A DNA stretch of 47,860 bases from a virus, in IMG/VR virus record IMGVR_UViG_3300044641_006593, positions 1 through 47,860 of that record. One strand, 5' to 3'. The position numbers and the translations under genes were made by a program. Shown here in pieces: positions 1 through 47,860 of the stretch (position 1 is its first letter; each line of letters begins with the position of its first letter). The notes under the pieces are model-generated. The model did not search any database, was not told the origin of the DNA, and worked only from the letters and a program-made list of their open reading frames with translations.

Positions 1-1
1 A

Positions 2-353
2 GGAGCAACCGGAGCACAAGGAGCAACCGGAGCACAAGGTGCAACTGGAGCACAAGGAGCAACAGGCGGACCTGGACCTCAAGGTGCACAAGGAGCAACA
101 GGCGGACCTGGACCTCAAGGTGCCCAAGGAGCGACCGGAGCTCAAGGAGCAACAGGTGGTCCTGGACCTCAAGGAGCACAAGGAGCTACAGGCGGTCCTG
201 GACCTCAAGGAGCACAAGGAGCGACAGGCGGACCTGGACCTCAAGGAGCACAAGGACCAACTGGACCTGCGGGATTAGGGGCAACTGGAGCCCAAGGGGC
301 TCAAGGTGCAACGGGAGGTCCTGGTCCACAGGGGGCACAAGGGGCCCAAGGTG
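2..353 (+). repeat. 36-bp tandem repeat encoding collagen triplets
   Basis: An imperfect 36-bp unit encoding [12 protein letters not shown] recurs, mixed with shorter GAT/GAQ units. Third-position changes between copies (ggc/ggt, gca/gcg/gct) show that the protein sequence is the conserved part. It is coding sequence, not a CRISPR array. Confidence 0.9.
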
Positions 354-913
354 CAGGATTTACATCAATTTCTCCAACTACTGCTAATAATATTTTAGTT
401 GCAAACGGTACATCGAATTCAGCGAACTCAAGTGCCGCCTTTACCATTAATACAGGTGCTAACTTGTTTAGAGCTAATACTAGTTCAACAACCTTATTAG
501 AGGGTGAATGGAGATTAGCGACTGATCCGACCACACTCATGACTATCGATGATTATTATGGCGAACTTGTAACATTTGGTGGTAGCGGAACCTCAACTAA
601 ATATAATGTATACTATTGGACAAGTGGTTCAGCATGGGCACTTGCGGATGCTGATAGTTCTGCAACCGCTCAGGGTCTACTTGGAATGGCGATAGGTGTT
701 CAATTCAACTCGGGTATGATGTTACGAGGTTATGCATATAGATCGGCATGGAACTGGACTCCAGGTCAAGTGTTGTATTTATCAACTACCGATGGAGATA
801 TAACATCCACTCAACCATCGGGCACTAGTGACATAGTAAGAGTTGTTGGTTATGCGATTTCAGCTGATATAATTTACTTTAATCCTTCACAAGATTGGAT
901 TGAATTAGTATGA
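2..913 (+). CDS. Collagen-like phage fibre protein (5' end cut by window)
   Basis: The frame is open from base 2, so the true start lies upstream of the window; the first in-frame ATG is only at 464. The visible 303 residues begin with about 115 residues of Gly-X-Y triplets (GAT, GAQ, GGP, GPQ), with one interruption (GPAGLGATG). A Gly/Thr/Ser-rich C-terminal region of about 185 residues follows and probably folds as a fibre tip. Collagen-like stretches in phage proteins usually form trimeric fibre shafts. Proline sits in the Y position in the GGP triplets, the position that prolyl 4-hydroxylases modify, and Thr fills many other Y positions. Glycosyltransferases and a 2OG-Fe(II) oxygenase are encoded just downstream. 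Confidence 0.85.
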
Positions 914-920
914 TGTTAAT

Positions 921-1373
921 ATGGGTAATATAACTAAACTTAATGATGTATTATGTGGTAATATAAATGCGGTTAATAATTTATTAGCGGGTGCTGGTGG
1001 AGATATAAAATTTTGGGATGACAACCCATTTTGTCCAACACCTACCCCAACACCAACACCAACACCAACACCTGGAGGACCAACACCTACTCCAAGACCA
1101 ACACCTACTCCAACACCTACATGTGTACCTGACTGTTGTCCTGCTAACTTATGTTTTGACAGAGATGATTGTAGAAAGTCTTGTGAGTGTAATGATATAA
1201 GAAGTGTTTATTTGAAACGAACTTGTCAGGATGACCCATGTTTATTAGCATTTGCCACTGGAATATTTGATGAGGATCAATGTACTACTCCAGCACCAAG
1301 TGGATTTTATTCAGATGGGAACGATTGTTACCAATGGAATGGATCTACTTTAGTTTATCAAGGTCCTTGTTAA
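921..1373 (+). CDS. Pro-Thr linker, cysteine-rich virion-associated protein
   Basis: This 150-residue protein has a short N-terminal segment with Asn/Leu/Gly repeats, a TPTPTP-type linker at roughly residues 39-67, and a C-terminal region with about 15 cysteines, including CVPDCC and CRKSCEC. The linker is probably extended and is a plausible O-glycosylation target. The cysteine-rich part may be a small disulphide- or metal-stabilised domain. It lies 7 bp behind the collagen-like fibre gene and is probably co-transcribed, so it may be a fibre accessory or adhesion protein. I do not recognise a named family. Confidence 0.7.
   Translation: MGNITKLNDVLCGNINAVNNLLAGAGGDIKFWDDNPFCPTPTPTPTPTPTPGGPTPTPRPTPTPTPTCVPDCCPANLCFDRDDCRKSCECNDIRSVYLKRTCQDDPCLLAFATGIFDEDQCTTPAPSGFYSDGNDCYQWNGSTLVYQGPC
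1039..1119 (+). repeat. Pro-Thr coding microrepeat
   Basis: Repeats of the 6-mer acacca/acacct encode a (TP)n linker interrupted by GGP and R. Confidence 0.8.
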
Positions 1374-1377
1374 CTTC

Positions 1378-1384
1378 TATTTAT
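1378..1384 (+). promoter_or_regulatory. TATTTAT element upstream of the DUF6445-like gene
   Basis: Exact TATTTAT ending 35 nt before the ATG at 1420, in the only sizeable gap of this cluster. Confidence 0.35.
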
Positions 1385-1419
1385 TTAACTTAAACATTTC
1401 ATATTTTTACAATAAAAAT

Positions 1420-2004
1420 ATGCAAATATCCACTTATATTATTGATGACTTTTACTCAGATGTTGATGAAGTTAGAAAGTTCGCACTACAGCAAGATTAC
1501 CCTGTAAGTGGTAATTATCCAGGTAGGAGAACCAAATCTTTTTTAAACGATTCTATGAAAGATGTTATAGAATCTGTTGTATTCCCATATTATGGAAAAG
1601 TAACTTATTGGTCTGAAGAACAATATACAGGGTCATACCAATTTACAACATCTAAAGATCGTAGTTGGATCCACGCAGATCAAACAACTAAATGGGCTGG
1701 AGTATGTTATTTAACCCCAGATGCTCCACTAAGTTCAGGCACTGGTTTATTTAAACATAAACCAACAGGTCTAACAATGGCACCTAAAAATGAGGACGGA
1801 TCCTATAATATGGATATATTAAATCAAATATATAAAGATTCACAAGACATGACTAAATGGGAATTAGTTGATAGAATTGGAAATGTTTATAATCGTTTGG
1901 TTCTTTATAGGGGTGATCATTTTCACATTTCCTTGGATTATTTTGGTCAAGACATTTATGATGGCCGTTTATTTCAAACATTCTTTTTTGATACTGAAAA
2001 ATGA
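1420..2004 (+). CDS. DUF6445-like putative 2OG-Fe(II) oxygenase
   Basis: The 194-residue protein has a double-stranded beta-helix oxygenase layout. A His-x-Asp pair (His85, Asp87) is followed by WAGVCYLTP, then GTGLFKHKPTG, a distal His near 167-169 in YRGDHFH, and a late Arg183 in GRLFQTFFF, consistent with 2-oxoglutarate binding. This pattern matches the DUF6445 family as I recall it, common in aquatic phages near glycosyltransferase genes. Its substrate is unknown. The 3' end overlaps the next glycosyltransferase gene by 4 bp (ATGA), so the two are translationally linked. Hydroxylation of a fibre protein or a sugar are both possible roles. Confidence 0.65.
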   Translation: MQISTYIIDDFYSDVDEVRKFALQQDYPVSGNYPGRRTKSFLNDSMKDVIESVVFPYYGKVTYWSEEQYTGSYQFTTSKDRSWIHADQTTKWAGVCYLTPDAPLSSGTGLFKHKPTGLTMAPKNEDGSYNMDILNQIYKDSQDMTKWELVDRIGNVYNRLVLYRGDHFHISLDYFGQDIYDGRLFQTFFFDTEK

Positions 2005-3251
2005 TGAAAACAAAAAAACCATCCGCGATCGTTTATGGTTGGAGGGAGTTAGGTACATTCACTCTAACATCTGATGTATATTATGAAGAAAATCTTTTAG
2101 AGGAAGTTATAATTTATTCATTACCTTTTAGCGATGATATAATTAAAGATTTTTCGGTTTACCAACCTGATATTATCATGGGTTGCGACAACAGAGTTTC
2201 CTCAAATAATAAAATTATTTCGAATAGAATAATTAGATATTTAAGTTTTCCACCCGACAATATTTTAGCAAATGATGTTGTATGCCAATCAACATTTAGA
2301 AATTGTCAAAATATTAGACCTAAGTTTTCAATCTTCACACCAACTTTTCAAACAGGTAGAAAAATAATCAGAACTTATGAAAGTATAAAAAATCAAACCG
2401 TCGATGATTGGGAATGGGTTATTGTTGATGATTCAAATGATGGTACGACTTGGAATATTATAAAAGATATATCTGAAAAAGATTTTAGAGTGAAGATACA
2501 CCGCATATTACCCCAAAGTAACGGTAATATTGGTTTGGTTAAACATCGAGCGACATCACTTTGTAATGGTGAATGGTTAGTTGAGTTAGATCATGATGAT
2601 ACATTAATTTCAACATGTTTAGAGGAATGTCATAAAGCAAGTTTACAGTTTCCAAATGCTGGTTTTATGTATAGTGATGTGTGTGAACTTTATGAAGATG
2701 GTGAGATGAAAACTTATGATCATGACTATTCAGGTAATTGGTATGCCAGACACGATAACTATTTTGACTTTGGGTATGCAGGTCACACTTATGTGGAGGT
2801 CGATGGAAAAACATATATTAATCATCATTATCCCGATATTAATCCCCTCACAATTAGGTTTAATATTAGTATGCCAAATCATGTTAGGGTTTGGAAAAAA
2901 GGAGTGTATGATAAGATCGGAGGTCACAATACTCATACACCCGTTGCGGATGATTATGAATTGATTGTTAGAACATTTTTAAATACTGAAATAGTACACA
3001 TTAAAAAGATGTTATATCTACAATGGAACGATAGAAATAGTACTGTGGATAATAACTCAGTAGATATTAATCGTAGATCAAGACTGATTAGAGATTTTTA
3101 TGATAATCAAATACACAATAGAATATTAGAGTTAGGTAAAAAAGATTGGAATTGGGATGATTCGGTAGGACACTCTCAGAAATTTCAGAACATGATCTAC
3201 ACCAAAAAATATTATCAAGAAGAAGAAATATTAAACAAAATTTATGAATAG
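2001..3251 (+). CDS. Family 2 (GT-A) glycosyltransferase with N-terminal extension
   Basis: Residues from about 105 form a GT2 domain. It opens with FSIFTPTFQTG and contains WVIVDDSNDGT (nucleotide binding) and VELDHDDTL (the DxD-type metal site), with HTPVADDYEL later as the probable catalytic-base region. The first ~100 residues are an extra domain I do not recognise; it could recognise the acceptor. The start overlaps the upstream oxygenase gene by 4 bp and the end overlaps the next GT2 gene by 8 bp. It should transfer a nucleotide-activated sugar, but donor and acceptor cannot be read from the sequence. Confidence 0.85.
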   Translation: MMKTKKPSAIVYGWRELGTFTLTSDVYYEENLLEEVIIYSLPFSDDIIKDFSVYQPDIIMGCDNRVSSNNKIISNRIIRYLSFPPDNILANDVVCQSTFRNCQNIRPKFSIFTPTFQTGRKIIRTYESIKNQTVDDWEWVIVDDSNDGTTWNIIKDISEKDFRVKIHRILPQSNGNIGLVKHRATSLCNGEWLVELDHDDTLISTCLEECHKASLQFPNAGFMYSDVCELYEDGEMKTYDHDYSGNWYARHDNYFDFGYAGHTYVEVDGKTYINHHYPDINPLTIRFNISMPNHVRVWKKGVYDKIGGHNTHTPVADDYELIVRTFLNTEIVHIKKMLYLQWNDRNSTVDNNSVDINRRSRLIRDFYDNQIHNRILELGKKDWNWDDSVGHSQKFQNMIYTKKYYQEEEILNKIYE

Positions 3252-4389
3252 ACCAACATTAGCATTTGCTACGATGTGTAAAAATGAAGAACACATCATC
3301 GGAACCGTATTAGATGCGGTTGCACCATATATAGATTATTTGGTTGTTGCCGATAACGGATCGACTGATAGAACATTAGATATTGTACAAGAGTTCATGG
3401 ATCGTACAGGTATACCTGGTGAAATTCATCGTGATGAGTGGTTTGGTTTTGATAAAAACAAAAACATGATGATGGAATATGTTTTTGATAAAACTGATTA
3501 TGTTTTACATTTAGATGCTGATGATATTTTAGCAGGTGACTTTTCTTTTGGGTTTGATGATGTTGGTTATGACAATTATTTCATGATGATGAAACGAGGA
3601 ACCTCAACATGGAAGGCAACCGTAATTTACAACAACAGATTAAGGTGGAAATTCTGTGGCGTTGCACACACAATAATTAAATGTTTAGATAAAGACCATT
3701 ACACGACTGGTGATTTATCCAATCGTGGTTATGTGATTGCGGATGGTGTTGGGTCAAGAGCCTTTGACCCTAAGAAATATTATTACGACGCTGAAAGACT
3801 CCAAAAACAATTTTGGGATACTTTGATTGACGATCCTGATGGTTTGAATTATAGATCCGTATTCTACGCGGCCCAAAGTTTTATGGACTATGGTATGTTT
3901 GAAGAAGCGTTAAAGTGGAACAAACTATATACCAACTTAAAAGACGCTTGGGTGGAAGAATTGTTTGAGTCTCAGATGAGAATTTCAATATGTATGATGA
4001 AATTAAATTTTGATCGAGAAAAAATATATAACGAAATGTTAAGGGCTATTAATATATTTTCGGACAGAGCCGAACCACACTATAAAATAGGTTTATATTT
4101 TAATCAGATTGGTGACTTTGAGATGGGTTACAAACATTTGAAAATTGCCAAAAATCTTTCCCTTGAGGATGTAAAAAAGAAATATATACTATTTGTGGAT
4201 GACACCTCGTATAATAATTATGTTAATGATGAGTTATCGGTTTCTTGTTATTGGACTCAGAGATATGATGAAGGTTTATATTTGTTAAACAACATTATTA
4301 ACGATCCGTTATTTGAGGGTCACAAAGATAGGTTAACCACAAACTATAACTTCTTTATGGAAAAAATTACTATTAATGAAACAAACTGA
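3244..4389 (+). CDS. Family 2 glycosyltransferase with C-terminal TPR-like region
   Basis: The N-terminal GT-A domain (about residues 1-200) contains ATMCKNEE, VVADNGSTD and HLDADDIL, typical of the SunS/WaaE-like GT2 branch that often glycosylates peptides or LPS core. The remaining ~180 residues are helical and resemble TPR repeats (YAAQSFMDYGMFEEALKWN, then AEPHYKIGLYFNQIGDFE). GT2-TPR proteins include protein glycosyltransferases such as those modifying S-linked bacteriocins, so a virion protein acceptor is plausible. It overlaps both neighbours and belongs to the 1420-5578 operon. Confidence 0.85.
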   Translation: MNRPTLAFATMCKNEEHIIGTVLDAVAPYIDYLVVADNGSTDRTLDIVQEFMDRTGIPGEIHRDEWFGFDKNKNMMMEYVFDKTDYVLHLDADDILAGDFSFGFDDVGYDNYFMMMKRGTSTWKATVIYNNRLRWKFCGVAHTIIKCLDKDHYTTGDLSNRGYVIADGVGSRAFDPKKYYYDAERLQKQFWDTLIDDPDGLNYRSVFYAAQSFMDYGMFEEALKWNKLYTNLKDAWVEELFESQMRISICMMKLNFDREKIYNEMLRAINIFSDRAEPHYKIGLYFNQIGDFEMGYKHLKIAKNLSLEDVKKKYILFVDDTSYNNYVNDELSVSCYWTQRYDEGLYLLNNIINDPLFEGHKDRLTTNYNFFMEKITINETN

Positions 4390-5578
4390 TATTCTTATTA
4401 TTGGTGGTGGTGTGACTGGTTTATCCTTAGCGTCTTTTTTAAATGGGAAAGATTATCTAATCATAGAGAAAGATAATGAGTTAGGTGGTTATTGTAAAAC
4501 AACAATCAGAGGTGATTATGTATGGGATTATTCGGGACATTTTTTTCATTTTAGAAATGAAGAAATTAAAAACTATGTTTTATCTGAAATTGATTGTGAA
4601 TTGTTAGAGGTTAATAAAATAACCGACATTGATTATCAAGGTAAGATTATTAATTTTCCTTTCCAACACAACATATCCCAACTTAATAAAGAAGAATATG
4701 ACGAGTGCCTAACTGACCTTAAAAATTGTGGACCTGAAGATAGATCTACATTTAAGAATTATGTTAGAACAACTTTAGGGAATGGTATTTGTGATAAGTT
4801 TATTATACCCTACAATGAAAAATTATATGCTTGTGATCTTAACCAACTCGAGTTTGATTCCATGGGTAGATTTTTTCCAAAACCACCACAAGAAAATATT
4901 AATATAAGTTACAATGACACATTTATTTATCCAATAAATGGTAGTTATGAATACATCAAATCTATATTAAAGAGGGTTGATCAAAGTAAAATACAATTAA
5001 ATACTAATGTTATAGATATAGACTTATCTAATAAAATTGTTAGAACAAATATCGGAGACATAAGATTCAACAAATTAGTTAGTACTCTACCATTAAATAA
5101 ATTATTAGATTTAACAAAACAAAGATATAATTTATCGGCCAATAAAGTTGCGGTTTTTAATTTAGGTTTTGATAAAGGTTCTGACATAAAAACTCATTGG
5201 AGATATTACCCAAATGAAGAGGTTTTTTATAGGGTTGGTTTCTATAACAATATTTTAGGTCAGGAAAAATTGAGTTTGTATGTTGAGATTGGTTTGGAAA
5301 AAGATGATTTAGTTGACGAGATTGATTTACTTGACACCGTACTTAATGATTTAAGGAAGACAAATGTCATATCCGATCATAAACTTGTCGACCACCAATT
5401 TCTAATCATGAACCCCGCATATGTGCATATAACTAATGACTCAAAAAATACTTACAATCGATGGTGTGAAAAACACAACCCAAAAAATATATTTTCAATA
5501 GGTAGGTACGGTGAGTGGACATATTGTTCAATAGAGGACAATATACTTAAATCAAAAGAAATTTCATCTTATCTATAG
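4376..5578 (+). CDS. FAD-dependent UDP-galactopyranose mutase-like flavoprotein
   Basis: An N-terminal Rossmann motif, LIIGGGVTGLSLASFL, is followed by LIIEKDNELGGYCKT and WDYSGHFFHF, the pattern of UDP-galactopyranose mutases and related amine-oxidase-fold enzymes. The C-terminal IFSIGRYGEWTYCSIEDN matches the second FAD-contact segment. At 400 residues it is close to the usual mutase length (~370-390). If it is a mutase it would convert UDP-galactopyranose to UDP-galactofuranose, a donor for neighbouring glycosyltransferases. A related sugar or polyprenyl oxidoreductase remains possible. It ends the plus-strand operon and converges with the hydroxylase gene, overlapping it by 10 bp. Confidence 0.7.
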   Translation: MKQTDILIIGGGVTGLSLASFLNGKDYLIIEKDNELGGYCKTTIRGDYVWDYSGHFFHFRNEEIKNYVLSEIDCELLEVNKITDIDYQGKIINFPFQHNISQLNKEEYDECLTDLKNCGPEDRSTFKNYVRTTLGNGICDKFIIPYNEKLYACDLNQLEFDSMGRFFPKPPQENINISYNDTFIYPINGSYEYIKSILKRVDQSKIQLNTNVIDIDLSNKIVRTNIGDIRFNKLVSTLPLNKLLDLTKQRYNLSANKVAVFNLGFDKGSDIKTHWRYYPNEEVFYRVGFYNNILGQEKLSLYVEIGLEKDDLVDEIDLLDTVLNDLRKTNVISDHKLVDHQFLIMNPAYVHITNDSKNTYNRWCEKHNPKNIFSIGRYGEWTYCSIEDNILKSKEISSYL

Positions 5579-6156
5579 TGGTCACCACCAACCCATAACA
5601 CAAAACTTCTTCTAGTACCTTTGGTCACTTGGGTTACTCTATGCATCATGTAACTTGGAAAAAAAAACACAACTCCAGCACCTTTTTCGGCGTTAACAAC
5701 ATCGTCACCACCTCTCCATAACTGTAAATCTCCACCATCATACTCACTTGGATCTGAAAGTTGAACGGTCAAAGAAACCTTTCTACTTGATCCGATACCG
5801 GGCCCAATATCTTGATGCCAATCATAATGACCACCTGCGGTGTCATAATATTCGGTATACTGAATTAACTCGGGAGCTGATATCAGATTAAACTTCCAAA
5901 CCTCTCTGTTTGCGGTGCTCGCCATGTCGAGTAGTTTTTCATATAACCACATCCACTCATCTGTTTTTGGTATCCACTTAACGGACGAACTTCTAATTTT
6001 TTTAATTATCTCAGGATTATCATTTCCAAAAACAGTGGCTTCACTGAATGGTAAATTAGAAACACCTTCATGTACTTTGATTAATTCTTCCTTACTAAAC
6101 CCATTTTGATACCAATAATAATTTTGCGGGTCTATTTTGTTTTCCTTAAATTCCAT
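5569..6156 (-). CDS. PKHD-type / prolyl 4-hydroxylase-like 2OG-Fe(II) dioxygenase
   Basis: The 195-residue protein has the facial triad of 2OG-Fe(II) oxygenases: His114 and Asp116 (HYDWHQDIG) and His172 (FPSYMMHRV), with Arg182/183 (TKGTRRSFVLW) as the 2-oxoglutarate ligand. SLTVQLSDPSEYDGGDL is the characteristic P4H-like core strand. Its start overlaps the stop of the large glycosyltransferase fusion by 1 bp, so the two are co-translated. Substrates of such phage enzymes are unknown. A collagen-like fibre gene 4.7 kb away makes proline hydroxylation an attractive hypothesis, while nucleotide or small-molecule oxidation is the alternative. Confidence 0.8.
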   Translation of the reverse strand: MEFKENKIDPQNYYWYQNGFSKEELIKVHEGVSNLPFSEATVFGNDNPEIIKKIRSSSVKWIPKTDEWMWLYEKLLDMASTANREVWKFNLISAPELIQYTEYYDTAGGHYDWHQDIGPGIGSSRKVSLTVQLSDPSEYDGGDLQLWRGGDDVVNAEKGAGVVFFFPSYMMHRVTQVTKGTRRSFVLWVGGDHYR

Positions 6157-9092
6157 TAGTTTCTATTGTCTATATAAATTATTACTTCACAATACCAATC
6201 CAAGAAATGGTCATTCCATAAATCCCATTTAATATCAACACCATCAACAGAAAAAACTTGATAGTTATTAAATTGTGGTAGTATATTATCTCTAAACCAT
6301 CTGAACTTACAGTTATGAAAATTCTCATTAACCCTCATATGGAATTCAGTTACAATTTTTGGTATGGTTTTTAAAAACTCAATATTACTTGGTTGAAATA
6401 CATCGTATTCCCCTCCCTCACAATCACATTTTAAGAAATCAATATGGTTTATATTATTTTCCTCTAAGAACTCTTTAAATGTAAATGTTGGTACATTTTC
6501 AGAAACATCGTCCCAAGTGATTGTTAGATGTTTTTTATCTGTAATTGCACCTCTAATAATTTTTACATTAGGTTTATTAAGATTTTTTTTGATAACCTCA
6601 ACTTGAGAATTTAGGGGTTCAACAACATAACACTGTTTTGGGTTATTAGGGAGAATTGAATATGTGAACGGACCTAAAGACCCCCCTAAGTCTACAACAA
6701 CATCATTTTCCTCAACCGTAAAAAATCTATCGTACATATTACCATAACCCATTTCTTCAATTGTTGCGTCAACATACCAATTATCTTTTCCACCCCAATC
6801 AAATCCTTCTAATTTATTTTTTCTTTCTTCAACCACTTCTTTATTTATTATTTTATTTATTTCTTTTACTACCATATCGGAGCTTATTCTTTTGGTACAC
6901 TCAAACATTCTGTCTGTATTTTTATGTAACGGACACCAGTTCCAATCACCCGCATCTAATCTTTCTGAATTAAAACATCCATGACAAACATTTTCGTTAA
7001 TAACTCTGTAAGTATCTAAAGTTGTTTCCGCCCATTTTTCACTAAACCCTGAGATTAAAACCACAGGTAATTCACAAGCCCAAGCCAACCAACTTAATCC
7101 TGAACCTAAACCTATAAAAAACTCACATGTAGATAAATCATTAATCACTTCTTGTAAGTTTCCACCTTTATAGATTGTTACGCCTTTTGGGTAATTATTA
7201 CCCATGTAACCATCACCTTCTCTTGAGTATATCATACACTCATACCCCAAATTATTTAAATAATCTACAACTTCTTGCCATCCATTCGGGTTGTTCCAAT
7301 ACTTTGATTGTGCCGTGGAATGAAATCCTATACCAACCTTTTTTCTTTTTTCAACTTTTGGTAGATTAAGGTTTGGTCTGATTTCAATATAATCTAACCC
7401 CAATATATCTGTTGCTGTTTTTTGAAGTGGCTGTCTTCGAATATCATTTTTATGTACATTTGAATTGAAGGTCCCATCTTCATTATAGAACCAACCTAAT
7501 CTATATTGTGCATAGATGTTATTAACTGAATCACCAGGTTTTACAAATTCTATTTCGGAATACTGATCAACAAATAGCTCATTCATAAATGTTGATGCAA
7601 TCAAATGGCAATTATGTTTTTTTCTGAACTCTTCGCAATAAGGGATCCAAGCCATTGTGTCACCCAAAGATTTGGACCCAAATGAAATATAAACTCTTCT
7701 ATTTTTTAAACTCAAAATATCAAAATAAAATGTTTCACCATTTTCTTTTATTTCGGTTCTCCATTCTGTGAAATATTCACGATTTAATTTTACCCAATGT
7801 TTTATTGGTAATTTGTTTGTGTACACCAACTCATTATTTTGATTATCATAAACCGATATTTCCATGTCATTTGTTGAATCACCTAAAATTTCAATGTATG
7901 GATTTACAACAAAATGTTGGTTAACCGTATAATCATTTTTTATTGGTTGATTCCCCATATGTGGTGTGTTTTTAACTTCAGTATAAAATGACATTAACTC
8001 ATCACCAAAATCATAACCACTTTCAATTTTATAAGAACTTTCTGAATTAATGACTGAAACTAATTTTTCGGAAATACTTTCAAATGTGTCTTCATTTGCA
8101 ATACTAGTAATGTAGTTATCAAACATTCCCATGTATTGTGGTAAATTTCTTGTTAAAATTTTCATTCCATAGTTGACCGCTTCTCTTACTACAAGTGGAT
8201 TACATTCCCATGTCGAATTAAACATGAGAACATCACAAGACATCATAAATGAGTCCACATCATTTCTTTCTCCCCAAACTGTAACATTTTTGGGTAAATT
8301 ATTCATGATAGGACCCCAATAGTTTTCGAAGTTAGGTGCTTGATTTCCAACAAAATGGAAATGTAAGTTTGGGTGTGAATCCTGTAAAAGTCTTGCCACC
8401 TCAATACCCTCTTTTTGATTTTTACCTTCCGTCCAAAGACCAACATTTAAAATATGTGTCTTCGTTGGGTCGATTCCCAAATTAGTTCTTTCGGTCATTT
8501 TTTTTAATAGTGGAATTCTGTGATCTTCATAATATATTTCAAGTTCCTCTAAAATTGGTTTTACTTTATCTTCGTATGGGAACATTAAAAGTTTTTTTGG
8601 TGATATCGTTTGATTAAACGATACTTTTTCATGATACGGCGTAACTAAACAATAATAATCAGGATGTAGTTTCTTTTTGTTATTTGCATCAAACCAAACA
8701 TTGTGACATGTCTCAACAATTTTCCAAGTTCTAAAATTATCATAAAGTTTATTCAAAAGATCTATAGGTATCCTATTAAAACTTTCGAACGCCTCAGGTA
8801 TCTCTTCTGCGTGAACAATATCAATATTTCTATCTTTTATGATTTTTATTAAATCATACTTTTTTTGTGTATCTGTAGTATCACCTAAACTATAAAAGTT
8901 GTGTTGACCAATTAGATTTATGATTTTGTTTCTTTGTACAACATATGTGTCACTAAATTGTGAATATTCAACAACTACTATTTCAATTTTATCTGAATGT
9001 TTTTTAAGAGACTCGATTCTTTTGAGTACAAACTGTGGCATCCCTCCTGTTGAAAGGTGGGGAGTTAAATAAAGAAGTGTAATTTTTTCCAT
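6156..9092 (-). CDS. Three-domain fusion: GT4 + TibC-like heptosyltransferase + FkbM methyltransferase
   Basis: Residues 1-375 form a GT-B glycosyltransferase (TPHLSTGGMPQF at the start; LNVGLWTEGKNQKEG near 215; the donor-site region FNSTWECNPLVVREA near 291). Residues ~390-750 match the autotransporter O-heptosyltransferase (Aah/TibC) family, with SFGSKSLGDTMAWIPY, GLGSGLSWLAWACELP and four cysteines (703, 706, 720, 732) in the place where TibC binds iron. Residues ~775-978 are an FkbM-type SAM methyltransferase (VVVDLGGSLGPFTY, FLKCDCEGGEYDVF). TibC-type enzymes glycosylate surface proteins, so a protein acceptor such as a fibre is plausible. The gene diverges from the GT9 gene across 52 bp. 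An assembly join cannot be excluded, but the frame and domain edges are clean. Confidence 0.85.
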   Translation of the reverse strand: MEKITLLYLTPHLSTGGMPQFVLKRIESLKKHSDKIEIVVVEYSQFSDTYVVQRNKIINLIGQHNFYSLGDTTDTQKKYDLIKIIKDRNIDIVHAEEIPEAFESFNRIPIDLLNKLYDNFRTWKIVETCHNVWFDANNKKKLHPDYYCLVTPYHEKVSFNQTISPKKLLMFPYEDKVKPILEELEIYYEDHRIPLLKKMTERTNLGIDPTKTHILNVGLWTEGKNQKEGIEVARLLQDSHPNLHFHFVGNQAPNFENYWGPIMNNLPKNVTVWGERNDVDSFMMSCDVLMFNSTWECNPLVVREAVNYGMKILTRNLPQYMGMFDNYITSIANEDTFESISEKLVSVINSESSYKIESGYDFGDELMSFYTEVKNTPHMGNQPIKNDYTVNQHFVVNPYIEILGDSTNDMEISVYDNQNNELVYTNKLPIKHWVKLNREYFTEWRTEIKENGETFYFDILSLKNRRVYISFGSKSLGDTMAWIPYCEEFRKKHNCHLIASTFMNELFVDQYSEIEFVKPGDSVNNIYAQYRLGWFYNEDGTFNSNVHKNDIRRQPLQKTATDILGLDYIEIRPNLNLPKVEKRKKVGIGFHSTAQSKYWNNPNGWQEVVDYLNNLGYECMIYSREGDGYMGNNYPKGVTIYKGGNLQEVINDLSTCEFFIGLGSGLSWLAWACELPVVLISGFSEKWAETTLDTYRVINENVCHGCFNSERLDAGDWNWCPLHKNTDRMFECTKRISSDMVVKEINKIINKEVVEERKNKLEGFDWGGKDNWYVDATIEEMGYGNMYDRFFTVEENDVVVDLGGSLGPFTYSILPNNPKQCYVVEPLNSQVEVIKKNLNKPNVKIIRGAITDKKHLTITWDDVSENVPTFTFKEFLEENNINHIDFLKCDCEGGEYDVFQPSNIEFLKTIPKIVTEFHMRVNENFHNCKFRWFRDNILPQFNNYQVFSVDGVDIKWDLWNDHFLDWYCEVIIYIDNRN

Positions 9093-9144
9093 AGTAAAAA
9101 AATAAAATATAGATTTTAATTGTGAAGTATCTTATTCTTATAAT

Positions 9145-10074
9145 GTGAAAGAAATATGTTTAGATATAACTGGTTGTAGAGCATTAGGGGACACACTATG
9201 CTCGACACCAACAATTAAAAAACTATATAATTCTTATGGTAAAAAAATATCTATAATAACTAACATACCTGAGTTATTTCAATCAAATCCATATGTGGAA
9301 AATATTTTTGATGGTTCTACAAATCAGGATCAATTAAAAGAAATGTACCATGTAATTAATACATTTGATATTTCATATAAATCTGATGGTATATGTAATA
9401 AACATAATGCCATGGATATAAGACAGTTTCATGCGATCTCTTTAGGGTTTATGTTAAATAAAGATGAAATGACTTTAGATTATTTCCCAAGAGATGTTAT
9501 CCTCCCTGATTTACCAAAAAAATATGTTTTAATCCATCCTGTACAAAATTGGGATTCGAGAACTTGGACTGCAAAAAATTGGCAAATGTTAACTCAGTTA
9601 TTAAATGAAAAAGGAATTTATGTTATTTCCGTAGGTAAAGATTCTTCTGAATTAGGTGGTTCAAATGTTGACAAACCTATTTTTAATTTCCCAATTAAAA
9701 TTGGTTATAACTTGATGAATCAAACAAGTTTAGATCAGACTTGGCATTTATTAAATAACTGTTCTTGTTTTGTAACAATGGATTCAGGTCTTTTACATTT
9801 GGCAGGGACTACAGATTGCGAAATATTACAATTAGGAAGTTCAATAAATCCTGAATTTAGATCACCATACAGACACGGATCCCAAGAATATAAATATCAT
9901 TATGTTAGAGGTGGTTGTGGATTAAATTGTGCGTCGGATGTTAAATACGGGGTTAGAGAATGGGGTACAATACAAGGGGTCCCATCTTTAGTGGGTTGTT
10001 TAGAAAGAAAAGAAACTTTTGAATGTCACCCATCGGTAATTCAAGTTTATAATAAGGTAATAGAATTGATTTAG
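9145..10074 (+). CDS. GT9 (ADP-heptose heptosyltransferase-like) glycosyltransferase
   Basis: The 309-residue protein begins with a GTG start in frame with CLDITGCRALGDTLCSTP, the GT9 N-terminal GD(x)L motif. The C-terminal FVTMDSGLLHLAGTT is the diagnostic donor-binding motif. HPVQNWDSRTWTAKNW resembles the RxWP-type segment before the second Rossmann half. Cysteines near the C-terminus (GGCGLNCAS, LVGCLER, FECHPS) recall the metal-binding Cys cluster of TibC-like relatives. It probably transfers a heptose or related sugar. It is divergently transcribed from the fusion gene and sits directly upstream of the LamG fibre gene. Confidence 0.85.
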   Translation: MKEICLDITGCRALGDTLCSTPTIKKLYNSYGKKISIITNIPELFQSNPYVENIFDGSTNQDQLKEMYHVINTFDISYKSDGICNKHNAMDIRQFHAISLGFMLNKDEMTLDYFPRDVILPDLPKKYVLIHPVQNWDSRTWTAKNWQMLTQLLNEKGIYVISVGKDSSELGGSNVDKPIFNFPIKIGYNLMNQTSLDQTWHLLNNCSCFVTMDSGLLHLAGTTDCEILQLGSSINPEFRSPYRHGSQEYKYHYVRGGCGLNCASDVKYGVREWGTIQGVPSLVGCLERKETFECHPSVIQVYNKVIELI

Positions 10075-10078
10075 TTGG

Positions 10079-10085
10079 TATTTAT
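10079..10085 (+). promoter_or_regulatory. TATTTAT element upstream of the LamG fibre gene
   Basis: Exact TATTTAT in the 26-bp gap, ending 15 nt before the ATG at 10101. Confidence 0.4.
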
Positions 10086-10100
10086 CTAATAAAAGATTAG

Positions 10101-11066
10101 ATGCCAAACGCAATTAAATATTCAACCACAGGTGATACACTCTCATTAAAGAAGGGTAATATATTCTTTGGTGTTGGTGATGTTGGAAAAGGACCTTCAA
10201 GTGCAACAACATATTATAATGGGGTTACTCCTTCTGCCGGTGGTTACACAATATATTCATATAATGCAAGTCAGGTATCTAGGTTGAGTTTTCATTCTGC
10301 AAATAACGATGCTGCACTTATCGCATATACAAATGGAGTTTCAGGTCAAAATTTTAATACCGCTACGCAATGTTTAAATTGGTATGCAACGCAAACAAAT
10401 TATGTTTGTGTTAATAGAGATTATGATGCTATTAGTTCTAATGGTTTAATTTTGAACTTGGATGCGGGATTTACCCCGTCATACACCACTTCAGGAACCA
10501 CATGGTATGATTTGTCGTATGGGGTTAATGATGGGACATTAACCAATGGGCCCACTTTTAACTCCTCAAACGGAGGTAGTATCGTATTTGATGGTGTTAA
10601 TGATTGTGTTGTAGTTAATTCCAATGCTAATATACTTTCATATAGTACTTATACAAAAATCTCATGGTTCTATATAACCAGTTATCTTTATAACATAATT
10701 AGTGGTGGTAATAATGGTCAACATGCTTTTTGGTTAGCGGGTACAAATAAACTACATGCCGGTCACAACGGACAGTGGTCAACCGTTGTAAGTACGACTT
10801 CTTTATCTTTAAACACTTGGTATTTTGGTGCTGTTACTTTTAACACAACCACAGGATGGAAATTATATGTAAATGGCGCGTCTGAGTCAACTTCTAGTAG
10901 TACATCAACATTTAATGGTGGTAGTGAAATACTTGTCGGTGCTTATGGTACAGGTTCTAATGTTTTTGGAGGTAGAATTGCAATTGCTCAAGTATATAAT
11001 AGGGTATTAAGCGATGCTGAAATATTACAAAACTTTAACGCACAAAAATCGAGATTTGGATTATAA
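10101..11066 (+). CDS. LamG/concanavalin-like fibre or receptor-binding protein
   Basis: The first ~105 residues are Gly/Thr/Ser/Tyr-rich and virion-like. From about residue 115 the protein follows the LamG jelly-roll pattern seen in Bacteroidetes phage and surface proteins: GLILNLDAG, GTTWYDLSYG, GTLTNGPTF, GGSIVFDGVND, WKLYVNGA, ILVGAYGTG and IAQVYNRVLSDAEI. Such domains bind glycans, so this is a good candidate for host attachment. It lies in a fibre gene run (10101-12230) with short gaps. Confidence 0.8.
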   Translation: MPNAIKYSTTGDTLSLKKGNIFFGVGDVGKGPSSATTYYNGVTPSAGGYTIYSYNASQVSRLSFHSANNDAALIAYTNGVSGQNFNTATQCLNWYATQTNYVCVNRDYDAISSNGLILNLDAGFTPSYTTSGTTWYDLSYGVNDGTLTNGPTFNSSNGGSIVFDGVNDCVVVNSNANILSYSTYTKISWFYITSYLYNIISGGNNGQHAFWLAGTNKLHAGHNGQWSTVVSTTSLSLNTWYFGAVTFNTTTGWKLYVNGASESTSSSTSTFNGGSEILVGAYGTGSNVFGGRIAIAQVYNRVLSDAEILQNFNAQKSRFGL

Positions 11067-11082
11067 TTATAAATAAAAAGAT

Positions 11083-11349
11083 ATGGCAACTTTAGAAGAA
11101 TACGACAACAGAAGATTTATGATTTTTAATGTGAGTGAGTTAGGTCAAATCGACTTCTCAACCGTATTAGAAACATCTGCAGAAACTGTGAGAAAATCAG
11201 TCAATGAAACAAAAACATTTGTTAAATGGGACGGTACGATACCATCTTGTGTTAACAACTTAACAACAAAAGAAGGTCCATACACATATGATGAAATTTT
11301 GGTGATTCTATCAACTCCTGAATGGACATCACCGATGCCAACTATCTAA
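11083..11349 (+). CDS. Small conserved fibre-cluster protein, unknown
   Basis: An 88-residue acidic protein starting MATLEEYDNRRFMIFNVSEL, without a signal peptide or membrane segment. It lies between two fibre genes, and its stop codon overlaps the next start (TAATG at 11347-11351), so it is translated as part of that operon. It may be a fibre chaperone or small virion subunit. I recognise no family. Confidence 0.7.
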   Translation: MATLEEYDNRRFMIFNVSELGQIDFSTVLETSAETVRKSVNETKTFVKWDGTIPSCVNNLTTKEGPYTYDEILVILSTPEWTSPMPTI

Positions 11350-12230
11350 TGCCAACACTAAGACCATTTGCATATAACCCATCAAGAGTTTCTATTTCAG
11401 GAACAACACAAATTGGTGATCTATGCGTTGGTACCCCATTTTCGGGGTTTTCAGGTCCACCAGTTTGGTGGAATGGACCTGATGAAGATCTTGGTTATGT
11501 TGTTGCCCAATCAGTACCTGATAACAGCCAACCTACTAATGTATCGGGTCAAACTGCTTCAGTTGGTTTTTTTAGAACTGATGGTTTTTTAGAAAATGAC
11601 TTTATTGAGTTGTCGGAACTTATTTCTTCAGGACAAACATTTAACACAGGAAACGAAGCATATCTATGGTTAAGTGGTAATGGGTATTGGAGTTCTTGGA
11701 ATTTTGTTGCCCCTACAGCAACACCTACACCAACGGCAACACCAATACCACCAACAGCTACTCCTACTGCAACACCAACTCCAACCCCAACAACTAATCC
11801 TATACCTGAAAGTGGTGTTACATTCTCACAAGCATTCACAGGGGCGACTGCACCATCATCCGCAATAGAAACTGCTTGGAATACATTTAGAAGTCAATTA
11901 ACTGGTACTACATACACCCAATTTGTATGGTCAAGTACAAATGGAAATTCAATAACGGTTTCAGATCCAACCTTAGTACAGACCTTAGCGAATGGGTTAA
12001 GAACCGCCACAATAACTTCAGTAACTATTAATAGTGTGTCTTGGAGAGTTGGTACGGGATGTGGTACACCTAAAATTGGTGGGGTTGCCGTTGAGTTCTC
12101 AAACATTGCTAGTTGTAACGCGGGTAGTACATATGCTCTTAGACCTATGATTAATAATGCTAACTGGGGAGGGACTAATCAAAGTACGGTAGGGGCACCA
12201 TCTCAAACAATAACTTTAACATTTAGTTAG
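11349..12230 (+). CDS. Fibre protein with Pro-Thr linker
   Basis: I place the start at the ATG at 11349, coupled to the upstream stop (TAATG), rather than at the in-frame ATG at 11322, which would overlap by 28 bp. The 293-residue protein has an N-terminal domain of ~115 residues (PTLRPFAYNPSRVSISG..., FFRTDGF), a Thr-Pro-Ala linker of about 30 residues (TATPTPTATPIPPTATP) and a C-terminal Ser/Thr/Asn-rich domain of about 140 residues with two or three cysteines. It resembles the 921-1373 protein in using a TP linker to carry a terminal domain. It is probably a fibre tip or adhesin. Confidence 0.75.
   Translation: MPTLRPFAYNPSRVSISGTTQIGDLCVGTPFSGFSGPPVWWNGPDEDLGYVVAQSVPDNSQPTNVSGQTASVGFFRTDGFLENDFIELSELISSGQTFNTGNEAYLWLSGNGYWSSWNFVAPTATPTPTATPIPPTATPTATPTPTPTTNPIPESGVTFSQAFTGATAPSSAIETAWNTFRSQLTGTTYTQFVWSSTNGNSITVSDPTLVQTLANGLRTATITSVTINSVSWRVGTGCGTPKIGGVAVEFSNIASCNAGSTYALRPMINNANWGGTNQSTVGAPSQTITLTFS
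11707..11800 (+). repeat. Thr-Pro/Ala linker-coding repeat
   Basis: Degenerate repeats of ccta-cagcaa-cacc type encode the TPTATP linker of the fibre protein. Confidence 0.75.
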
Positions 12231-12232
12231 AT

Positions 12233-12367
12233 ATGATTACTTACGATGTAATAGAAATAGAAACAGAAAACATTGTCCTCTCGGATAAGACTCAGGAGGA
12301 ATGTTTACAATGGATAGAGGATTATGGTAATATTATAGAATATACTATACAAGAACACCAACACTAA
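12233..12367 (+). CDS. Small 44-residue protein, unknown
   Basis: An ATG 2 bp after the fibre stop opens a 44-codon frame beginning MITYDVIEIETENIVL and containing the segment EECLQWIEDYG, ending in TAA at 12365-12367. The segment resembles small phage proteins in which a ligand-like strand pair is followed by an ECLxWI helix. It overlaps the converging Pyr_excise-like gene by 23 bp. Support is positional and compositional only. Confidence 0.5.
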   Translation: MITYDVIEIETENIVLSDKTQEECLQWIEDYGNIIEYTIQEHQH

Positions 12368-12836
12368 AATATACTCGTTCTTTTGAACCTACCATTTGTT
12401 TGTACCATTCACCATTAGAATCCATCCATACATATGGATCGTTAGGGTCCTCAGTCCACCCATGTTTAGAATAATACTCAGAATCTTTTCTTAATAGATT
12501 TGATCTATGTGAAGTGTGAAATTCTTCCATACCCAACCAATGAGGTAAAACAAACTCACCTTCAATTTGTTCGTGTTCCATTGTGTTTTTAAATCCACGA
12601 GAAACCCATACATCAATACTATCATTATAGTATTGTTTTAACGCGTTTACATAATCTTTCCACATAACAGAACATGGGTGATTTAACCAACCCTTATATG
12701 GTTTACCATCTTTTCTAGTGCGACCTGTTATTGCTGAAATTATTTGATATGCTTCTACTCTTTGTTTTCCTAAGCGCTTGTTGTCTAAAGACTCTAAAGA
12801 CTTTCTGAAATCAGTATATGGAAGAAAAGTTTGCAT
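12345..12836 (-). CDS. Pyrimidine-dimer DNA glycosylase-family (Pyr_excise-like) protein
   Basis: The 163-residue protein opens with MQTFLPYTDFRKSLESLDNK, then RLGKQRVEAYQII, GWLNHPCSVMWKDY and LPHWLGMEEFHTSHRSNLLRK. This matches bacterial and phage proteins assigned to the Pyr_excise family (the MSMEG_6728-like group). The family is named after T4 DenV, but this branch lacks obvious DenV similarity and its activity is largely untested. A DNA-repair or DNA-processing role is therefore tentative. It is a single gene converging on the fibre operon. Confidence 0.7.
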   Translation of the reverse strand: MQTFLPYTDFRKSLESLDNKRLGKQRVEAYQIISAITGRTRKDGKPYKGWLNHPCSVMWKDYVNALKQYYNDSIDVWVSRGFKNTMEHEQIEGEFVLPHWLGMEEFHTSHRSNLLRKDSEYYSKHGWTEDPNDPYVWMDSNGEWYKQMVGSKERVYFSVGVLV

Positions 12837-12863
12837 AAAATTAATTTTTTTGAAAAAGTGATA

Positions 12864-12870
12864 TATTTAT
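12864..12870 (+). promoter_or_regulatory. TATTTAT element upstream of tagged protein 1
   Basis: TATATTTATAT context, ending 41 nt before the ATG at 12912. Confidence 0.3.
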
Positions 12871-12911
12871 ATGGTAAAGATAATAAAATTAACTTAGAAT
12901 AAAAAAAAATT

Positions 12912-13385
12912 ATGAAAAAAATTGTTAGACTAACTGAATCCGATTTAGTTAATATCGTAAAAAGAGTAATCGAGGAACAAACTACACCAGCTGTTATTGA
13001 TGCTGGATATAGTCGTGATATGCAAGATTACGCTATTGTACTTTCTCAACCAACTATCGCTGGTGGTTCAGGTTACAAGGGAACAGTGACTGCTCAGGTT
13101 AAATTCAACGGAGTTAGAATCAAAGATAATGGATCTCCTGTAACAAAAGGAAACATTGTTCTTTATGCCGCATGTGGTCCTAGCGCCAATCCAGGGGCAT
13201 TAAGTCCAAGAAGTTCTGCGGATGTTTTCGAAGGTGGTAGTACTTATGTTTTTGGAAGAGGTAGTGTAGTAGATAAAATGGTTAGAAATTTTTGTCAATC
13301 TAAAGGTCAACCTAGTTCACCAACTGCAGGAAATGCTGTAAATTACATTGGAGATGCTAAAAAAGCATTATCAATGTCAAAATAA
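12912..13385 (+). CDS. Putative capsid-targeted internal protein (tag type 1)
   Basis: The 157-residue protein starts with an amphipathic segment, MKKIVRLTESDLVNIVKRV, followed by IEEQ. This segment is 17/21 identical to that of the 14573 gene, although the rest of the two proteins is unrelated. It ends at I20-E21-E22, the (I/L)-x-E pattern cut by T4 gp21-type proteases, so it may be a removable capsid-targeting sequence. The body (from about 27) has no recognised family. The gene ends in a strong bidirectional hairpin shared with the converging secreted-protein gene. Confidence 0.75.
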   Translation: MKKIVRLTESDLVNIVKRVIEEQTTPAVIDAGYSRDMQDYAIVLSQPTIAGGSGYKGTVTAQVKFNGVRIKDNGSPVTKGNIVLYAACGPSANPGALSPRSSADVFEGGSTYVFGRGSVVDKMVRNFCQSKGQPSSPTAGNAVNYIGDAKKALSMSK

Positions 13386-13404
13386 TTAAAAAACTAATTG
13401 AACA

Positions 13405-13432
13405 AAAAACCCTCCGAAAAGAGGGTTTTTTT
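13405..13432. terminator. Bidirectional intrinsic terminator
   Basis: Stem aaaaaCCCTC / GAGGGttttt with a 6-nt loop (cgaaaa), flanked by A and T runs, between two converging genes. Confidence 0.9.
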
Positions 13433-13445
13433 GTTTTGGGTAATA

Positions 13446-13889
13446 TTACATATTTACTACTGCCGCGTAAGTACGGTTATTATCTTTGAAGACTACAATC
13501 AAATCTTTGTTTGTTGATTTCATTTTATTAATTACAAAAGTCATCGTACCAAAATCTTCAGTCACAACATCAAATTTTGTAAAGTATGTCTCATCTTCCA
13601 AATTTGTAATCTTGTATACCACTTCTTTACGGTCTTTTGATCCCGATTCCAAAGTAATATAATTGTGGGTCAATGTTTTTTTATCTAAGTTGATCTCGTA
13701 AAGATTAAATCCATCTGATTGTAGAACTTGACCCACAGTCTTACCCTTTAAAAGATCCTCAGGATTGATATTTTTATTTGTAATGTCAAAATAATCAAAA
13801 CCACCCAAAGTATGGAAGTTCAAATTTGCTTGAGAGAAAACAGTAATTGTTGAGAATAATGCGAAAACTAAGGTCAATAAATTTTTCAT
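13446..13889 (-). CDS. Secreted small protein with signal peptide
   Basis: I choose the internal ATG at 13889 rather than the longer frame from 13955. It begins MKNLLTLVFALFSTITVFSQ, a typical flavobacterial signal peptide with probable cleavage after SQ. A host-type promoter (13927-13956) overlaps the longer frame's first codons. The mature ~127 residues are beta-rich and contain INPEDLLKGK. The 14974 gene has a comparable signal peptide followed by ISPKDLLLD, so the two may be distant relatives. Export by a lytic-type phage gene suggests a role in the host envelope or periplasm. I do not recognise the family. Confidence 0.75.
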   Translation of the reverse strand: MKNLLTLVFALFSTITVFSQANLNFHTLGGFDYFDITNKNINPEDLLKGKTVGQVLQSDGFNLYEINLDKKTLTHNYITLESGSKDRKEVVYKITNLEDETYFTKFDVVTEDFGTMTFVINKMKSTNKDLIVVFKDNNRTYAAVVNM

Positions 13890-13926
13890 GTTATTTGGTT
13901 TAAAGGGTTTATGAATGATTACACTA

Positions 13927-13956
13927 CAAAGATAAGACCTTTTTTTGATTTGCAAA
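13927..13956 (-). promoter_or_regulatory. Bacteroidetes-type promoter for the secreted protein gene
   Basis: On the minus strand, TTTG, an 18-nt spacer and TATCTTTG (consensus TTTG-N17-23-TAnnTTTG). The -7 element ends 37 nt upstream of the ATG at 13889. Confidence 0.8.
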
Positions 13957-13977
13957 ACACTTTTAAAAATATTTTAA

Positions 13978-14010
13978 AAAAAATATCCCACCATAATTAA
14001 ATGATGGGAT
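13978..14010 (-). terminator. Intrinsic terminator of the tmRNA
   Basis: On the minus strand, ATCCCATCAT / ATGGTGGGAT (one G-U pair) with a 6-nt loop, followed by a T run, 4 nt after the encoded CCA of the tmRNA. Confidence 0.9.
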
Positions 14011-14014
14011 TAAT

Positions 14015-14432
14015 TGGTGGACCTAGAGGGCTCCGACTCCCTCGTCCGGCTCGTCTTGTCTAAGAGACAACTACATGTTTAGGATAAGGTTTTTCATACC
14101 TTCCAAAATATTTGGTTCCTATTTTAACATCGTTACCAAAAACTGTGTCGAGTTCACTTTTGTTACGGTAGACCTCTGAACGAGACCGTTTGTTTCTTTT
14201 TGGGTAGAAACCACACCTTAAGGATTTCTGTTGCTAGGTTATGTATCCACCGACCCCCCGTTTCCGTACTTAAATTAAGCTACAGTAACTTCTTGAGTTG
14301 AGATAAGTCCCAAAGTCTCAAGGTTGTTTAGCACATTGCCAGTTGTTGTTCGAATCAGTTTTTAACGAGATTAATTCAGTCCCGACATGCTTCTTTTATT
14401 CAACCAACGCCCGTCAAATCCAATATAGGCCC
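14015..14432 (-). ncRNA. ssrA: Transfer-messenger RNA (tmRNA)
   Basis: The 5' end GGGCCTA pairs perfectly (one G-U) with TAGGTCC at the 3' end, followed by ACCA, giving a 7-bp acceptor stem with encoded CCA. TATTGGATTTGACGGGC follows the 5' strand, matching the tmRNA D-region signature (GGATTCGAC). A pseudoknot (CGGGA/TCTCG with GAAT/ATTC) lies just upstream of the tag frame. The resume codon is probably GGC at 14340, by alignment with Bacteroidetes tmRNAs, opening a 21-codon tag that ends EVTVA and TAA at 14275. The 3' half ends in a GAGGG/CCCTC T-stem. It frees stalled ribosomes and tags nascent chains. It has its own host-type promoter and terminator. The T-loop (AGTCGGAG) lacks the usual TTC. 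Confidence 0.93.
14275..14340 (-). other. tmRNA proteolysis-tag reading frame
   Basis: Twenty-one sense codons plus TAA. The encoded tag begins GNVLNNLETL and ends STQEVTVA. Usual Bacteroidetes tags are about 9-10 residues ending ALAA. The GGC resume codon follows the predicted pseudoknot by about 10 nt, and a CTTAA/TTAAG pairing surrounds the stop, as helix 5 does in other tmRNAs. Confidence 0.65.
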
Positions 14433-14468
14433 ATATATCTTAATTGACTACTTCAAAGAATAATAATA

Positions 14469-14500
14469 CAAATATAAATATTATATCCTAAAAAATCAAA
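14469..14500 (-). promoter_or_regulatory. Bacteroidetes-type promoter of the tmRNA
   Basis: On the minus strand, TTTG (14500-14497), a 20-nt spacer and TATATTTG (14476-14469). Transcription should start near 14462, leaving a ~30-nt leader for RNase P to remove. Confidence 0.85.
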
Positions 14501-14572
14501 TTAATTAATTTTTTTACTTAAAACAATATACTTATAGAATATAGTAAATAAAATTATATTAAAATATTAATT

Positions 14573-14926
14573 ATGAGTAAAATTGTAAGATTAACTGAAA
14601 GTGACTTGAAAAGAATCGTATCCAGAGTAATCAACGAACAAGAAGTGATGGATTGGGCGCAATATTCTGTAGCTGCGGAAAAAAATAGAAAAGGAATGCG
14701 TATTGCTAATACTGGAAACAATGGTGCCGACGGAGTCGGGTTTGATTTAAAACAGTGGAGTCAAGATTTAGGATGGATAAATGATAGAAGTGGAAAAGAT
14801 TATACTTATTCATGTAAAACTGGTCAGATAGTGGATGAAAGTAATCAACCTATTTCTTCCATGGTGGTTTCTCAACTAACTTTAAATCACCCTAATTGGA
14901 AGGGGACCCTTAAATCCGATTGTTAA
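14573..14926 (+). CDS. Putative capsid-targeted internal protein (tag type 2)
   Basis: The 117-residue protein starts with KIVRLTESDLKRIVSRV followed by INEQ, nearly the same tag as the 12912 gene. Different synonymous codons are used, so the peptide rather than the DNA is conserved. Predicted cleavage is after I20-N21-E22. The mature part (~95 residues) has GNNGADGVGFDL, WINDRSGKDYTYSCKTG and a C-terminal Cys, and I recognise no family. It ends in a strong bidirectional terminator. It is the nearest plus-strand gene to the tmRNA, which is transcribed away from it. Confidence 0.75.
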   Translation: MSKIVRLTESDLKRIVSRVINEQEVMDWAQYSVAAEKNRKGMRIANTGNNGADGVGFDLKQWSQDLGWINDRSGKDYTYSCKTGQIVDESNQPISSMVVSQLTLNHPNWKGTLKSDC

Positions 14927-14946
14927 AGACTTTAAATTAATTTAAT

Positions 14947-14975
14947 AAAAAAGGTGGGTATACCCACCTTTTTTT
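14947..14975. terminator. Bidirectional intrinsic terminator
   Basis: Perfect palindrome aaaaaaggtgggta / tacccacctttttt between converging genes. Confidence 0.9.
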
Positions 14976-15414
14976 ATTTTATAGATATACTACTTACCTC
15001 TTCTAAAATTAAATTAGATAAGTTATCCTGACCTCCCCAATACCAATAATAATAACATATTGTATCACTTACAAATTGATGGGTAACTAGAGGGAATCCG
15101 TCTCTTAAATCTTTTTCAATAAAGGTTAATTTAATTAAACTTCCTTCAATCTTTTCGACTTTGGTTATACTTAAAGAACTCTGAAGAGAATCATTAATAT
15201 AAAATTTACAAATATTACTATCTAAATCAAAAACTTTTTTATACTTACTTGGCTCACTTGCATACATCGAGGAGGTATCGAGTAATAAATCCTTTGGTGA
15301 TATTCTACCTTCAGAAATAAAAAATTTAGTTTTTTCAAATTCAACCGTAATAACTTGTGAAATTGAAAAAAAAGATGATAAAAAAATTAATAGAGTTATA
15401 GAAAATTTTTGCAT
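14974..15414 (-). CDS. Second secreted small protein with signal peptide
   Basis: The 146-residue protein begins MQKFSITLLIFLSSFFSISQ, a clear signal peptide with probable cleavage after SQ. The mature part carries ISPKDLLLD near its start, like INPEDLLKGK in the 13446 gene, and a Tyr/Trp cluster (CYYYWYWGG). It has a possible host-type -7 element (CAAATATA on the plus strand at 15451-15458) but no clear -33 box. Function is unknown; an envelope role is inferred from export only. Confidence 0.75.
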   Translation of the reverse strand: MQKFSITLLIFLSSFFSISQVITVEFEKTKFFISEGRISPKDLLLDTSSMYASEPSKYKKVFDLDSNICKFYINDSLQSSLSITKVEKIEGSLIKLTFIEKDLRDGFPLVTHQFVSDTICYYYWYWGGQDNLSNLILEEVSSISIK

Positions 15415-15450
15415 GGTTAAAATGGGGTTTTAGAATGTTGAGATTAGATA

Positions 15451-15458
15451 CAAATATA
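15451..15458 (-). promoter_or_regulatory. Possible host-type -7 element
   Basis: Minus-strand TATATTTG 36 nt upstream of the 15414 start; no TTTG at the expected -33 distance, so this is weak. Confidence 0.4.
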
Positions 15459-15490
15459 ATATTTTTTTTTAATATATGTTGTTAATAATA

Positions 15491-15501
15491 TATTTATTTA
15501 T
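15491..15501 (+). promoter_or_regulatory. Overlapping TATTTAT elements upstream of the 382-residue protein
   Basis: Two overlapping copies (15491-15497 and 15495-15501) end 6 and 2 nt before the ATG at 15504. Confidence 0.4.
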
Positions 15502-15503
15502 AT

Positions 15504-16652
15504 ATGCGAAAAATATTAGATATTTTTGAACAAGACGAAGATGAGATAGAATTAACCGACTACGAAAAAATTCTTGCTTTAAATAAAAGAAAGATTGACC
15601 CATATGAAACTGATTTTGATGGGTGTGATGGTACTGATTATTCAGACTATTATGAAGTAGGTTATGATGGTATAACTTTCACTTTCCATGATGGATTAGA
15701 AGAATACCTAAGATTTTTTTTCAAAGAAACTTATGGTGATGAAGGTTCAGATGCTTGGTATGAAGCGGGATATCTTGATTCTATGCGTAGAGGTCAATGG
15801 GAATGGGATACTTGGGATAGAGCAAGTGAAGATTGGAATGATGGGTATATAATTGAATCAATAAACGGTGATCCATTAAAACTTTTATATGAGATATTAA
15901 AAAAATATCAACCACACTTATTAAATTCTTTTGAGGTTATTGATAATCACGTTAAGTGGAAAGATGGTAAAGAAACGGATAAAATATGTGATTTTATTGA
16001 ATCTGTAAGTAGCAGAACAAAGGATGATTTAATAGAGGCTTATGCATATGCAAATGATAGAGCAACGGATGCGGAAGTGCCAAGATATATTGATGAAATA
16101 TATTGTAATTCTTTATCTGTTATTGGTATTGAAAATCAATCAAAAAATTGTTATTGGAAATATTTTTTAAGTTGGGGTGACGCCATTATGTTATTTGTAA
16201 GATACGGAACTCCCGAAGATTGTTTGCTGGATATAATGTTTAAAGCAATAGAAAAAGAAGTTACAAACCACGCTTCAGAATATTATGAAATTCAATACGA
16301 AGCTTGGAACAGAGATGTATTTTACGAAGAATTTAATAAAAGAAGTATTAGAGATTTAGAAAGTTTAATGGAAGAGTTAGACGATATGGTTCAAGAGGGT
16401 GGAGAAGAAAAAATGAAAAAATATTTTCAAATTTTAAACACACTAAATGAAAAAATAGGATTTAATCGTAGTAAAAAAATTCCAGGAGGATATGAAATTA
16501 GAATATTTGATGTTGATAGTGACACTTTAATGGTTAATTATGGTTTACGTAAAGGAAACACATGGGGAGAACCATTTAAAAAAGGGTCCGCCCCATTACG
16601 TCGTATCTTGGATATGTTGGAAACTCCACCGATTGTTCCTTATATTGATTAA
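15504..16652 (+). CDS. Large acidic protein, unknown; possible internal protein
   Basis: The 382-residue protein is strongly acidic and rich in Tyr, Trp and Asp (GDEGSDAWYEAGYLDS, WEWDTWDRASEDWNDGY). Its start, MRKILDIFEQDEDE, holds an I-x-E site at residues 7-9 followed by Gln, like the other proposed capsid tags, though shorter and less certain. A coiled segment lies near 285-330, and the C-terminus resembles a small folded domain (GGYEIRIFDVDSDTLMVNYG). No family is recognised. It converges with the peptidase gene, with a 4-bp stop overlap. Confidence 0.75.
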   Translation: MRKILDIFEQDEDEIELTDYEKILALNKRKIDPYETDFDGCDGTDYSDYYEVGYDGITFTFHDGLEEYLRFFFKETYGDEGSDAWYEAGYLDSMRRGQWEWDTWDRASEDWNDGYIIESINGDPLKLLYEILKKYQPHLLNSFEVIDNHVKWKDGKETDKICDFIESVSSRTKDDLIEAYAYANDRATDAEVPRYIDEIYCNSLSVIGIENQSKNCYWKYFLSWGDAIMLFVRYGTPEDCLLDIMFKAIEKEVTNHASEYYEIQYEAWNRDVFYEEFNKRSIRDLESLMEELDDMVQEGGEEKMKKYFQILNTLNEKIGFNRSKKIPGGYEIRIFDVDSDTLMVNYGLRKGNTWGEPFKKGSAPLRRILDMLETPPIVPYID

Positions 16653-17701
16653 TACTTTTTAATCAATCTTTCTTTAATAATTTCATAAAGACTTACTAAA
16701 TCCTCATCGGGGATAAATAAAAATCCATCGTCATAAGCGTCACTTAATGTGATACCATCTTTTTCTTCATATGCGTCTATACTCCCTAAACGATGAAAAG
16801 TTTCTTCAGGGTAATCAAAAACTTCTTCATCTAAATCTTCCACAAGTGAATTCATTATTAATTGAGGAGTATATTTGATAGGAGCATATTCGTATGTGTA
16901 TTTTTTAAGTCCCAATACTGCAACCATCTTCTTTCCTGCTTCAATCGCATTTTTTACATCGTCTAAGGATACAAACTCTTGAACTGAGTGCATATTGTAA
17001 TAACCACAAGACATGTTAATGCAAGAAACATTGATTTTCTTTTTTAGTTGTGAAATGTCGGTGTAAGGGTGAGATTGAACTAACATTTCATTACCAAAAG
17101 ATTCCGTAATAACTTCTAATGTTTTTTCAAAGAACTCACTCTCCCTTTCAAACAAACGAACTCCCGAGCAAATCTCGGTAATTAAGTGATTACCAGGTGC
17201 GTCATATTGAGTGATATAACCAACATTCTGTAAAAAGTTTTCATCACATTTTGATGAACCGTGACATCCTGTTTCTTCTGAAACAAAAAAACCAATTTTT
17301 ACTTTGTCTAATTGTTTTAGTAACTCTAAACAAATAAAAATACCACACTTGTCATCACCACCAATACCTGTTGGGTTACCGTTAGTGTCATAAGCCTTTA
17401 ATACATCAACTGGTGTGTTGTCAAAGGATTTACCAAAAGTGTAAGGTCGAGCAAGTTTTTCTTCTTTAACTACTATTTTTTCAATCTTACTGTGTACTGT
17501 ATCTGTGTGAGCAATAAACATAGGGTAAAATTCACCTTCCTCTAACACACCTTTTGTCGCGTAGATGTTCATCATTACATCACGATAGAAAGTAACCCCT
17601 TCCATATCCCCCAACTCGTCACAAATAAACTCTACCATATCTTCTTCTTGATATGTCTTGCTTGGGACTGAAAGGAGCTCTTTAAATTTTTCTATGTTCA
17701 T
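16649..17701 (-). CDS. M20/M42-type zinc metallopeptidase (tripeptidase-like)
   Basis: I start at the ATG at 17701 (MNIEKFKELLSVPS), because a host-type promoter occupies 17715-17745 and the longer frame from 17725 would begin inside it. The 350 residues contain H65-x-D67 (AHTDTVH), the bridging Asp in GIGGDDKCG (116-117), the Glu pair E142-E143 (SEETGCHGS) and a late His in MHSVQEFVSL. This is a full set of co-catalytic zinc ligands of the PepT/M20 and M42 aminopeptidase clan. It probably cleaves short peptides. Placed beside ClpC, it could finish degradation started by a Clp protease. It is the only peptidase of this clan in the window. Confidence 0.85.
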   Translation of the reverse strand: MNIEKFKELLSVPSKTYQEEDMVEFICDELGDMEGVTFYRDVMMNIYATKGVLEEGEFYPMFIAHTDTVHSKIEKIVVKEEKLARPYTFGKSFDNTPVDVLKAYDTNGNPTGIGGDDKCGIFICLELLKQLDKVKIGFFVSEETGCHGSSKCDENFLQNVGYITQYDAPGNHLITEICSGVRLFERESEFFEKTLEVITESFGNEMLVQSHPYTDISQLKKKINVSCINMSCGYYNMHSVQEFVSLDDVKNAIEAGKKMVAVLGLKKYTYEYAPIKYTPQLIMNSLVEDLDEEVFDYPEETFHRLGSIDAYEEKDGITLSDAYDDGFLFIPDEDLVSLYEIIKERLIKKY

Positions 17702-17714
17702 TGCTGTTTTTTTA

Positions 17715-17745
17715 CAAATGTACAAAAGTTTTTAACATTTGCAAA
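17715..17745 (-). promoter_or_regulatory. Bacteroidetes-type promoter of the peptidase gene
   Basis: Minus-strand TTTG (17745-17742), a 19-nt spacer and TACATTTG (17722-17715), 13 nt upstream of the chosen ATG. Confidence 0.8.
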
Positions 17746-17746
17746 A

Positions 17747-19783
17747 TTATTTTTTTCTTTTAATTGGTTTTTTTATTTTAACATCAGTTTTCTTTTCCTT
17801 CTCGTTATAAGTAAGAACAAACTTTGATCCTTTTTCTGGGTTATCTGTAAGGATTTTTTCAGTGATTGCATCATCAATCCATTTCTGTACGGTTCTTTTA
17901 AGTATTCTAGCCCCAAAACGAGTATCCATTCCGACTTCTATTAGATGTTTTTTTAGTGTCTCATCGACATCTACAGAAAACTCTAACTTAGAAATTCTTT
18001 CGTAGAATTTATTAAGTTCTAAATCAACAATTTTTAACAAATCCTCTTTATTAAGGTCTTTGAAATAAACTATATCATCAAATCTATTGATAAACTCAGG
18101 CGGGAATTTTTTGAATAGCTCTTTTTCCAAAAGTGTTTTGATCTCATCGTCTTTTCTTTCAGTTTTTGCCGTTGTTGAAAAACCGACACCCGTCCCAAAA
18201 TCTTGTACAACCTTAGTTCCCACATTAGAAGTCATTAGAATAATACAATTTTTAAAATTTATTTTTCTCCCATGACCGTCTGTTAACATACCCTCATCCA
18301 ACATCTGTAAAAAAACATTGAATATATCGGAATGTGCCTTTTCTATTTCATCTAATAGAATTACAGAGTATGGCTTGTTTTTGATTTTATTCAAAAATGG
18401 TGAGCCCTCTTCAAACCCCACATAACCTGGTGATGTTCCCGTCAATTTGGATGTTGAAATTTTATCTGAAAACTCACTCATGTCTAAACGGATTAAAGCG
18501 TCTTCACTGTTAAACATATGTTTTGCCAATTGTTTTGCGAGTTCTGTTTTCCCGACTCCCGAATTACCAATTAACAGACCACTGAAAATAGGTTTTTTCG
18601 GATCGTTTAAACCAACTTTATTTCTCTGAATTGCCCTTGCTATTTTACTTACAGCATCATCCTGACCAATAACTTTTGTGTTCAAATTTTCTTTTAAAGA
18701 AATAAGTTGTTGTGTTTCATCTGTAGATATTTTATTCACAGGAATTTTTGTCATTAAAGAAACTACATCATAAACGACATCTTCAGTCACTTCTCTTTTA
18801 AACATGTCACGATTCTTTTCGAATTTTTGTTTCTCATTTTCTAATTCGGCAAGAACTTTTCTTTCTTTGTCTCGTAAATTAGCCGCCTCCTCATACTTTT
18901 GTTTGTTGATGACATCTAACTTTTCTTCTTTGATTTTCAAAGCTTCTTTTTTCAAGTCCTCAATAATTTCAGGAAGTTTTACTTCCACTTGAGATCTTGC
19001 CCCAACCTCATCAATAATATCAAATGCCTTATCTGGAAATTCACGATCAGTAATATATCTATCGGCTAACTCCACACAAAGTTTCATAATATCATCACTA
19101 TAAATTACTTTGTGGTAATTTTCATAACTTTCTTTGGATTGTTGAAGAATTAGTAATGTTTCTTCTTTTGTTGATGCGTCAACAATAACTTTTTGGAATC
19201 TTCTTTCTAATGCCCCATCCTTCTCAATATTTTTTCTGTATTCGTCTAAAGTTGTCGCCCCAATACATTGAAGTTCCCCTCTTGAAAGTGCGGGTTTAAA
19301 TATGTTTGACGCATCCATAGAACCTGATGAATTACCAGCACCAATCATAGTATGTATTTCATCAATAAAAATTATAATATCGGGATTTCCATATAATTCT
19401 TCCATTATAACCTTCATCCTCTCTTCAAACTGACCTCTATATTTTGTCCCTGCCACAACTGATGTCATATCTAACGATACTATTCTTTTGTTTGCTAAAT
19501 TTTGAGGACAATCACCTTCAAAAATCTTTTTTGCAAGTCCCTCAACAATTGCAGTTTTACCACAACCCGGTTCCCCTAAAATAATTGGATTGTTTTTCTT
19601 TCTCCTTGATAAAATTTGAGCAATCCTATTGATCTCGTTTTCTCTCCCTATCACAGGGTCCAACTTCCCTTCTTCTGCCGCCTTAATTAGATCTCTTGAG
19701 AAATTATCTAATACGGGGGTTTTTGAGGAACTATCTTTAGGTTTGTTTTTTGGTTTTTCGTTTTCGTCTACGGATTCTATCAT
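17747..19783 (-). CDS. ClpC-like AAA+ unfoldase lacking the N-domain
   Basis: The 678-residue protein has two AAA+ modules. D1 has Walker A GEPGCGKT (70-77) and Walker B IIFIDE (137-142). D2 has Walker A GNSGVGKT (406-413), Walker B VILLDE (474-479) and a C-terminal ClpA/B D2-small domain ([16 protein letters not shown]). A UVR-like segment ([16 protein letters not shown], ~296-311) lies between them, as in ClpC. VGF at 533-535 fits the ClpP-docking loop, absent from ClpB. Cellular ClpC carries about 150 more residues of adaptor-binding N-domain; here D1 begins almost at once. It would feed substrates to host ClpP without host adaptors. No clpP is visible in the window. Confidence 0.92.
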
Positions 19784-19844
19784 AACTTCTAATTTGACTC
19801 AAAATTAAACATAAGTTAAATAATAATCAATTGCCAATCTGTAG

Positions 19845-19851
19845 TATTTAT
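19845..19851 (+). promoter_or_regulatory. TATTTAT element at the head cluster start
   Basis: Ends exactly 4 nt before the ATG at 19856. Confidence 0.45.
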
Positions 19852-19855
19852 AGTT

Positions 19856-20170
19856 ATGAAAGCTTGGAGAAAATTCGTGGATACTTTGGAATTGACAAAA
19901 GATTTAGAACAGAATTATTTTGACATGAGAAAAATATTTCAAAGAGAAGGGTGGACACAAGAAGAGTTGGCAAGTCCAAGATACTTCCCCCAAGACTTAT
20001 TAAAATTGCACTCCGAATTCCAACCAAAAATGCGTGAGATTTTTCAAACAATTAAGGATTATGGTTTTGATGTTGACAGAGACGAAGTTCATTATTATAT
20101 TATGGATAAACTTAGTCATATAGATGACATAACCCCATTAAGAGAACCAGATGGCAATAAAAAGAACTGA
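19856..20170 (+). CDS. Small conserved protein, unknown
   Basis: The 104-residue, mainly helical protein (MKAWRKFVDTLELTKDLEQ, GWTQEELASPRYFPQDLL) is the first gene of the plus-strand head cluster and overlaps the KTSC gene by 20 bp. It has no membrane segment or signal peptide. I do not recognise the family; the gene context suggests a late structural or assembly role. Confidence 0.7.
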   Translation: MKAWRKFVDTLELTKDLEQNYFDMRKIFQREGWTQEELASPRYFPQDLLKLHSEFQPKMREIFQTIKDYGFDVDRDEVHYYIMDKLSHIDDITPLREPDGNKKN

Positions 20171-20399
20171 CATAGAAGGCACAAGAATTGTTTGTGAAAT
20201 CGAATCTTCTAACTTGGTAAAAACCGAGTATGATACAGAATCAAAAAAGTTAATAACTACATTTAAAAACGGTTTAAGATATGAATATGAAGATGTTCCG
20301 CACAACATCTTTGCTCAATTTAGATTGTCAGAATCCCAAGGAAAATTTTTCAATTCTCAAATATCAAGAACATTCAAATATAAAAAATTAGATAATTAA
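20151..20399 (+). CDS. KTSC-domain protein
   Basis: The 82-residue protein is essentially one KTSC domain: SSNLVKTEYDTESKKL, then FKNGLRYEYEDVPHNIFAQF, ESQGKFFNSQI and FKYKKL. KTSC domains are common as small phage proteins and as C-terminal parts of some lysyl-tRNA synthetases and McrB-like proteins. Their function is not established. It overlaps the upstream gene by 20 bp. Confidence 0.85.
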   Translation: MAIKRTDIEGTRIVCEIESSNLVKTEYDTESKKLITTFKNGLRYEYEDVPHNIFAQFRLSESQGKFFNSQISRTFKYKKLDN

Positions 20400-20409
20400 T
20401 TTTTTATCA

Positions 20410-20416
20410 TATTTAT
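20410..20416 (+). promoter_or_regulatory. TATTTAT element upstream of the nucleotidyltransferase gene
   Basis: Ends exactly 4 nt before the ATG at 20421. Confidence 0.45.
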
Positions 20417-20420
20417 ATGT

Positions 20421-21194
20421 ATGGCATCCGATAAAAAAATTATTGATAGTTTATACCTACAAAATGAGTTAAACCCAAAAATTTGGTATTTCCCAAAAGA
20501 AAAATACATGGGAGATTCTGAGGGACAAGAAGAAAAACTTAAATCTGAAATCAGAGATCGTTTATTAAAAATCGCAAATATTTTTATAGATTATTTGGAT
20601 GTTGATTTATATGTTGAAGATGTAGTCTTAATCGGATCATTAACAGGATATAATTGGTCGGAATTTTCTGATTTCGACTTACACATCATTTACAACATAG
20701 ATAAATTAGATGGAGATGTTGAATTATACAAAGAACTTTTTAGACTTAAAAAAACTGTATTCAACGCAAAACACGATATCAAAATAAAAGGATATGAAGT
20801 AGAGGTTTATGCCCAAGCATCTACTGACCCCGAAGAGAGTGCGGGGTCCTACTCTATCTTAAGTGACAGGTGGGTAAGGTACCCCAACAAAGAAGAATTT
20901 TCAATAGATGAAAAGGTCTTAAAGGACAAGGTTGATCAATGGGAAACAATAATTGACGGTGTAATAGAAAATGCCGAAGATGAAAGTTTGGAGGATGGTT
21001 TGAATCTTTTGAAGAAATATCGAGAAAAGTTGAGGAAGTATAGAACTTGCGGACTTAAAAAAGAGGGTGAATTTTCTTATGAGAATTTAGTGTTTAAATA
21101 CCTAAGAAGAAATGGGTACTTATCCAAATTAGAAGATTTCAAAAATACATTATCGGATAAAAAATTGTCCTTAGAGCAAGAAAAATCTGAATAA
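20421..21194 (+). CDS. Pol-beta-type nucleotidyltransferase-like protein
   Basis: The 257-residue protein has the minimal nucleotidyltransferase signature LIGSLTGYNWSEFSDFDLHII, with GS at 72-73 and metal-binding Asp84 and Asp86. A third acidic residue is probable in GYEVEVYAQ. A helical C-terminal part (~170-257) follows. The family adds nucleotides to RNA, proteins or small molecules, or acts as a toxin. Phages carry such genes next to the terminase, but their role is unknown. Confidence 0.8.
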   Translation: MASDKKIIDSLYLQNELNPKIWYFPKEKYMGDSEGQEEKLKSEIRDRLLKIANIFIDYLDVDLYVEDVVLIGSLTGYNWSEFSDFDLHIIYNIDKLDGDVELYKELFRLKKTVFNAKHDIKIKGYEVEVYAQASTDPEESAGSYSILSDRWVRYPNKEEFSIDEKVLKDKVDQWETIIDGVIENAEDESLEDGLNLLKKYREKLRKYRTCGLKKEGEFSYENLVFKYLRRNGYLSKLEDFKNTLSDKKLSLEQEKSE

Positions 21195-21218
21195 TGTAAA
21201 AATTACCAATTAACAATA

Positions 21219-21225
21219 TATTTAT
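21219..21225 (+). promoter_or_regulatory. TATTTAT element upstream of the 66-residue gene
   Basis: ATATTTATATAG context, ending 14 nt before the ATG at 21240. Confidence 0.35.
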
Positions 21226-21239
21226 ATAGAAAAATTACT

Positions 21240-21440
21240 ATGTCTACAACTGCATGTACATCTTATTATACTACTACCGTAGTTGGTTATCTTCCGGCTT
21301 CTGGAACTACAGTAGGTACTATTGTGACTTTCAATACTCCGAAACCTGTATGGAACGATACGGTTAAAAATGAGGCGAGTGTTGTTTCTTTACAATGTAA
21401 TGGAGTTGCCTTGGGCGGATTTAATGGACTAAACAATTAA
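21240..21440 (+). CDS. Small Thr/Val-rich protein, possible virion component
   Basis: This 66-residue protein is rich in Thr, Val and Gly (MSTTACTSYYTTTVVGYLPASG) and probably all-beta, as are small capsid decoration or tail proteins. It has two cysteines. It sits 14 bp upstream of the acidic repeat protein. No family is recognised; a decoration protein is only one possibility. Confidence 0.65.
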   Translation: MSTTACTSYYTTTVVGYLPASGTTVGTIVTFNTPKPVWNDTVKNEASVVSLQCNGVALGGFNGLNN

Positions 21441-21454
21441 AAACAAATATAAAA

Positions 21455-22747
21455 ATGGGAGATTTAAGACCTCTTGGTAGTGAGAAATTAGAAGGTGTTG
21501 AAAAATTAAGAAGAATTATGGAGATTGCTCGTTATAACGAAGCACCTAAAACTGAAACTAATCCACTTTCCACAACTAACTATACTATTACTTTGGCTGA
21601 TGGTATGACTTATGGTATTGTTAAAGAAAAAACAGGATACATCCTCAAAAAAGGTTTGAACGAGTCTGAAATGGACTATAACGAACCTATGAAACAAAGG
21701 AAATATTATAGATCATATTCTGAAGCGATGAAAAAACTTAATCTTGTCGCTGCCGAAGTCAACAGGGTAACTGGAAACGAATTTGAAATTCCTCTTATTG
21801 GTGAACAAGAGGCAAAAAAAAAATATGTTTTAAGAACTCCTAAACCTAAATCTGAAGAAATGCCAGCACCGGAACCTGCAATGGAACCGGCACCAATGCC
21901 TTCCCCATCACCTGAACCACCAGCGGATGCTCCTATGGGATCTGAAATGGGTGGAGAAGAACCAATGGGTATGGAACCTGAAATGGGTGGAGAAGAACCA
22001 ATGGGTATGGAACCGGAAATGGGTGGAGAAGAACCCGTAGATGGTGAAGAGCCAATGGGTATGGAACCTGAAATGGGTGGAGAAGACGATGGTGACGAAG
22101 AACCACAAGGACCAGCAGGTTTGAAATCAATTCAAAGACTAACAGGTAAATTAAGTCAAAAAATTAGAGCTTTTGATAAAGATCAAGGACTAGATTCTCA
22201 AGATATTAAGTATGTAATTAATTCTATAATATCTGCAATGGATTTAGATAGTTTAGATGAAGACGATAAAGAAGATATACTTTCTAAATTCGACGAATCT
22301 GATGAATATGGTGCTGAAGGTGAGGGTGAGTTTGACTTGTCAGGAGAAGAAGACTTCGATATGGGAATGGAACCTGAAATGCCAGAACCGATGGACGGCG
22401 AAGAGCCGATGGGAATGGAACCTGAAATGTCTGAACCTGTAGAAACATACACTTTCAAAGAATCTGTAGAAAGTGTTTTATCAAACTATTTTATTATTAA
22501 TGAAGATGAAAAAAAAGGTTTAGAAAAAAAATCAAAAAAAGATTTTATAAAATCTAAAATTAATAAAATAGATACATTGAGGGATTTGAGAAAATTAAGT
22601 GAAAACAACACTCAATACAAAGTTAGTTTGGAATTGATAGAGGAAAATAAAGGAACCAAATTCATTGGTAAAACCAATAAGTCCAACTTAGTTTTTATTA
22701 AAGAAGGTAAACAAATTAAAGTAACACCAACAGGATCGATTATATGA
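21455..22747 (+). CDS. Acidic repeat-containing head-cluster protein
   Basis: The 430-residue protein has a folded N-terminal part (~1-125, with TTNYTITLADGMTYGIVK) and a Pro/Met/Glu-rich central region. That region holds 12-residue repeats (EMGGEEPMGMEP) at ~164-215, with more at ~308-325. A helical segment (~230-280) and a basic C-terminal domain (~355-430) complete it. The centre resembles the scaffold and portal C-terminal regions of this phage in acidic composition. IINE near 350 could be a prohead-protease site separating the basic C-terminal domain. It overlaps the next gene by 4 bp. It may be a prohead core or internal protein. Confidence 0.75.
   Translation: MGDLRPLGSEKLEGVEKLRRIMEIARYNEAPKTETNPLSTTNYTITLADGMTYGIVKEKTGYILKKGLNESEMDYNEPMKQRKYYRSYSEAMKKLNLVAAEVNRVTGNEFEIPLIGEQEAKKKYVLRTPKPKSEEMPAPEPAMEPAPMPSPSPEPPADAPMGSEMGGEEPMGMEPEMGGEEPMGMEPEMGGEEPVDGEEPMGMEPEMGGEDDGDEEPQGPAGLKSIQRLTGKLSQKIRAFDKDQGLDSQDIKYVINSIISAMDLDSLDEDDKEDILSKFDESDEYGAEGEGEFDLSGEEDFDMGMEPEMPEPMDGEEPMGMEPEMSEPVETYTFKESVESVLSNYFIINEDEKKGLEKKSKKDFIKSKINKIDTLRDLRKLSENNTQYKVSLELIEENKGTKFIGKTNKSNLVFIKEGKQIKVTPTGSII
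21944..22087 (+). repeat. 36-bp tandem repeats, acidic/Met-rich
   Basis: Two full 36-bp copies and two partial copies encoding EMGGEEPMGMEP, with an inserted EEPVDG segment. Confidence 0.85.
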
Positions 22748-23163
22748 ATTTGATTTATGTAAATGAGCTAGGACCTAATTACAAAGGTGATAACATTTAC
22801 GAATTTATATTTTCGGATATTAATGATGTGTGGGGTGAAGATTGGGATGCAACACCATCAGGTGGAAAACCACTCCCCCCTCAAATAGAATTTATAAAAA
22901 AGGTTGGGGTTTTAAGAAACTCAGAAATAGAATTAGAACTGATACAACAGTCTGATTATTTTGGAGTATATGATGCAGTAGATGGTGTTATTGGGTTAGC
23001 TTGGGAAAAATCTGATTCTGACTCAGTTACATTCAACAAGTATAAAAGATTAGTTTTTCACTTTGGTGAAACAGACGAATCTGTAGAAAACAAACTTTAC
23101 GAAAGAGATGTCGTATTAAAATGGGAAAAAAATTTAGTCAAAGATGAAACACATGAATCCTAA
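22744..23163 (+). CDS. Conserved head-cluster protein, unknown
   Basis: The 139-residue acidic protein (LGPNYKGDNIYEFIFSD, VWGEDWDATPSGGKPLPP) has no membrane segment or signal peptide. It overlaps genes on both sides by 4 and 20 bp, so it is translated in the terminase operon. It looks like a soluble assembly or regulatory protein. No family name is recognised. Confidence 0.75.
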   Translation: MNLIYVNELGPNYKGDNIYEFIFSDINDVWGEDWDATPSGGKPLPPQIEFIKKVGVLRNSEIELELIQQSDYFGVYDAVDGVIGLAWEKSDSDSVTFNKYKRLVFHFGETDESVENKLYERDVVLKWEKNLVKDETHES

Positions 23164-23662
23164 ATTAGTTAAACTTTTACATGAAGGTTTTTCTATGAAT
23201 ACATTAGAAAAACTAAACGAAAACCAGTTAAATGTTCTTTTTAAAAGAATAAATGAGCAAAAAGGTAAGGTAACAGTTTCTTCAGATAAGTTGGGGACTG
23301 TCGATCTTAAAAAAATGACAGACTCAGGTGTTGATGTTGAGGTTAAAGAAGAGGAGACTGAAGTAAAGGAGAAGTCAGTTTCCCAACAACAACAAAAAAT
23401 AATGGGATTGGCACTTTCAGTGAAAAAAGGAGATACTGCAAAATCTAAAGTTTCTAAAGAAGTAAAGAAAATGGCTAAAGACATGACTTACAAAGAATTA
23501 GAAGACTTTGCATCGACTAAAAGAAAAGGGTTACCCAAGAAAAAAGAAACGGACGAAGAAGTTAAAAATCTTGAAGAGGGTATTCTTAGAATATTACAAA
23601 ATCATTTACCTCCACATACCACAAAAGGTGAACTTCTCGATGTAATTCGTAGAAGAAATTAA
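23144..23662 (+). CDS. Small basic/acidic protein upstream of terminase; possible terminase small subunit position
   Basis: The 172-residue, lysine- and glutamate-rich protein may start at 23144 or at the second ATG at 23153. The first ~40 residues are helical and reach RINEQ, an I-x-E motif like the proposed capsid tags. The C-terminus (LEEGILRILQNHLPPHTTKGELLDVIRRRN, from ~143) is a compact helical domain. It directly precedes the terminase large subunit, where T4-like phages often encode gp16. Sequence similarity to gp16 is not evident, so this is only a positional suggestion. Confidence 0.65.
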   Translation: MKHMNPKLVKLLHEGFSMNTLEKLNENQLNVLFKRINEQKGKVTVSSDKLGTVDLKKMTDSGVDVEVKEEETEVKEKSVSQQQQKIMGLALSVKKGDTAKSKVSKEVKKMAKDMTYKELEDFASTKRKGLPKKKETDEEVKNLEEGILRILQNHLPPHTTKGELLDVIRRRN

Positions 23663-23668
23663 AAATGA

Positions 23669-25444
23669 ATGTCGTTATCGAAAGAACAAATATTATTAGA
23701 GTATGCTAAGTGTGTAAATGATACACCTTACGCCTTAAAAACATATTTACAAACTTACGACAACACACAGTCCAAATATGTTCCATTAGAACTTTTTAAT
23801 GATCAGGTTACACTTGTTAAAGATTATGACGAGTGTGAAGAAAATATCGCACTTAAATACCGACAAGCCGGTGTTTCAACCGTTACATCCGCATGGGCAT
23901 CTAAAAGGTTAGTATTTGCTAAAAAATCAAAACCAGAAAAAATATTGATTATTGCAAATAAAATGGACACCGCTGTAGAGATGGCAAATAAAGTGAGAGC
24001 TTTTGTTGAACAGTGGCCAAATTGGTTAGGTGTAACATTCTCTAACGAAAAAAATTCACAAAGACATTTTAAATTAACTAACGGATGTGAAGTAAAGGCA
24101 GTTGCAACATCTAAGGATGCTTTGCGTGGGTATACACCTACGATCTTAATCTTTGATGAGGCAGCATATATTAATGCGGACGAAGATTTCTGGTCAGCGT
24201 GTATGGCATCCCTATCTACAGGAGGTAAAGTTATAGTAATATCAACACCAAATGGATTTGATCCAATATATTATTCAATTTACAGTCAGGCGATAAAAGG
24301 AATGAATGACTTTAAAATAACAGAAATGTATTGGTTTCGAGATCCTAGATATTCTAAGGATCTGAAATTAATTAAGTGTGATGATATTGTTCACTATATG
24401 TTGAATAGGGCGGATTATAATGATTCTGAAATCATACTAGACTATACTGAAGTCAAAGTAATTAATAGAGACTTTGAAGAAATAAAGGAAAAAATTAATA
24501 AAGGTTACAAACCGTATAGTTCTTGGTTTGAGGCTATGGCCAAAAAGTTAAAGTTTGACAAAAGAAAAATTTCTCAAGAATTAGAATGTAATTTTTTAGG
24601 TTCGGGTGACAATGTTATCCCACCTGAAACGATGAAAAAAATAAAAGAAAACCACATCCAAGAACCTGTTAATAAATTTATGGGAGGTGCACTTTGGCAA
24701 TGGAAAGAACCTATTGTTGGTCATAAATATATTATGGGTGTCGATGTATCAAGAGGAGATAGTGAAGATTTTAGTACTATATCAATCATTGATTTTGACT
24801 CAAGAGAACAAGTTTTAGAATATATTGGAAAAATCCCACCCGATGTTTTAGCAGAAATTGCTTTCAAGTGGGGAACTATGTATGGTTCCCTTATCGTGAC
24901 TGATATAACAGGAGGGATGGGAGTGTCAACATCAAGAAAATTACAAGAACTTGGATATAAAAATTTATATGTTGATGGGGTAAACCCTGCAGATAAATGG
25001 AAGTGGGACCCAAAGGCTAATGATAAAATTCCTGGTATTAATTTTAACGCAAAACGAGTTCTAATTATTCAATCATTTGAGGAAGCTTTAAGGTATGATT
25101 TTGTTGTCAGATCACAAAGGTTATTTAATGAATTGAATACATTCGTTTATGTAAACGGTAGACCTGATCACCAAAAAGGACAACATGATGACTTGATAAT
25201 GTCATTTGCAATAGCAATTTATGTTGCTGAAACATCTTTTGCCCAATTAGAAAAAGTAACAGAACAAACAAAGGCAATGTTAGATTCTTGGTCAGTAGAA
25301 AGTAATACTTATCATAAAGAGTATACAAGTTTTAATCCAAGTTTACCAGTATCACAGAGAGATCAAACAGGATATCAGAGAAACACGGTCACTAAAAGTG
25401 ATTATGAAAAGTATTTATGGTTATTCAGTGGTAAAAGGGTTTAG
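23669..25444 (+). CDS. Terminase large subunit (T4 gp17-like)
   Basis: The 591-residue protein contains the packaging ATPase, with Walker-A-like RQAGVST (65-71) and Walker B ILIFDE (159-164), and motif III near VISTPNGF (190-197). The C-terminal RuvC-like nuclease has IMGVDVSRGDSEDFSTI with its first acidic residue at Asp359, VTDITGGMG, and a distal acidic pair in GQHDDLIMSF. It cuts concatemeric DNA and drives it into the prohead through the portal, the next gene. The length is near that of T4 gp17 (610). Confidence 0.95.
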   Translation: MSLSKEQILLEYAKCVNDTPYALKTYLQTYDNTQSKYVPLELFNDQVTLVKDYDECEENIALKYRQAGVSTVTSAWASKRLVFAKKSKPEKILIIANKMDTAVEMANKVRAFVEQWPNWLGVTFSNEKNSQRHFKLTNGCEVKAVATSKDALRGYTPTILIFDEAAYINADEDFWSACMASLSTGGKVIVISTPNGFDPIYYSIYSQAIKGMNDFKITEMYWFRDPRYSKDLKLIKCDDIVHYMLNRADYNDSEIILDYTEVKVINRDFEEIKEKINKGYKPYSSWFEAMAKKLKFDKRKISQELECNFLGSGDNVIPPETMKKIKENHIQEPVNKFMGGALWQWKEPIVGHKYIMGVDVSRGDSEDFSTISIIDFDSREQVLEYIGKIPPDVLAEIAFKWGTMYGSLIVTDITGGMGVSTSRKLQELGYKNLYVDGVNPADKWKWDPKANDKIPGINFNAKRVLIIQSFEEALRYDFVVRSQRLFNELNTFVYVNGRPDHQKGQHDDLIMSFAIAIYVAETSFAQLEKVTEQTKAMLDSWSVESNTYHKEYTSFNPSLPVSQRDQTGYQRNTVTKSDYEKYLWLFSGKRV

Positions 25445-25481
25445 TTTATAACTAACCATATTATTTTTTAAGAAAAAAATT

Positions 25482-27302
25482 ATGTCAGAACAAAAATTAA
25501 CGGTGTGGCAAAGATTGAGTAGGACTTTTGGTCCTAATGCAACCCTTGACCAACAATCTCCCGTATTCAAATTTGATAAAAAGGAGCTATTAAAGACAAC
25601 AGATAAATCTGAGTTTGAAAAAGAAAAATTACAATCTCAGCAGACAATGTATATCGGCCAACAATGGCAAAAAGTAGAAAATAATTTATACCAACAAGCG
25701 GTATATTATGAACCAACAAGAATGGCGTCATACTATGATTATGAATCTATGGAATATACACCTGAAATTTCTGCGGCATTAGACATTTATTCTGAAGAAT
25801 CCACAACACCAGATCAAGATGGACTTATATTAAAAGTTTATTCTGAATCAAAAAGAATAAAATCAGTATTAATCGATCTTTTTGTTAATAAATTGGATAT
25901 TAACACCAACTTACCAATGTGGACAAGAAACACATGTAAGTTTGGTGACAACTTTGTATATCTTAAGTTAGATCCTGAAAATGGTATTGTTGGATGTCAA
26001 CAACTACCAAACATTCAAATCGAAAGATTAGAAAAAGGGATGAGGTTTCAACCTGATAAGTACTCACAAGAAATGGAAAACGACGCTTTGAAGTTTACTT
26101 GGAAGGAAAAAAACATGGAGTTCAATACTTGGGAAGTAGCACACTTTAGAATTTTAGGTGACGATAGAAAACTACCGTATGGTACATCGATGCTCGAAAA
26201 GGCTCGTAGAATTTGGAAACAATTATTACTTTCTGAAGATGCGATGTTAATCTATCGTGTATCTAGAGCACCTGAAAGAAGAGTATTTAAAGTATTTGTC
26301 GGTAACATGGACGACAAAGATGTTGACCCATATGTACAAAGAGTTGCTAATAAATTTAAAAGAGATCAAATTGTTGATCACTCAACAGGTAATGTCGATA
26401 TGAGGTATAATCAAATGGCGGTAGACCAAGATTATTTCATTCCTGTTCGTGATCCGGCAGCAACCAACCCTATTGAAACATTACCAGGTGGTACGAACTT
26501 AGCTGAAATCGCAGACATTGAGTATATTCAAAAGAAATTAGTTACAGCTCTTAGAATACCTAAGGCTTATTTAGGATTCGAAGAGGCGGTAGGTGATGGT
26601 AAAAATTTATCATTATTAGATATTCGTTTTGCGAGAACTATCAATAGAATTCAAAAGTCTATGATTGCAGAATTAAATAAAATTGCAATTATTCATCTTT
26701 TTTTATTAGGTTTTGAAGACGAATTAACAAACTTCACATTAGGTTTACACAATCCATCTAAACAATCTGAATTACTTTCAATCGAACTATGGAAGGAAAA
26801 AATACTTCTGTATAAAGATGCAGTTACACCTATCGCAGACACAGTAGCCCCTGTTTCAGCGTCTTGGGCTAAAAAACATATCTTAGGGTTCTCAGATGAA
26901 GAAATAAGATTAGATATACAACAACAAAGGGTAGAAAGGGCAGTGGCTGCAGAACTTGTAAAAACTGCTGAGAGTATACCTAAAACCGGACTTTTTGATA
27001 CTATAGACCAACTTTACGGTAAAAAAGATGGTGAAGCAACACCTGAAGGAGGTGCGGCACCTGAAGGAGGTGATATGGATATGGGAGGTGGAGATTTAGG
27101 CGGAGGAGCCCCACCACCACCTGAAGGCTCACCATCACCTGAACCTGGAGGGGTAACACCTGAAAGTTTTAATAAAGATGGATTAGATTTAATATTGGAA
27201 GATTTGTCATTATTTAATTCTGCAGATGTTATAGAATTATCTAAAGGAAGAAACTCGTTGATTGAAATAGATGAAAGAGTTAAATCTTTATTGAATAAGT
27301 AA
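25482..27302 (+). CDS. Portal protein (T4 gp20-like)
   Basis: The 606-residue protein carries recognisable gp20 segments: YYDYESMEYTPEISAALDIY, KFGDNFVYLKLDPENG, SEDAMLIYRVSRAPERRVFK, QDYFIPVRDPA, ETLPGGTNLAEIADIEYIQK and RIPKAYLGF. It forms the dodecameric ring at the head vertex. The C-terminal 80 residues add a Gly/Pro/Glu low-complexity stretch (EGGAAPEGGDMDMGGGDLGG) ending in a helix. T4 gp20 (524 residues) lacks this tail, which may contact the similarly acidic scaffold. Confidence 0.95.
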   Translation: MSEQKLTVWQRLSRTFGPNATLDQQSPVFKFDKKELLKTTDKSEFEKEKLQSQQTMYIGQQWQKVENNLYQQAVYYEPTRMASYYDYESMEYTPEISAALDIYSEESTTPDQDGLILKVYSESKRIKSVLIDLFVNKLDINTNLPMWTRNTCKFGDNFVYLKLDPENGIVGCQQLPNIQIERLEKGMRFQPDKYSQEMENDALKFTWKEKNMEFNTWEVAHFRILGDDRKLPYGTSMLEKARRIWKQLLLSEDAMLIYRVSRAPERRVFKVFVGNMDDKDVDPYVQRVANKFKRDQIVDHSTGNVDMRYNQMAVDQDYFIPVRDPAATNPIETLPGGTNLAEIADIEYIQKKLVTALRIPKAYLGFEEAVGDGKNLSLLDIRFARTINRIQKSMIAELNKIAIIHLFLLGFEDELTNFTLGLHNPSKQSELLSIELWKEKILLYKDAVTPIADTVAPVSASWAKKHILGFSDEEIRLDIQQQRVERAVAAELVKTAESIPKTGLFDTIDQLYGKKDGEATPEGGAAPEGGDMDMGGGDLGGGAPPPPEGSPSPEPGGVTPESFNKDGLDLILEDLSLFNSADVIELSKGRNSLIEIDERVKSLLNK

Positions 27303-27309
27303 TATTTAT
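27303..27309 (+). promoter_or_regulatory. TATTTAT element after the portal gene
   Basis: Ends 12 nt before the ATG at 27322. Confidence 0.35.
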
Positions 27310-27321
27310 TAAATAAAAACT

Positions 27322-28053
27322 ATGAACACTTTTGGCACTATAAAAACAAAAATAGAAAAAGCATCTATCGGTTTATACGGAAAACCTGAATTTAAATCTT
27401 TTTTGAAACAATTTAAATCAATGGTTTTAGAAAACAAAGACATTGCTGAGTTATATTATATCTACGATGATTTATCTTCTAACAAGGGTATTAATGAATC
27501 TATCGCCGAAGATTACATAAATGAAACTGTTGAGTATTCTCAAATTTTAGTTGAAGGTAATTCAAAACATATTACAAAGGTAAGTAATTGGATTGATTCT
27601 ATTGTATTGGAACATACTAATGAATACAAGGATATTGATAATACGATATATAAGAAATCAATCAAAGACCTATCCACGGTTTTAGAATCTAAAAGAAAAA
27701 TTAAGTCTAATATTATTTTAGAAGAAAAGAAAGAAGATATAATAGAAAGCGTTAACTTACCAATTTCAACAATGGTTAAGGTTGCTGAAGAAAATATTAA
27801 ATTAGAATTAAAAAATATTTCAGAATCAGAAAGAAAAGTTATAGAGGAGTTGTCATCTATGTCGGATGAAGAAATCAAAACCGAAATGGACCAACTTAAA
27901 GAAAATGTTATTTCTAATTTGAAATCTACTTTGAACGAATCGACAGAATCTGATTTAAAATCAACAATAGAAAATACAATCAAAAAAATTAATGAATCAC
28001 CTTATGATAGATTCAATCTTTATAAGTTGAGGGGTTTAAGTCAAGGATTATGA
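27322..28053 (+). CDS. Helical prohead-core-like protein in the gp67/gp68 position
   Basis: The 243-residue protein is highly charged and mostly helical (EEKKEDIIESVNL, SESERKVIEELSSMSDEEIKTEM). It occupies the slot between portal and protease where T4 encodes the prohead core proteins gp67 and gp68. Several I-x-E sites (INESIAED, YINET, INESPYD near the C-terminus) would suit processing by the prohead protease. Sequence similarity to gp67/68 is not claimed. The stop overlaps the holin-like gene by 4 bp. Confidence 0.7.
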   Translation: MNTFGTIKTKIEKASIGLYGKPEFKSFLKQFKSMVLENKDIAELYYIYDDLSSNKGINESIAEDYINETVEYSQILVEGNSKHITKVSNWIDSIVLEHTNEYKDIDNTIYKKSIKDLSTVLESKRKIKSNIILEEKKEDIIESVNLPISTMVKVAEENIKLELKNISESERKVIEELSSMSDEEIKTEMDQLKENVISNLKSTLNESTESDLKSTIENTIKKINESPYDRFNLYKLRGLSQGL

Positions 28054-28286
28054 TTAGGTTTTTTAAATCAATGATGGAAGGGGCAAATGGGGGGATTTCC
28101 TCTAAAAGGTTTATTGGTCTTCTTTGTGGATTATCCCTAATTGTAGGATTATTTATATCTATGTTTAGTTGTGGAAAATACGAACCATCATCAACTTTGG
28201 TGGATGCTGTAGGTCTGTTGGCCTTTGGGTGTTTAGGTTTGACTTCAGTCGATTTCTTTACACACAAAAAAGGTGACAACAAATAA
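28050..28286 (+). CDS. Two-membrane-segment, holin-like protein
   Basis: The 78-residue protein has two hydrophobic segments (FIGLLCGLSLIVGLFISMF, ~21-39, and LVDAVGLLAFGCLGLTSV, ~50-67) and a charged tail (FFTHKKGDNK). The GISSKRFIGLLCG entry and the LLAFGCLGLTSVD second segment resemble small holin-like proteins of Bacteroidetes phages. Holins control lysis timing, but no endolysin is seen beside it, so a head-assembly membrane protein is an alternative. Its stop abuts that of the converging bS21 gene. Confidence 0.65.
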   Translation: MIRFFKSMMEGANGGISSKRFIGLLCGLSLIVGLFISMFSCGKYEPSSTLVDAVGLLAFGCLGLTSVDFFTHKKGDNK

Positions 28287-28469
28287 CTAGTTATTCTTTT
28301 TTTGTAAATAAGCTGCCTTTTTCTTCTGGTCTCTTTTTGAAACTGAAGGTTTCGTAAACTCCTGTAATTCCCTCAACCTTTCGATTTGTTTTGTTTTATA
28401 CACTTTAAATTTATATTGTTTAAGTGCTTGCTCAATAGAGTTAGGGTTTTTTACTGGTACTATAATCAT
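28287..28469 (-). CDS. rpsU: Ribosomal protein bS21 homologue
   Basis: The 60-residue protein opens MIIVPVKNPNSIEQALKQYK, followed by LRELQEFTKPSVSKRDQKK and KAAYLQKK. This matches Bacteroidetes bS21 along its whole length (usual length ~60-65). bS21 is a small-subunit platform protein near the 3' end of 16S rRNA. It is the only gene here with a full Shine-Dalgarno (AAAGGAGG, 8 nt from the ATG). In Flavobacterium the anti-SD is sequestered at a site that includes bS21, and rpsU itself keeps a strong SD and is thought to be autoregulated. The gene is inserted backwards in the head cluster. It could replace host bS21 and shift initiation. Confidence 0.93.
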   Translation of the reverse strand: MIIVPVKNPNSIEQALKQYKFKVYKTKQIERLRELQEFTKPSVSKRDQKKKAAYLQKKNN

Positions 28470-28477
28470 ATTTTTTT

Positions 28478-28485
28478 CCTCCTTT
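28478..28485 (-). promoter_or_regulatory. Strong Shine-Dalgarno of phage bS21
   Basis: Minus-strand AAAGGAGG, fully complementary to the 16S anti-SD core, with an 8-nt A-rich spacer to the ATG at 28469. Other genes in the window have A-rich leaders without such a site. Confidence 0.85.
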
Positions 28486-28489
28486 TGAT

Positions 28490-28496
28490 ATAAATA
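28490..28496 (-). promoter_or_regulatory. TATTTAT element upstream of bS21
   Basis: Minus-strand TATATTTATAT context, 20 nt upstream of the ATG and just upstream of the Shine-Dalgarno. It also resembles a degenerate host -7 element (TATATTTA). Confidence 0.4.
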
Positions 28497-28576
28497 TACA
28501 AGATTTTTCGATTTTTGACAACGATGTTTATTTTTATTATAATTGTATAAAACAAATAAACTTTAAGTTATGAAGA

Positions 28577-29026
28577 ATGAAAAAAGGAAAAACATCGAAA
28601 TTAAATGTTTTTGATGATGCTAAATGTTACTATGGTACGGTAGATTCAAAAGAAATGAAATCCATATACATAGTACTACAGACATGGATCCAACCATCAG
28701 ATGATTATGATAATTGGGAAAAAATAACAGGTCATATTAAAAGACAAATACAACACACATTATTAGAAGTATTAGACTTCACATTCTTCGAAAAGAAACA
28801 AATAGTCGACTTAGACTTGAGAACAAGTGGGATACAAAAAGGTAAAAAGAGTTTTTTAAATTTAGAGATTACACTTTTCATTCATAATAAATTTGTAGAA
28901 TTCAAATCACTTATTTTAAGAAATAAAATCAAAACACTATTAACTGCAATATACACTGACGATTTAAAAAATTGTAAGTTTTTTACACTTAATAAAACAA
29001 AAAATCCAGAAATGGTTATTTCCTAA
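28577..29026 (+). CDS. Conserved head-cluster protein, unknown
   Basis: The 149-residue, mixed alpha/beta protein (AKCYYGTVDSKEMKSIYIVLQTW, KSFLNLEITLFIHNKF) has no membrane segment. It lies between the holin-like/bS21 pair and the prohead protease. The segment HIKRQIQHTLLEVLD looks like an amphipathic helix. No family is recognised; a head assembly role is suggested by position only. Confidence 0.7.
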   Translation: MKKGKTSKLNVFDDAKCYYGTVDSKEMKSIYIVLQTWIQPSDDYDNWEKITGHIKRQIQHTLLEVLDFTFFEKKQIVDLDLRTSGIQKGKKSFLNLEITLFIHNKFVEFKSLILRNKIKTLLTAIYTDDLKNCKFFTLNKTKNPEMVIS

Positions 29027-29027
29027 T

Positions 29028-29034
29028 ATTTATT
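29028..29034 (+). promoter_or_regulatory. TATTTAT element upstream of the prohead protease gene
   Basis: Ends 15 nt before the ATG at 29050. Confidence 0.4.
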
Positions 29035-29049
29035 TATTAAAAATAGATT

Positions 29050-29757
29050 ATGAAAATTTTAGGACCGAATGATAGTGGTAAAGGAATACTTGTAGAATGG
29101 GATGCTGGATTCATCAATCCAAATGATGAGAGAAATACCGATATAATAAAAGAATCTTACGGACAGTTAGAACACTCAAAACCTTTTGTGTTCTATGCGA
29201 CATTACAAAAACACGGAGTACCTAACAGAAACGGTAGGGTTTATCCTGAAAACATATTAAGAAGAGAGGCTGATAAGTATAAAGAACTTATTAATAAAGG
29301 GATGTCGATTTCTGAATTAAACCATCCTGAGTCTTCATTAATTGACTTAGATAGAGTATCACATCTTATTACTGACATATGGTGGGAAAACAATGTTTTA
29401 ATGGGTAAGATTAAATTATTAACCACTCCAGGTTTTCACGAAAGAGGTATAGTGTCATCCAAAGGAGATGTTGCAGCAAACATGATGAGACAGGGTGTTA
29501 CTATGGGTGTATCTTCTCGTGGTGTTGGTTCTTTGGTAAAAAAAGGTGAGCAAAATGAAGTACAGGATGATTTTGAATTAATTTGTTTTGATCTTGTTTC
29601 TTCACCGTCAACGCCAGGAGCTTACCTTTACTTAAACAAGGAAGACCGACCAAAGTATGAAGAAAAACTTGCCGAACATGATAAAAGTAATTTTTCAGGT
29701 AGTGGTTTAGAGAAATCTGTTGACTTAATGAAAAGATTGACCGATTATTTAAAATAA
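29050..29757 (+). CDS. Prohead core protease (T4 gp21-like)
   Basis: The 235-residue serine protease has NRNGRVYPENIL (59-70), the His-bearing ELNHP (89-93, His92) and the Ser motif GVSSRG (153-158). These fit the U9/gp21 herpesvirus-type protease fold. In T4 this enzyme cleaves scaffold, capsid and internal proteins after (L/I)-x-E during maturation. Here the capsid, scaffold and several tagged proteins contain matching I/L-N-E sites. It lies upstream of the scaffold gene as in T4, with a 69-residue gene between them. Confidence 0.93.
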   Translation: MKILGPNDSGKGILVEWDAGFINPNDERNTDIIKESYGQLEHSKPFVFYATLQKHGVPNRNGRVYPENILRREADKYKELINKGMSISELNHPESSLIDLDRVSHLITDIWWENNVLMGKIKLLTTPGFHERGIVSSKGDVAANMMRQGVTMGVSSRGVGSLVKKGEQNEVQDDFELICFDLVSSPSTPGAYLYLNKEDRPKYEEKLAEHDKSNFSGSGLEKSVDLMKRLTDYLK

Positions 29758-29768
29758 AAAAACACATT

Positions 29769-29978
29769 ATGGAAGAAAAATATTTTATTGCAAAAATTAC
29801 AACAGACATGCCTGATGAGAACACAGGAAAGATTAAAAAAATTAGAGAAGAAAAATTAGTAAAAGGATATTCACCAACTGATGTTGAGGCAAAAGTTACT
29901 AAAGTATATGAATCATATACAATGGATTGGAGAATTACGGCAATAGTTGAATCAAAAATTGATGAAGTTATTGAATAA
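29769..29978 (+). CDS. DUF4494-like small protein
   Basis: The 69-residue protein (EKYFIAKITTDMPDENTGK, then LVKGYSPTDVEAKVTKVYE and WRITAIVESKIDEVIE) matches the pattern I recall for DUF4494, a small Bacteroidetes family with an AEA-type helix and a C-terminal IxxSxIDEVI strand. Its function is unknown. It is followed by a strong terminator, so it ends the protease transcript. Confidence 0.65.
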   Translation: MEEKYFIAKITTDMPDENTGKIKKIREEKLVKGYSPTDVEAKVTKVYESYTMDWRITAIVESKIDEVIE

Positions 29979-30003
29979 TTATTAATTATTACTACAAAAA
30001 TTT

Positions 30004-30030
30004 AAGGGACGCCAACAGGTGTCCCTTTTT
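30004..30030 (+). terminator. Intrinsic terminator after the protease operon
   Basis: Stem AAGGGACGCC / GGTGTCCCTT (one G-U), loop AACA, then a T run. Confidence 0.9.
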
Positions 30031-30092
30031 ATTTATATCTATTTTTTTTTATCTGAAAACCTTAATATAATGATTTTTTTATAATAAGGATA

Positions 30093-30099
30093 TATTTAT
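30093..30099 (+). promoter_or_regulatory. TATTTAT element upstream of the scaffold gene
   Basis: TATATTTATC between a terminator and the scaffold ATG (35 nt away), a good position for a new transcript start. Confidence 0.45.
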
Positions 30100-30134
30100 C
30101 TGTAAAATAAACGCGTAACGCATTGCTTAAAATA

Positions 30135-31664
30135 ATGAGTACAGAAAAAACAGGATCGATAGTTGAACAAACCTTATTACAAATTAAGGCTGTTGAAAAT
30201 GCTATCAGTGAAAATGCAAAAGGAATACTTGCTTCTACAATGAAACAAGAAATCAGCGAATTAGTTAGAGAGTCTTTAGTAGATTCAAAACAAACAAAAA
30301 AACCCCTAAACGAACAAGAAGAGCCTGAAATGGAAGAACCTGTAGTTGCGACTGCAGATGACGAAGAAGAAGAGGCTGTAATTGATGTTGAAGACGAGGG
30401 GGGAGAACCTGAATCAGAATATGTCTTTGGTATGGATTCCGAAGATGGTGAAGAAGAAGGTGATAATGAAATGGAAATGCCTCCACTTGACATGACTTCG
30501 GCATCACCTGACGAAGTTTTGAAAGTTTTCAAAGCTATGGGTGATGAAGATGGAATTATAGTTAAGAAGGATGATGATTATATTCACTTGATCGATGATG
30601 AAGATGAGTATTTGATTCAAACTGGAGACATGGACGATAATACAGAAGAACCAATGTTGGATTTAGAAGAAAGTGTTATCTACGAAATTGAAATGGAAGA
30701 AGGTGATTATCACATGGAAGAACAAGAATTTGAAGAAGGTGATTATCACATGGAAGAACAAGAATTTGAAGAAGGTGATTATCACATGGAAGAAATGTAC
30801 ATGGAAGAAGGAGACTATATGGTTGACTTGGATAATGTACAATTCGGACAAGATGATTTTTCAAATGTTGAAGAAGAATCCATTTATGAAATCGATGAAG
30901 AAGATCTTCACTCAGTAGTAGAAGCATTTAAAGCAGTAGGAATGGGAATGGGTAAAGTAGGAACAGGAATGGCTAAAACTTCAGTTAATAACAAAGGGTT
31001 CAAAGAAGACCAACCACAAGGCACAAAAGGTGTTGGAATGGGTAAAGCAAGTAAATTTAAATATCCTAAAATTAAACATGGAGTTACTGAAACCGAAACT
31101 GAAGAGGCATTCGAAGGTTGGGATATGGAAGAAGATGTTGATTTGGTAGATATTGAAGCTACTGGAGGTATGATGGAACCTGAAACAACTGAAGCGTCAA
31201 GAACTATGACATATAGAAGAAGAGCTGAAAGAGACAGAGTGGCAGCACCAAGTCAGTTAAGAAAAGAATCTGTAGAAAGAGAACTTGATTTAATTAAAGA
31301 GAAAAACGAAGAATACAAAAAAGCTTTGAATTTCTTTAGATCTAAGTTAAATGAAGTTGCAGTATTCAATTCAAACTTGGCATATGCTACAAGATTGTTC
31401 ACTGAACATTCCACTACAAAACAAGAAAAAATAAATATTCTAAGAAGATTTGATAATGTAGAATCTATCAAGGAATCTAAAACACTTTACAAGTCAATTA
31501 AAAATGAATTAGATGGTAAAGGTGGTGAGATGGTAACTGAGTCAGTTCAGACAAAAGTTAATAGAACACCAGCTAACGGATCATCAACAAACTTAATTGA
31601 AAGTAAAACTTATGAGAATCCTCAATTCATGAGAATGAGAGATTTGATGTCAAAAATTAAATAA
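30135..31664 (+). CDS. Prohead scaffold protein (T4 gp22-like)
   Basis: I start at the ATG at 30135 (MSTEKTGSIVEQ) rather than the in-frame TTG at 30123. The 509-residue protein is extremely acidic from ~60 to 260, with 12-residue repeats (GDYHMEEQEFEE), then a Gly/Lys linker (~265-300). A long helical region from ~375 (ERELDLIKEKNEEYKKALNFF) is typical of scaffold cores. T4 gp22 is 269 residues, so this one is expanded. I/L-x-E sites (PLNEQ, NLIESK near the C-terminus) should be cut by the protease. It is followed directly by the capsid gene. Confidence 0.85.
   Translation: MSTEKTGSIVEQTLLQIKAVENAISENAKGILASTMKQEISELVRESLVDSKQTKKPLNEQEEPEMEEPVVATADDEEEEAVIDVEDEGGEPESEYVFGMDSEDGEEEGDNEMEMPPLDMTSASPDEVLKVFKAMGDEDGIIVKKDDDYIHLIDDEDEYLIQTGDMDDNTEEPMLDLEESVIYEIEMEEGDYHMEEQEFEEGDYHMEEQEFEEGDYHMEEMYMEEGDYMVDLDNVQFGQDDFSNVEEESIYEIDEEDLHSVVEAFKAVGMGMGKVGTGMAKTSVNNKGFKEDQPQGTKGVGMGKASKFKYPKIKHGVTETETEEAFEGWDMEEDVDLVDIEATGGMMEPETTEASRTMTYRRRAERDRVAAPSQLRKESVERELDLIKEKNEEYKKALNFFRSKLNEVAVFNSNLAYATRLFTEHSTTKQEKINILRRFDNVESIKESKTLYKSIKNELDGKGGEMVTESVQTKVNRTPANGSSTNLIESKTYENPQFMRMRDLMSKIK
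30702..30809 (+). repeat. 36-bp tandem repeat in the scaffold gene
   Basis: Two perfect 36-bp copies and a third partial copy encode GDYHMEEQEFEE; a related EEGDY follows. Confidence 0.9.
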
Positions 31665-31695
31665 ATAAATAAACTCTAAATTAAAAAAAAATAAA

Positions 31696-33522
31696 ATGGG
31701 AGCATTATTAGAATCAGGTCTTGTTGGTAACATCGGGTTGAAACACCTTAAAGTTATCAAAGAAGATACAATTAACAAATGGGATAAATTAGGATTCCTA
31801 GATGGTCTTAAAGGACACATTAAAGAGAACATGGCTCAATTATATGAGAACCAAGCATCTCACCTTATTAACGAAGCGGCTTCAACTGATAGCTCAGGTT
31901 CATTCGAAACTGTAGTTTTCCCTATCGTAAGACGCGTATTCTCTAAATTGTTAGCTAATGATTTAGTATCTGTACAAGCAATGAACTTACCTATCGGTAA
32001 ATTGTTCTACTTTGTACCTAAAATCCAAGGTTACCAAGCGGCAGCTAATAACCAAATACAACACTTTCCACCACTTGGTTCACCCGCTACTTTAGTAGGT
32101 GATGCTACTGCAACTCAAGGACAAGGTTACGGATCAACTAGTACATACGGTGGTACTAACTTGTATGACTTATTCTATGAAGGAAATGAGCCAGGATTAG
32201 ATCCTGCAGGTTTATTTGACTATTCAAAAGGAGCTTATACGGCAATTACTTCAAGTGCTGTTGGCACTGTAGTTTGGAATGGTTACAATTTAGTGTCTTC
32301 TGGTTATTCAGCAGGTGAGTACAGAAAAGTATTAATCGGTTTATCAGGTTTCTCTAATGCGGGTGCTGGTAAATTAATTGGACCTGATGGTCAGGAAATG
32401 GATAATGAAGCATTCTTATCTGACTTACAAGTAAATGCTGTACAAGCGGGTGTTAATGGTTTCTCAGGTTTAGGTACTAGTGATATTCTTTTCAGAGTTG
32501 TTACTCAAAAATATGGTAAAGGTATTGTACAATATGGTACACAAGCAAATACAACTTGGTCATCTACAGGTAACGGAGGTTCTTATGATAACCTTTGTTC
32601 ACAAGATGGTATCATCTATTTAGAGTTGGATCTACAAGTTCCTGCAACTATCGGTACAGGTTCAATTGACGGATATTCAGGGTTCACTTTACCAATTACT
32701 GGTCTTGCCACTGCAGGAGCTGCGTTTACATGTACATTCAGAAGATACAAAGAATTGGAATTCGAAGATGAGATCGGTGAAGTATCTTTTGACCTTGAGT
32801 CAGTTACTGTATCTGTTACAGAAAGAAAACTAAGAGCACAATGGTCTCCTGAATTAGCTCAAGATGTATCTGCATTCCACAATATCGATGCTGAAGCTGA
32901 ATTAACAGCTTTATTATCTGAGCAAGTGGCGGCAGAAATTGATCGTGAAATTCTTCGTGATTTGAGAAAAGGCGCAGCTTGGACACTTCGTTGGGATTAC
33001 AACGGATGGAAAAGAGGTACTACTGCAAATCCATTAACTCAGTACACTCAAAAAGACTGGAACCAAACATTAATCACTGCGATTAACCAAATTTCGGCAC
33101 AAATCCACAAATCTACTTTGAGAGGTGGAGCTAACTGGATCGTAGTTTCTTCTGAAATTTCAGCTATTTTTGATGACTTAGAATACTTCCATGTATCTAA
33201 CGCTTCACCGGAGCAAGATCAATACAACATGGGTATTGAAAGAGTTGGTACATTAGCTGGTCGTTACCAAGTTTACCGTGATCCTTACTTCCCACCAAAC
33301 ACAGTATTGTTGGGTCACAAAGGAACATCATTGTTAGACACTGGTTATGTTTACGCACCGTATGTACCTCTACAATTAACACCTACAATGTATAACCCAT
33401 TCAACTTTACACCAATCAAAGGTATCATGACAAGATACGCTAAGAAAATGGTTAACAACCGTTTCTATGGTAGAATCACAGTTGATGGAGTTAGAACATT
33501 TGACTTAAGAGAATTGAGATAA
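31696..33522 (+). CDS. Major capsid protein (T4 gp23-like)
   Basis: The 608-residue protein has the gp23 layout. An N-terminal helical pro-region ends ENQASHLINEAAS, the counterpart of the T4 FLTE|AEIGG site, so cleavage is expected after Glu60. IVRRVFSKLLANDLVSVQAMNLPIGKLF then parallels the gp23 core. The C-terminal half has WSPELAQDVSAFHNIDAEAELTALLSEQ and the final RYAKKMVNNRFYGRITVD segment. At 608 residues it is longer than T4 gp23 (521), with an inserted Gly/Thr/Ser-rich region (~110-330) that probably projects from the capsid. A strong terminator follows. Confidence 0.95.
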   Translation: MGALLESGLVGNIGLKHLKVIKEDTINKWDKLGFLDGLKGHIKENMAQLYENQASHLINEAASTDSSGSFETVVFPIVRRVFSKLLANDLVSVQAMNLPIGKLFYFVPKIQGYQAAANNQIQHFPPLGSPATLVGDATATQGQGYGSTSTYGGTNLYDLFYEGNEPGLDPAGLFDYSKGAYTAITSSAVGTVVWNGYNLVSSGYSAGEYRKVLIGLSGFSNAGAGKLIGPDGQEMDNEAFLSDLQVNAVQAGVNGFSGLGTSDILFRVVTQKYGKGIVQYGTQANTTWSSTGNGGSYDNLCSQDGIIYLELDLQVPATIGTGSIDGYSGFTLPITGLATAGAAFTCTFRRYKELEFEDEIGEVSFDLESVTVSVTERKLRAQWSPELAQDVSAFHNIDAEAELTALLSEQVAAEIDREILRDLRKGAAWTLRWDYNGWKRGTTANPLTQYTQKDWNQTLITAINQISAQIHKSTLRGGANWIVVSSEISAIFDDLEYFHVSNASPEQDQYNMGIERVGTLAGRYQVYRDPYFPPNTVLLGHKGTSLLDTGYVYAPYVPLQLTPTMYNPFNFTPIKGIMTRYAKKMVNNRFYGRITVDGVRTFDLRELR

Positions 33523-33542
33523 TCAATTAAATAATGAATAAG

Positions 33543-33571
33543 AAAAAGGTCAGAGAAATCTGACCTTTTTT
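33543..33571. terminator. Intrinsic terminator after the capsid gene
   Basis: Perfect stem aaaaaggtcaga / tctgaccttttt with loop gaaa. Confidence 0.92.
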
Positions 33572-33581
33572 ATTTTAAAGA

Positions 33582-33588
33582 TATTTAT
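33582..33588 (+). promoter_or_regulatory. TATTTAT element after the capsid terminator
   Basis: Ends exactly 4 nt before the ATG at 33593, directly behind a terminator. Confidence 0.5.
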
Positions 33589-33592
33589 TGTT

Positions 33593-34318
33593 ATGAACCA
33601 ACAAGAAAAGTTTTTTTTATTAAACGAAGTTACCTCAACAAATACAGGGTCAAGAGGAAGTTATGTCGGTCGTTTACAATCAGGAATTAGATATTTTAAA
33701 AAGAAAGATTTAGGTCCGTTTACCGAAAATGTTTCGGACTATAAAAGTCCTGATTTAGAATATGATTCATATGATGGAAAAATGGAAAGAAGTAAAAAAC
33801 AAATAGGTAAGAAAGAAAAAATTGCAAAAAAAATCTATAACTATATTAAAAATAACCCCCAATCAACTTTTAGTGATACCGAAGGTAACCCAATAAATCG
33901 GTTTCCTGGAAAAAATACAAATATAGTACCGATTAAAGAATGGGTGGAATTAGATAAAATTAATTTAAATGAAGATTTGGCGGTTTGGTTTGGAACAAAG
34001 AAAAAACCTAAAGGATCAAAACAACCAAAAGGACCATGGGTTAACATATGTAGAAAAGTAGATGGTAAACACCCACCATGTGGAAGACCTGACACATCTA
34101 AAGGTGCTTATCCTAAGTGTAGGGCAGCTGGTGTTGCTGGTAAAATGAGTGATTCGGCTAAAAAGGCCGCTTGCCAACAAAAAAGAAAGGCCGAGAAAAA
34201 AGACACCCAAACAGGTAAAGGTCAAAAACCAATTATGACATCATACAAACCAAAAAACAAAAGGACCCAAAATGAGTCCTTAGAAAAAATTATTAAAAAT
34301 ATTTTAAGTTCACTTTAA
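33593..34318 (+). CDS. Lys/Cys-rich protein; putative internal virion protein
   Basis: The 241-residue protein starts MNQQEKFFLLNEV, a short segment ending in L10-N11-E12, the proposed capsid-tag pattern. The C-terminal third is strongly basic with a Cys-rich core (WVNICRKVDGKHPPCGRPD, YPKCRAAGVAGKM, AACQQKRKAEKK). I recall this motif as recurrent in T4-like phages of marine bacteria, where its function is unknown. A basic protein of this kind could bind packaged DNA. It ends with SLEKIIKNILSSL, an amphipathic helix. Its stop overlaps that of the converging 34315 gene. Confidence 0.75.
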   Translation: MNQQEKFFLLNEVTSTNTGSRGSYVGRLQSGIRYFKKKDLGPFTENVSDYKSPDLEYDSYDGKMERSKKQIGKKEKIAKKIYNYIKNNPQSTFSDTEGNPINRFPGKNTNIVPIKEWVELDKINLNEDLAVWFGTKKKPKGSKQPKGPWVNICRKVDGKHPPCGRPDTSKGAYPKCRAAGVAGKMSDSAKKAACQQKRKAEKKDTQTGKGQKPIMTSYKPKNKRTQNESLEKIIKNILSSL

Positions 34319-34782
34319 CAATAAGTTCCTGAACATCTTTTTTGACCATCAAGTCCTTTTATTTTTCCTTTACATACTTGTATTGCGTACCCATTGGCAT
34401 AAGCTGAAGGATACACATCATATTTTGCTTTAGCTGCCGACTTACCTCTTGCACAAAGTTTAGTCCCTGTTTTTTTTCTACCCTCAATCATCATCATATC
34501 CTCGTCATCGATATTCATAGAAAGTTCCATACCATCTTTTTTTGATTCATTCATCAAAAAATCAAAAACTTGATCCATGTTGTTTTTAGCCTCTGCGATA
34601 TGATCTTGGGCCCAATCGTGACCATTTTCTAAAATACTCTCCACCATGTTTGGGTCTAAATCTAACAATAGATCACATTGTCTTCTCATCTGTTGTAAAT
34701 TAGAAAAAAACATGTATCTTGAATTGTTCATTCTATGATCTTCATTTAATACTTTTCTTATTATTCTTTCTATGTTGCCCAT
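34315..34782 (-). CDS. Tagged protein with Lys/Cys-rich C-terminus; putative internal protein
   Basis: The 155-residue protein starts MGNIERIIRKVLNEDHRMN, a short amphipathic helix ending in L12-N13-E14, a third variant of the proposed capsid tag. The middle is helical and acidic. The C-terminus (KTGTKLCARGKSAAKAK, YPSAYANGYAIQVCKGKIKG) carries the YPSAYAN/Cys/Lys motif seen in phage proteins of unknown function. It is the last gene of the long minus-strand block and sits 2 bp after the 492-residue gene. It shares its motif type with its convergent neighbour. Confidence 0.75.
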   Translation of the reverse strand: MGNIERIIRKVLNEDHRMNNSRYMFFSNLQQMRRQCDLLLDLDPNMVESILENGHDWAQDHIAEAKNNMDQVFDFLMNESKKDGMELSMNIDDEDMMMIEGRKKTGTKLCARGKSAAKAKYDVYPSAYANGYAIQVCKGKIKGLDGQKRCSGTYC

Positions 34783-34784
34783 AA

Positions 34785-36263
34785 TTATTTTTTATTTACA
34801 ATTTGGAACTGAAGTTCCCTTTTATATGTATCGATATTTCTATCAGAATTTACTTTTATATCCACAAAATATTCATTAGGTATCTTATCGGTTGTATCAA
34901 ACATGAAATAGTAACCATCTGTTGTTTGGTTTATTCTTGTCCAATCTTGAACCTGAACCTCAGTGTTTGCTCCCTCTCTTACATATATTCTGTAATATGC
35001 TTCTATGTTATCTAATGGTTGGTTCGATGTGTAAGCCTTCTTGATGGTTATATTTACTTTTCTAACATCCGTGTTTAAAACCTTTTCGTTTTGTTTAATC
35101 CCATCAAAAGAGAACCCATATAACTTAGGGGTTTCAGTGGTAGTTCCTATTTTGATATTACCATATTTCTTCAAAAGAATAAATTCATTTTCGACATCAG
35201 GGATTTCAACATTGTTCACACTTAATCCACTCCACACATCGTAGAACACACACGGAACTGTATTCGCCGTTAACCCTGAAATAGTTACCTTGTAAACACC
35301 TTTCGTTACTAAACAGGTAGAAAGTCCTGTGAAACCACTTACAGGTTCACCAGCACCATCTATGATGTTTACAAGTGGGTCTTGGTCTAAGTTAATGTAG
35401 TTACCATTTTCATAAACATATAAAAATAGATCATTATTATTACCTGAATAGAATTGGTTTCGTTGGTCGATAATTAAATCATCATAAGAAGTCTCTAAAT
35501 ATGGTTCATAAAATGTTTGTGTATGAGGGGAGAAAAACCCAACAGAATAGTTTTCAGTTAATCCTGTGATATTTTCTAATTGCGGATAAAATGCAATACC
35601 CCAACCTGTAGTGCCTGTAATTGTACCATGAATAATACCATTGATTTCTTGAGTCATATCAAACTCAATGTTTTCATTTCCAAATTCAAAATGTTGTCTG
35701 TCTACTATAGTGAGACCTGAGAAATTTAAACCTGTTGTACCTGTTAATGAATTAGTATTATTATAGATTCCATTGTATGACCATCCTGAAAGTGTGGTTG
35801 TCTGAAACCAATTGGACGGTCTATCAGAAAAAGGTCTATCATTTAAATCCGTCACCCCAAAATCATAGTAATCATAACCAACACCACTGTCCCATTGTTG
35901 TGGAACACCGGTAGTTCCTGAATATTTAGGTATTCTAAATAAAACTAAATCAAATGATGTGGCCCTTCTTCTTCCTTGTGATGTTTTACTATTTAATAAC
36001 TCATTATCAAAAAATGAAGTATTTGTCATTTTTAATGTATGTGTCATTGCGGAAGTACAACCCGTAGAAATTACCGATGATTGAATATGATTAGTCAAAT
36101 TAGTAAGATCGATATCAAAAATGTATCTACTATAACCAACCGGCACACTAAGATTATCCACTCTACCATAGAATAATTCAACAATCGGATTTCTTGCCGT
36201 ATTGGTGTATGAATTATATATTAGAGTATTAGATTTACTAAAATAAGACTTATATATAGACAT
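34785..36263 (-). CDS. Virion structural protein, unknown
   Basis: The 492-residue protein is beta-rich, with many Gly/Thr/Asn/Tyr residues and immunoglobulin-like strand patterns (GVYKVTISGLTANT, RKVNITIKKAYTSN, NIEAYYRIYVREG). The first 50 residues resemble other tail or baseplate proteins (ARNPIVELFYG). It is encoded next to the OB-fold hub protein, suggesting a tail, neck or baseplate role. No T4 homologue is assigned. Confidence 0.75.
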   Translation of the reverse strand: MSIYKSYFSKSNTLIYNSYTNTARNPIVELFYGRVDNLSVPVGYSRYIFDIDLTNLTNHIQSSVISTGCTSAMTHTLKMTNTSFFDNELLNSKTSQGRRRATSFDLVLFRIPKYSGTTGVPQQWDSGVGYDYYDFGVTDLNDRPFSDRPSNWFQTTTLSGWSYNGIYNNTNSLTGTTGLNFSGLTIVDRQHFEFGNENIEFDMTQEINGIIHGTITGTTGWGIAFYPQLENITGLTENYSVGFFSPHTQTFYEPYLETSYDDLIIDQRNQFYSGNNNDLFLYVYENGNYINLDQDPLVNIIDGAGEPVSGFTGLSTCLVTKGVYKVTISGLTANTVPCVFYDVWSGLSVNNVEIPDVENEFILLKKYGNIKIGTTTETPKLYGFSFDGIKQNEKVLNTDVRKVNITIKKAYTSNQPLDNIEAYYRIYVREGANTEVQVQDWTRINQTTDGYYFMFDTTDKIPNEYFVDIKVNSDRNIDTYKRELQFQIVNKK

Positions 36264-36276
36264 TTTACTTTTATCT

Positions 36277-36283
36277 ATAAATA
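36277..36283 (-). promoter_or_regulatory. TATTTAT element upstream of the 492-residue structural gene
   Basis: Minus-strand AGTATTTATAG context, 13 nt upstream of the ATG at 36263, in the only gap of this part of the block. Confidence 0.45.
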
Positions 36284-36284
36284 C

Positions 36285-37874
36285 TTAATTAATTCGAATT
36301 TTTTTATTTAAAACTTTCTCGTATGCTTCTTCTAATTTAGTTAAGACTTGATTAACTTGTATACCTGAAGCTTTACTAACAGGTGTTGGGGGTAACATTG
36401 GGTATGGGTGGTCATGGGTAACTAAAAACTTTACAATTAATTGTAATAAATCCATGAGCTCGTCACCCCTCACCATGGAGGATGTGTTGGGGTCAATGTT
36501 ATTAGATACTAATTCAGGACCTATACCGTAAAGAGTATTTTCTAAATTTACCTTGTCTTTTCCTGGAATTTTTGTGTCGTGTGAAAGTAAATATAAACTA
36601 TCGGCACCTATAAGATTGGTAGTATAATTTATATTTTCTACTGTAACTTCTCTTTGGTTTTCGTTAATCACCTCAGTTGGTAAGTCTTTATCAAGATCTT
36701 TATTAATAACTAAACCATATCCTGTAATAACATCAGATGCAGAAGCATAAACTTTTGACATAAGTGTTGACATATTTGTTATTGACATAACATCAATATT
36801 TCCCGTGAAGTTGCTTACAGTTTCTCGTATTGCAAAATCAGGTCTATAATAAAAAACAAACTGATCACCATCTTTTACACTTGTTAGTGTTTGTGGACTA
36901 TCTTTGAAATCTTTTACCACTTGATTTACAGTAAGTGCAAAATTATCCATGGATTGTGCGATAATCTGTCTACTATAAATTAAATTAGTGGTTCCTGTAT
37001 AGTTTGTGCCTACATCAAAAACACCCACTTTAAGTTCGTAAGGTTTTATGTCTTCAGGTATTTGGTATATGTAAACACCACCAGTGAATACATCAATATT
37101 CGGTGCAACATTTGGAGTTATACAATAATACTCAACAATAAATTTAATATATTCGGTTCTTTGATTTATTCTTTGTAATCTTTGCTCTTCACCAAAAGTT
37201 ATTTTTTTATCAAACTTAGACATTTGAATAAAAGCCCTTTTATTATTTAATGCGGGAATCTGTCCTTTTTCGAATGGTAAATGTTTGCCGGATCTTAAAA
37301 GTAAGTCATTCTTTTTTAAAATAATATCTGATGTGTCTCTACCCTGTATTGAAATATCTATTGGTTCTGCGAAAATACCACTATTTTGTTCGGGATTTTT
37401 GTAAGTACCGTCAGGATTTTTAATAGGGGGAATACTTTGTTGTGAATTAGCATACCCATCATCTAAATGAGTTCTTGATGATTTACTATTTTCATAACCG
37501 ATAGTAAGTGGAGATGAGTAAGTGGCAACCATGTAAAATTTATTTCTACCCGTCCTTCTTCTCCTATCAAAAAAGAATAACATAACTCTCTCATTTTCTT
37601 GTGGTATTTGATTGATAAAAAATGGTAAAAACGGTAAATAAATGAAAGGATCTTCTTTTGACCAAGGACCGTTAATATCGGATAAACCATCTGGATCAAA
37701 GTTTTTCGCAGCCTTTATTCTTTGGTCATAAGTTTCATCGAGAGCAGAAACTCGTATTCTACCTAACATCAATGGGTCGTTTGTTCCACCAGGTAAAACT
37801 TCTCCCCAGTAAAAATTACGAGTCATCTCGTATTGGTAACTATCTGTTGTTGGTTTGAAATTTTCGTTAGACAT
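36285..37874 (-). CDS. Baseplate hub protein with gp5-like OB domain
   Basis: The 529-residue protein has NDPLMLGRIRVSALDE (~32-47) followed by WSKEDPFIYLPFLPFFINQIPQENERVMLFFFDRR. This is the GRVRV...P...GE-V layout of the N-terminal OB fold of T4 gp5 and VgrG-type spikes. No lysozyme domain is visible in the rest. The C-terminal part has THDHPYPMLPPTP and a final helix (LTKLEEAYEKVL). It probably sits at the centre of the baseplate, above or at the spike. Its start overlaps the small helical gene by 8 bp. Confidence 0.75.
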   Translation of the reverse strand: MSNENFKPTTDSYQYEMTRNFYWGEVLPGGTNDPLMLGRIRVSALDETYDQRIKAAKNFDPDGLSDINGPWSKEDPFIYLPFLPFFINQIPQENERVMLFFFDRRRRTGRNKFYMVATYSSPLTIGYENSKSSRTHLDDGYANSQQSIPPIKNPDGTYKNPEQNSGIFAEPIDISIQGRDTSDIILKKNDLLLRSGKHLPFEKGQIPALNNKRAFIQMSKFDKKITFGEEQRLQRINQRTEYIKFIVEYYCITPNVAPNIDVFTGGVYIYQIPEDIKPYELKVGVFDVGTNYTGTTNLIYSRQIIAQSMDNFALTVNQVVKDFKDSPQTLTSVKDGDQFVFYYRPDFAIRETVSNFTGNIDVMSITNMSTLMSKVYASASDVITGYGLVINKDLDKDLPTEVINENQREVTVENINYTTNLIGADSLYLLSHDTKIPGKDKVNLENTLYGIGPELVSNNIDPNTSSMVRGDELMDLLQLIVKFLVTHDHPYPMLPPTPVSKASGIQVNQVLTKLEEAYEKVLNKKIRIN

Positions 37875-38088
37875 TATTCATTCTTTTTTTGTACTCTTCT
37901 TTTAATTTATTATAACTGTTTTCAGAAGAATCTAAATGTTTTGTTAGTTTCACAATTAAATCTCTTGTTTTATAAAAATCTTTTGCAATAAAATCTAAGG
38001 CAAATTCTAAATCTTTATTTGATGAATTTTTATAATCCATCAGAATTTCTAATATTTTGTCAGAATCTTTTTTAGTATGACTTTCCAT
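37867..38088 (-). CDS. Small coiled-coil protein
   Basis: I prefer the ATG at 38088 (MESHTKKDSDKILEI, 73 residues), because the upstream ATG at 38118 would overlap the previous gene by 47 bp. It is highly charged and helical (DFIAKDFYKTRDLIVKLTKHL), probably a coiled coil. It lies between two structural genes, overlapping both by 8-17 bp. It may be an assembly chaperone. No family is recognised. Confidence 0.65.
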   Translation of the reverse strand: MESHTKKDSDKILEILMDYKNSSNKDLEFALDFIAKDFYKTRDLIVKLTKHLDSSENSYNKLKEEYKKRMNNV

Positions 38089-40018
38089 ATCCTTTTGCTG
38101 GTTTTGTAGTACCTGCACCTAGAGATACTACAGTTAATGGTGGAATATAAATTTCAGTTTTTCCATTCTCAGTTTGTTCCTTATTCATACCTTTTACTAA
38201 CCCCTCTAACATTTGATTCATTAGATTTGGTGTTCCGTCGCCATTATCGTCTGTGGGTATACCTGCCTTTTGTAAATTCTCAATCGCATTTGCGTAAGCT
38301 CGTGTGTCGGACACACCTCCAAGTAACTTGGATGCCGCTAATGCGAACATGGGTAGACCCAAATTTAATTGTGACAAACCTAAATTTAATAGTTTAAGTA
38401 TTTCATCTAAAATACTTTTACAATTTCTGAAATCAATTACCGCTTGTGCGAGTTGTAATATTACATAAACGATTGTTGAATACATCGCGATTTGTTTGTC
38501 CTTGGCTTCATTTATAATATCCAATAAAAGTGACTCAACAAGTTTTTTAATTTCTTTTTTAATAATTGCAAATAACTCCTCAACAAATATTGAAAAGATT
38601 CTTCTCATTGTGTTAACTACTAATTTCGAGTATTTTTTAATAAATTCAACTAAATTATTCACAGCAGTATCAAAACCATAAAGTATAGATTTGACCATAA
38701 TTAAAAATCCTAACATTACTTTTGGTGATAAAATTGTTTGAAACAGTATGTGTGGTAAATTTAAAATCAATTTTGTAAGCATTTCTGCATTAATGTTCAA
38801 TGTTGGTATATTAAACCCCTGCCAATTATTATCATTTGCAATATCACCTAAACCGTTAAGTAACCCGTTAATTTTGTCCGGTACATCATTAAACGATACA
38901 ATATCATTTAATATGTTAATGGCTGCCTGTTGGTTTACAGGTAAGAGAACTGAATCACAACTTTCAAATTCTATAAGACCTGAAGTGATTAAATTAACAC
39001 GATTTTCAATATTCCTTCTTTGTAAATTACTAACTTCAAAAAAATCTTCATTTATATTATCTAATTCAGGAATTTTTGCAGTACCGGAAACATCTATCTT
39101 TTTAGATGGGTCGGTACATATTCCCATAATCCGTAACAAGAATGAAATGAATGTTTCTAAGTCGGTCACTTCTTCATTAGGGGATTCGATATTGAAACAC
39201 CCAAGTAAGTAGTTCAATATATTTGAACTTAAGGTATCTAAATTAAAAATTTCAATACTTGTGAAATAATCAAATAAGAAATTACTTACTGTTTTAGTAT
39301 TTGTTTGTTGTAGAAGTGTAATTTTGAAAAAATCTCCAGTTATTGTTTGCTGGTTTGTTACATAAGATGTCACATATTGTATATCAAAAAGTTGTTGTCC
39401 AGAAGATCCAATAAACCCATTACCATAATCTTGTTGAAAGCTGGTCGAGGACTGCAACCTTTTGTATAGTTCCAAATTCATAGAATATGGTATTGTACCA
39501 TTTTGAGTTGCTTCCTTTTCATAAGAAAACTTTACTATAGGGTCTGTAGGGTCTTTTTTTAATATTTTAAATAAGTCTACAGATTTAACCTCAATATAAA
39601 TTGGTACATTAATATATGCATCAAATGTTTGGTTTTCAGAACACCCTAAAGTCGATAACATTTCTTCAACTAGAATTTCTACCATTCTTGATTTTGTGTT
39701 TTCTGCGGCCTGTAAAAAAACCTCCCCTAAAACGCCTAAGGACCCCAACCTGTTATTGATATTTTGAGAACTAGGTAGTACCTCTTTGAATATTTCGAAT
39801 AGGTCTTGAAGTACATTAGATAAATTATCGACAGTATCTTTAACTTTATCTTTTGCTTCGTTTACTGCCTGAGTTCTTTTAGTCTTCTTGTCTTCCCTTT
39901 CTTTGATATTGGCTAATCTCTTTTGATCCCTTTTTCTTTTTTTTTCGGCAGCGACAGTTTTATAAGCGTTTATCTTATCATTAATCTTTTCCTTATCTTT
40001 ACTGTTGTCTATGCCCAT
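38072..40018 (-). CDS. Large virion or baseplate protein, unknown
   Basis: The 648-residue protein has a basic coiled start (KDKEKINDKINAYK, KKRKRDQKRL), a beta-rich middle and a long hydrophobic-amphipathic helical part (~390-560, including FQTILSPKVMLGFLIMVKSIL). PTDDNGDGTPN near 595 looks like a calcium-loop motif. The GAGTTKPAKGYGKSY end is flexible. Genes on both sides are tightly coupled, and the neighbour is a baseplate hub protein. A tail-associated structural role is likely; membrane insertion during DNA entry is a speculation prompted by the hydrophobic helices. Confidence 0.75.
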   Translation of the reverse strand: MGIDNSKDKEKINDKINAYKTVAAEKKRKRDQKRLANIKEREDKKTKRTQAVNEAKDKVKDTVDNLSNVLQDLFEIFKEVLPSSQNINNRLGSLGVLGEVFLQAAENTKSRMVEILVEEMLSTLGCSENQTFDAYINVPIYIEVKSVDLFKILKKDPTDPIVKFSYEKEATQNGTIPYSMNLELYKRLQSSTSFQQDYGNGFIGSSGQQLFDIQYVTSYVTNQQTITGDFFKITLLQQTNTKTVSNFLFDYFTSIEIFNLDTLSSNILNYLLGCFNIESPNEEVTDLETFISFLLRIMGICTDPSKKIDVSGTAKIPELDNINEDFFEVSNLQRRNIENRVNLITSGLIEFESCDSVLLPVNQQAAINILNDIVSFNDVPDKINGLLNGLGDIANDNNWQGFNIPTLNINAEMLTKLILNLPHILFQTILSPKVMLGFLIMVKSILYGFDTAVNNLVEFIKKYSKLVVNTMRRIFSIFVEELFAIIKKEIKKLVESLLLDIINEAKDKQIAMYSTIVYVILQLAQAVIDFRNCKSILDEILKLLNLGLSQLNLGLPMFALAASKLLGGVSDTRAYANAIENLQKAGIPTDDNGDGTPNLMNQMLEGLVKGMNKEQTENGKTEIYIPPLTVVSLGAGTTKPAKGYGKSY

Positions 40019-40020
40019 TA

Positions 40021-40386
40021 TTAAAGTTTGTACTTATCAGAATCTTTACTTACATCTTTTGATATAAGAGTTTGTAAAGTGTCTTCATCCATGTCTGATA
40101 ATGTGAATGAATCTTCTTTACTATTGTTTGACTTTTCCCATATAGATGATTGTAATTTTGACAAAGACAATTTCTTTTCTATGGTATCATTAATTATTTT
40201 TTGTTGTTCTTTGATAACCGGTCCAATTACTGTCATGTCTTCGGCGTCTTTCAAAAGACCTAACATTTTATTTTGTATTCTTATCGCTGTAGATCTTTGC
40301 TCAACTAATTCGTTATAGATTTCTTGCATTAACCCCAAAACGGAGTCTTTGTTGAGTAGTATTTCTTTTTTTCTTTGTCTGTTCAT
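40021..40386 (-). CDS. Small helical protein, unknown
   Basis: The 121-residue protein (MNRQRKKEILLNKDSVLGLMQEIYNEL..., KEQQKIINDTIEKKLSLSK) is charged and predicted helical throughout. It is preceded by a TATTTAT element and followed 2 bp later by the 648-residue structural gene. It may be a structural accessory or chaperone. No family is recognised. Confidence 0.7.
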   Translation of the reverse strand: MNRQRKKEILLNKDSVLGLMQEIYNELVEQRSTAIRIQNKMLGLLKDAEDMTVIGPVIKEQQKIINDTIEKKLSLSKLQSSIWEKSNNSKEDSFTLSDMDEDTLQTLISKDVSKDSDKYKL

Positions 40387-40390
40387 AATA

Positions 40391-40397
40391 ATAAATA
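40391..40397 (-). promoter_or_regulatory. TATTTAT element upstream of the 121-residue gene
   Basis: Minus-strand element ending exactly 4 nt before the ATG at 40386, in the gap after the sigma-factor gene. Confidence 0.45.
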
Positions 40398-40409
40398 TTA
40401 TTAACTTAA

Positions 40410-41153
40410 TTATTCATTATGAATCTTTTTCAGTGTCTCTAAGTATAAAACTTTGAATTTTTTCAAGTAAATTCTAATCTCTTTTGTGTTCAAATTTGTC
40501 ATTTCTCTTAACGACAGCAACACTATATTTTTATTAAATTTATTGTTATCATTACCAATAAAAATATTCCCATAATTATCAAAAAGCTCTATTAGAGCGT
40601 ACCCTAATTTTAGTTCGTTCTCATTATCAACATTTGTTGATACATATAATTTGAGGTCTTTTAAAAAGATCGCTATAATTTTTTCGGCGTCTATTTTTTC
40701 AAACTCCATGTAATAAACCATATCGGGTCTATTTTCTAAAGTTGAGGAAATGTCTTCATATGAAATTTTACGATTGGTTTCTTTTTGGTCTTTTAAAATT
40801 TGGCCCATTAGATAATTTTTACAAATCGTACCAAAATATGAATATGCTTTTTTATTTTTAGCGGGTTTGAATTTATCCACTTTGGTCATTAAAAATGAAT
40901 GAGTATCACTATGTACATCATTATAATCCATGTCTTTTCTATATAATTTATACCTTCGTATAATAGACTCGATCATTTTGTCGAGTGGTTCACGAAGGTA
41001 TGTATTATATATTTTTTCTTTTTCCTCGTAAGTTTCGGCAACTATATAATTTTTAACCGCTTCTTCTTCACGAACATCAAAATAATTTTTATTTTTTGCT
41101 TTCGTCTTTTGCTTTTCGTCTTGTGGATTGATTGATTCAACACCTAATGACAT
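40410..41153 (-). CDS. Late-transcription sigma factor (T4 gp55-like)
   Basis: The 247-residue protein contains MIESIIRRYKLYRKDMDYNDVHSDTHSFLMTKVDKFKP and AYSYFGTICKNYLMGQILKDQ, the region-2-like signature of T4 gp55 and its relatives. A C-terminal helical region (NTKEIRIYLKKFKVLYLETLKK) would carry DNA or RNA-polymerase contacts. gp55 directs host RNA polymerase to late promoters whose only element is a short AT-rich -10 box. Its start overlaps the glycosyltransferase stop (TAATG). T4 gp55 is 185 residues, so this version is longer at both ends. Confidence 0.88.
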   Translation of the reverse strand: MSLGVESINPQDEKQKTKAKNKNYFDVREEEAVKNYIVAETYEEKEKIYNTYLREPLDKMIESIIRRYKLYRKDMDYNDVHSDTHSFLMTKVDKFKPAKNKKAYSYFGTICKNYLMGQILKDQKETNRKISYEDISSTLENRPDMVYYMEFEKIDAEKIIAIFLKDLKLYVSTNVDNENELKLGYALIELFDNYGNIFIGNDNNKFNKNIVLLSLREMTNLNTKEIRIYLKKFKVLYLETLKKIHNE

Positions 41154-41965
41154 TAAACCGTTTCTGATACATATTTTATTTCTCTATCAGAAGTGAAAAA
41201 ATGTTCTTTCTTTGCCGACTCTAACCAAAATTTAATTTCGTTCTCAGTCAGACTAGGTTGACCATATTTGTAATTCCAAAAAATAGACCCTTCTCTCATG
41301 TTCATATGTTTGTAACCAATTCTTGGAATTGTCATTATTTTAGCTGAGTTGTATGTCAATCTTAAAAGGAACTCATATACAAAAGTTAACTTAATTGAAG
41401 GTTTGAAACCACCATTTTCATTAAAAGTATTTTTTCTTATAACCATACCACTTGATTGGAAGTTTTGGTATGTCATTAATAAGTCGTTACTAAGGATTCC
41501 CATTTCCGAATTCATGCTTACTGCGAAAGTTGCTTCATTAGTAAACCCTGCGAACACCCCTTTATCGTCAATATCAATAACCAACGGAAGATACGCATCA
41601 ACCTCATTACCATATGATTTTACATATCTATCTACACTTTTAAACCATATTGAGGAATACTCATCATCAAACTCTAAAATAGAAACCCATTCACCGTTCG
41701 ATTCATTAACTCCTAAATTTACCTGAGATGCAAAATCAAATGAACCATTGTTCTCTACTAATTTTACATTAATACCATTAAAATCATATGATTGTAAAAA
41801 CGACTTTAATTTTTCTTCGGTTGAGTGTACTACGATTAATTCAGTTATACCAATAATTTGGTTTTCTACTGATTTAACTGACTTACTGAATAAGTCTTCA
41901 AAATCTTTTGTCATAGATGTATTTACTGGTAAGATTACCGAAACATCAAATTTATTTTTTTCCAT
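41153..41965 (-). CDS. Family 2 glycosyltransferase
   Basis: The 270-residue protein opens with VSVILPVNTSMTKDFEDLF, then ITELIVVHSTEE, VNLGVNESNGEWVSILEFDDEYS (a metal-site counterpart of DxD) and GFTNEATFAVSMN. This is a GT-A fold of family 2. It lies 2 bp after a GT-B enzyme gene, and both are downstream of the GDP-sugar genes, so a GDP-deoxysugar is a plausible donor. It may modify virion proteins or the host envelope. Confidence 0.85.
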   Translation of the reverse strand: MEKNKFDVSVILPVNTSMTKDFEDLFSKSVKSVENQIIGITELIVVHSTEEKLKSFLQSYDFNGINVKLVENNGSFDFASQVNLGVNESNGEWVSILEFDDEYSSIWFKSVDRYVKSYGNEVDAYLPLVIDIDDKGVFAGFTNEATFAVSMNSEMGILSNDLLMTYQNFQSSGMVIRKNTFNENGGFKPSIKLTFVYEFLLRLTYNSAKIMTIPRIGYKHMNMREGSIFWNYKYGQPSLTENEIKFWLESAKKEHFFTSDREIKYVSETV

Positions 41966-41967
41966 AA

Positions 41968-43032
41968 TTAATTATTTTCTGATACTTTTATTTTTTCTAA
42001 TTGTTCTTCAAAGATTTGAGATCTGGTTTTTAAATACCCATCAAATAATTCAACAACAGATGATTCGAATTTATCTTGGTCTTGGTATTCTTCTCCTGTT
42101 AATGACATATTAACATGAAGAGTTTCTGATATATTATCCTCTAACCAATTTTGAGTAAAGTTTGCAACAACATCAATAATCTCATTGTAATTATTAACCC
42201 ATAACCCGTTTTCTTCAGTCATCCATGTAGGTTTTAAATTAGGGATTTTTCCAATTACAGGGGTTCCTGAAATCATAGACTCTAAAGGGAATGTACCAAA
42301 CCCACTTTCATTATCAACCCAAATGGAAAGATACGATTCTTGTAAAAAGGTTGCGAAATCATCTTGTTTTATTCCTCTCATATCTCTAAATGTGATCCAT
42401 CTAAATTGTGGATATTTAAGGTAAAAACTTTTTATTATTTTTGCAGTGTCTCTTGGTTCTCTGGTGTGGATTGCGATAATTGGTTTTGACGGTCTTTCTT
42501 TTTTCTTGAAAACTGAAGGAATATTTACATTTAATACATCAAAACTACCTGATCTCATAATTTCTGAAATGTATTTTTTTTGGAAATCTGATGTTGTGAT
42601 ACATTTAGTAAACCCGTATTGGGACCATGTCGTACCTGGCGATAATGTCTCTAACATATAGTCATATGCTTGACACAAAACAATTTTAGCACATGGGAAA
42701 TTTTTTATTTGTTCCATCACATGTGAGTATAGTTCAGGTATAACAATAAAATCTTCAGGTGAAATTGCTAAGTTTTGACCGTCTATCGGAAGATGTGGAA
42801 TTTTCATGTATTCTTCATCTAACCATTCTGATACACCTGTATAATCTGTAGTTTCGTGAATAATTGTAGGGTTGAATCCATTTTTTAATAAAGTTAGTGC
42901 TATGTCGTAAATATATCTAACAGATGCCTTTGGATTTCCTTTGGTGTCTTGCACCATAAAGTAGATTCTCGATTTTCTTGATTTAAGGTTCTCAATCGAA
43001 CCCTCAACCTTTTGTATTTTTTCTAATTCCAT
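41968..43032 (-). CDS. GT-B glycosyltransferase (GT4-like)
   Basis: The 354-residue protein begins its first Rossmann domain with RIYFMVQDTKGNPKASVRYI. Its second domain has IAIHTREPRDTAKIIKSF and LSIWVDNESGFGTFPLESMISGTPVIG, the donor-binding E-x7-E region of GT4 enzymes. The last ~50 residues are a charged helix. It is co-transcribed with the GT2 gene and the GDP-sugar genes. Donor and acceptor are not readable from sequence. Confidence 0.85.
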   Translation of the reverse strand: MELEKIQKVEGSIENLKSRKSRIYFMVQDTKGNPKASVRYIYDIALTLLKNGFNPTIIHETTDYTGVSEWLDEEYMKIPHLPIDGQNLAISPEDFIVIPELYSHVMEQIKNFPCAKIVLCQAYDYMLETLSPGTTWSQYGFTKCITTSDFQKKYISEIMRSGSFDVLNVNIPSVFKKKERPSKPIIAIHTREPRDTAKIIKSFYLKYPQFRWITFRDMRGIKQDDFATFLQESYLSIWVDNESGFGTFPLESMISGTPVIGKIPNLKPTWMTEENGLWVNNYNEIIDVVANFTQNWLEDNISETLHVNMSLTGEEYQDQDKFESSVVELFDGYLKTRSQIFEEQLEKIKVSENN

Positions 43033-43035
43033 GTT

Positions 43036-43344
43036 TTATAAATGTTTTATTATTTTATTCATTAATAATGTATTAAATGCAAATTTAAATGGTAAAGATA
43101 AATTTTTAGCACTATGAATACCTAAATTCTCATCCATTTCCTCTCTTTCAGTCAAAACGACCTCAATTAAAAATTTGAATGTGTCGTATCTTGTAACACT
43201 TATTTGTTGTTCAGGTTCCTCTGATTTTTCTTCAGTCTCTTTTTTACCTTTTTTAGGTAAAGGTATTTTGGATTTAGTCATACTAACTTGATGTTCTAAT
43301 TCATCAATGTCTATATAGTATTTTTCTCCTAAAAAATCTAACAT
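43036..43344 (-). CDS. Small conserved protein, unknown
   Basis: The 102-residue protein (MLDFLGEKYYIDIDELEHQVSM, KGKKETEEKSEEPEQQ, FKLI/VLTEREEMDENLG-type helices) has a charged central linker. It overlaps the HAD-like gene by 7 bp and is spaced 3 bp from the next gene, so it is part of the same transcript. No family is recognised. Confidence 0.7.
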   Translation of the reverse strand: MLDFLGEKYYIDIDELEHQVSMTKSKIPLPKKGKKETEEKSEEPEQQISVTRYDTFKFLIEVVLTEREEMDENLGIHSAKNLSLPFKFAFNTLLMNKIIKHL

Positions 43345-43997
43345 AATTTTAATTTTTTTAGTAATTCGTCAAATTCACCTAAAGACGAAATCTCGTAGTT
43401 ACACTTAACTGATTTATTATATTCTGTAATATATTTTACAACTATTTTATCTGACGGAGCATTTGTTATATTTTCAGGATTTGATGTCAGTAACACATCG
43501 ACATTATCCCACAATCTGTTTTTGGTTGACATGGAATAGAATATTACCGATTCAACTAATGACCCGAATTTTGATAAAAAAAATAATGTCGCTGGTTTAG
43601 ACCTCCCTATTTCATCTGAGATTATGATCACATCACATGAATCACGGTGGTCAAGATAAAGATTATTTAACTCATTAAAAGTAAATGTTTCTGATGATCC
43701 GGCGTGACCAAATATTTGCATTACAAAATCTTCATACATGAAACTATAAAGTTCATCGTTATTTTTAAATTTAAAATGGTCCATTAAATTTAGACTGGTT
43801 ACATCTGATAATATTTCATACTTAAATTCATTTTCTTCATTATGTTCAAAAGTGTTACCGGACATGTCCAAATCAAAAGTTTTACCTAATGATTCTGAGT
43901 CTTGCTCCTCTATAAAATGTTTCTCATACAGTTGCGTAAACTTTCCTAAAGTATCTCTTAATACACCGTTAACCTCAATTCCTACTCTCTTCGTCAT
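43338..43997 (-). CDS. HAD-like fold protein with altered catalytic motif
   Basis: The 219-residue protein starts TKRVGIEVNGVLRDTLGKF, the place of the HAD motif hhhDxDGvhhDT. Both catalytic aspartates are changed, to Glu8 and Asn10. VIIISDEIGRSKPATLFFLSKFG would be motifs II/III, with Lys in place, and WDNVDVLLTSNPENI resembles the 5'-nucleotidase motif IV region. Loss of the Asp nucleophile should abolish phosphatase activity, leaving a binding or structural role. It overlaps the phoH gene by 23 bp. An unrelated Rossmann-like fold is the alternative. Confidence 0.6.
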   Translation of the reverse strand: MTKRVGIEVNGVLRDTLGKFTQLYEKHFIEEQDSESLGKTFDLDMSGNTFEHNEENEFKYEILSDVTSLNLMDHFKFKNNDELYSFMYEDFVMQIFGHAGSSETFTFNELNNLYLDHRDSCDVIIISDEIGRSKPATLFFLSKFGSLVESVIFYSMSTKNRLWDNVDVLLTSNPENITNAPSDKIVVKYITEYNKSVKCNYEISSLGEFDELLKKLKLC

Positions 43998-44715
43998 ATT
44001 TTTCTAATATTTTACTAATAAGTGGATTTCTCACATTTTTAGCGTTTCTGAAATCATACACGCCGACATCGTTAATATTTTGAAATCGTTGTAATGCGTC
44101 GTACAATCCGGATTGTTTTTTATCTTTATACCTATCAGTCTGTTCTAAATCTCCCGATATAAAAAATTTACTATTAAACCCGATTCTTGTCAATAGTAGT
44201 TTCATTTGATTAGGTGTTGCGTTTTGGGCCTCTTCAAAAATTAAAATCGAGTTATCGATATTCATTCCCCTCATATATGCTAAAGCGAATACCTCAATAA
44301 TTTCAGATTCTTTTAATTTTTCTCTAGCCTCTTTTCCTATGATCTTATTAAGTAGATAGTAGGATGGAAAAATGTACGGGTCTAACTTTTCTTCTAAGTT
44401 TCCAGGTAGAGAACCTAATTTTTCCTCAGCTTCAACTGCGGGTCTTACAATGATTATCTTTTCATAAGAGTTATTTGGGTCCATAAGTAAGTCAACTGCC
44501 GCCCTCATGGAAATATAGCTTTTACCAACACCTGCAGGTCCTGAACATATGGTGATTTGGTTATTAATTAAGATATCGTAATACTCTTTTTGGTTATCTG
44601 ATAAAAATTTATTTTTTTGTTTTCTTTTAATGACTGAATTAATAAAATCTTTTTTTGATATAGTTTTTGGAATTAATGATTCCTCAGGTGTTTGGATTGT
44701 TCTTTTTCTTGTCAT
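43975..44715 (-). CDS. phoH: PhoH-family ATPase
   Basis: The 246-residue protein has Walker A GPAGVGKS (59-66), IIIVRPAVEAEEKLGSLPG (87-105), Walker B SILIFEEAQNATP (156-168) and sensor FISGDLEQTD. The KFLSDNQKEYYDIL entry is typical of the PhoH domain. PhoH genes are among the commonest in marine phages; proposed roles in RNA metabolism or phosphate stress are unproven. It lies 7 bp after gmd and overlaps the HAD-like gene. Confidence 0.93.
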   Translation of the reverse strand: MTRKRTIQTPEESLIPKTISKKDFINSVIKRKQKNKFLSDNQKEYYDILINNQITICSGPAGVGKSYISMRAAVDLLMDPNNSYEKIIIVRPAVEAEEKLGSLPGNLEEKLDPYIFPSYYLLNKIIGKEAREKLKESEIIEVFALAYMRGMNIDNSILIFEEAQNATPNQMKLLLTRIGFNSKFFISGDLEQTDRYKDKKQSGLYDALQRFQNINDVGVYDFRNAKNVRNPLISKILEKYDEESRN

Positions 44716-44722
44716 TTATTTA

Positions 44723-45703
44723 TTATTTGTTTTTATAGTAGTTTAACCAATACTCAATCATTTCATCTAACATAGATTCAAAAGTGTATTTTGGTTTCCA
44801 ACCTAAATCATTTGTTAATTTTGAAGAGTCCCCCTTAAGATTTTCAAGTTCTTCGGGCCTAAAGTGTTTCTCGTCAATAACAACATAATCTTTATATTCT
44901 AAACCTAAAGTACTAAAGGTATACTCACATAAATCTTTTACCGTGTGTGAAACTCCTGTCGCACACACATAATCATTAGGGTTGTCCGATTGTAACATTA
45001 ACCACATAGCTTCAACATAATCTTTAGCATGACCCCAATCTCTGGATGCTTCTAAATTACCTATGTGTAATTTTTCTTGTAGACCTAAACTGATTCTAAC
45101 TGCCGCCTTAACCACTTTATTTGTTACAAAATTTGTACCTCTTCTTGGTGACTCATGGTTAAATAAAATACCATTCCATATTTTCATGTTATATGCGTTT
45201 CTATAATTTCTACAAATATTATATGAGAATACTTTGGCACAACCATAAGGTGAAACTGGATTCATCGGTGTTGTTTCTCTTTGAAGTCCATCCTTATCTA
45301 TTGAATTACCGAACATCTCGGATGAAGATGCTTGATAAATTTTAATTTCAGGATTTACAAGTTTAACCGCTTCTAAAATATTCAGAGTACCTAACCCCGT
45401 AACATTTGCAGTGTATATCGGTTGATCGAAAGAAATTCTAACATGCGATTGTGCTGCTAAATTATAAACCTCATCGGGTTTAATTTCACTAATAACTCTT
45501 ATTAGTGATGATAAATCCGTTAAGTCTGCGTAATGCAATATTAATTTGTCAAATACATTATCCAAACGAGAAGTTTGATTTTCAGAAACAGAGTTTCTTT
45601 TTAATGTGCCATGCACTTCATATCCTTTTTCTAATAATAACTCAGATAAGTAAGATCCGTCCTGACCATTTATACCTGTTATTAATGCAATCTTTTTACT
45701 CAT
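44723..45703 (-). CDS. gmd: GDP-mannose 4,6-dehydratase
   Basis: The 326-residue SDR enzyme has the NADP-binding motif TGINGQDGSYLSELLL, YNLAAQSHVRISFDQP, the catalytic Ser/Glu region ASSSEMFGN and the Tyr-Lys pair in SPYGCAKVF. FNHESPRRGTNFVTNKV is a Gmd signature and RDWGHAKDYVEAMWLMLQ follows it. It converts GDP-D-mannose to GDP-4-keto-6-deoxy-D-mannose. The start overlaps the ColD-like gene by 8 bp, so the two steps are translationally linked. Confidence 0.95.
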   Translation of the reverse strand: MSKKIALITGINGQDGSYLSELLLEKGYEVHGTLKRNSVSENQTSRLDNVFDKLILHYADLTDLSSLIRVISEIKPDEVYNLAAQSHVRISFDQPIYTANVTGLGTLNILEAVKLVNPEIKIYQASSSEMFGNSIDKDGLQRETTPMNPVSPYGCAKVFSYNICRNYRNAYNMKIWNGILFNHESPRRGTNFVTNKVVKAAVRISLGLQEKLHIGNLEASRDWGHAKDYVEAMWLMLQSDNPNDYVCATGVSHTVKDLCEYTFSTLGLEYKDYVVIDEKHFRPEELENLKGDSSKLTNDLGWKPKYTFESMLDEMIEYWLNYYKNK

Positions 45704-46850
45704 TATTTACTATGTTTGAAATTAAATTTATTTGTTCTGATGTTAGATCCTGATGGTTTGGTATATAAAACCCATACTCATTGATCAATTGACAATTAGG
45801 TAAATTAACCTCACCATAATTTTTAATCCACATAGGTTTTTTTGACATATCACCAGCAATTAAAGGCCTAACTTCAATATTATCCTTAATAAGTTTTTCG
45901 ATGATTTTTAATCTATTTTTATTTACAATGGGATATGCAAAATTAGAAATAAAGTCTGTTGGTCTATCTGTTATATTCAGTTGGTTGACATTTATTGAAG
46001 ATTTATACAATTGAAAATTTTTGTTCCTTTTTTCAGTATAGTCATCTAATTTATCTATTGCTCTTAACCCAATAAACGCTTGTAGATCCGTTGATCTTAG
46101 ATTAAATCCTGGTAAATAAAATGTATATAGTGAATCAAATTCGCTAATTTTATTTTCGTTTCGTAATTTATTTTGGATTCTTTTTGGTAGGTCTCTATCC
46201 CAACCATGACTTCTCATCATCAATAATGAATAATAAAAATCTTCGTCGTCCGTATTAATAAACCCACCCTCTATTGTACTTAAATGATGTCCAAAATACA
46301 TCGAAAAAAATGATGCAAAGCCAAAAGACCCGAGGTATTTTTCATTATACTTTGATCCCATGCTCTCGCATACATCCTCCAGTAGGATCACATTGTATTT
46401 CTCACATAGGTCAAGAACTTTTTTCATATCAGGAACTAAACCTAATGGTGAGACTAAAATGAATGTAGATGGGTTATGTTGAATAAACAATTTTTCCAAG
46501 TGATCTAAATCACAAGAAAGATCCTCAAGATTACAATCACATAAAATTGGTTCCATACCTAATATCATAGGTGAACTAACATCGGTTGCCCAACTTAACC
46601 CTGGTACAATTACTTTATTATTTTTTAATTTGTTGGTGTGTTGTAAAGCCGCTAACGCTAAAAGAATTGCGGAGGAACCTGAATTAAGATAAACCGAATA
46701 TTTGGTTCCTATTTTTTTCGCCCATTTAGATTCTAATTCCCAAGTTAGATCTCCTTTTGTTAGTCTCGGAATCTCGTCTTGTCCTAACCACTCAATTAAA
46801 GAATTTATATCTTCTTTATTGATAGTGTCACTTACTAATTTTATACTCAT
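45696..46850 (-). CDS. ColD-like PLP-dependent GDP-sugar 3-dehydrase
   Basis: The 384-residue protein has the DegT/AHBA-type aminotransferase fold: NSGSSAILLALAAL, PGLSWATDVSSP, LLEDVCESMGS (Asp159, PLP N1) and SMYFGHHLSTIEGG. In ordinary aminotransferases the position before that L-S-T is the PLP lysine. Here it is His189, as in ColD, which removes the 3-hydroxyl of GDP-4-keto-6-deoxymannose. MRSHGWDRDLP and LPGFNLRSTDLQAFIG also resemble ColD. It lies between gmd and a reductase/epimerase gene, giving a GDP-colitose-type pathway. An inactive aminotransferase is the alternative. Confidence 0.85.
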   Translation of the reverse strand: MSIKLVSDTINKEDINSLIEWLGQDEIPRLTKGDLTWELESKWAKKIGTKYSVYLNSGSSAILLALAALQHTNKLKNNKVIVPGLSWATDVSSPMILGMEPILCDCNLEDLSCDLDHLEKLFIQHNPSTFILVSPLGLVPDMKKVLDLCEKYNVILLEDVCESMGSKYNEKYLGSFGFASFFSMYFGHHLSTIEGGFINTDDEDFYYSLLMMRSHGWDRDLPKRIQNKLRNENKISEFDSLYTFYLPGFNLRSTDLQAFIGLRAIDKLDDYTEKRNKNFQLYKSSINVNQLNITDRPTDFISNFAYPIVNKNRLKIIEKLIKDNIEVRPLIAGDMSKKPMWIKNYGEVNLPNCQLINEYGFYIPNHQDLTSEQINLISNIVNNE

Positions 46851-46856
46851 AATGTC

Positions 46857-47783
46857 TTATTTTCTTAATTTATCGTAGTTTTGAATAAACCAATCTATTG
46901 TTGTTTTAATTCCATCCGATAATGTCGTAAATTCAAAATTCGAAGGTGCGTCCGAAATTGCAGGTTTCCTCAATTGACCCGTCGGTTTTGTGTTATCAAA
47001 CAGTATATCATCTTTCGAAATATTGAAGTTTTCACAAATTAAATTAGATATTTCCAAAACTGAGTGCTCATTCGGATTTACCGCCATAAAGGGATAGTCA
47101 CTTTTCCAATTATCTAATGACCATAAAATTAATTTTGCTAAATCATCAGAATGAATTACTTGTCTTAATTGTGAACCATCGCCCCATATTATCATTTTTT
47201 CTTTATTTTTTTTTGATTCATACGCTCTATGGATCATAGCTGGAATCATATGTCCACCAAATAAGTTGAAGTTATCGTGTATTCCGTATACATTCGTAGG
47301 TACAACTGAAACCCAATTAGATTTAAGAACCTTTTTAATAGTGTTTGTTTCGTATCCTGCTAATCTTTTAGCGTAAGCATAACCTTCGTTTGATGGATGA
47401 GGTTTACCCTTGTCAACATCCTGAGGTTTCATTGGAAACTCTATGTTTTTCTCAGGAAATATACAAGTCGAAAGTAAATTCACAAAGTTGGGAACTTCAT
47501 TTCTAAATGAAGTCTCCATCACATTATTGTTTATTACGAAATTATCTATAAAAAATCCTTTATTATCGGATAGGTTTGCTTGAACACCTCCGACTTTTGC
47601 GGCACAATGAATTATTGTATCCACATTACTATGTTTTACATGATAAGAAAAATAATCATGAGTTTTTTTATAGTCTAAAAGATCCACCTCTTCTTTTGTA
47701 TGGTACACATGATCGTCACCTAGTTGTTTTCTTAATGCCGAACCAACTAACCCATTAGACCCTGTAATTAATATCCTACCCAT
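46857..47783 (-). CDS. GDP-L-fucose / GDP-L-colitose synthase-like epimerase-reductase
   Basis: I start at the ATG at 47783 (MGRILITGSNGLVGSALR), since the longer frame from 47813 adds ten charged residues before the Rossmann motif. The 308 residues carry VNLLSTCIFPEK (catalytic Ser/Cys region), PSNEGYAYAKRLAG (Tyr-Lys pair), VVPTNVYGIHDNFN and WGDGSQLRQVIHSDDLA, as in GDP-fucose synthases. The IFPEK and HDNFN forms are closer to the animal and algal-virus type than to E. coli WcaG. With the ColD-like gene downstream it could instead make GDP-L-colitose, since ColC is the same fold. It is the first gene of the visible minus-strand operon. Confidence 0.88.
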   Translation of the reverse strand: MGRILITGSNGLVGSALRKQLGDDHVYHTKEEVDLLDYKKTHDYFSYHVKHSNVDTIIHCAAKVGGVQANLSDNKGFFIDNFVINNNVMETSFRNEVPNFVNLLSTCIFPEKNIEFPMKPQDVDKGKPHPSNEGYAYAKRLAGYETNTIKKVLKSNWVSVVPTNVYGIHDNFNLFGGHMIPAMIHRAYESKKNKEKMIIWGDGSQLRQVIHSDDLAKLILWSLDNWKSDYPFMAVNPNEHSVLEISNLICENFNISKDDILFDNTKPTGQLRKPAISDAPSNFEFTTLSDGIKTTIDWFIQNYDKLRK

Positions 47784-47860
47784 TTTTTGTTTTTTATTAA
47801 GTTTATATATCAATACCGTTAAAATATGTATTGAAGTTATTTTCCCATATTCTTGGTATG

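Follow-up and report, generated by a model that had tools for sequence, protein, structure and literature searches.

A shared N-terminal tag resembling a capsid-targeting propeptide on unrelated proteins of a T4-like phage lineage

Two small proteins encoded in the window, as we call the whole analyzed stretch of 47,860 nucleotides from virus record IMGVR_UViG_3300044641_006593, share a 22-residue N-terminal tag and nothing beyond it. This N-terminus is very probably a capsid-targeting propeptide, with a gp21-type prohead protease predicted from the sequence to cut after its terminal Glu, releasing the body inside the head from where it might be ejected. We found the tag spread modularly over many bodies, under selection as a peptide and ending in [IL]-x-E, in a phage that encodes such a protease and carries similar junctions in other proteins.

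The first tagged protein (157 aa; positions 12912 to 13385, plus strand) begins with MKKIVRLTESDLVNIVKRVIEE (22 residues, 12912 to 12977), with a predicted cleavage after Glu22 and before Gln23, and the second (117 aa; 14573 to 14926, plus strand) begins with MSKIVRLTESDLKRIVSRVINE (22 residues, 14573 to 14638), likewise with a predicted cleavage after Glu22. A preliminary description had claimed a common N-terminus with an unrelated remainder, and both open reading frames and the likeness were confirmed: a pairwise comparison gave 17 identities in 21 over residues 3 to 23, the whole proteins aligned at an E value of 2e-09 with the N-terminus driving the match, and the bodies without the tag showed no similarity (E = 25). 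The second tag copy scored above chance in its own record (E = 1.2e-5). In the DNA, the repeat (12901 to 12980 and 14562 to 14641) has 73% identity and stops at the codon for Gln23. The same description was right that the tags end in I-x-E followed by Gln, since [IL]-x-E is terminal to them and Glu22 precedes Gln23 in the 12912 tag, and that differing codons point to selection on the peptide, as synonymous codons differ at 5 of 18 identical residues (by eye, Met counted) and vary across the tag set too. Neither body has an assigned function. The 12912 protein had no match in Pfam or PHROGs, and its AlphaFold model (three sequences, pLDDT 57.7) had no fold match in the PDB or BFVD at E values up to 0.001. 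The other members of its body family (loci L240/L011 and L052) are both tagged, and no untagged homologues of the 12912 or 14573 bodies occurred among the loci compared, which are close relatives only. Over 47,649 bases the window matches the beginning of contig G013 (166,385 bases) at 99.996% identity, and it is therefore a fragment of a longer phage genome.

Pattern and profile scans revealed a tag set larger than the one first claimed. The pattern scan of viral contigs gave at least 138 matches (142 rows minus 4 for the window's own loci) on at least 119 stretches, while the reversed pattern gave 1, and chance was rejected as the source of the tag. Among the matches listed, 137 of 138 are N-terminal, lying within 10 residues of a Met, and exactly three residues precede the Ile in 128 N-terminal tags. 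Profile matches numbered up to 15 per record, with the N-terminal position confirmed for part of them only. The bodies of 133 tagged proteins among the matches listed fell into 95 clusters by single-linkage BLASTP at 1e-4, between which remote homology may remain.

Conservation at tag residues 2 to 10 is partly imposed, because the scan pattern partly specified these residues, with Arg encoded by AGA and Leu by TTR. Positions 11 to 20, free in the pattern, are conserved as R/K, I/L, V/I, K/R, R, V, I, x, and E at 90%, and conservation falls directly past the Glu among the matches listed. Among the 126 distinct tags listed, 125 terminate in [ILVMT]-x-E, with Ile at P3 in 83% and Glu20 (pattern numbering) in 90%; the same test on bodies succeeded in 57 of 338 when any of the offsets was allowed and in 8 of 338 when the offset had to be exact. 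Eight listed variants with a helix longer by four residues retain a [VIL]xE end. The tag has a helical moment of 0.69, versus 0.31 in shuffled tags. Synonymous entropy at most free tag positions is about that of the bodies; synonymous codons thus vary, so selection acts on the tag peptide.

A candidate promoter element, ATATTTAT, lies 49 bases before the start of the first tagged gene (12863 to 12870, plus strand) and is common to other tagged genes, the coding strand having it upstream of 54 of 93 and the other strand upstream of 1 of 93; none occurs in the 100 bases before 14573. The T4 late promoter TATAAATA was rejected as the element: among the 93 tagged genes, only 9 have it on the coding strand and 40 on the other, the strand-biased octamer being ATATTTAT. 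In G013 this octamer precedes 21 of 167 genes, including those for the protease, a scaffold-like protein, and also a helicase-like protein (named by eye); in a post hoc comparison, it preceded 6 of 9 tag or propeptide genes versus 15 of 158 others. Tags within a locus share more codons (0.76, 11 pairs) than tags of different loci (0.55, 4454 pairs). A promoter-plus-tag cassette spread by recombination is a possible route of cargo recruitment.

The window encodes a T4-type head module on the plus strand. A portal protein (25482 to 27302; Portal_T4, E = 5.1e-77) is followed by a protein in the gp67/gp68 position of the portal-protease interval, for which a corresponding role is suggested (27322 to 28053); it holds 18 [ILV]xE sites against a shuffled mean of 7.9, a count reached in 0 of 2000 shuffles, and is the densest in such sites among the 167 genes called. 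The gp21-type prohead protease follows at 29050 to 29757 (Peptidase_S77, E = 7.4e-22; phrog_207 head maturation protease, 1.3e-42), with a Pfam score of 78.2 bits over the curated cut-off of 27. Gene order suggests a scaffold role for the protein at 30135 to 31664, between the protease and capsid genes. It has LxE|Q-type sites in its N-terminal segment, and orthologs read ELVKESLxE|Q; this junction is known by eye only because P3 is gapped in 18 of 27 alignment rows, and the protein has no [ILV]xE excess (17 versus 14.8 shuffled). The major capsid protein (31696 to 33522; Gp23 family, E = 1.3e-71) has a predicted 60-residue propeptide ending in LINE|A (31696 to 31875), whose T4 counterpart has 65 residues (PMC9026906), and all 29 distinct capsid proteins that could be read have [IV]xE|[AT]. 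Upstream, a 38-residue N-terminal propeptide ending in RINE|Q is predicted at 23144 to 23257 (plus strand; [IV]xE|Q in 6 of 6 distinct sequences).

The junctions are not alike in every respect. At P1′ the capsid protein has Ala or Thr, whereas Gln, Asn, Ser, Glu, or Asp predominate in the tags. The bare motif [ILVFMY][ILVF]xE showed no clear N-terminal enrichment across the genome (counts per 1670 positions were 15 and 18 for the two leading ten-residue blocks and 9 to 16 for the six that follow), and bare motifs of the three-residue type occur all through proteins. The differing P1′, the lack of an N-terminal excess of the bare motif and of an [ILV]xE excess in the scaffold-like protein, and a tag unlike the T4 propeptides count against the capsid reading.

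Shorter N-termini with a similar end had also been claimed, and the FFLLNE of the 33593 protein, the IIRKVLNE of the 34782 protein (minus strand), and the ILDIFE of the 15504 protein are present in the sequence. The 33593 protein (33593 to 34318, plus strand), encoded downstream of the major capsid gene, begins with the short propeptide MNQQEKFFLLNE (33593 to 33628), with ortholog forms such as MNRLNQIIRKVIRE|AT, and its junction is kept in 63 of 63 distinct sequences. The 34782 protein (34315 to 34782, minus strand) is a conserved head-module protein matching phrog_27331, a family of unassigned function, with the 14-residue short tag MGNIERIIRKVLNE (34741 to 34782); its junction is kept in 62 of 63 distinct sequences. 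Among 80 of its orthologs, examined by eye, 11 have long tags in place of the short one and the other readable ones are short-tagged, and [ILV]xE ends the peptide in 79 of 79 readable; in an alignment of 14 of the 80, no residue ahead of residue 22 other than Glu14 is invariant. The 34782 model (14 sequences) reached a pLDDT of 46.2; that this model and that of the 12912 protein are poor also counts against the capsid reading. MRKILDIFE of the 15504 protein (15504 to 15530, plus strand) is a possible short propeptide and the weakest member, with I-F-E kept in 7 of 8 distinct sequences. Capsid targeting with gp21-type removal, as first proposed, thus fits the N-terminal place, unrelated bodies, [IL]-x-E end, S77 protease, and like junctions in capsid and head proteins. 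The 33593 and 34782 proteins, however, are not well described as variable effectors: being members of conserved gene families adjoining the major capsid gene, they resemble constant head proteins that carry a short propeptide.

The preliminary description had also held that the tag should not occur in phages without a gp21-type protease. Among the matches listed, 28 of the 50 tag contigs encode S77, as do 14 of the 16 that reach at least 150 kb; random contigs, which were not length-matched, gave 1 of 29, and 0 of 10 of those of at least 53 kb. Gp23 was over the cut-off in 26 of the 50, with one further weak match in an S77-negative contig. The 22 tag contigs without S77 also had no T4-type portal (0 of 22 among those listed; positive control, 8 of 8), so no listed contig combines the tag and a head module without the protease.

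The 95 cluster representatives had few matches in Pfam, PHROGs, PADLOC, and NCBIfam. The clearest domains were PG_binding_1 (three members), LysM (one), and DUF6576 (one); peptidoglycan-binding and LysM bodies are not obvious head cargo, which speaks against the capsid reading. No representative matched an effector-named family in the Pfam and NCBIfam tallies, and weak matches to defense-system models (best LeoBC, 7.3e-6, two members) are leads only. Because most cargo functions are unassigned, that the cargo are ejected effectors remains a good guess.

A bacterial origin of the tag was rejected: when 84,980 bacterial and archaeal genomes were scanned with the pattern, three stretches matched, two being N-terminal tags on contigs of Prevotellaceae metagenome-assembled genomes (MAGs) and one an internal chance match. 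A tblastn search with the tag in 50,697 phage records, T4 among them, returned nothing at E values up to 10, and no cultured phage bearing the tag was found. In the text of papers available outside subscription, the string LTESDL occurs in none of those searched, and no listed title or abstract opening describes a tag of this kind. The host is probably a member of the Bacteroidota, because of the two MAG contigs, the proximity of Flavobacterium phages by capsid, and signal-peptide-like ORFs (by eye). The nearest capsid proteins include those of Flavobacterium phages, at about 42% identity, and a Microcystis phage is equally near.

From these features we infer a docking partner, encapsidation, cleavage, ejection, and an action in the host, as follows. 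Late in infection, the amphipathic tag helix (about residues 9 to 21) would dock tagged proteins on the prohead core, the partner probably being the scaffold-like protein. The S77 protease would next cleave behind the conserved Glu22 ([IL]-x-E|) and free the body in the maturing head, where it would be packaged together with the DNA and could leave alongside it at ejection. The short tag, of about 9 to 15 residues, may serve conserved head proteins likewise.

The tag may be a capsid-targeting propeptide whose cargo consists of passive or structural internal proteins, such as core fillers, DNA condensers, and neck or peptidoglycan-contacting parts, instead of ejected effectors. We consider this possible but somewhat doubtful. 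The short-tagged proteins conserved beside the capsid gene, the cargo with peptidoglycan-binding or LysM matches and none with an effector name, and the effect of T4 IPIII mutants on head assembly (PMC9026906) are consistent with it, but the diversity of the long-tagged bodies fits an arms race better, the T4 internal proteins (IPs) are a diverse defense set in which the targeting sequence alone is conserved (PMC3012670), and the defense-model leads, weak as they are, point the same way.

That the tag is a targeting or oligomerization helix for elsewhere (membrane, replication site, or tail), its Glu marking a helix end instead of a cleavage site, seems improbable. As such a role would allow, the segment is a basic helix with strong amphipathicity and the motif is short and widespread within proteins, but the Glu is kept despite the four-residue change in helix length and where 34782 orthologs swap the whole peptide, and the same junction occurs in the capsid protein where gp23 is cut. 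Least probable is a nucleic-acid element, such as a promoter, translation enhancer, or recombination site, that is translated by accident; the strand-biased octamer and the closer codons within loci would suit it, but the tags keep their start position and their reading frame, and the codon test, in which synonymous positions vary about as in bodies, rejected it as the sole cause.

Under the capsid-targeting reading we tentatively suggest, at somewhat less than even confidence, that a widespread lineage of T4-like and jumbo phages (contigs up to 412 kb) fuses one address to a very large stock of small, fast-changing proteins, with as many as about 15 in a genome and probably several hundred families in all, recruited via promoter-plus-tag cassettes; this would be the largest known set of head-packaged, host-injected effectors, long tags being carried by the variable cargo that is injected and short ones by head proteins that stay constant. 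Injected proteins are known for few model phages because the virion proteins of uncultured phages are not measurable. If the suggestion is true, these two tag forms would let the injectome of an uncultured phage be read from sequence alone. Such a head-cargo tag would place many hypothetical proteins from rumen and environmental phages in a defined, testable class, probably of first-minutes host-takeover or anti-defense proteins, and would give a delivery signal for phages beyond enterobacteria; the conserved junction would predict prohead protease sites in the tag lineage.

The closest known system is the capsid-targeting sequence (CTS) of T4 (the propeptides of IPI, IPII, IPIII, and Alt), which is likewise N-terminal on unrelated small proteins, ends in L/I-x-E, and occurs in a phage with gp20, gp21, and gp23, whose homologues are found here. 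The T4 targeting sequences span 7 to 19 residues. IP propeptides of 10 to 19 residues direct proteins into the core, and gp21 cuts after L/I-x-E (PMC9026906); the IPIII CTS suffices to carry a foreign protein into the head (PMC7697877, PMC9026906). However, a homology of the tag with the T4 propeptides was not found (tblastn at E values up to 10 in the phage collection; IPI by eye). IPI reads MKTFKEFTSTTTPVSTITE|A, its cleavage position following from a length of 95 residues and a mature protein of 76 (PMC3012670), and the tag differs from it by eye. The absence of detectable similarity therefore lowers the case for a T4 CTS homologue and not that for a tag that works like one. The tag also has a 22-residue long form plus a short form, and up to 15 profile matches per record compared with the three IPs and Alt described for T4 (PMC9026906). 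In the giant phages SPN3US and phiKZ, internal head proteins are also cut after Glu by a gp21 relative, but the SPN3US motif is A-x-E and most propeptides are far longer (PMC5694885). The N-terminal signal of P1 DarB brings both an anti-restriction protein and a reporter inside the head, but it is described there for one protein and needs a larger N-terminal part (PMC9024508). Flavobacterium phage immuto, an isolate (MW353175), is T4-like, has a gp21-type protease annotation, and shows several unrelated proteins with common N-termini (MENFDLKKFLVEN..., MKKQILSEQF[KR]RMQ.LAGIITE, and MKKS[QE]L... in an all-against-all N-terminus comparison), although these sequences are other than the tag. On the best reading, the tag is lineage-specific, works like the T4 CTS, is unrelated to it in sequence, and serves many more cargo families.

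The proteins encoded at 12912 and 14573 are identical at 17 of 21 N-terminal residues (positions 3 to 23) and have no likeness past this tag, as the preliminary description had stated, and their repeat at the DNA level ends at the Gln23 codon. Its observation that synonymous codons differ was also borne out by eye, at 5 of 18 identical residues. Between the two genes lies a tmRNA on the minus strand (14015-14432; Rfam RF00023, 71.5 bits against a gathering cut-off of 47), which covers the whole model, encodes the CCA end, and was not called by ARAGORN. The window itself is a fragment, matching the first 47,649 bases of the 166,385-base contig G013 at 99.996%. An ORF of collagen-like Gly-x-x repeats, probably a fibre protein, runs off its left end (2-370), and numerous glycosyltransferase-like or nucleotide-sugar ORFs, recognized by eye, flank the head module (2001-9092 and 41153-47813).

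A search of viral contigs with one degenerate pattern gave at least 138 tag matches (142 rows, from which the four for loci of the window itself were subtracted) in at least 119 stretches; the reversed-pattern control gave one match. Among the matches listed, a Met was found within 10 residues before the tag in 137 of 138, exactly three residues ahead of the Ile in 128 of these 137, and the sole outlier, locus L033, had no Met within that distance. The 133 tagged proteins of at least 60 residues among these matches fell into 95 body clusters. The profile search that the preliminary description had proposed, conducted with a profile from 43 tags, hit each of 51 records between 1 and 15 times, the highest count belonging to two records of 292 and 401 kb. 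Three stretches of bacterial and archaeal genomes carried the pattern, two of them being real tags on Prevotellaceae MAG contigs. We failed to find any match in 50,697 phage records, or any description of this tag in the literature searched.

The search pattern fixed most of residues 2 to 10, numbered from the residue before the Ile, and left residues 11 to 20 free. Among the matches listed, the 126 distinct sequences had the consensus [TAV]-R-[IL]-V-[KR]-R-V-I-x-E over these free residues, with Glu20 in 90% of them and a flat profile immediately past it. The gp21-like I-x-E end that had been claimed was recovered in broader form, since [ILVMT]xE terminates 125 of the 126 tags, two of them at offsets (11 and 17) where chance is possible, and the one without it is cut by its contig end. 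Of 338 control windows in the same proteins, 57 contained [ILVMT]xE, and 8 had it at exactly the offset of the tags. The tag helix is amphipathic (moment 0.69 versus 0.31 shuffled), and low-confidence models of the 12912 and 34782 proteins both predict the tag as a helix; in eight tags it is four residues longer, about one turn, with the [VIL]xE end kept. Synonymous entropy was nearly equal in tags and bodies at most free positions, indicating that the constraint acts on the peptide.

The same junction recurs in other proteins (a slash denotes the predicted cut). At the capsid protein site matching the T4 gp23 cut, all 29 readable distinct sequences had LINE/A or a close variant, the junction reading LIYE/A in rumen-type contigs. 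All 63 readable sequences of the 33593 family had [ILV]xE; Ala came next in 46, and many N-termini resembled MNRLNQIIRKVIRE/AT. For 34782, 80 of at least 598 orthologs were kept; 79 were readable and all 79 had, by eye, an [ILV]xE end. Glu occupied P1 in 62 of 63 sequences of this family and, at residue 14, was the sole invariant position ahead of residue 22 in 14 aligned orthologs. By eye, eleven of the 80 bore a long tag, e.g., MKRVIRLNETDITNLVKKVLNE/Q, and the remaining readable ones a short tag (MRNLDSIIRKVIRE/T), so the two addresses can stand in for each other, with the Glu retained. The 23144 orthologs had [IV]xE/Q (6/6), the 15504 orthologs IFE (7/8), and the scaffold family, by eye in an alignment that is not clean there, ELVKESLxE/Q. 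More short N-terminal segments ending in [ILV]xE (YLNRIVSE, IVNKVLSE, ILKDLIVE, and IIKKLLKE) were noted in G013 at 77519, 148311, 154151, and 159539, the 154151 protein also having a leucine-rich-repeat region.

The window has a T4-type head module with a portal (25482), a gp21-type Peptidase_S77 (29050), a scaffold-like protein (30135), and a Gp23 capsid protein (31696). Between portal and protease, in the place of T4 gp67/gp68, sits the 27322 protein. With 18 [ILV]xE sites over its 243 residues, it is denser in this motif than the product of any other of the 167 genes predicted in G013, and none of 2000 shuffles (mean 7.9 sites) reached 18. Such a sequence is what one would expect of a core protein shredded by a gp21-type protease; no comparable excess was seen in the scaffold-like protein (17 versus 14.8 shuffled). 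S77 was present in 28 of 50 tag contigs, including 14 of the 16 of at least 150 kb, compared with 1 of 29 control contigs from an unrelated pattern (0 of the 10 that measure 53 kb or more). Each of the 26 contigs in which Gp23 scored above the cut-off also had S77, and in the two with S77 and without Gp23, S77 lay close to the contig end. The preliminary description had held that tags in phages lacking a gp21-type protease would refute its reading. Indeed, 22 of the 50 tag contigs were without S77, but none of the 22 had a T4-type portal, in a search that detected 8 of 8 positive controls, so the whole head module is missing from them. One of these, G025, had a weak, partial Gp23 match under the cut-off. 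No tag contig among the 50 combined a head module with the absence of the protease.

Of 93 tagged genes, 54 have the octamer ATATTTAT within 80 bases upstream on the coding strand and one has it on the opposite strand, compared with 178 of 841 other genes in the same loci (60 on the opposite strand; P = 4.6e-13, or 2.6e-9 with AT-rich upstream regions only). It was the octamer with the strongest strand bias, also without prior choice. Its strand-specific copies in the window lie at 12863-12870, 15490-15497, and 33581-33588, it was absent upstream of 14573, and it also precedes tagged genes in other contigs. In G013, it stands ahead of 21 of 167 genes, including S77, the scaffold-like gene, and 33593. 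We infer that it is a candidate promoter element of this phage lineage, perhaps a late one; read on the other strand, it resembles the T4 late -10 box. Neighbouring tagged genes shared the same tag codon more often than distant ones (0.76 in 11 pairs versus 0.55 in 4454), consistent with a promoter-plus-tag cassette that is duplicated or recombined locally, with common codon bias adding to the sharing.

Clear matches among the 95 cluster representatives were restricted to PG_binding_1 (three), LysM (one), and DUF6576 (one), whereas for the others Pfam, PHROGs, PADLOC, and NCBIfam gave weak hits or none. The tagged proteins with peptidoglycan-binding or LysM bodies, a kind not readily expected in head cargo, are at L071:621-1664, L017:3040-3387, L066:5283-5645, and L104:710-1054. 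A fold search with the low-confidence 12912 model gave no match.

According to a review (PMC9026906), T4 internal proteins are directed to the core by propeptides of 10 to 19 residues, which gp21 cleaves off after L/I-x-E, and the capsid targeting sequence may be the route by which T4-like phages bring various proteins into capsids. T4 IPI itself begins MKTFKEFTSTTTPVSTITE/A. The tag behaves like these T4 propeptides in every testable respect, yet it is no sequence homologue, and it is very probably a capsid-targeting propeptide with gp21-type processing. By analogy with T4, and given how diverse the bodies are, it is also fairly likely, with less confidence, that many long-tagged proteins would be ejected and active in the host. 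The cultured T4-like Flavobacterium phage immuto (MW353175) has three other families of common N-termini on unrelated proteins (L183-L185 and L391; 1803/103806/117631/118632, 25061/111675, and 102294/102880/113188/123355), and in two of these families the ends, FLVE/N and IITE/S, are clearly of the [IL]xE type. Lineage-specific addresses of this style may therefore be general among such phages.
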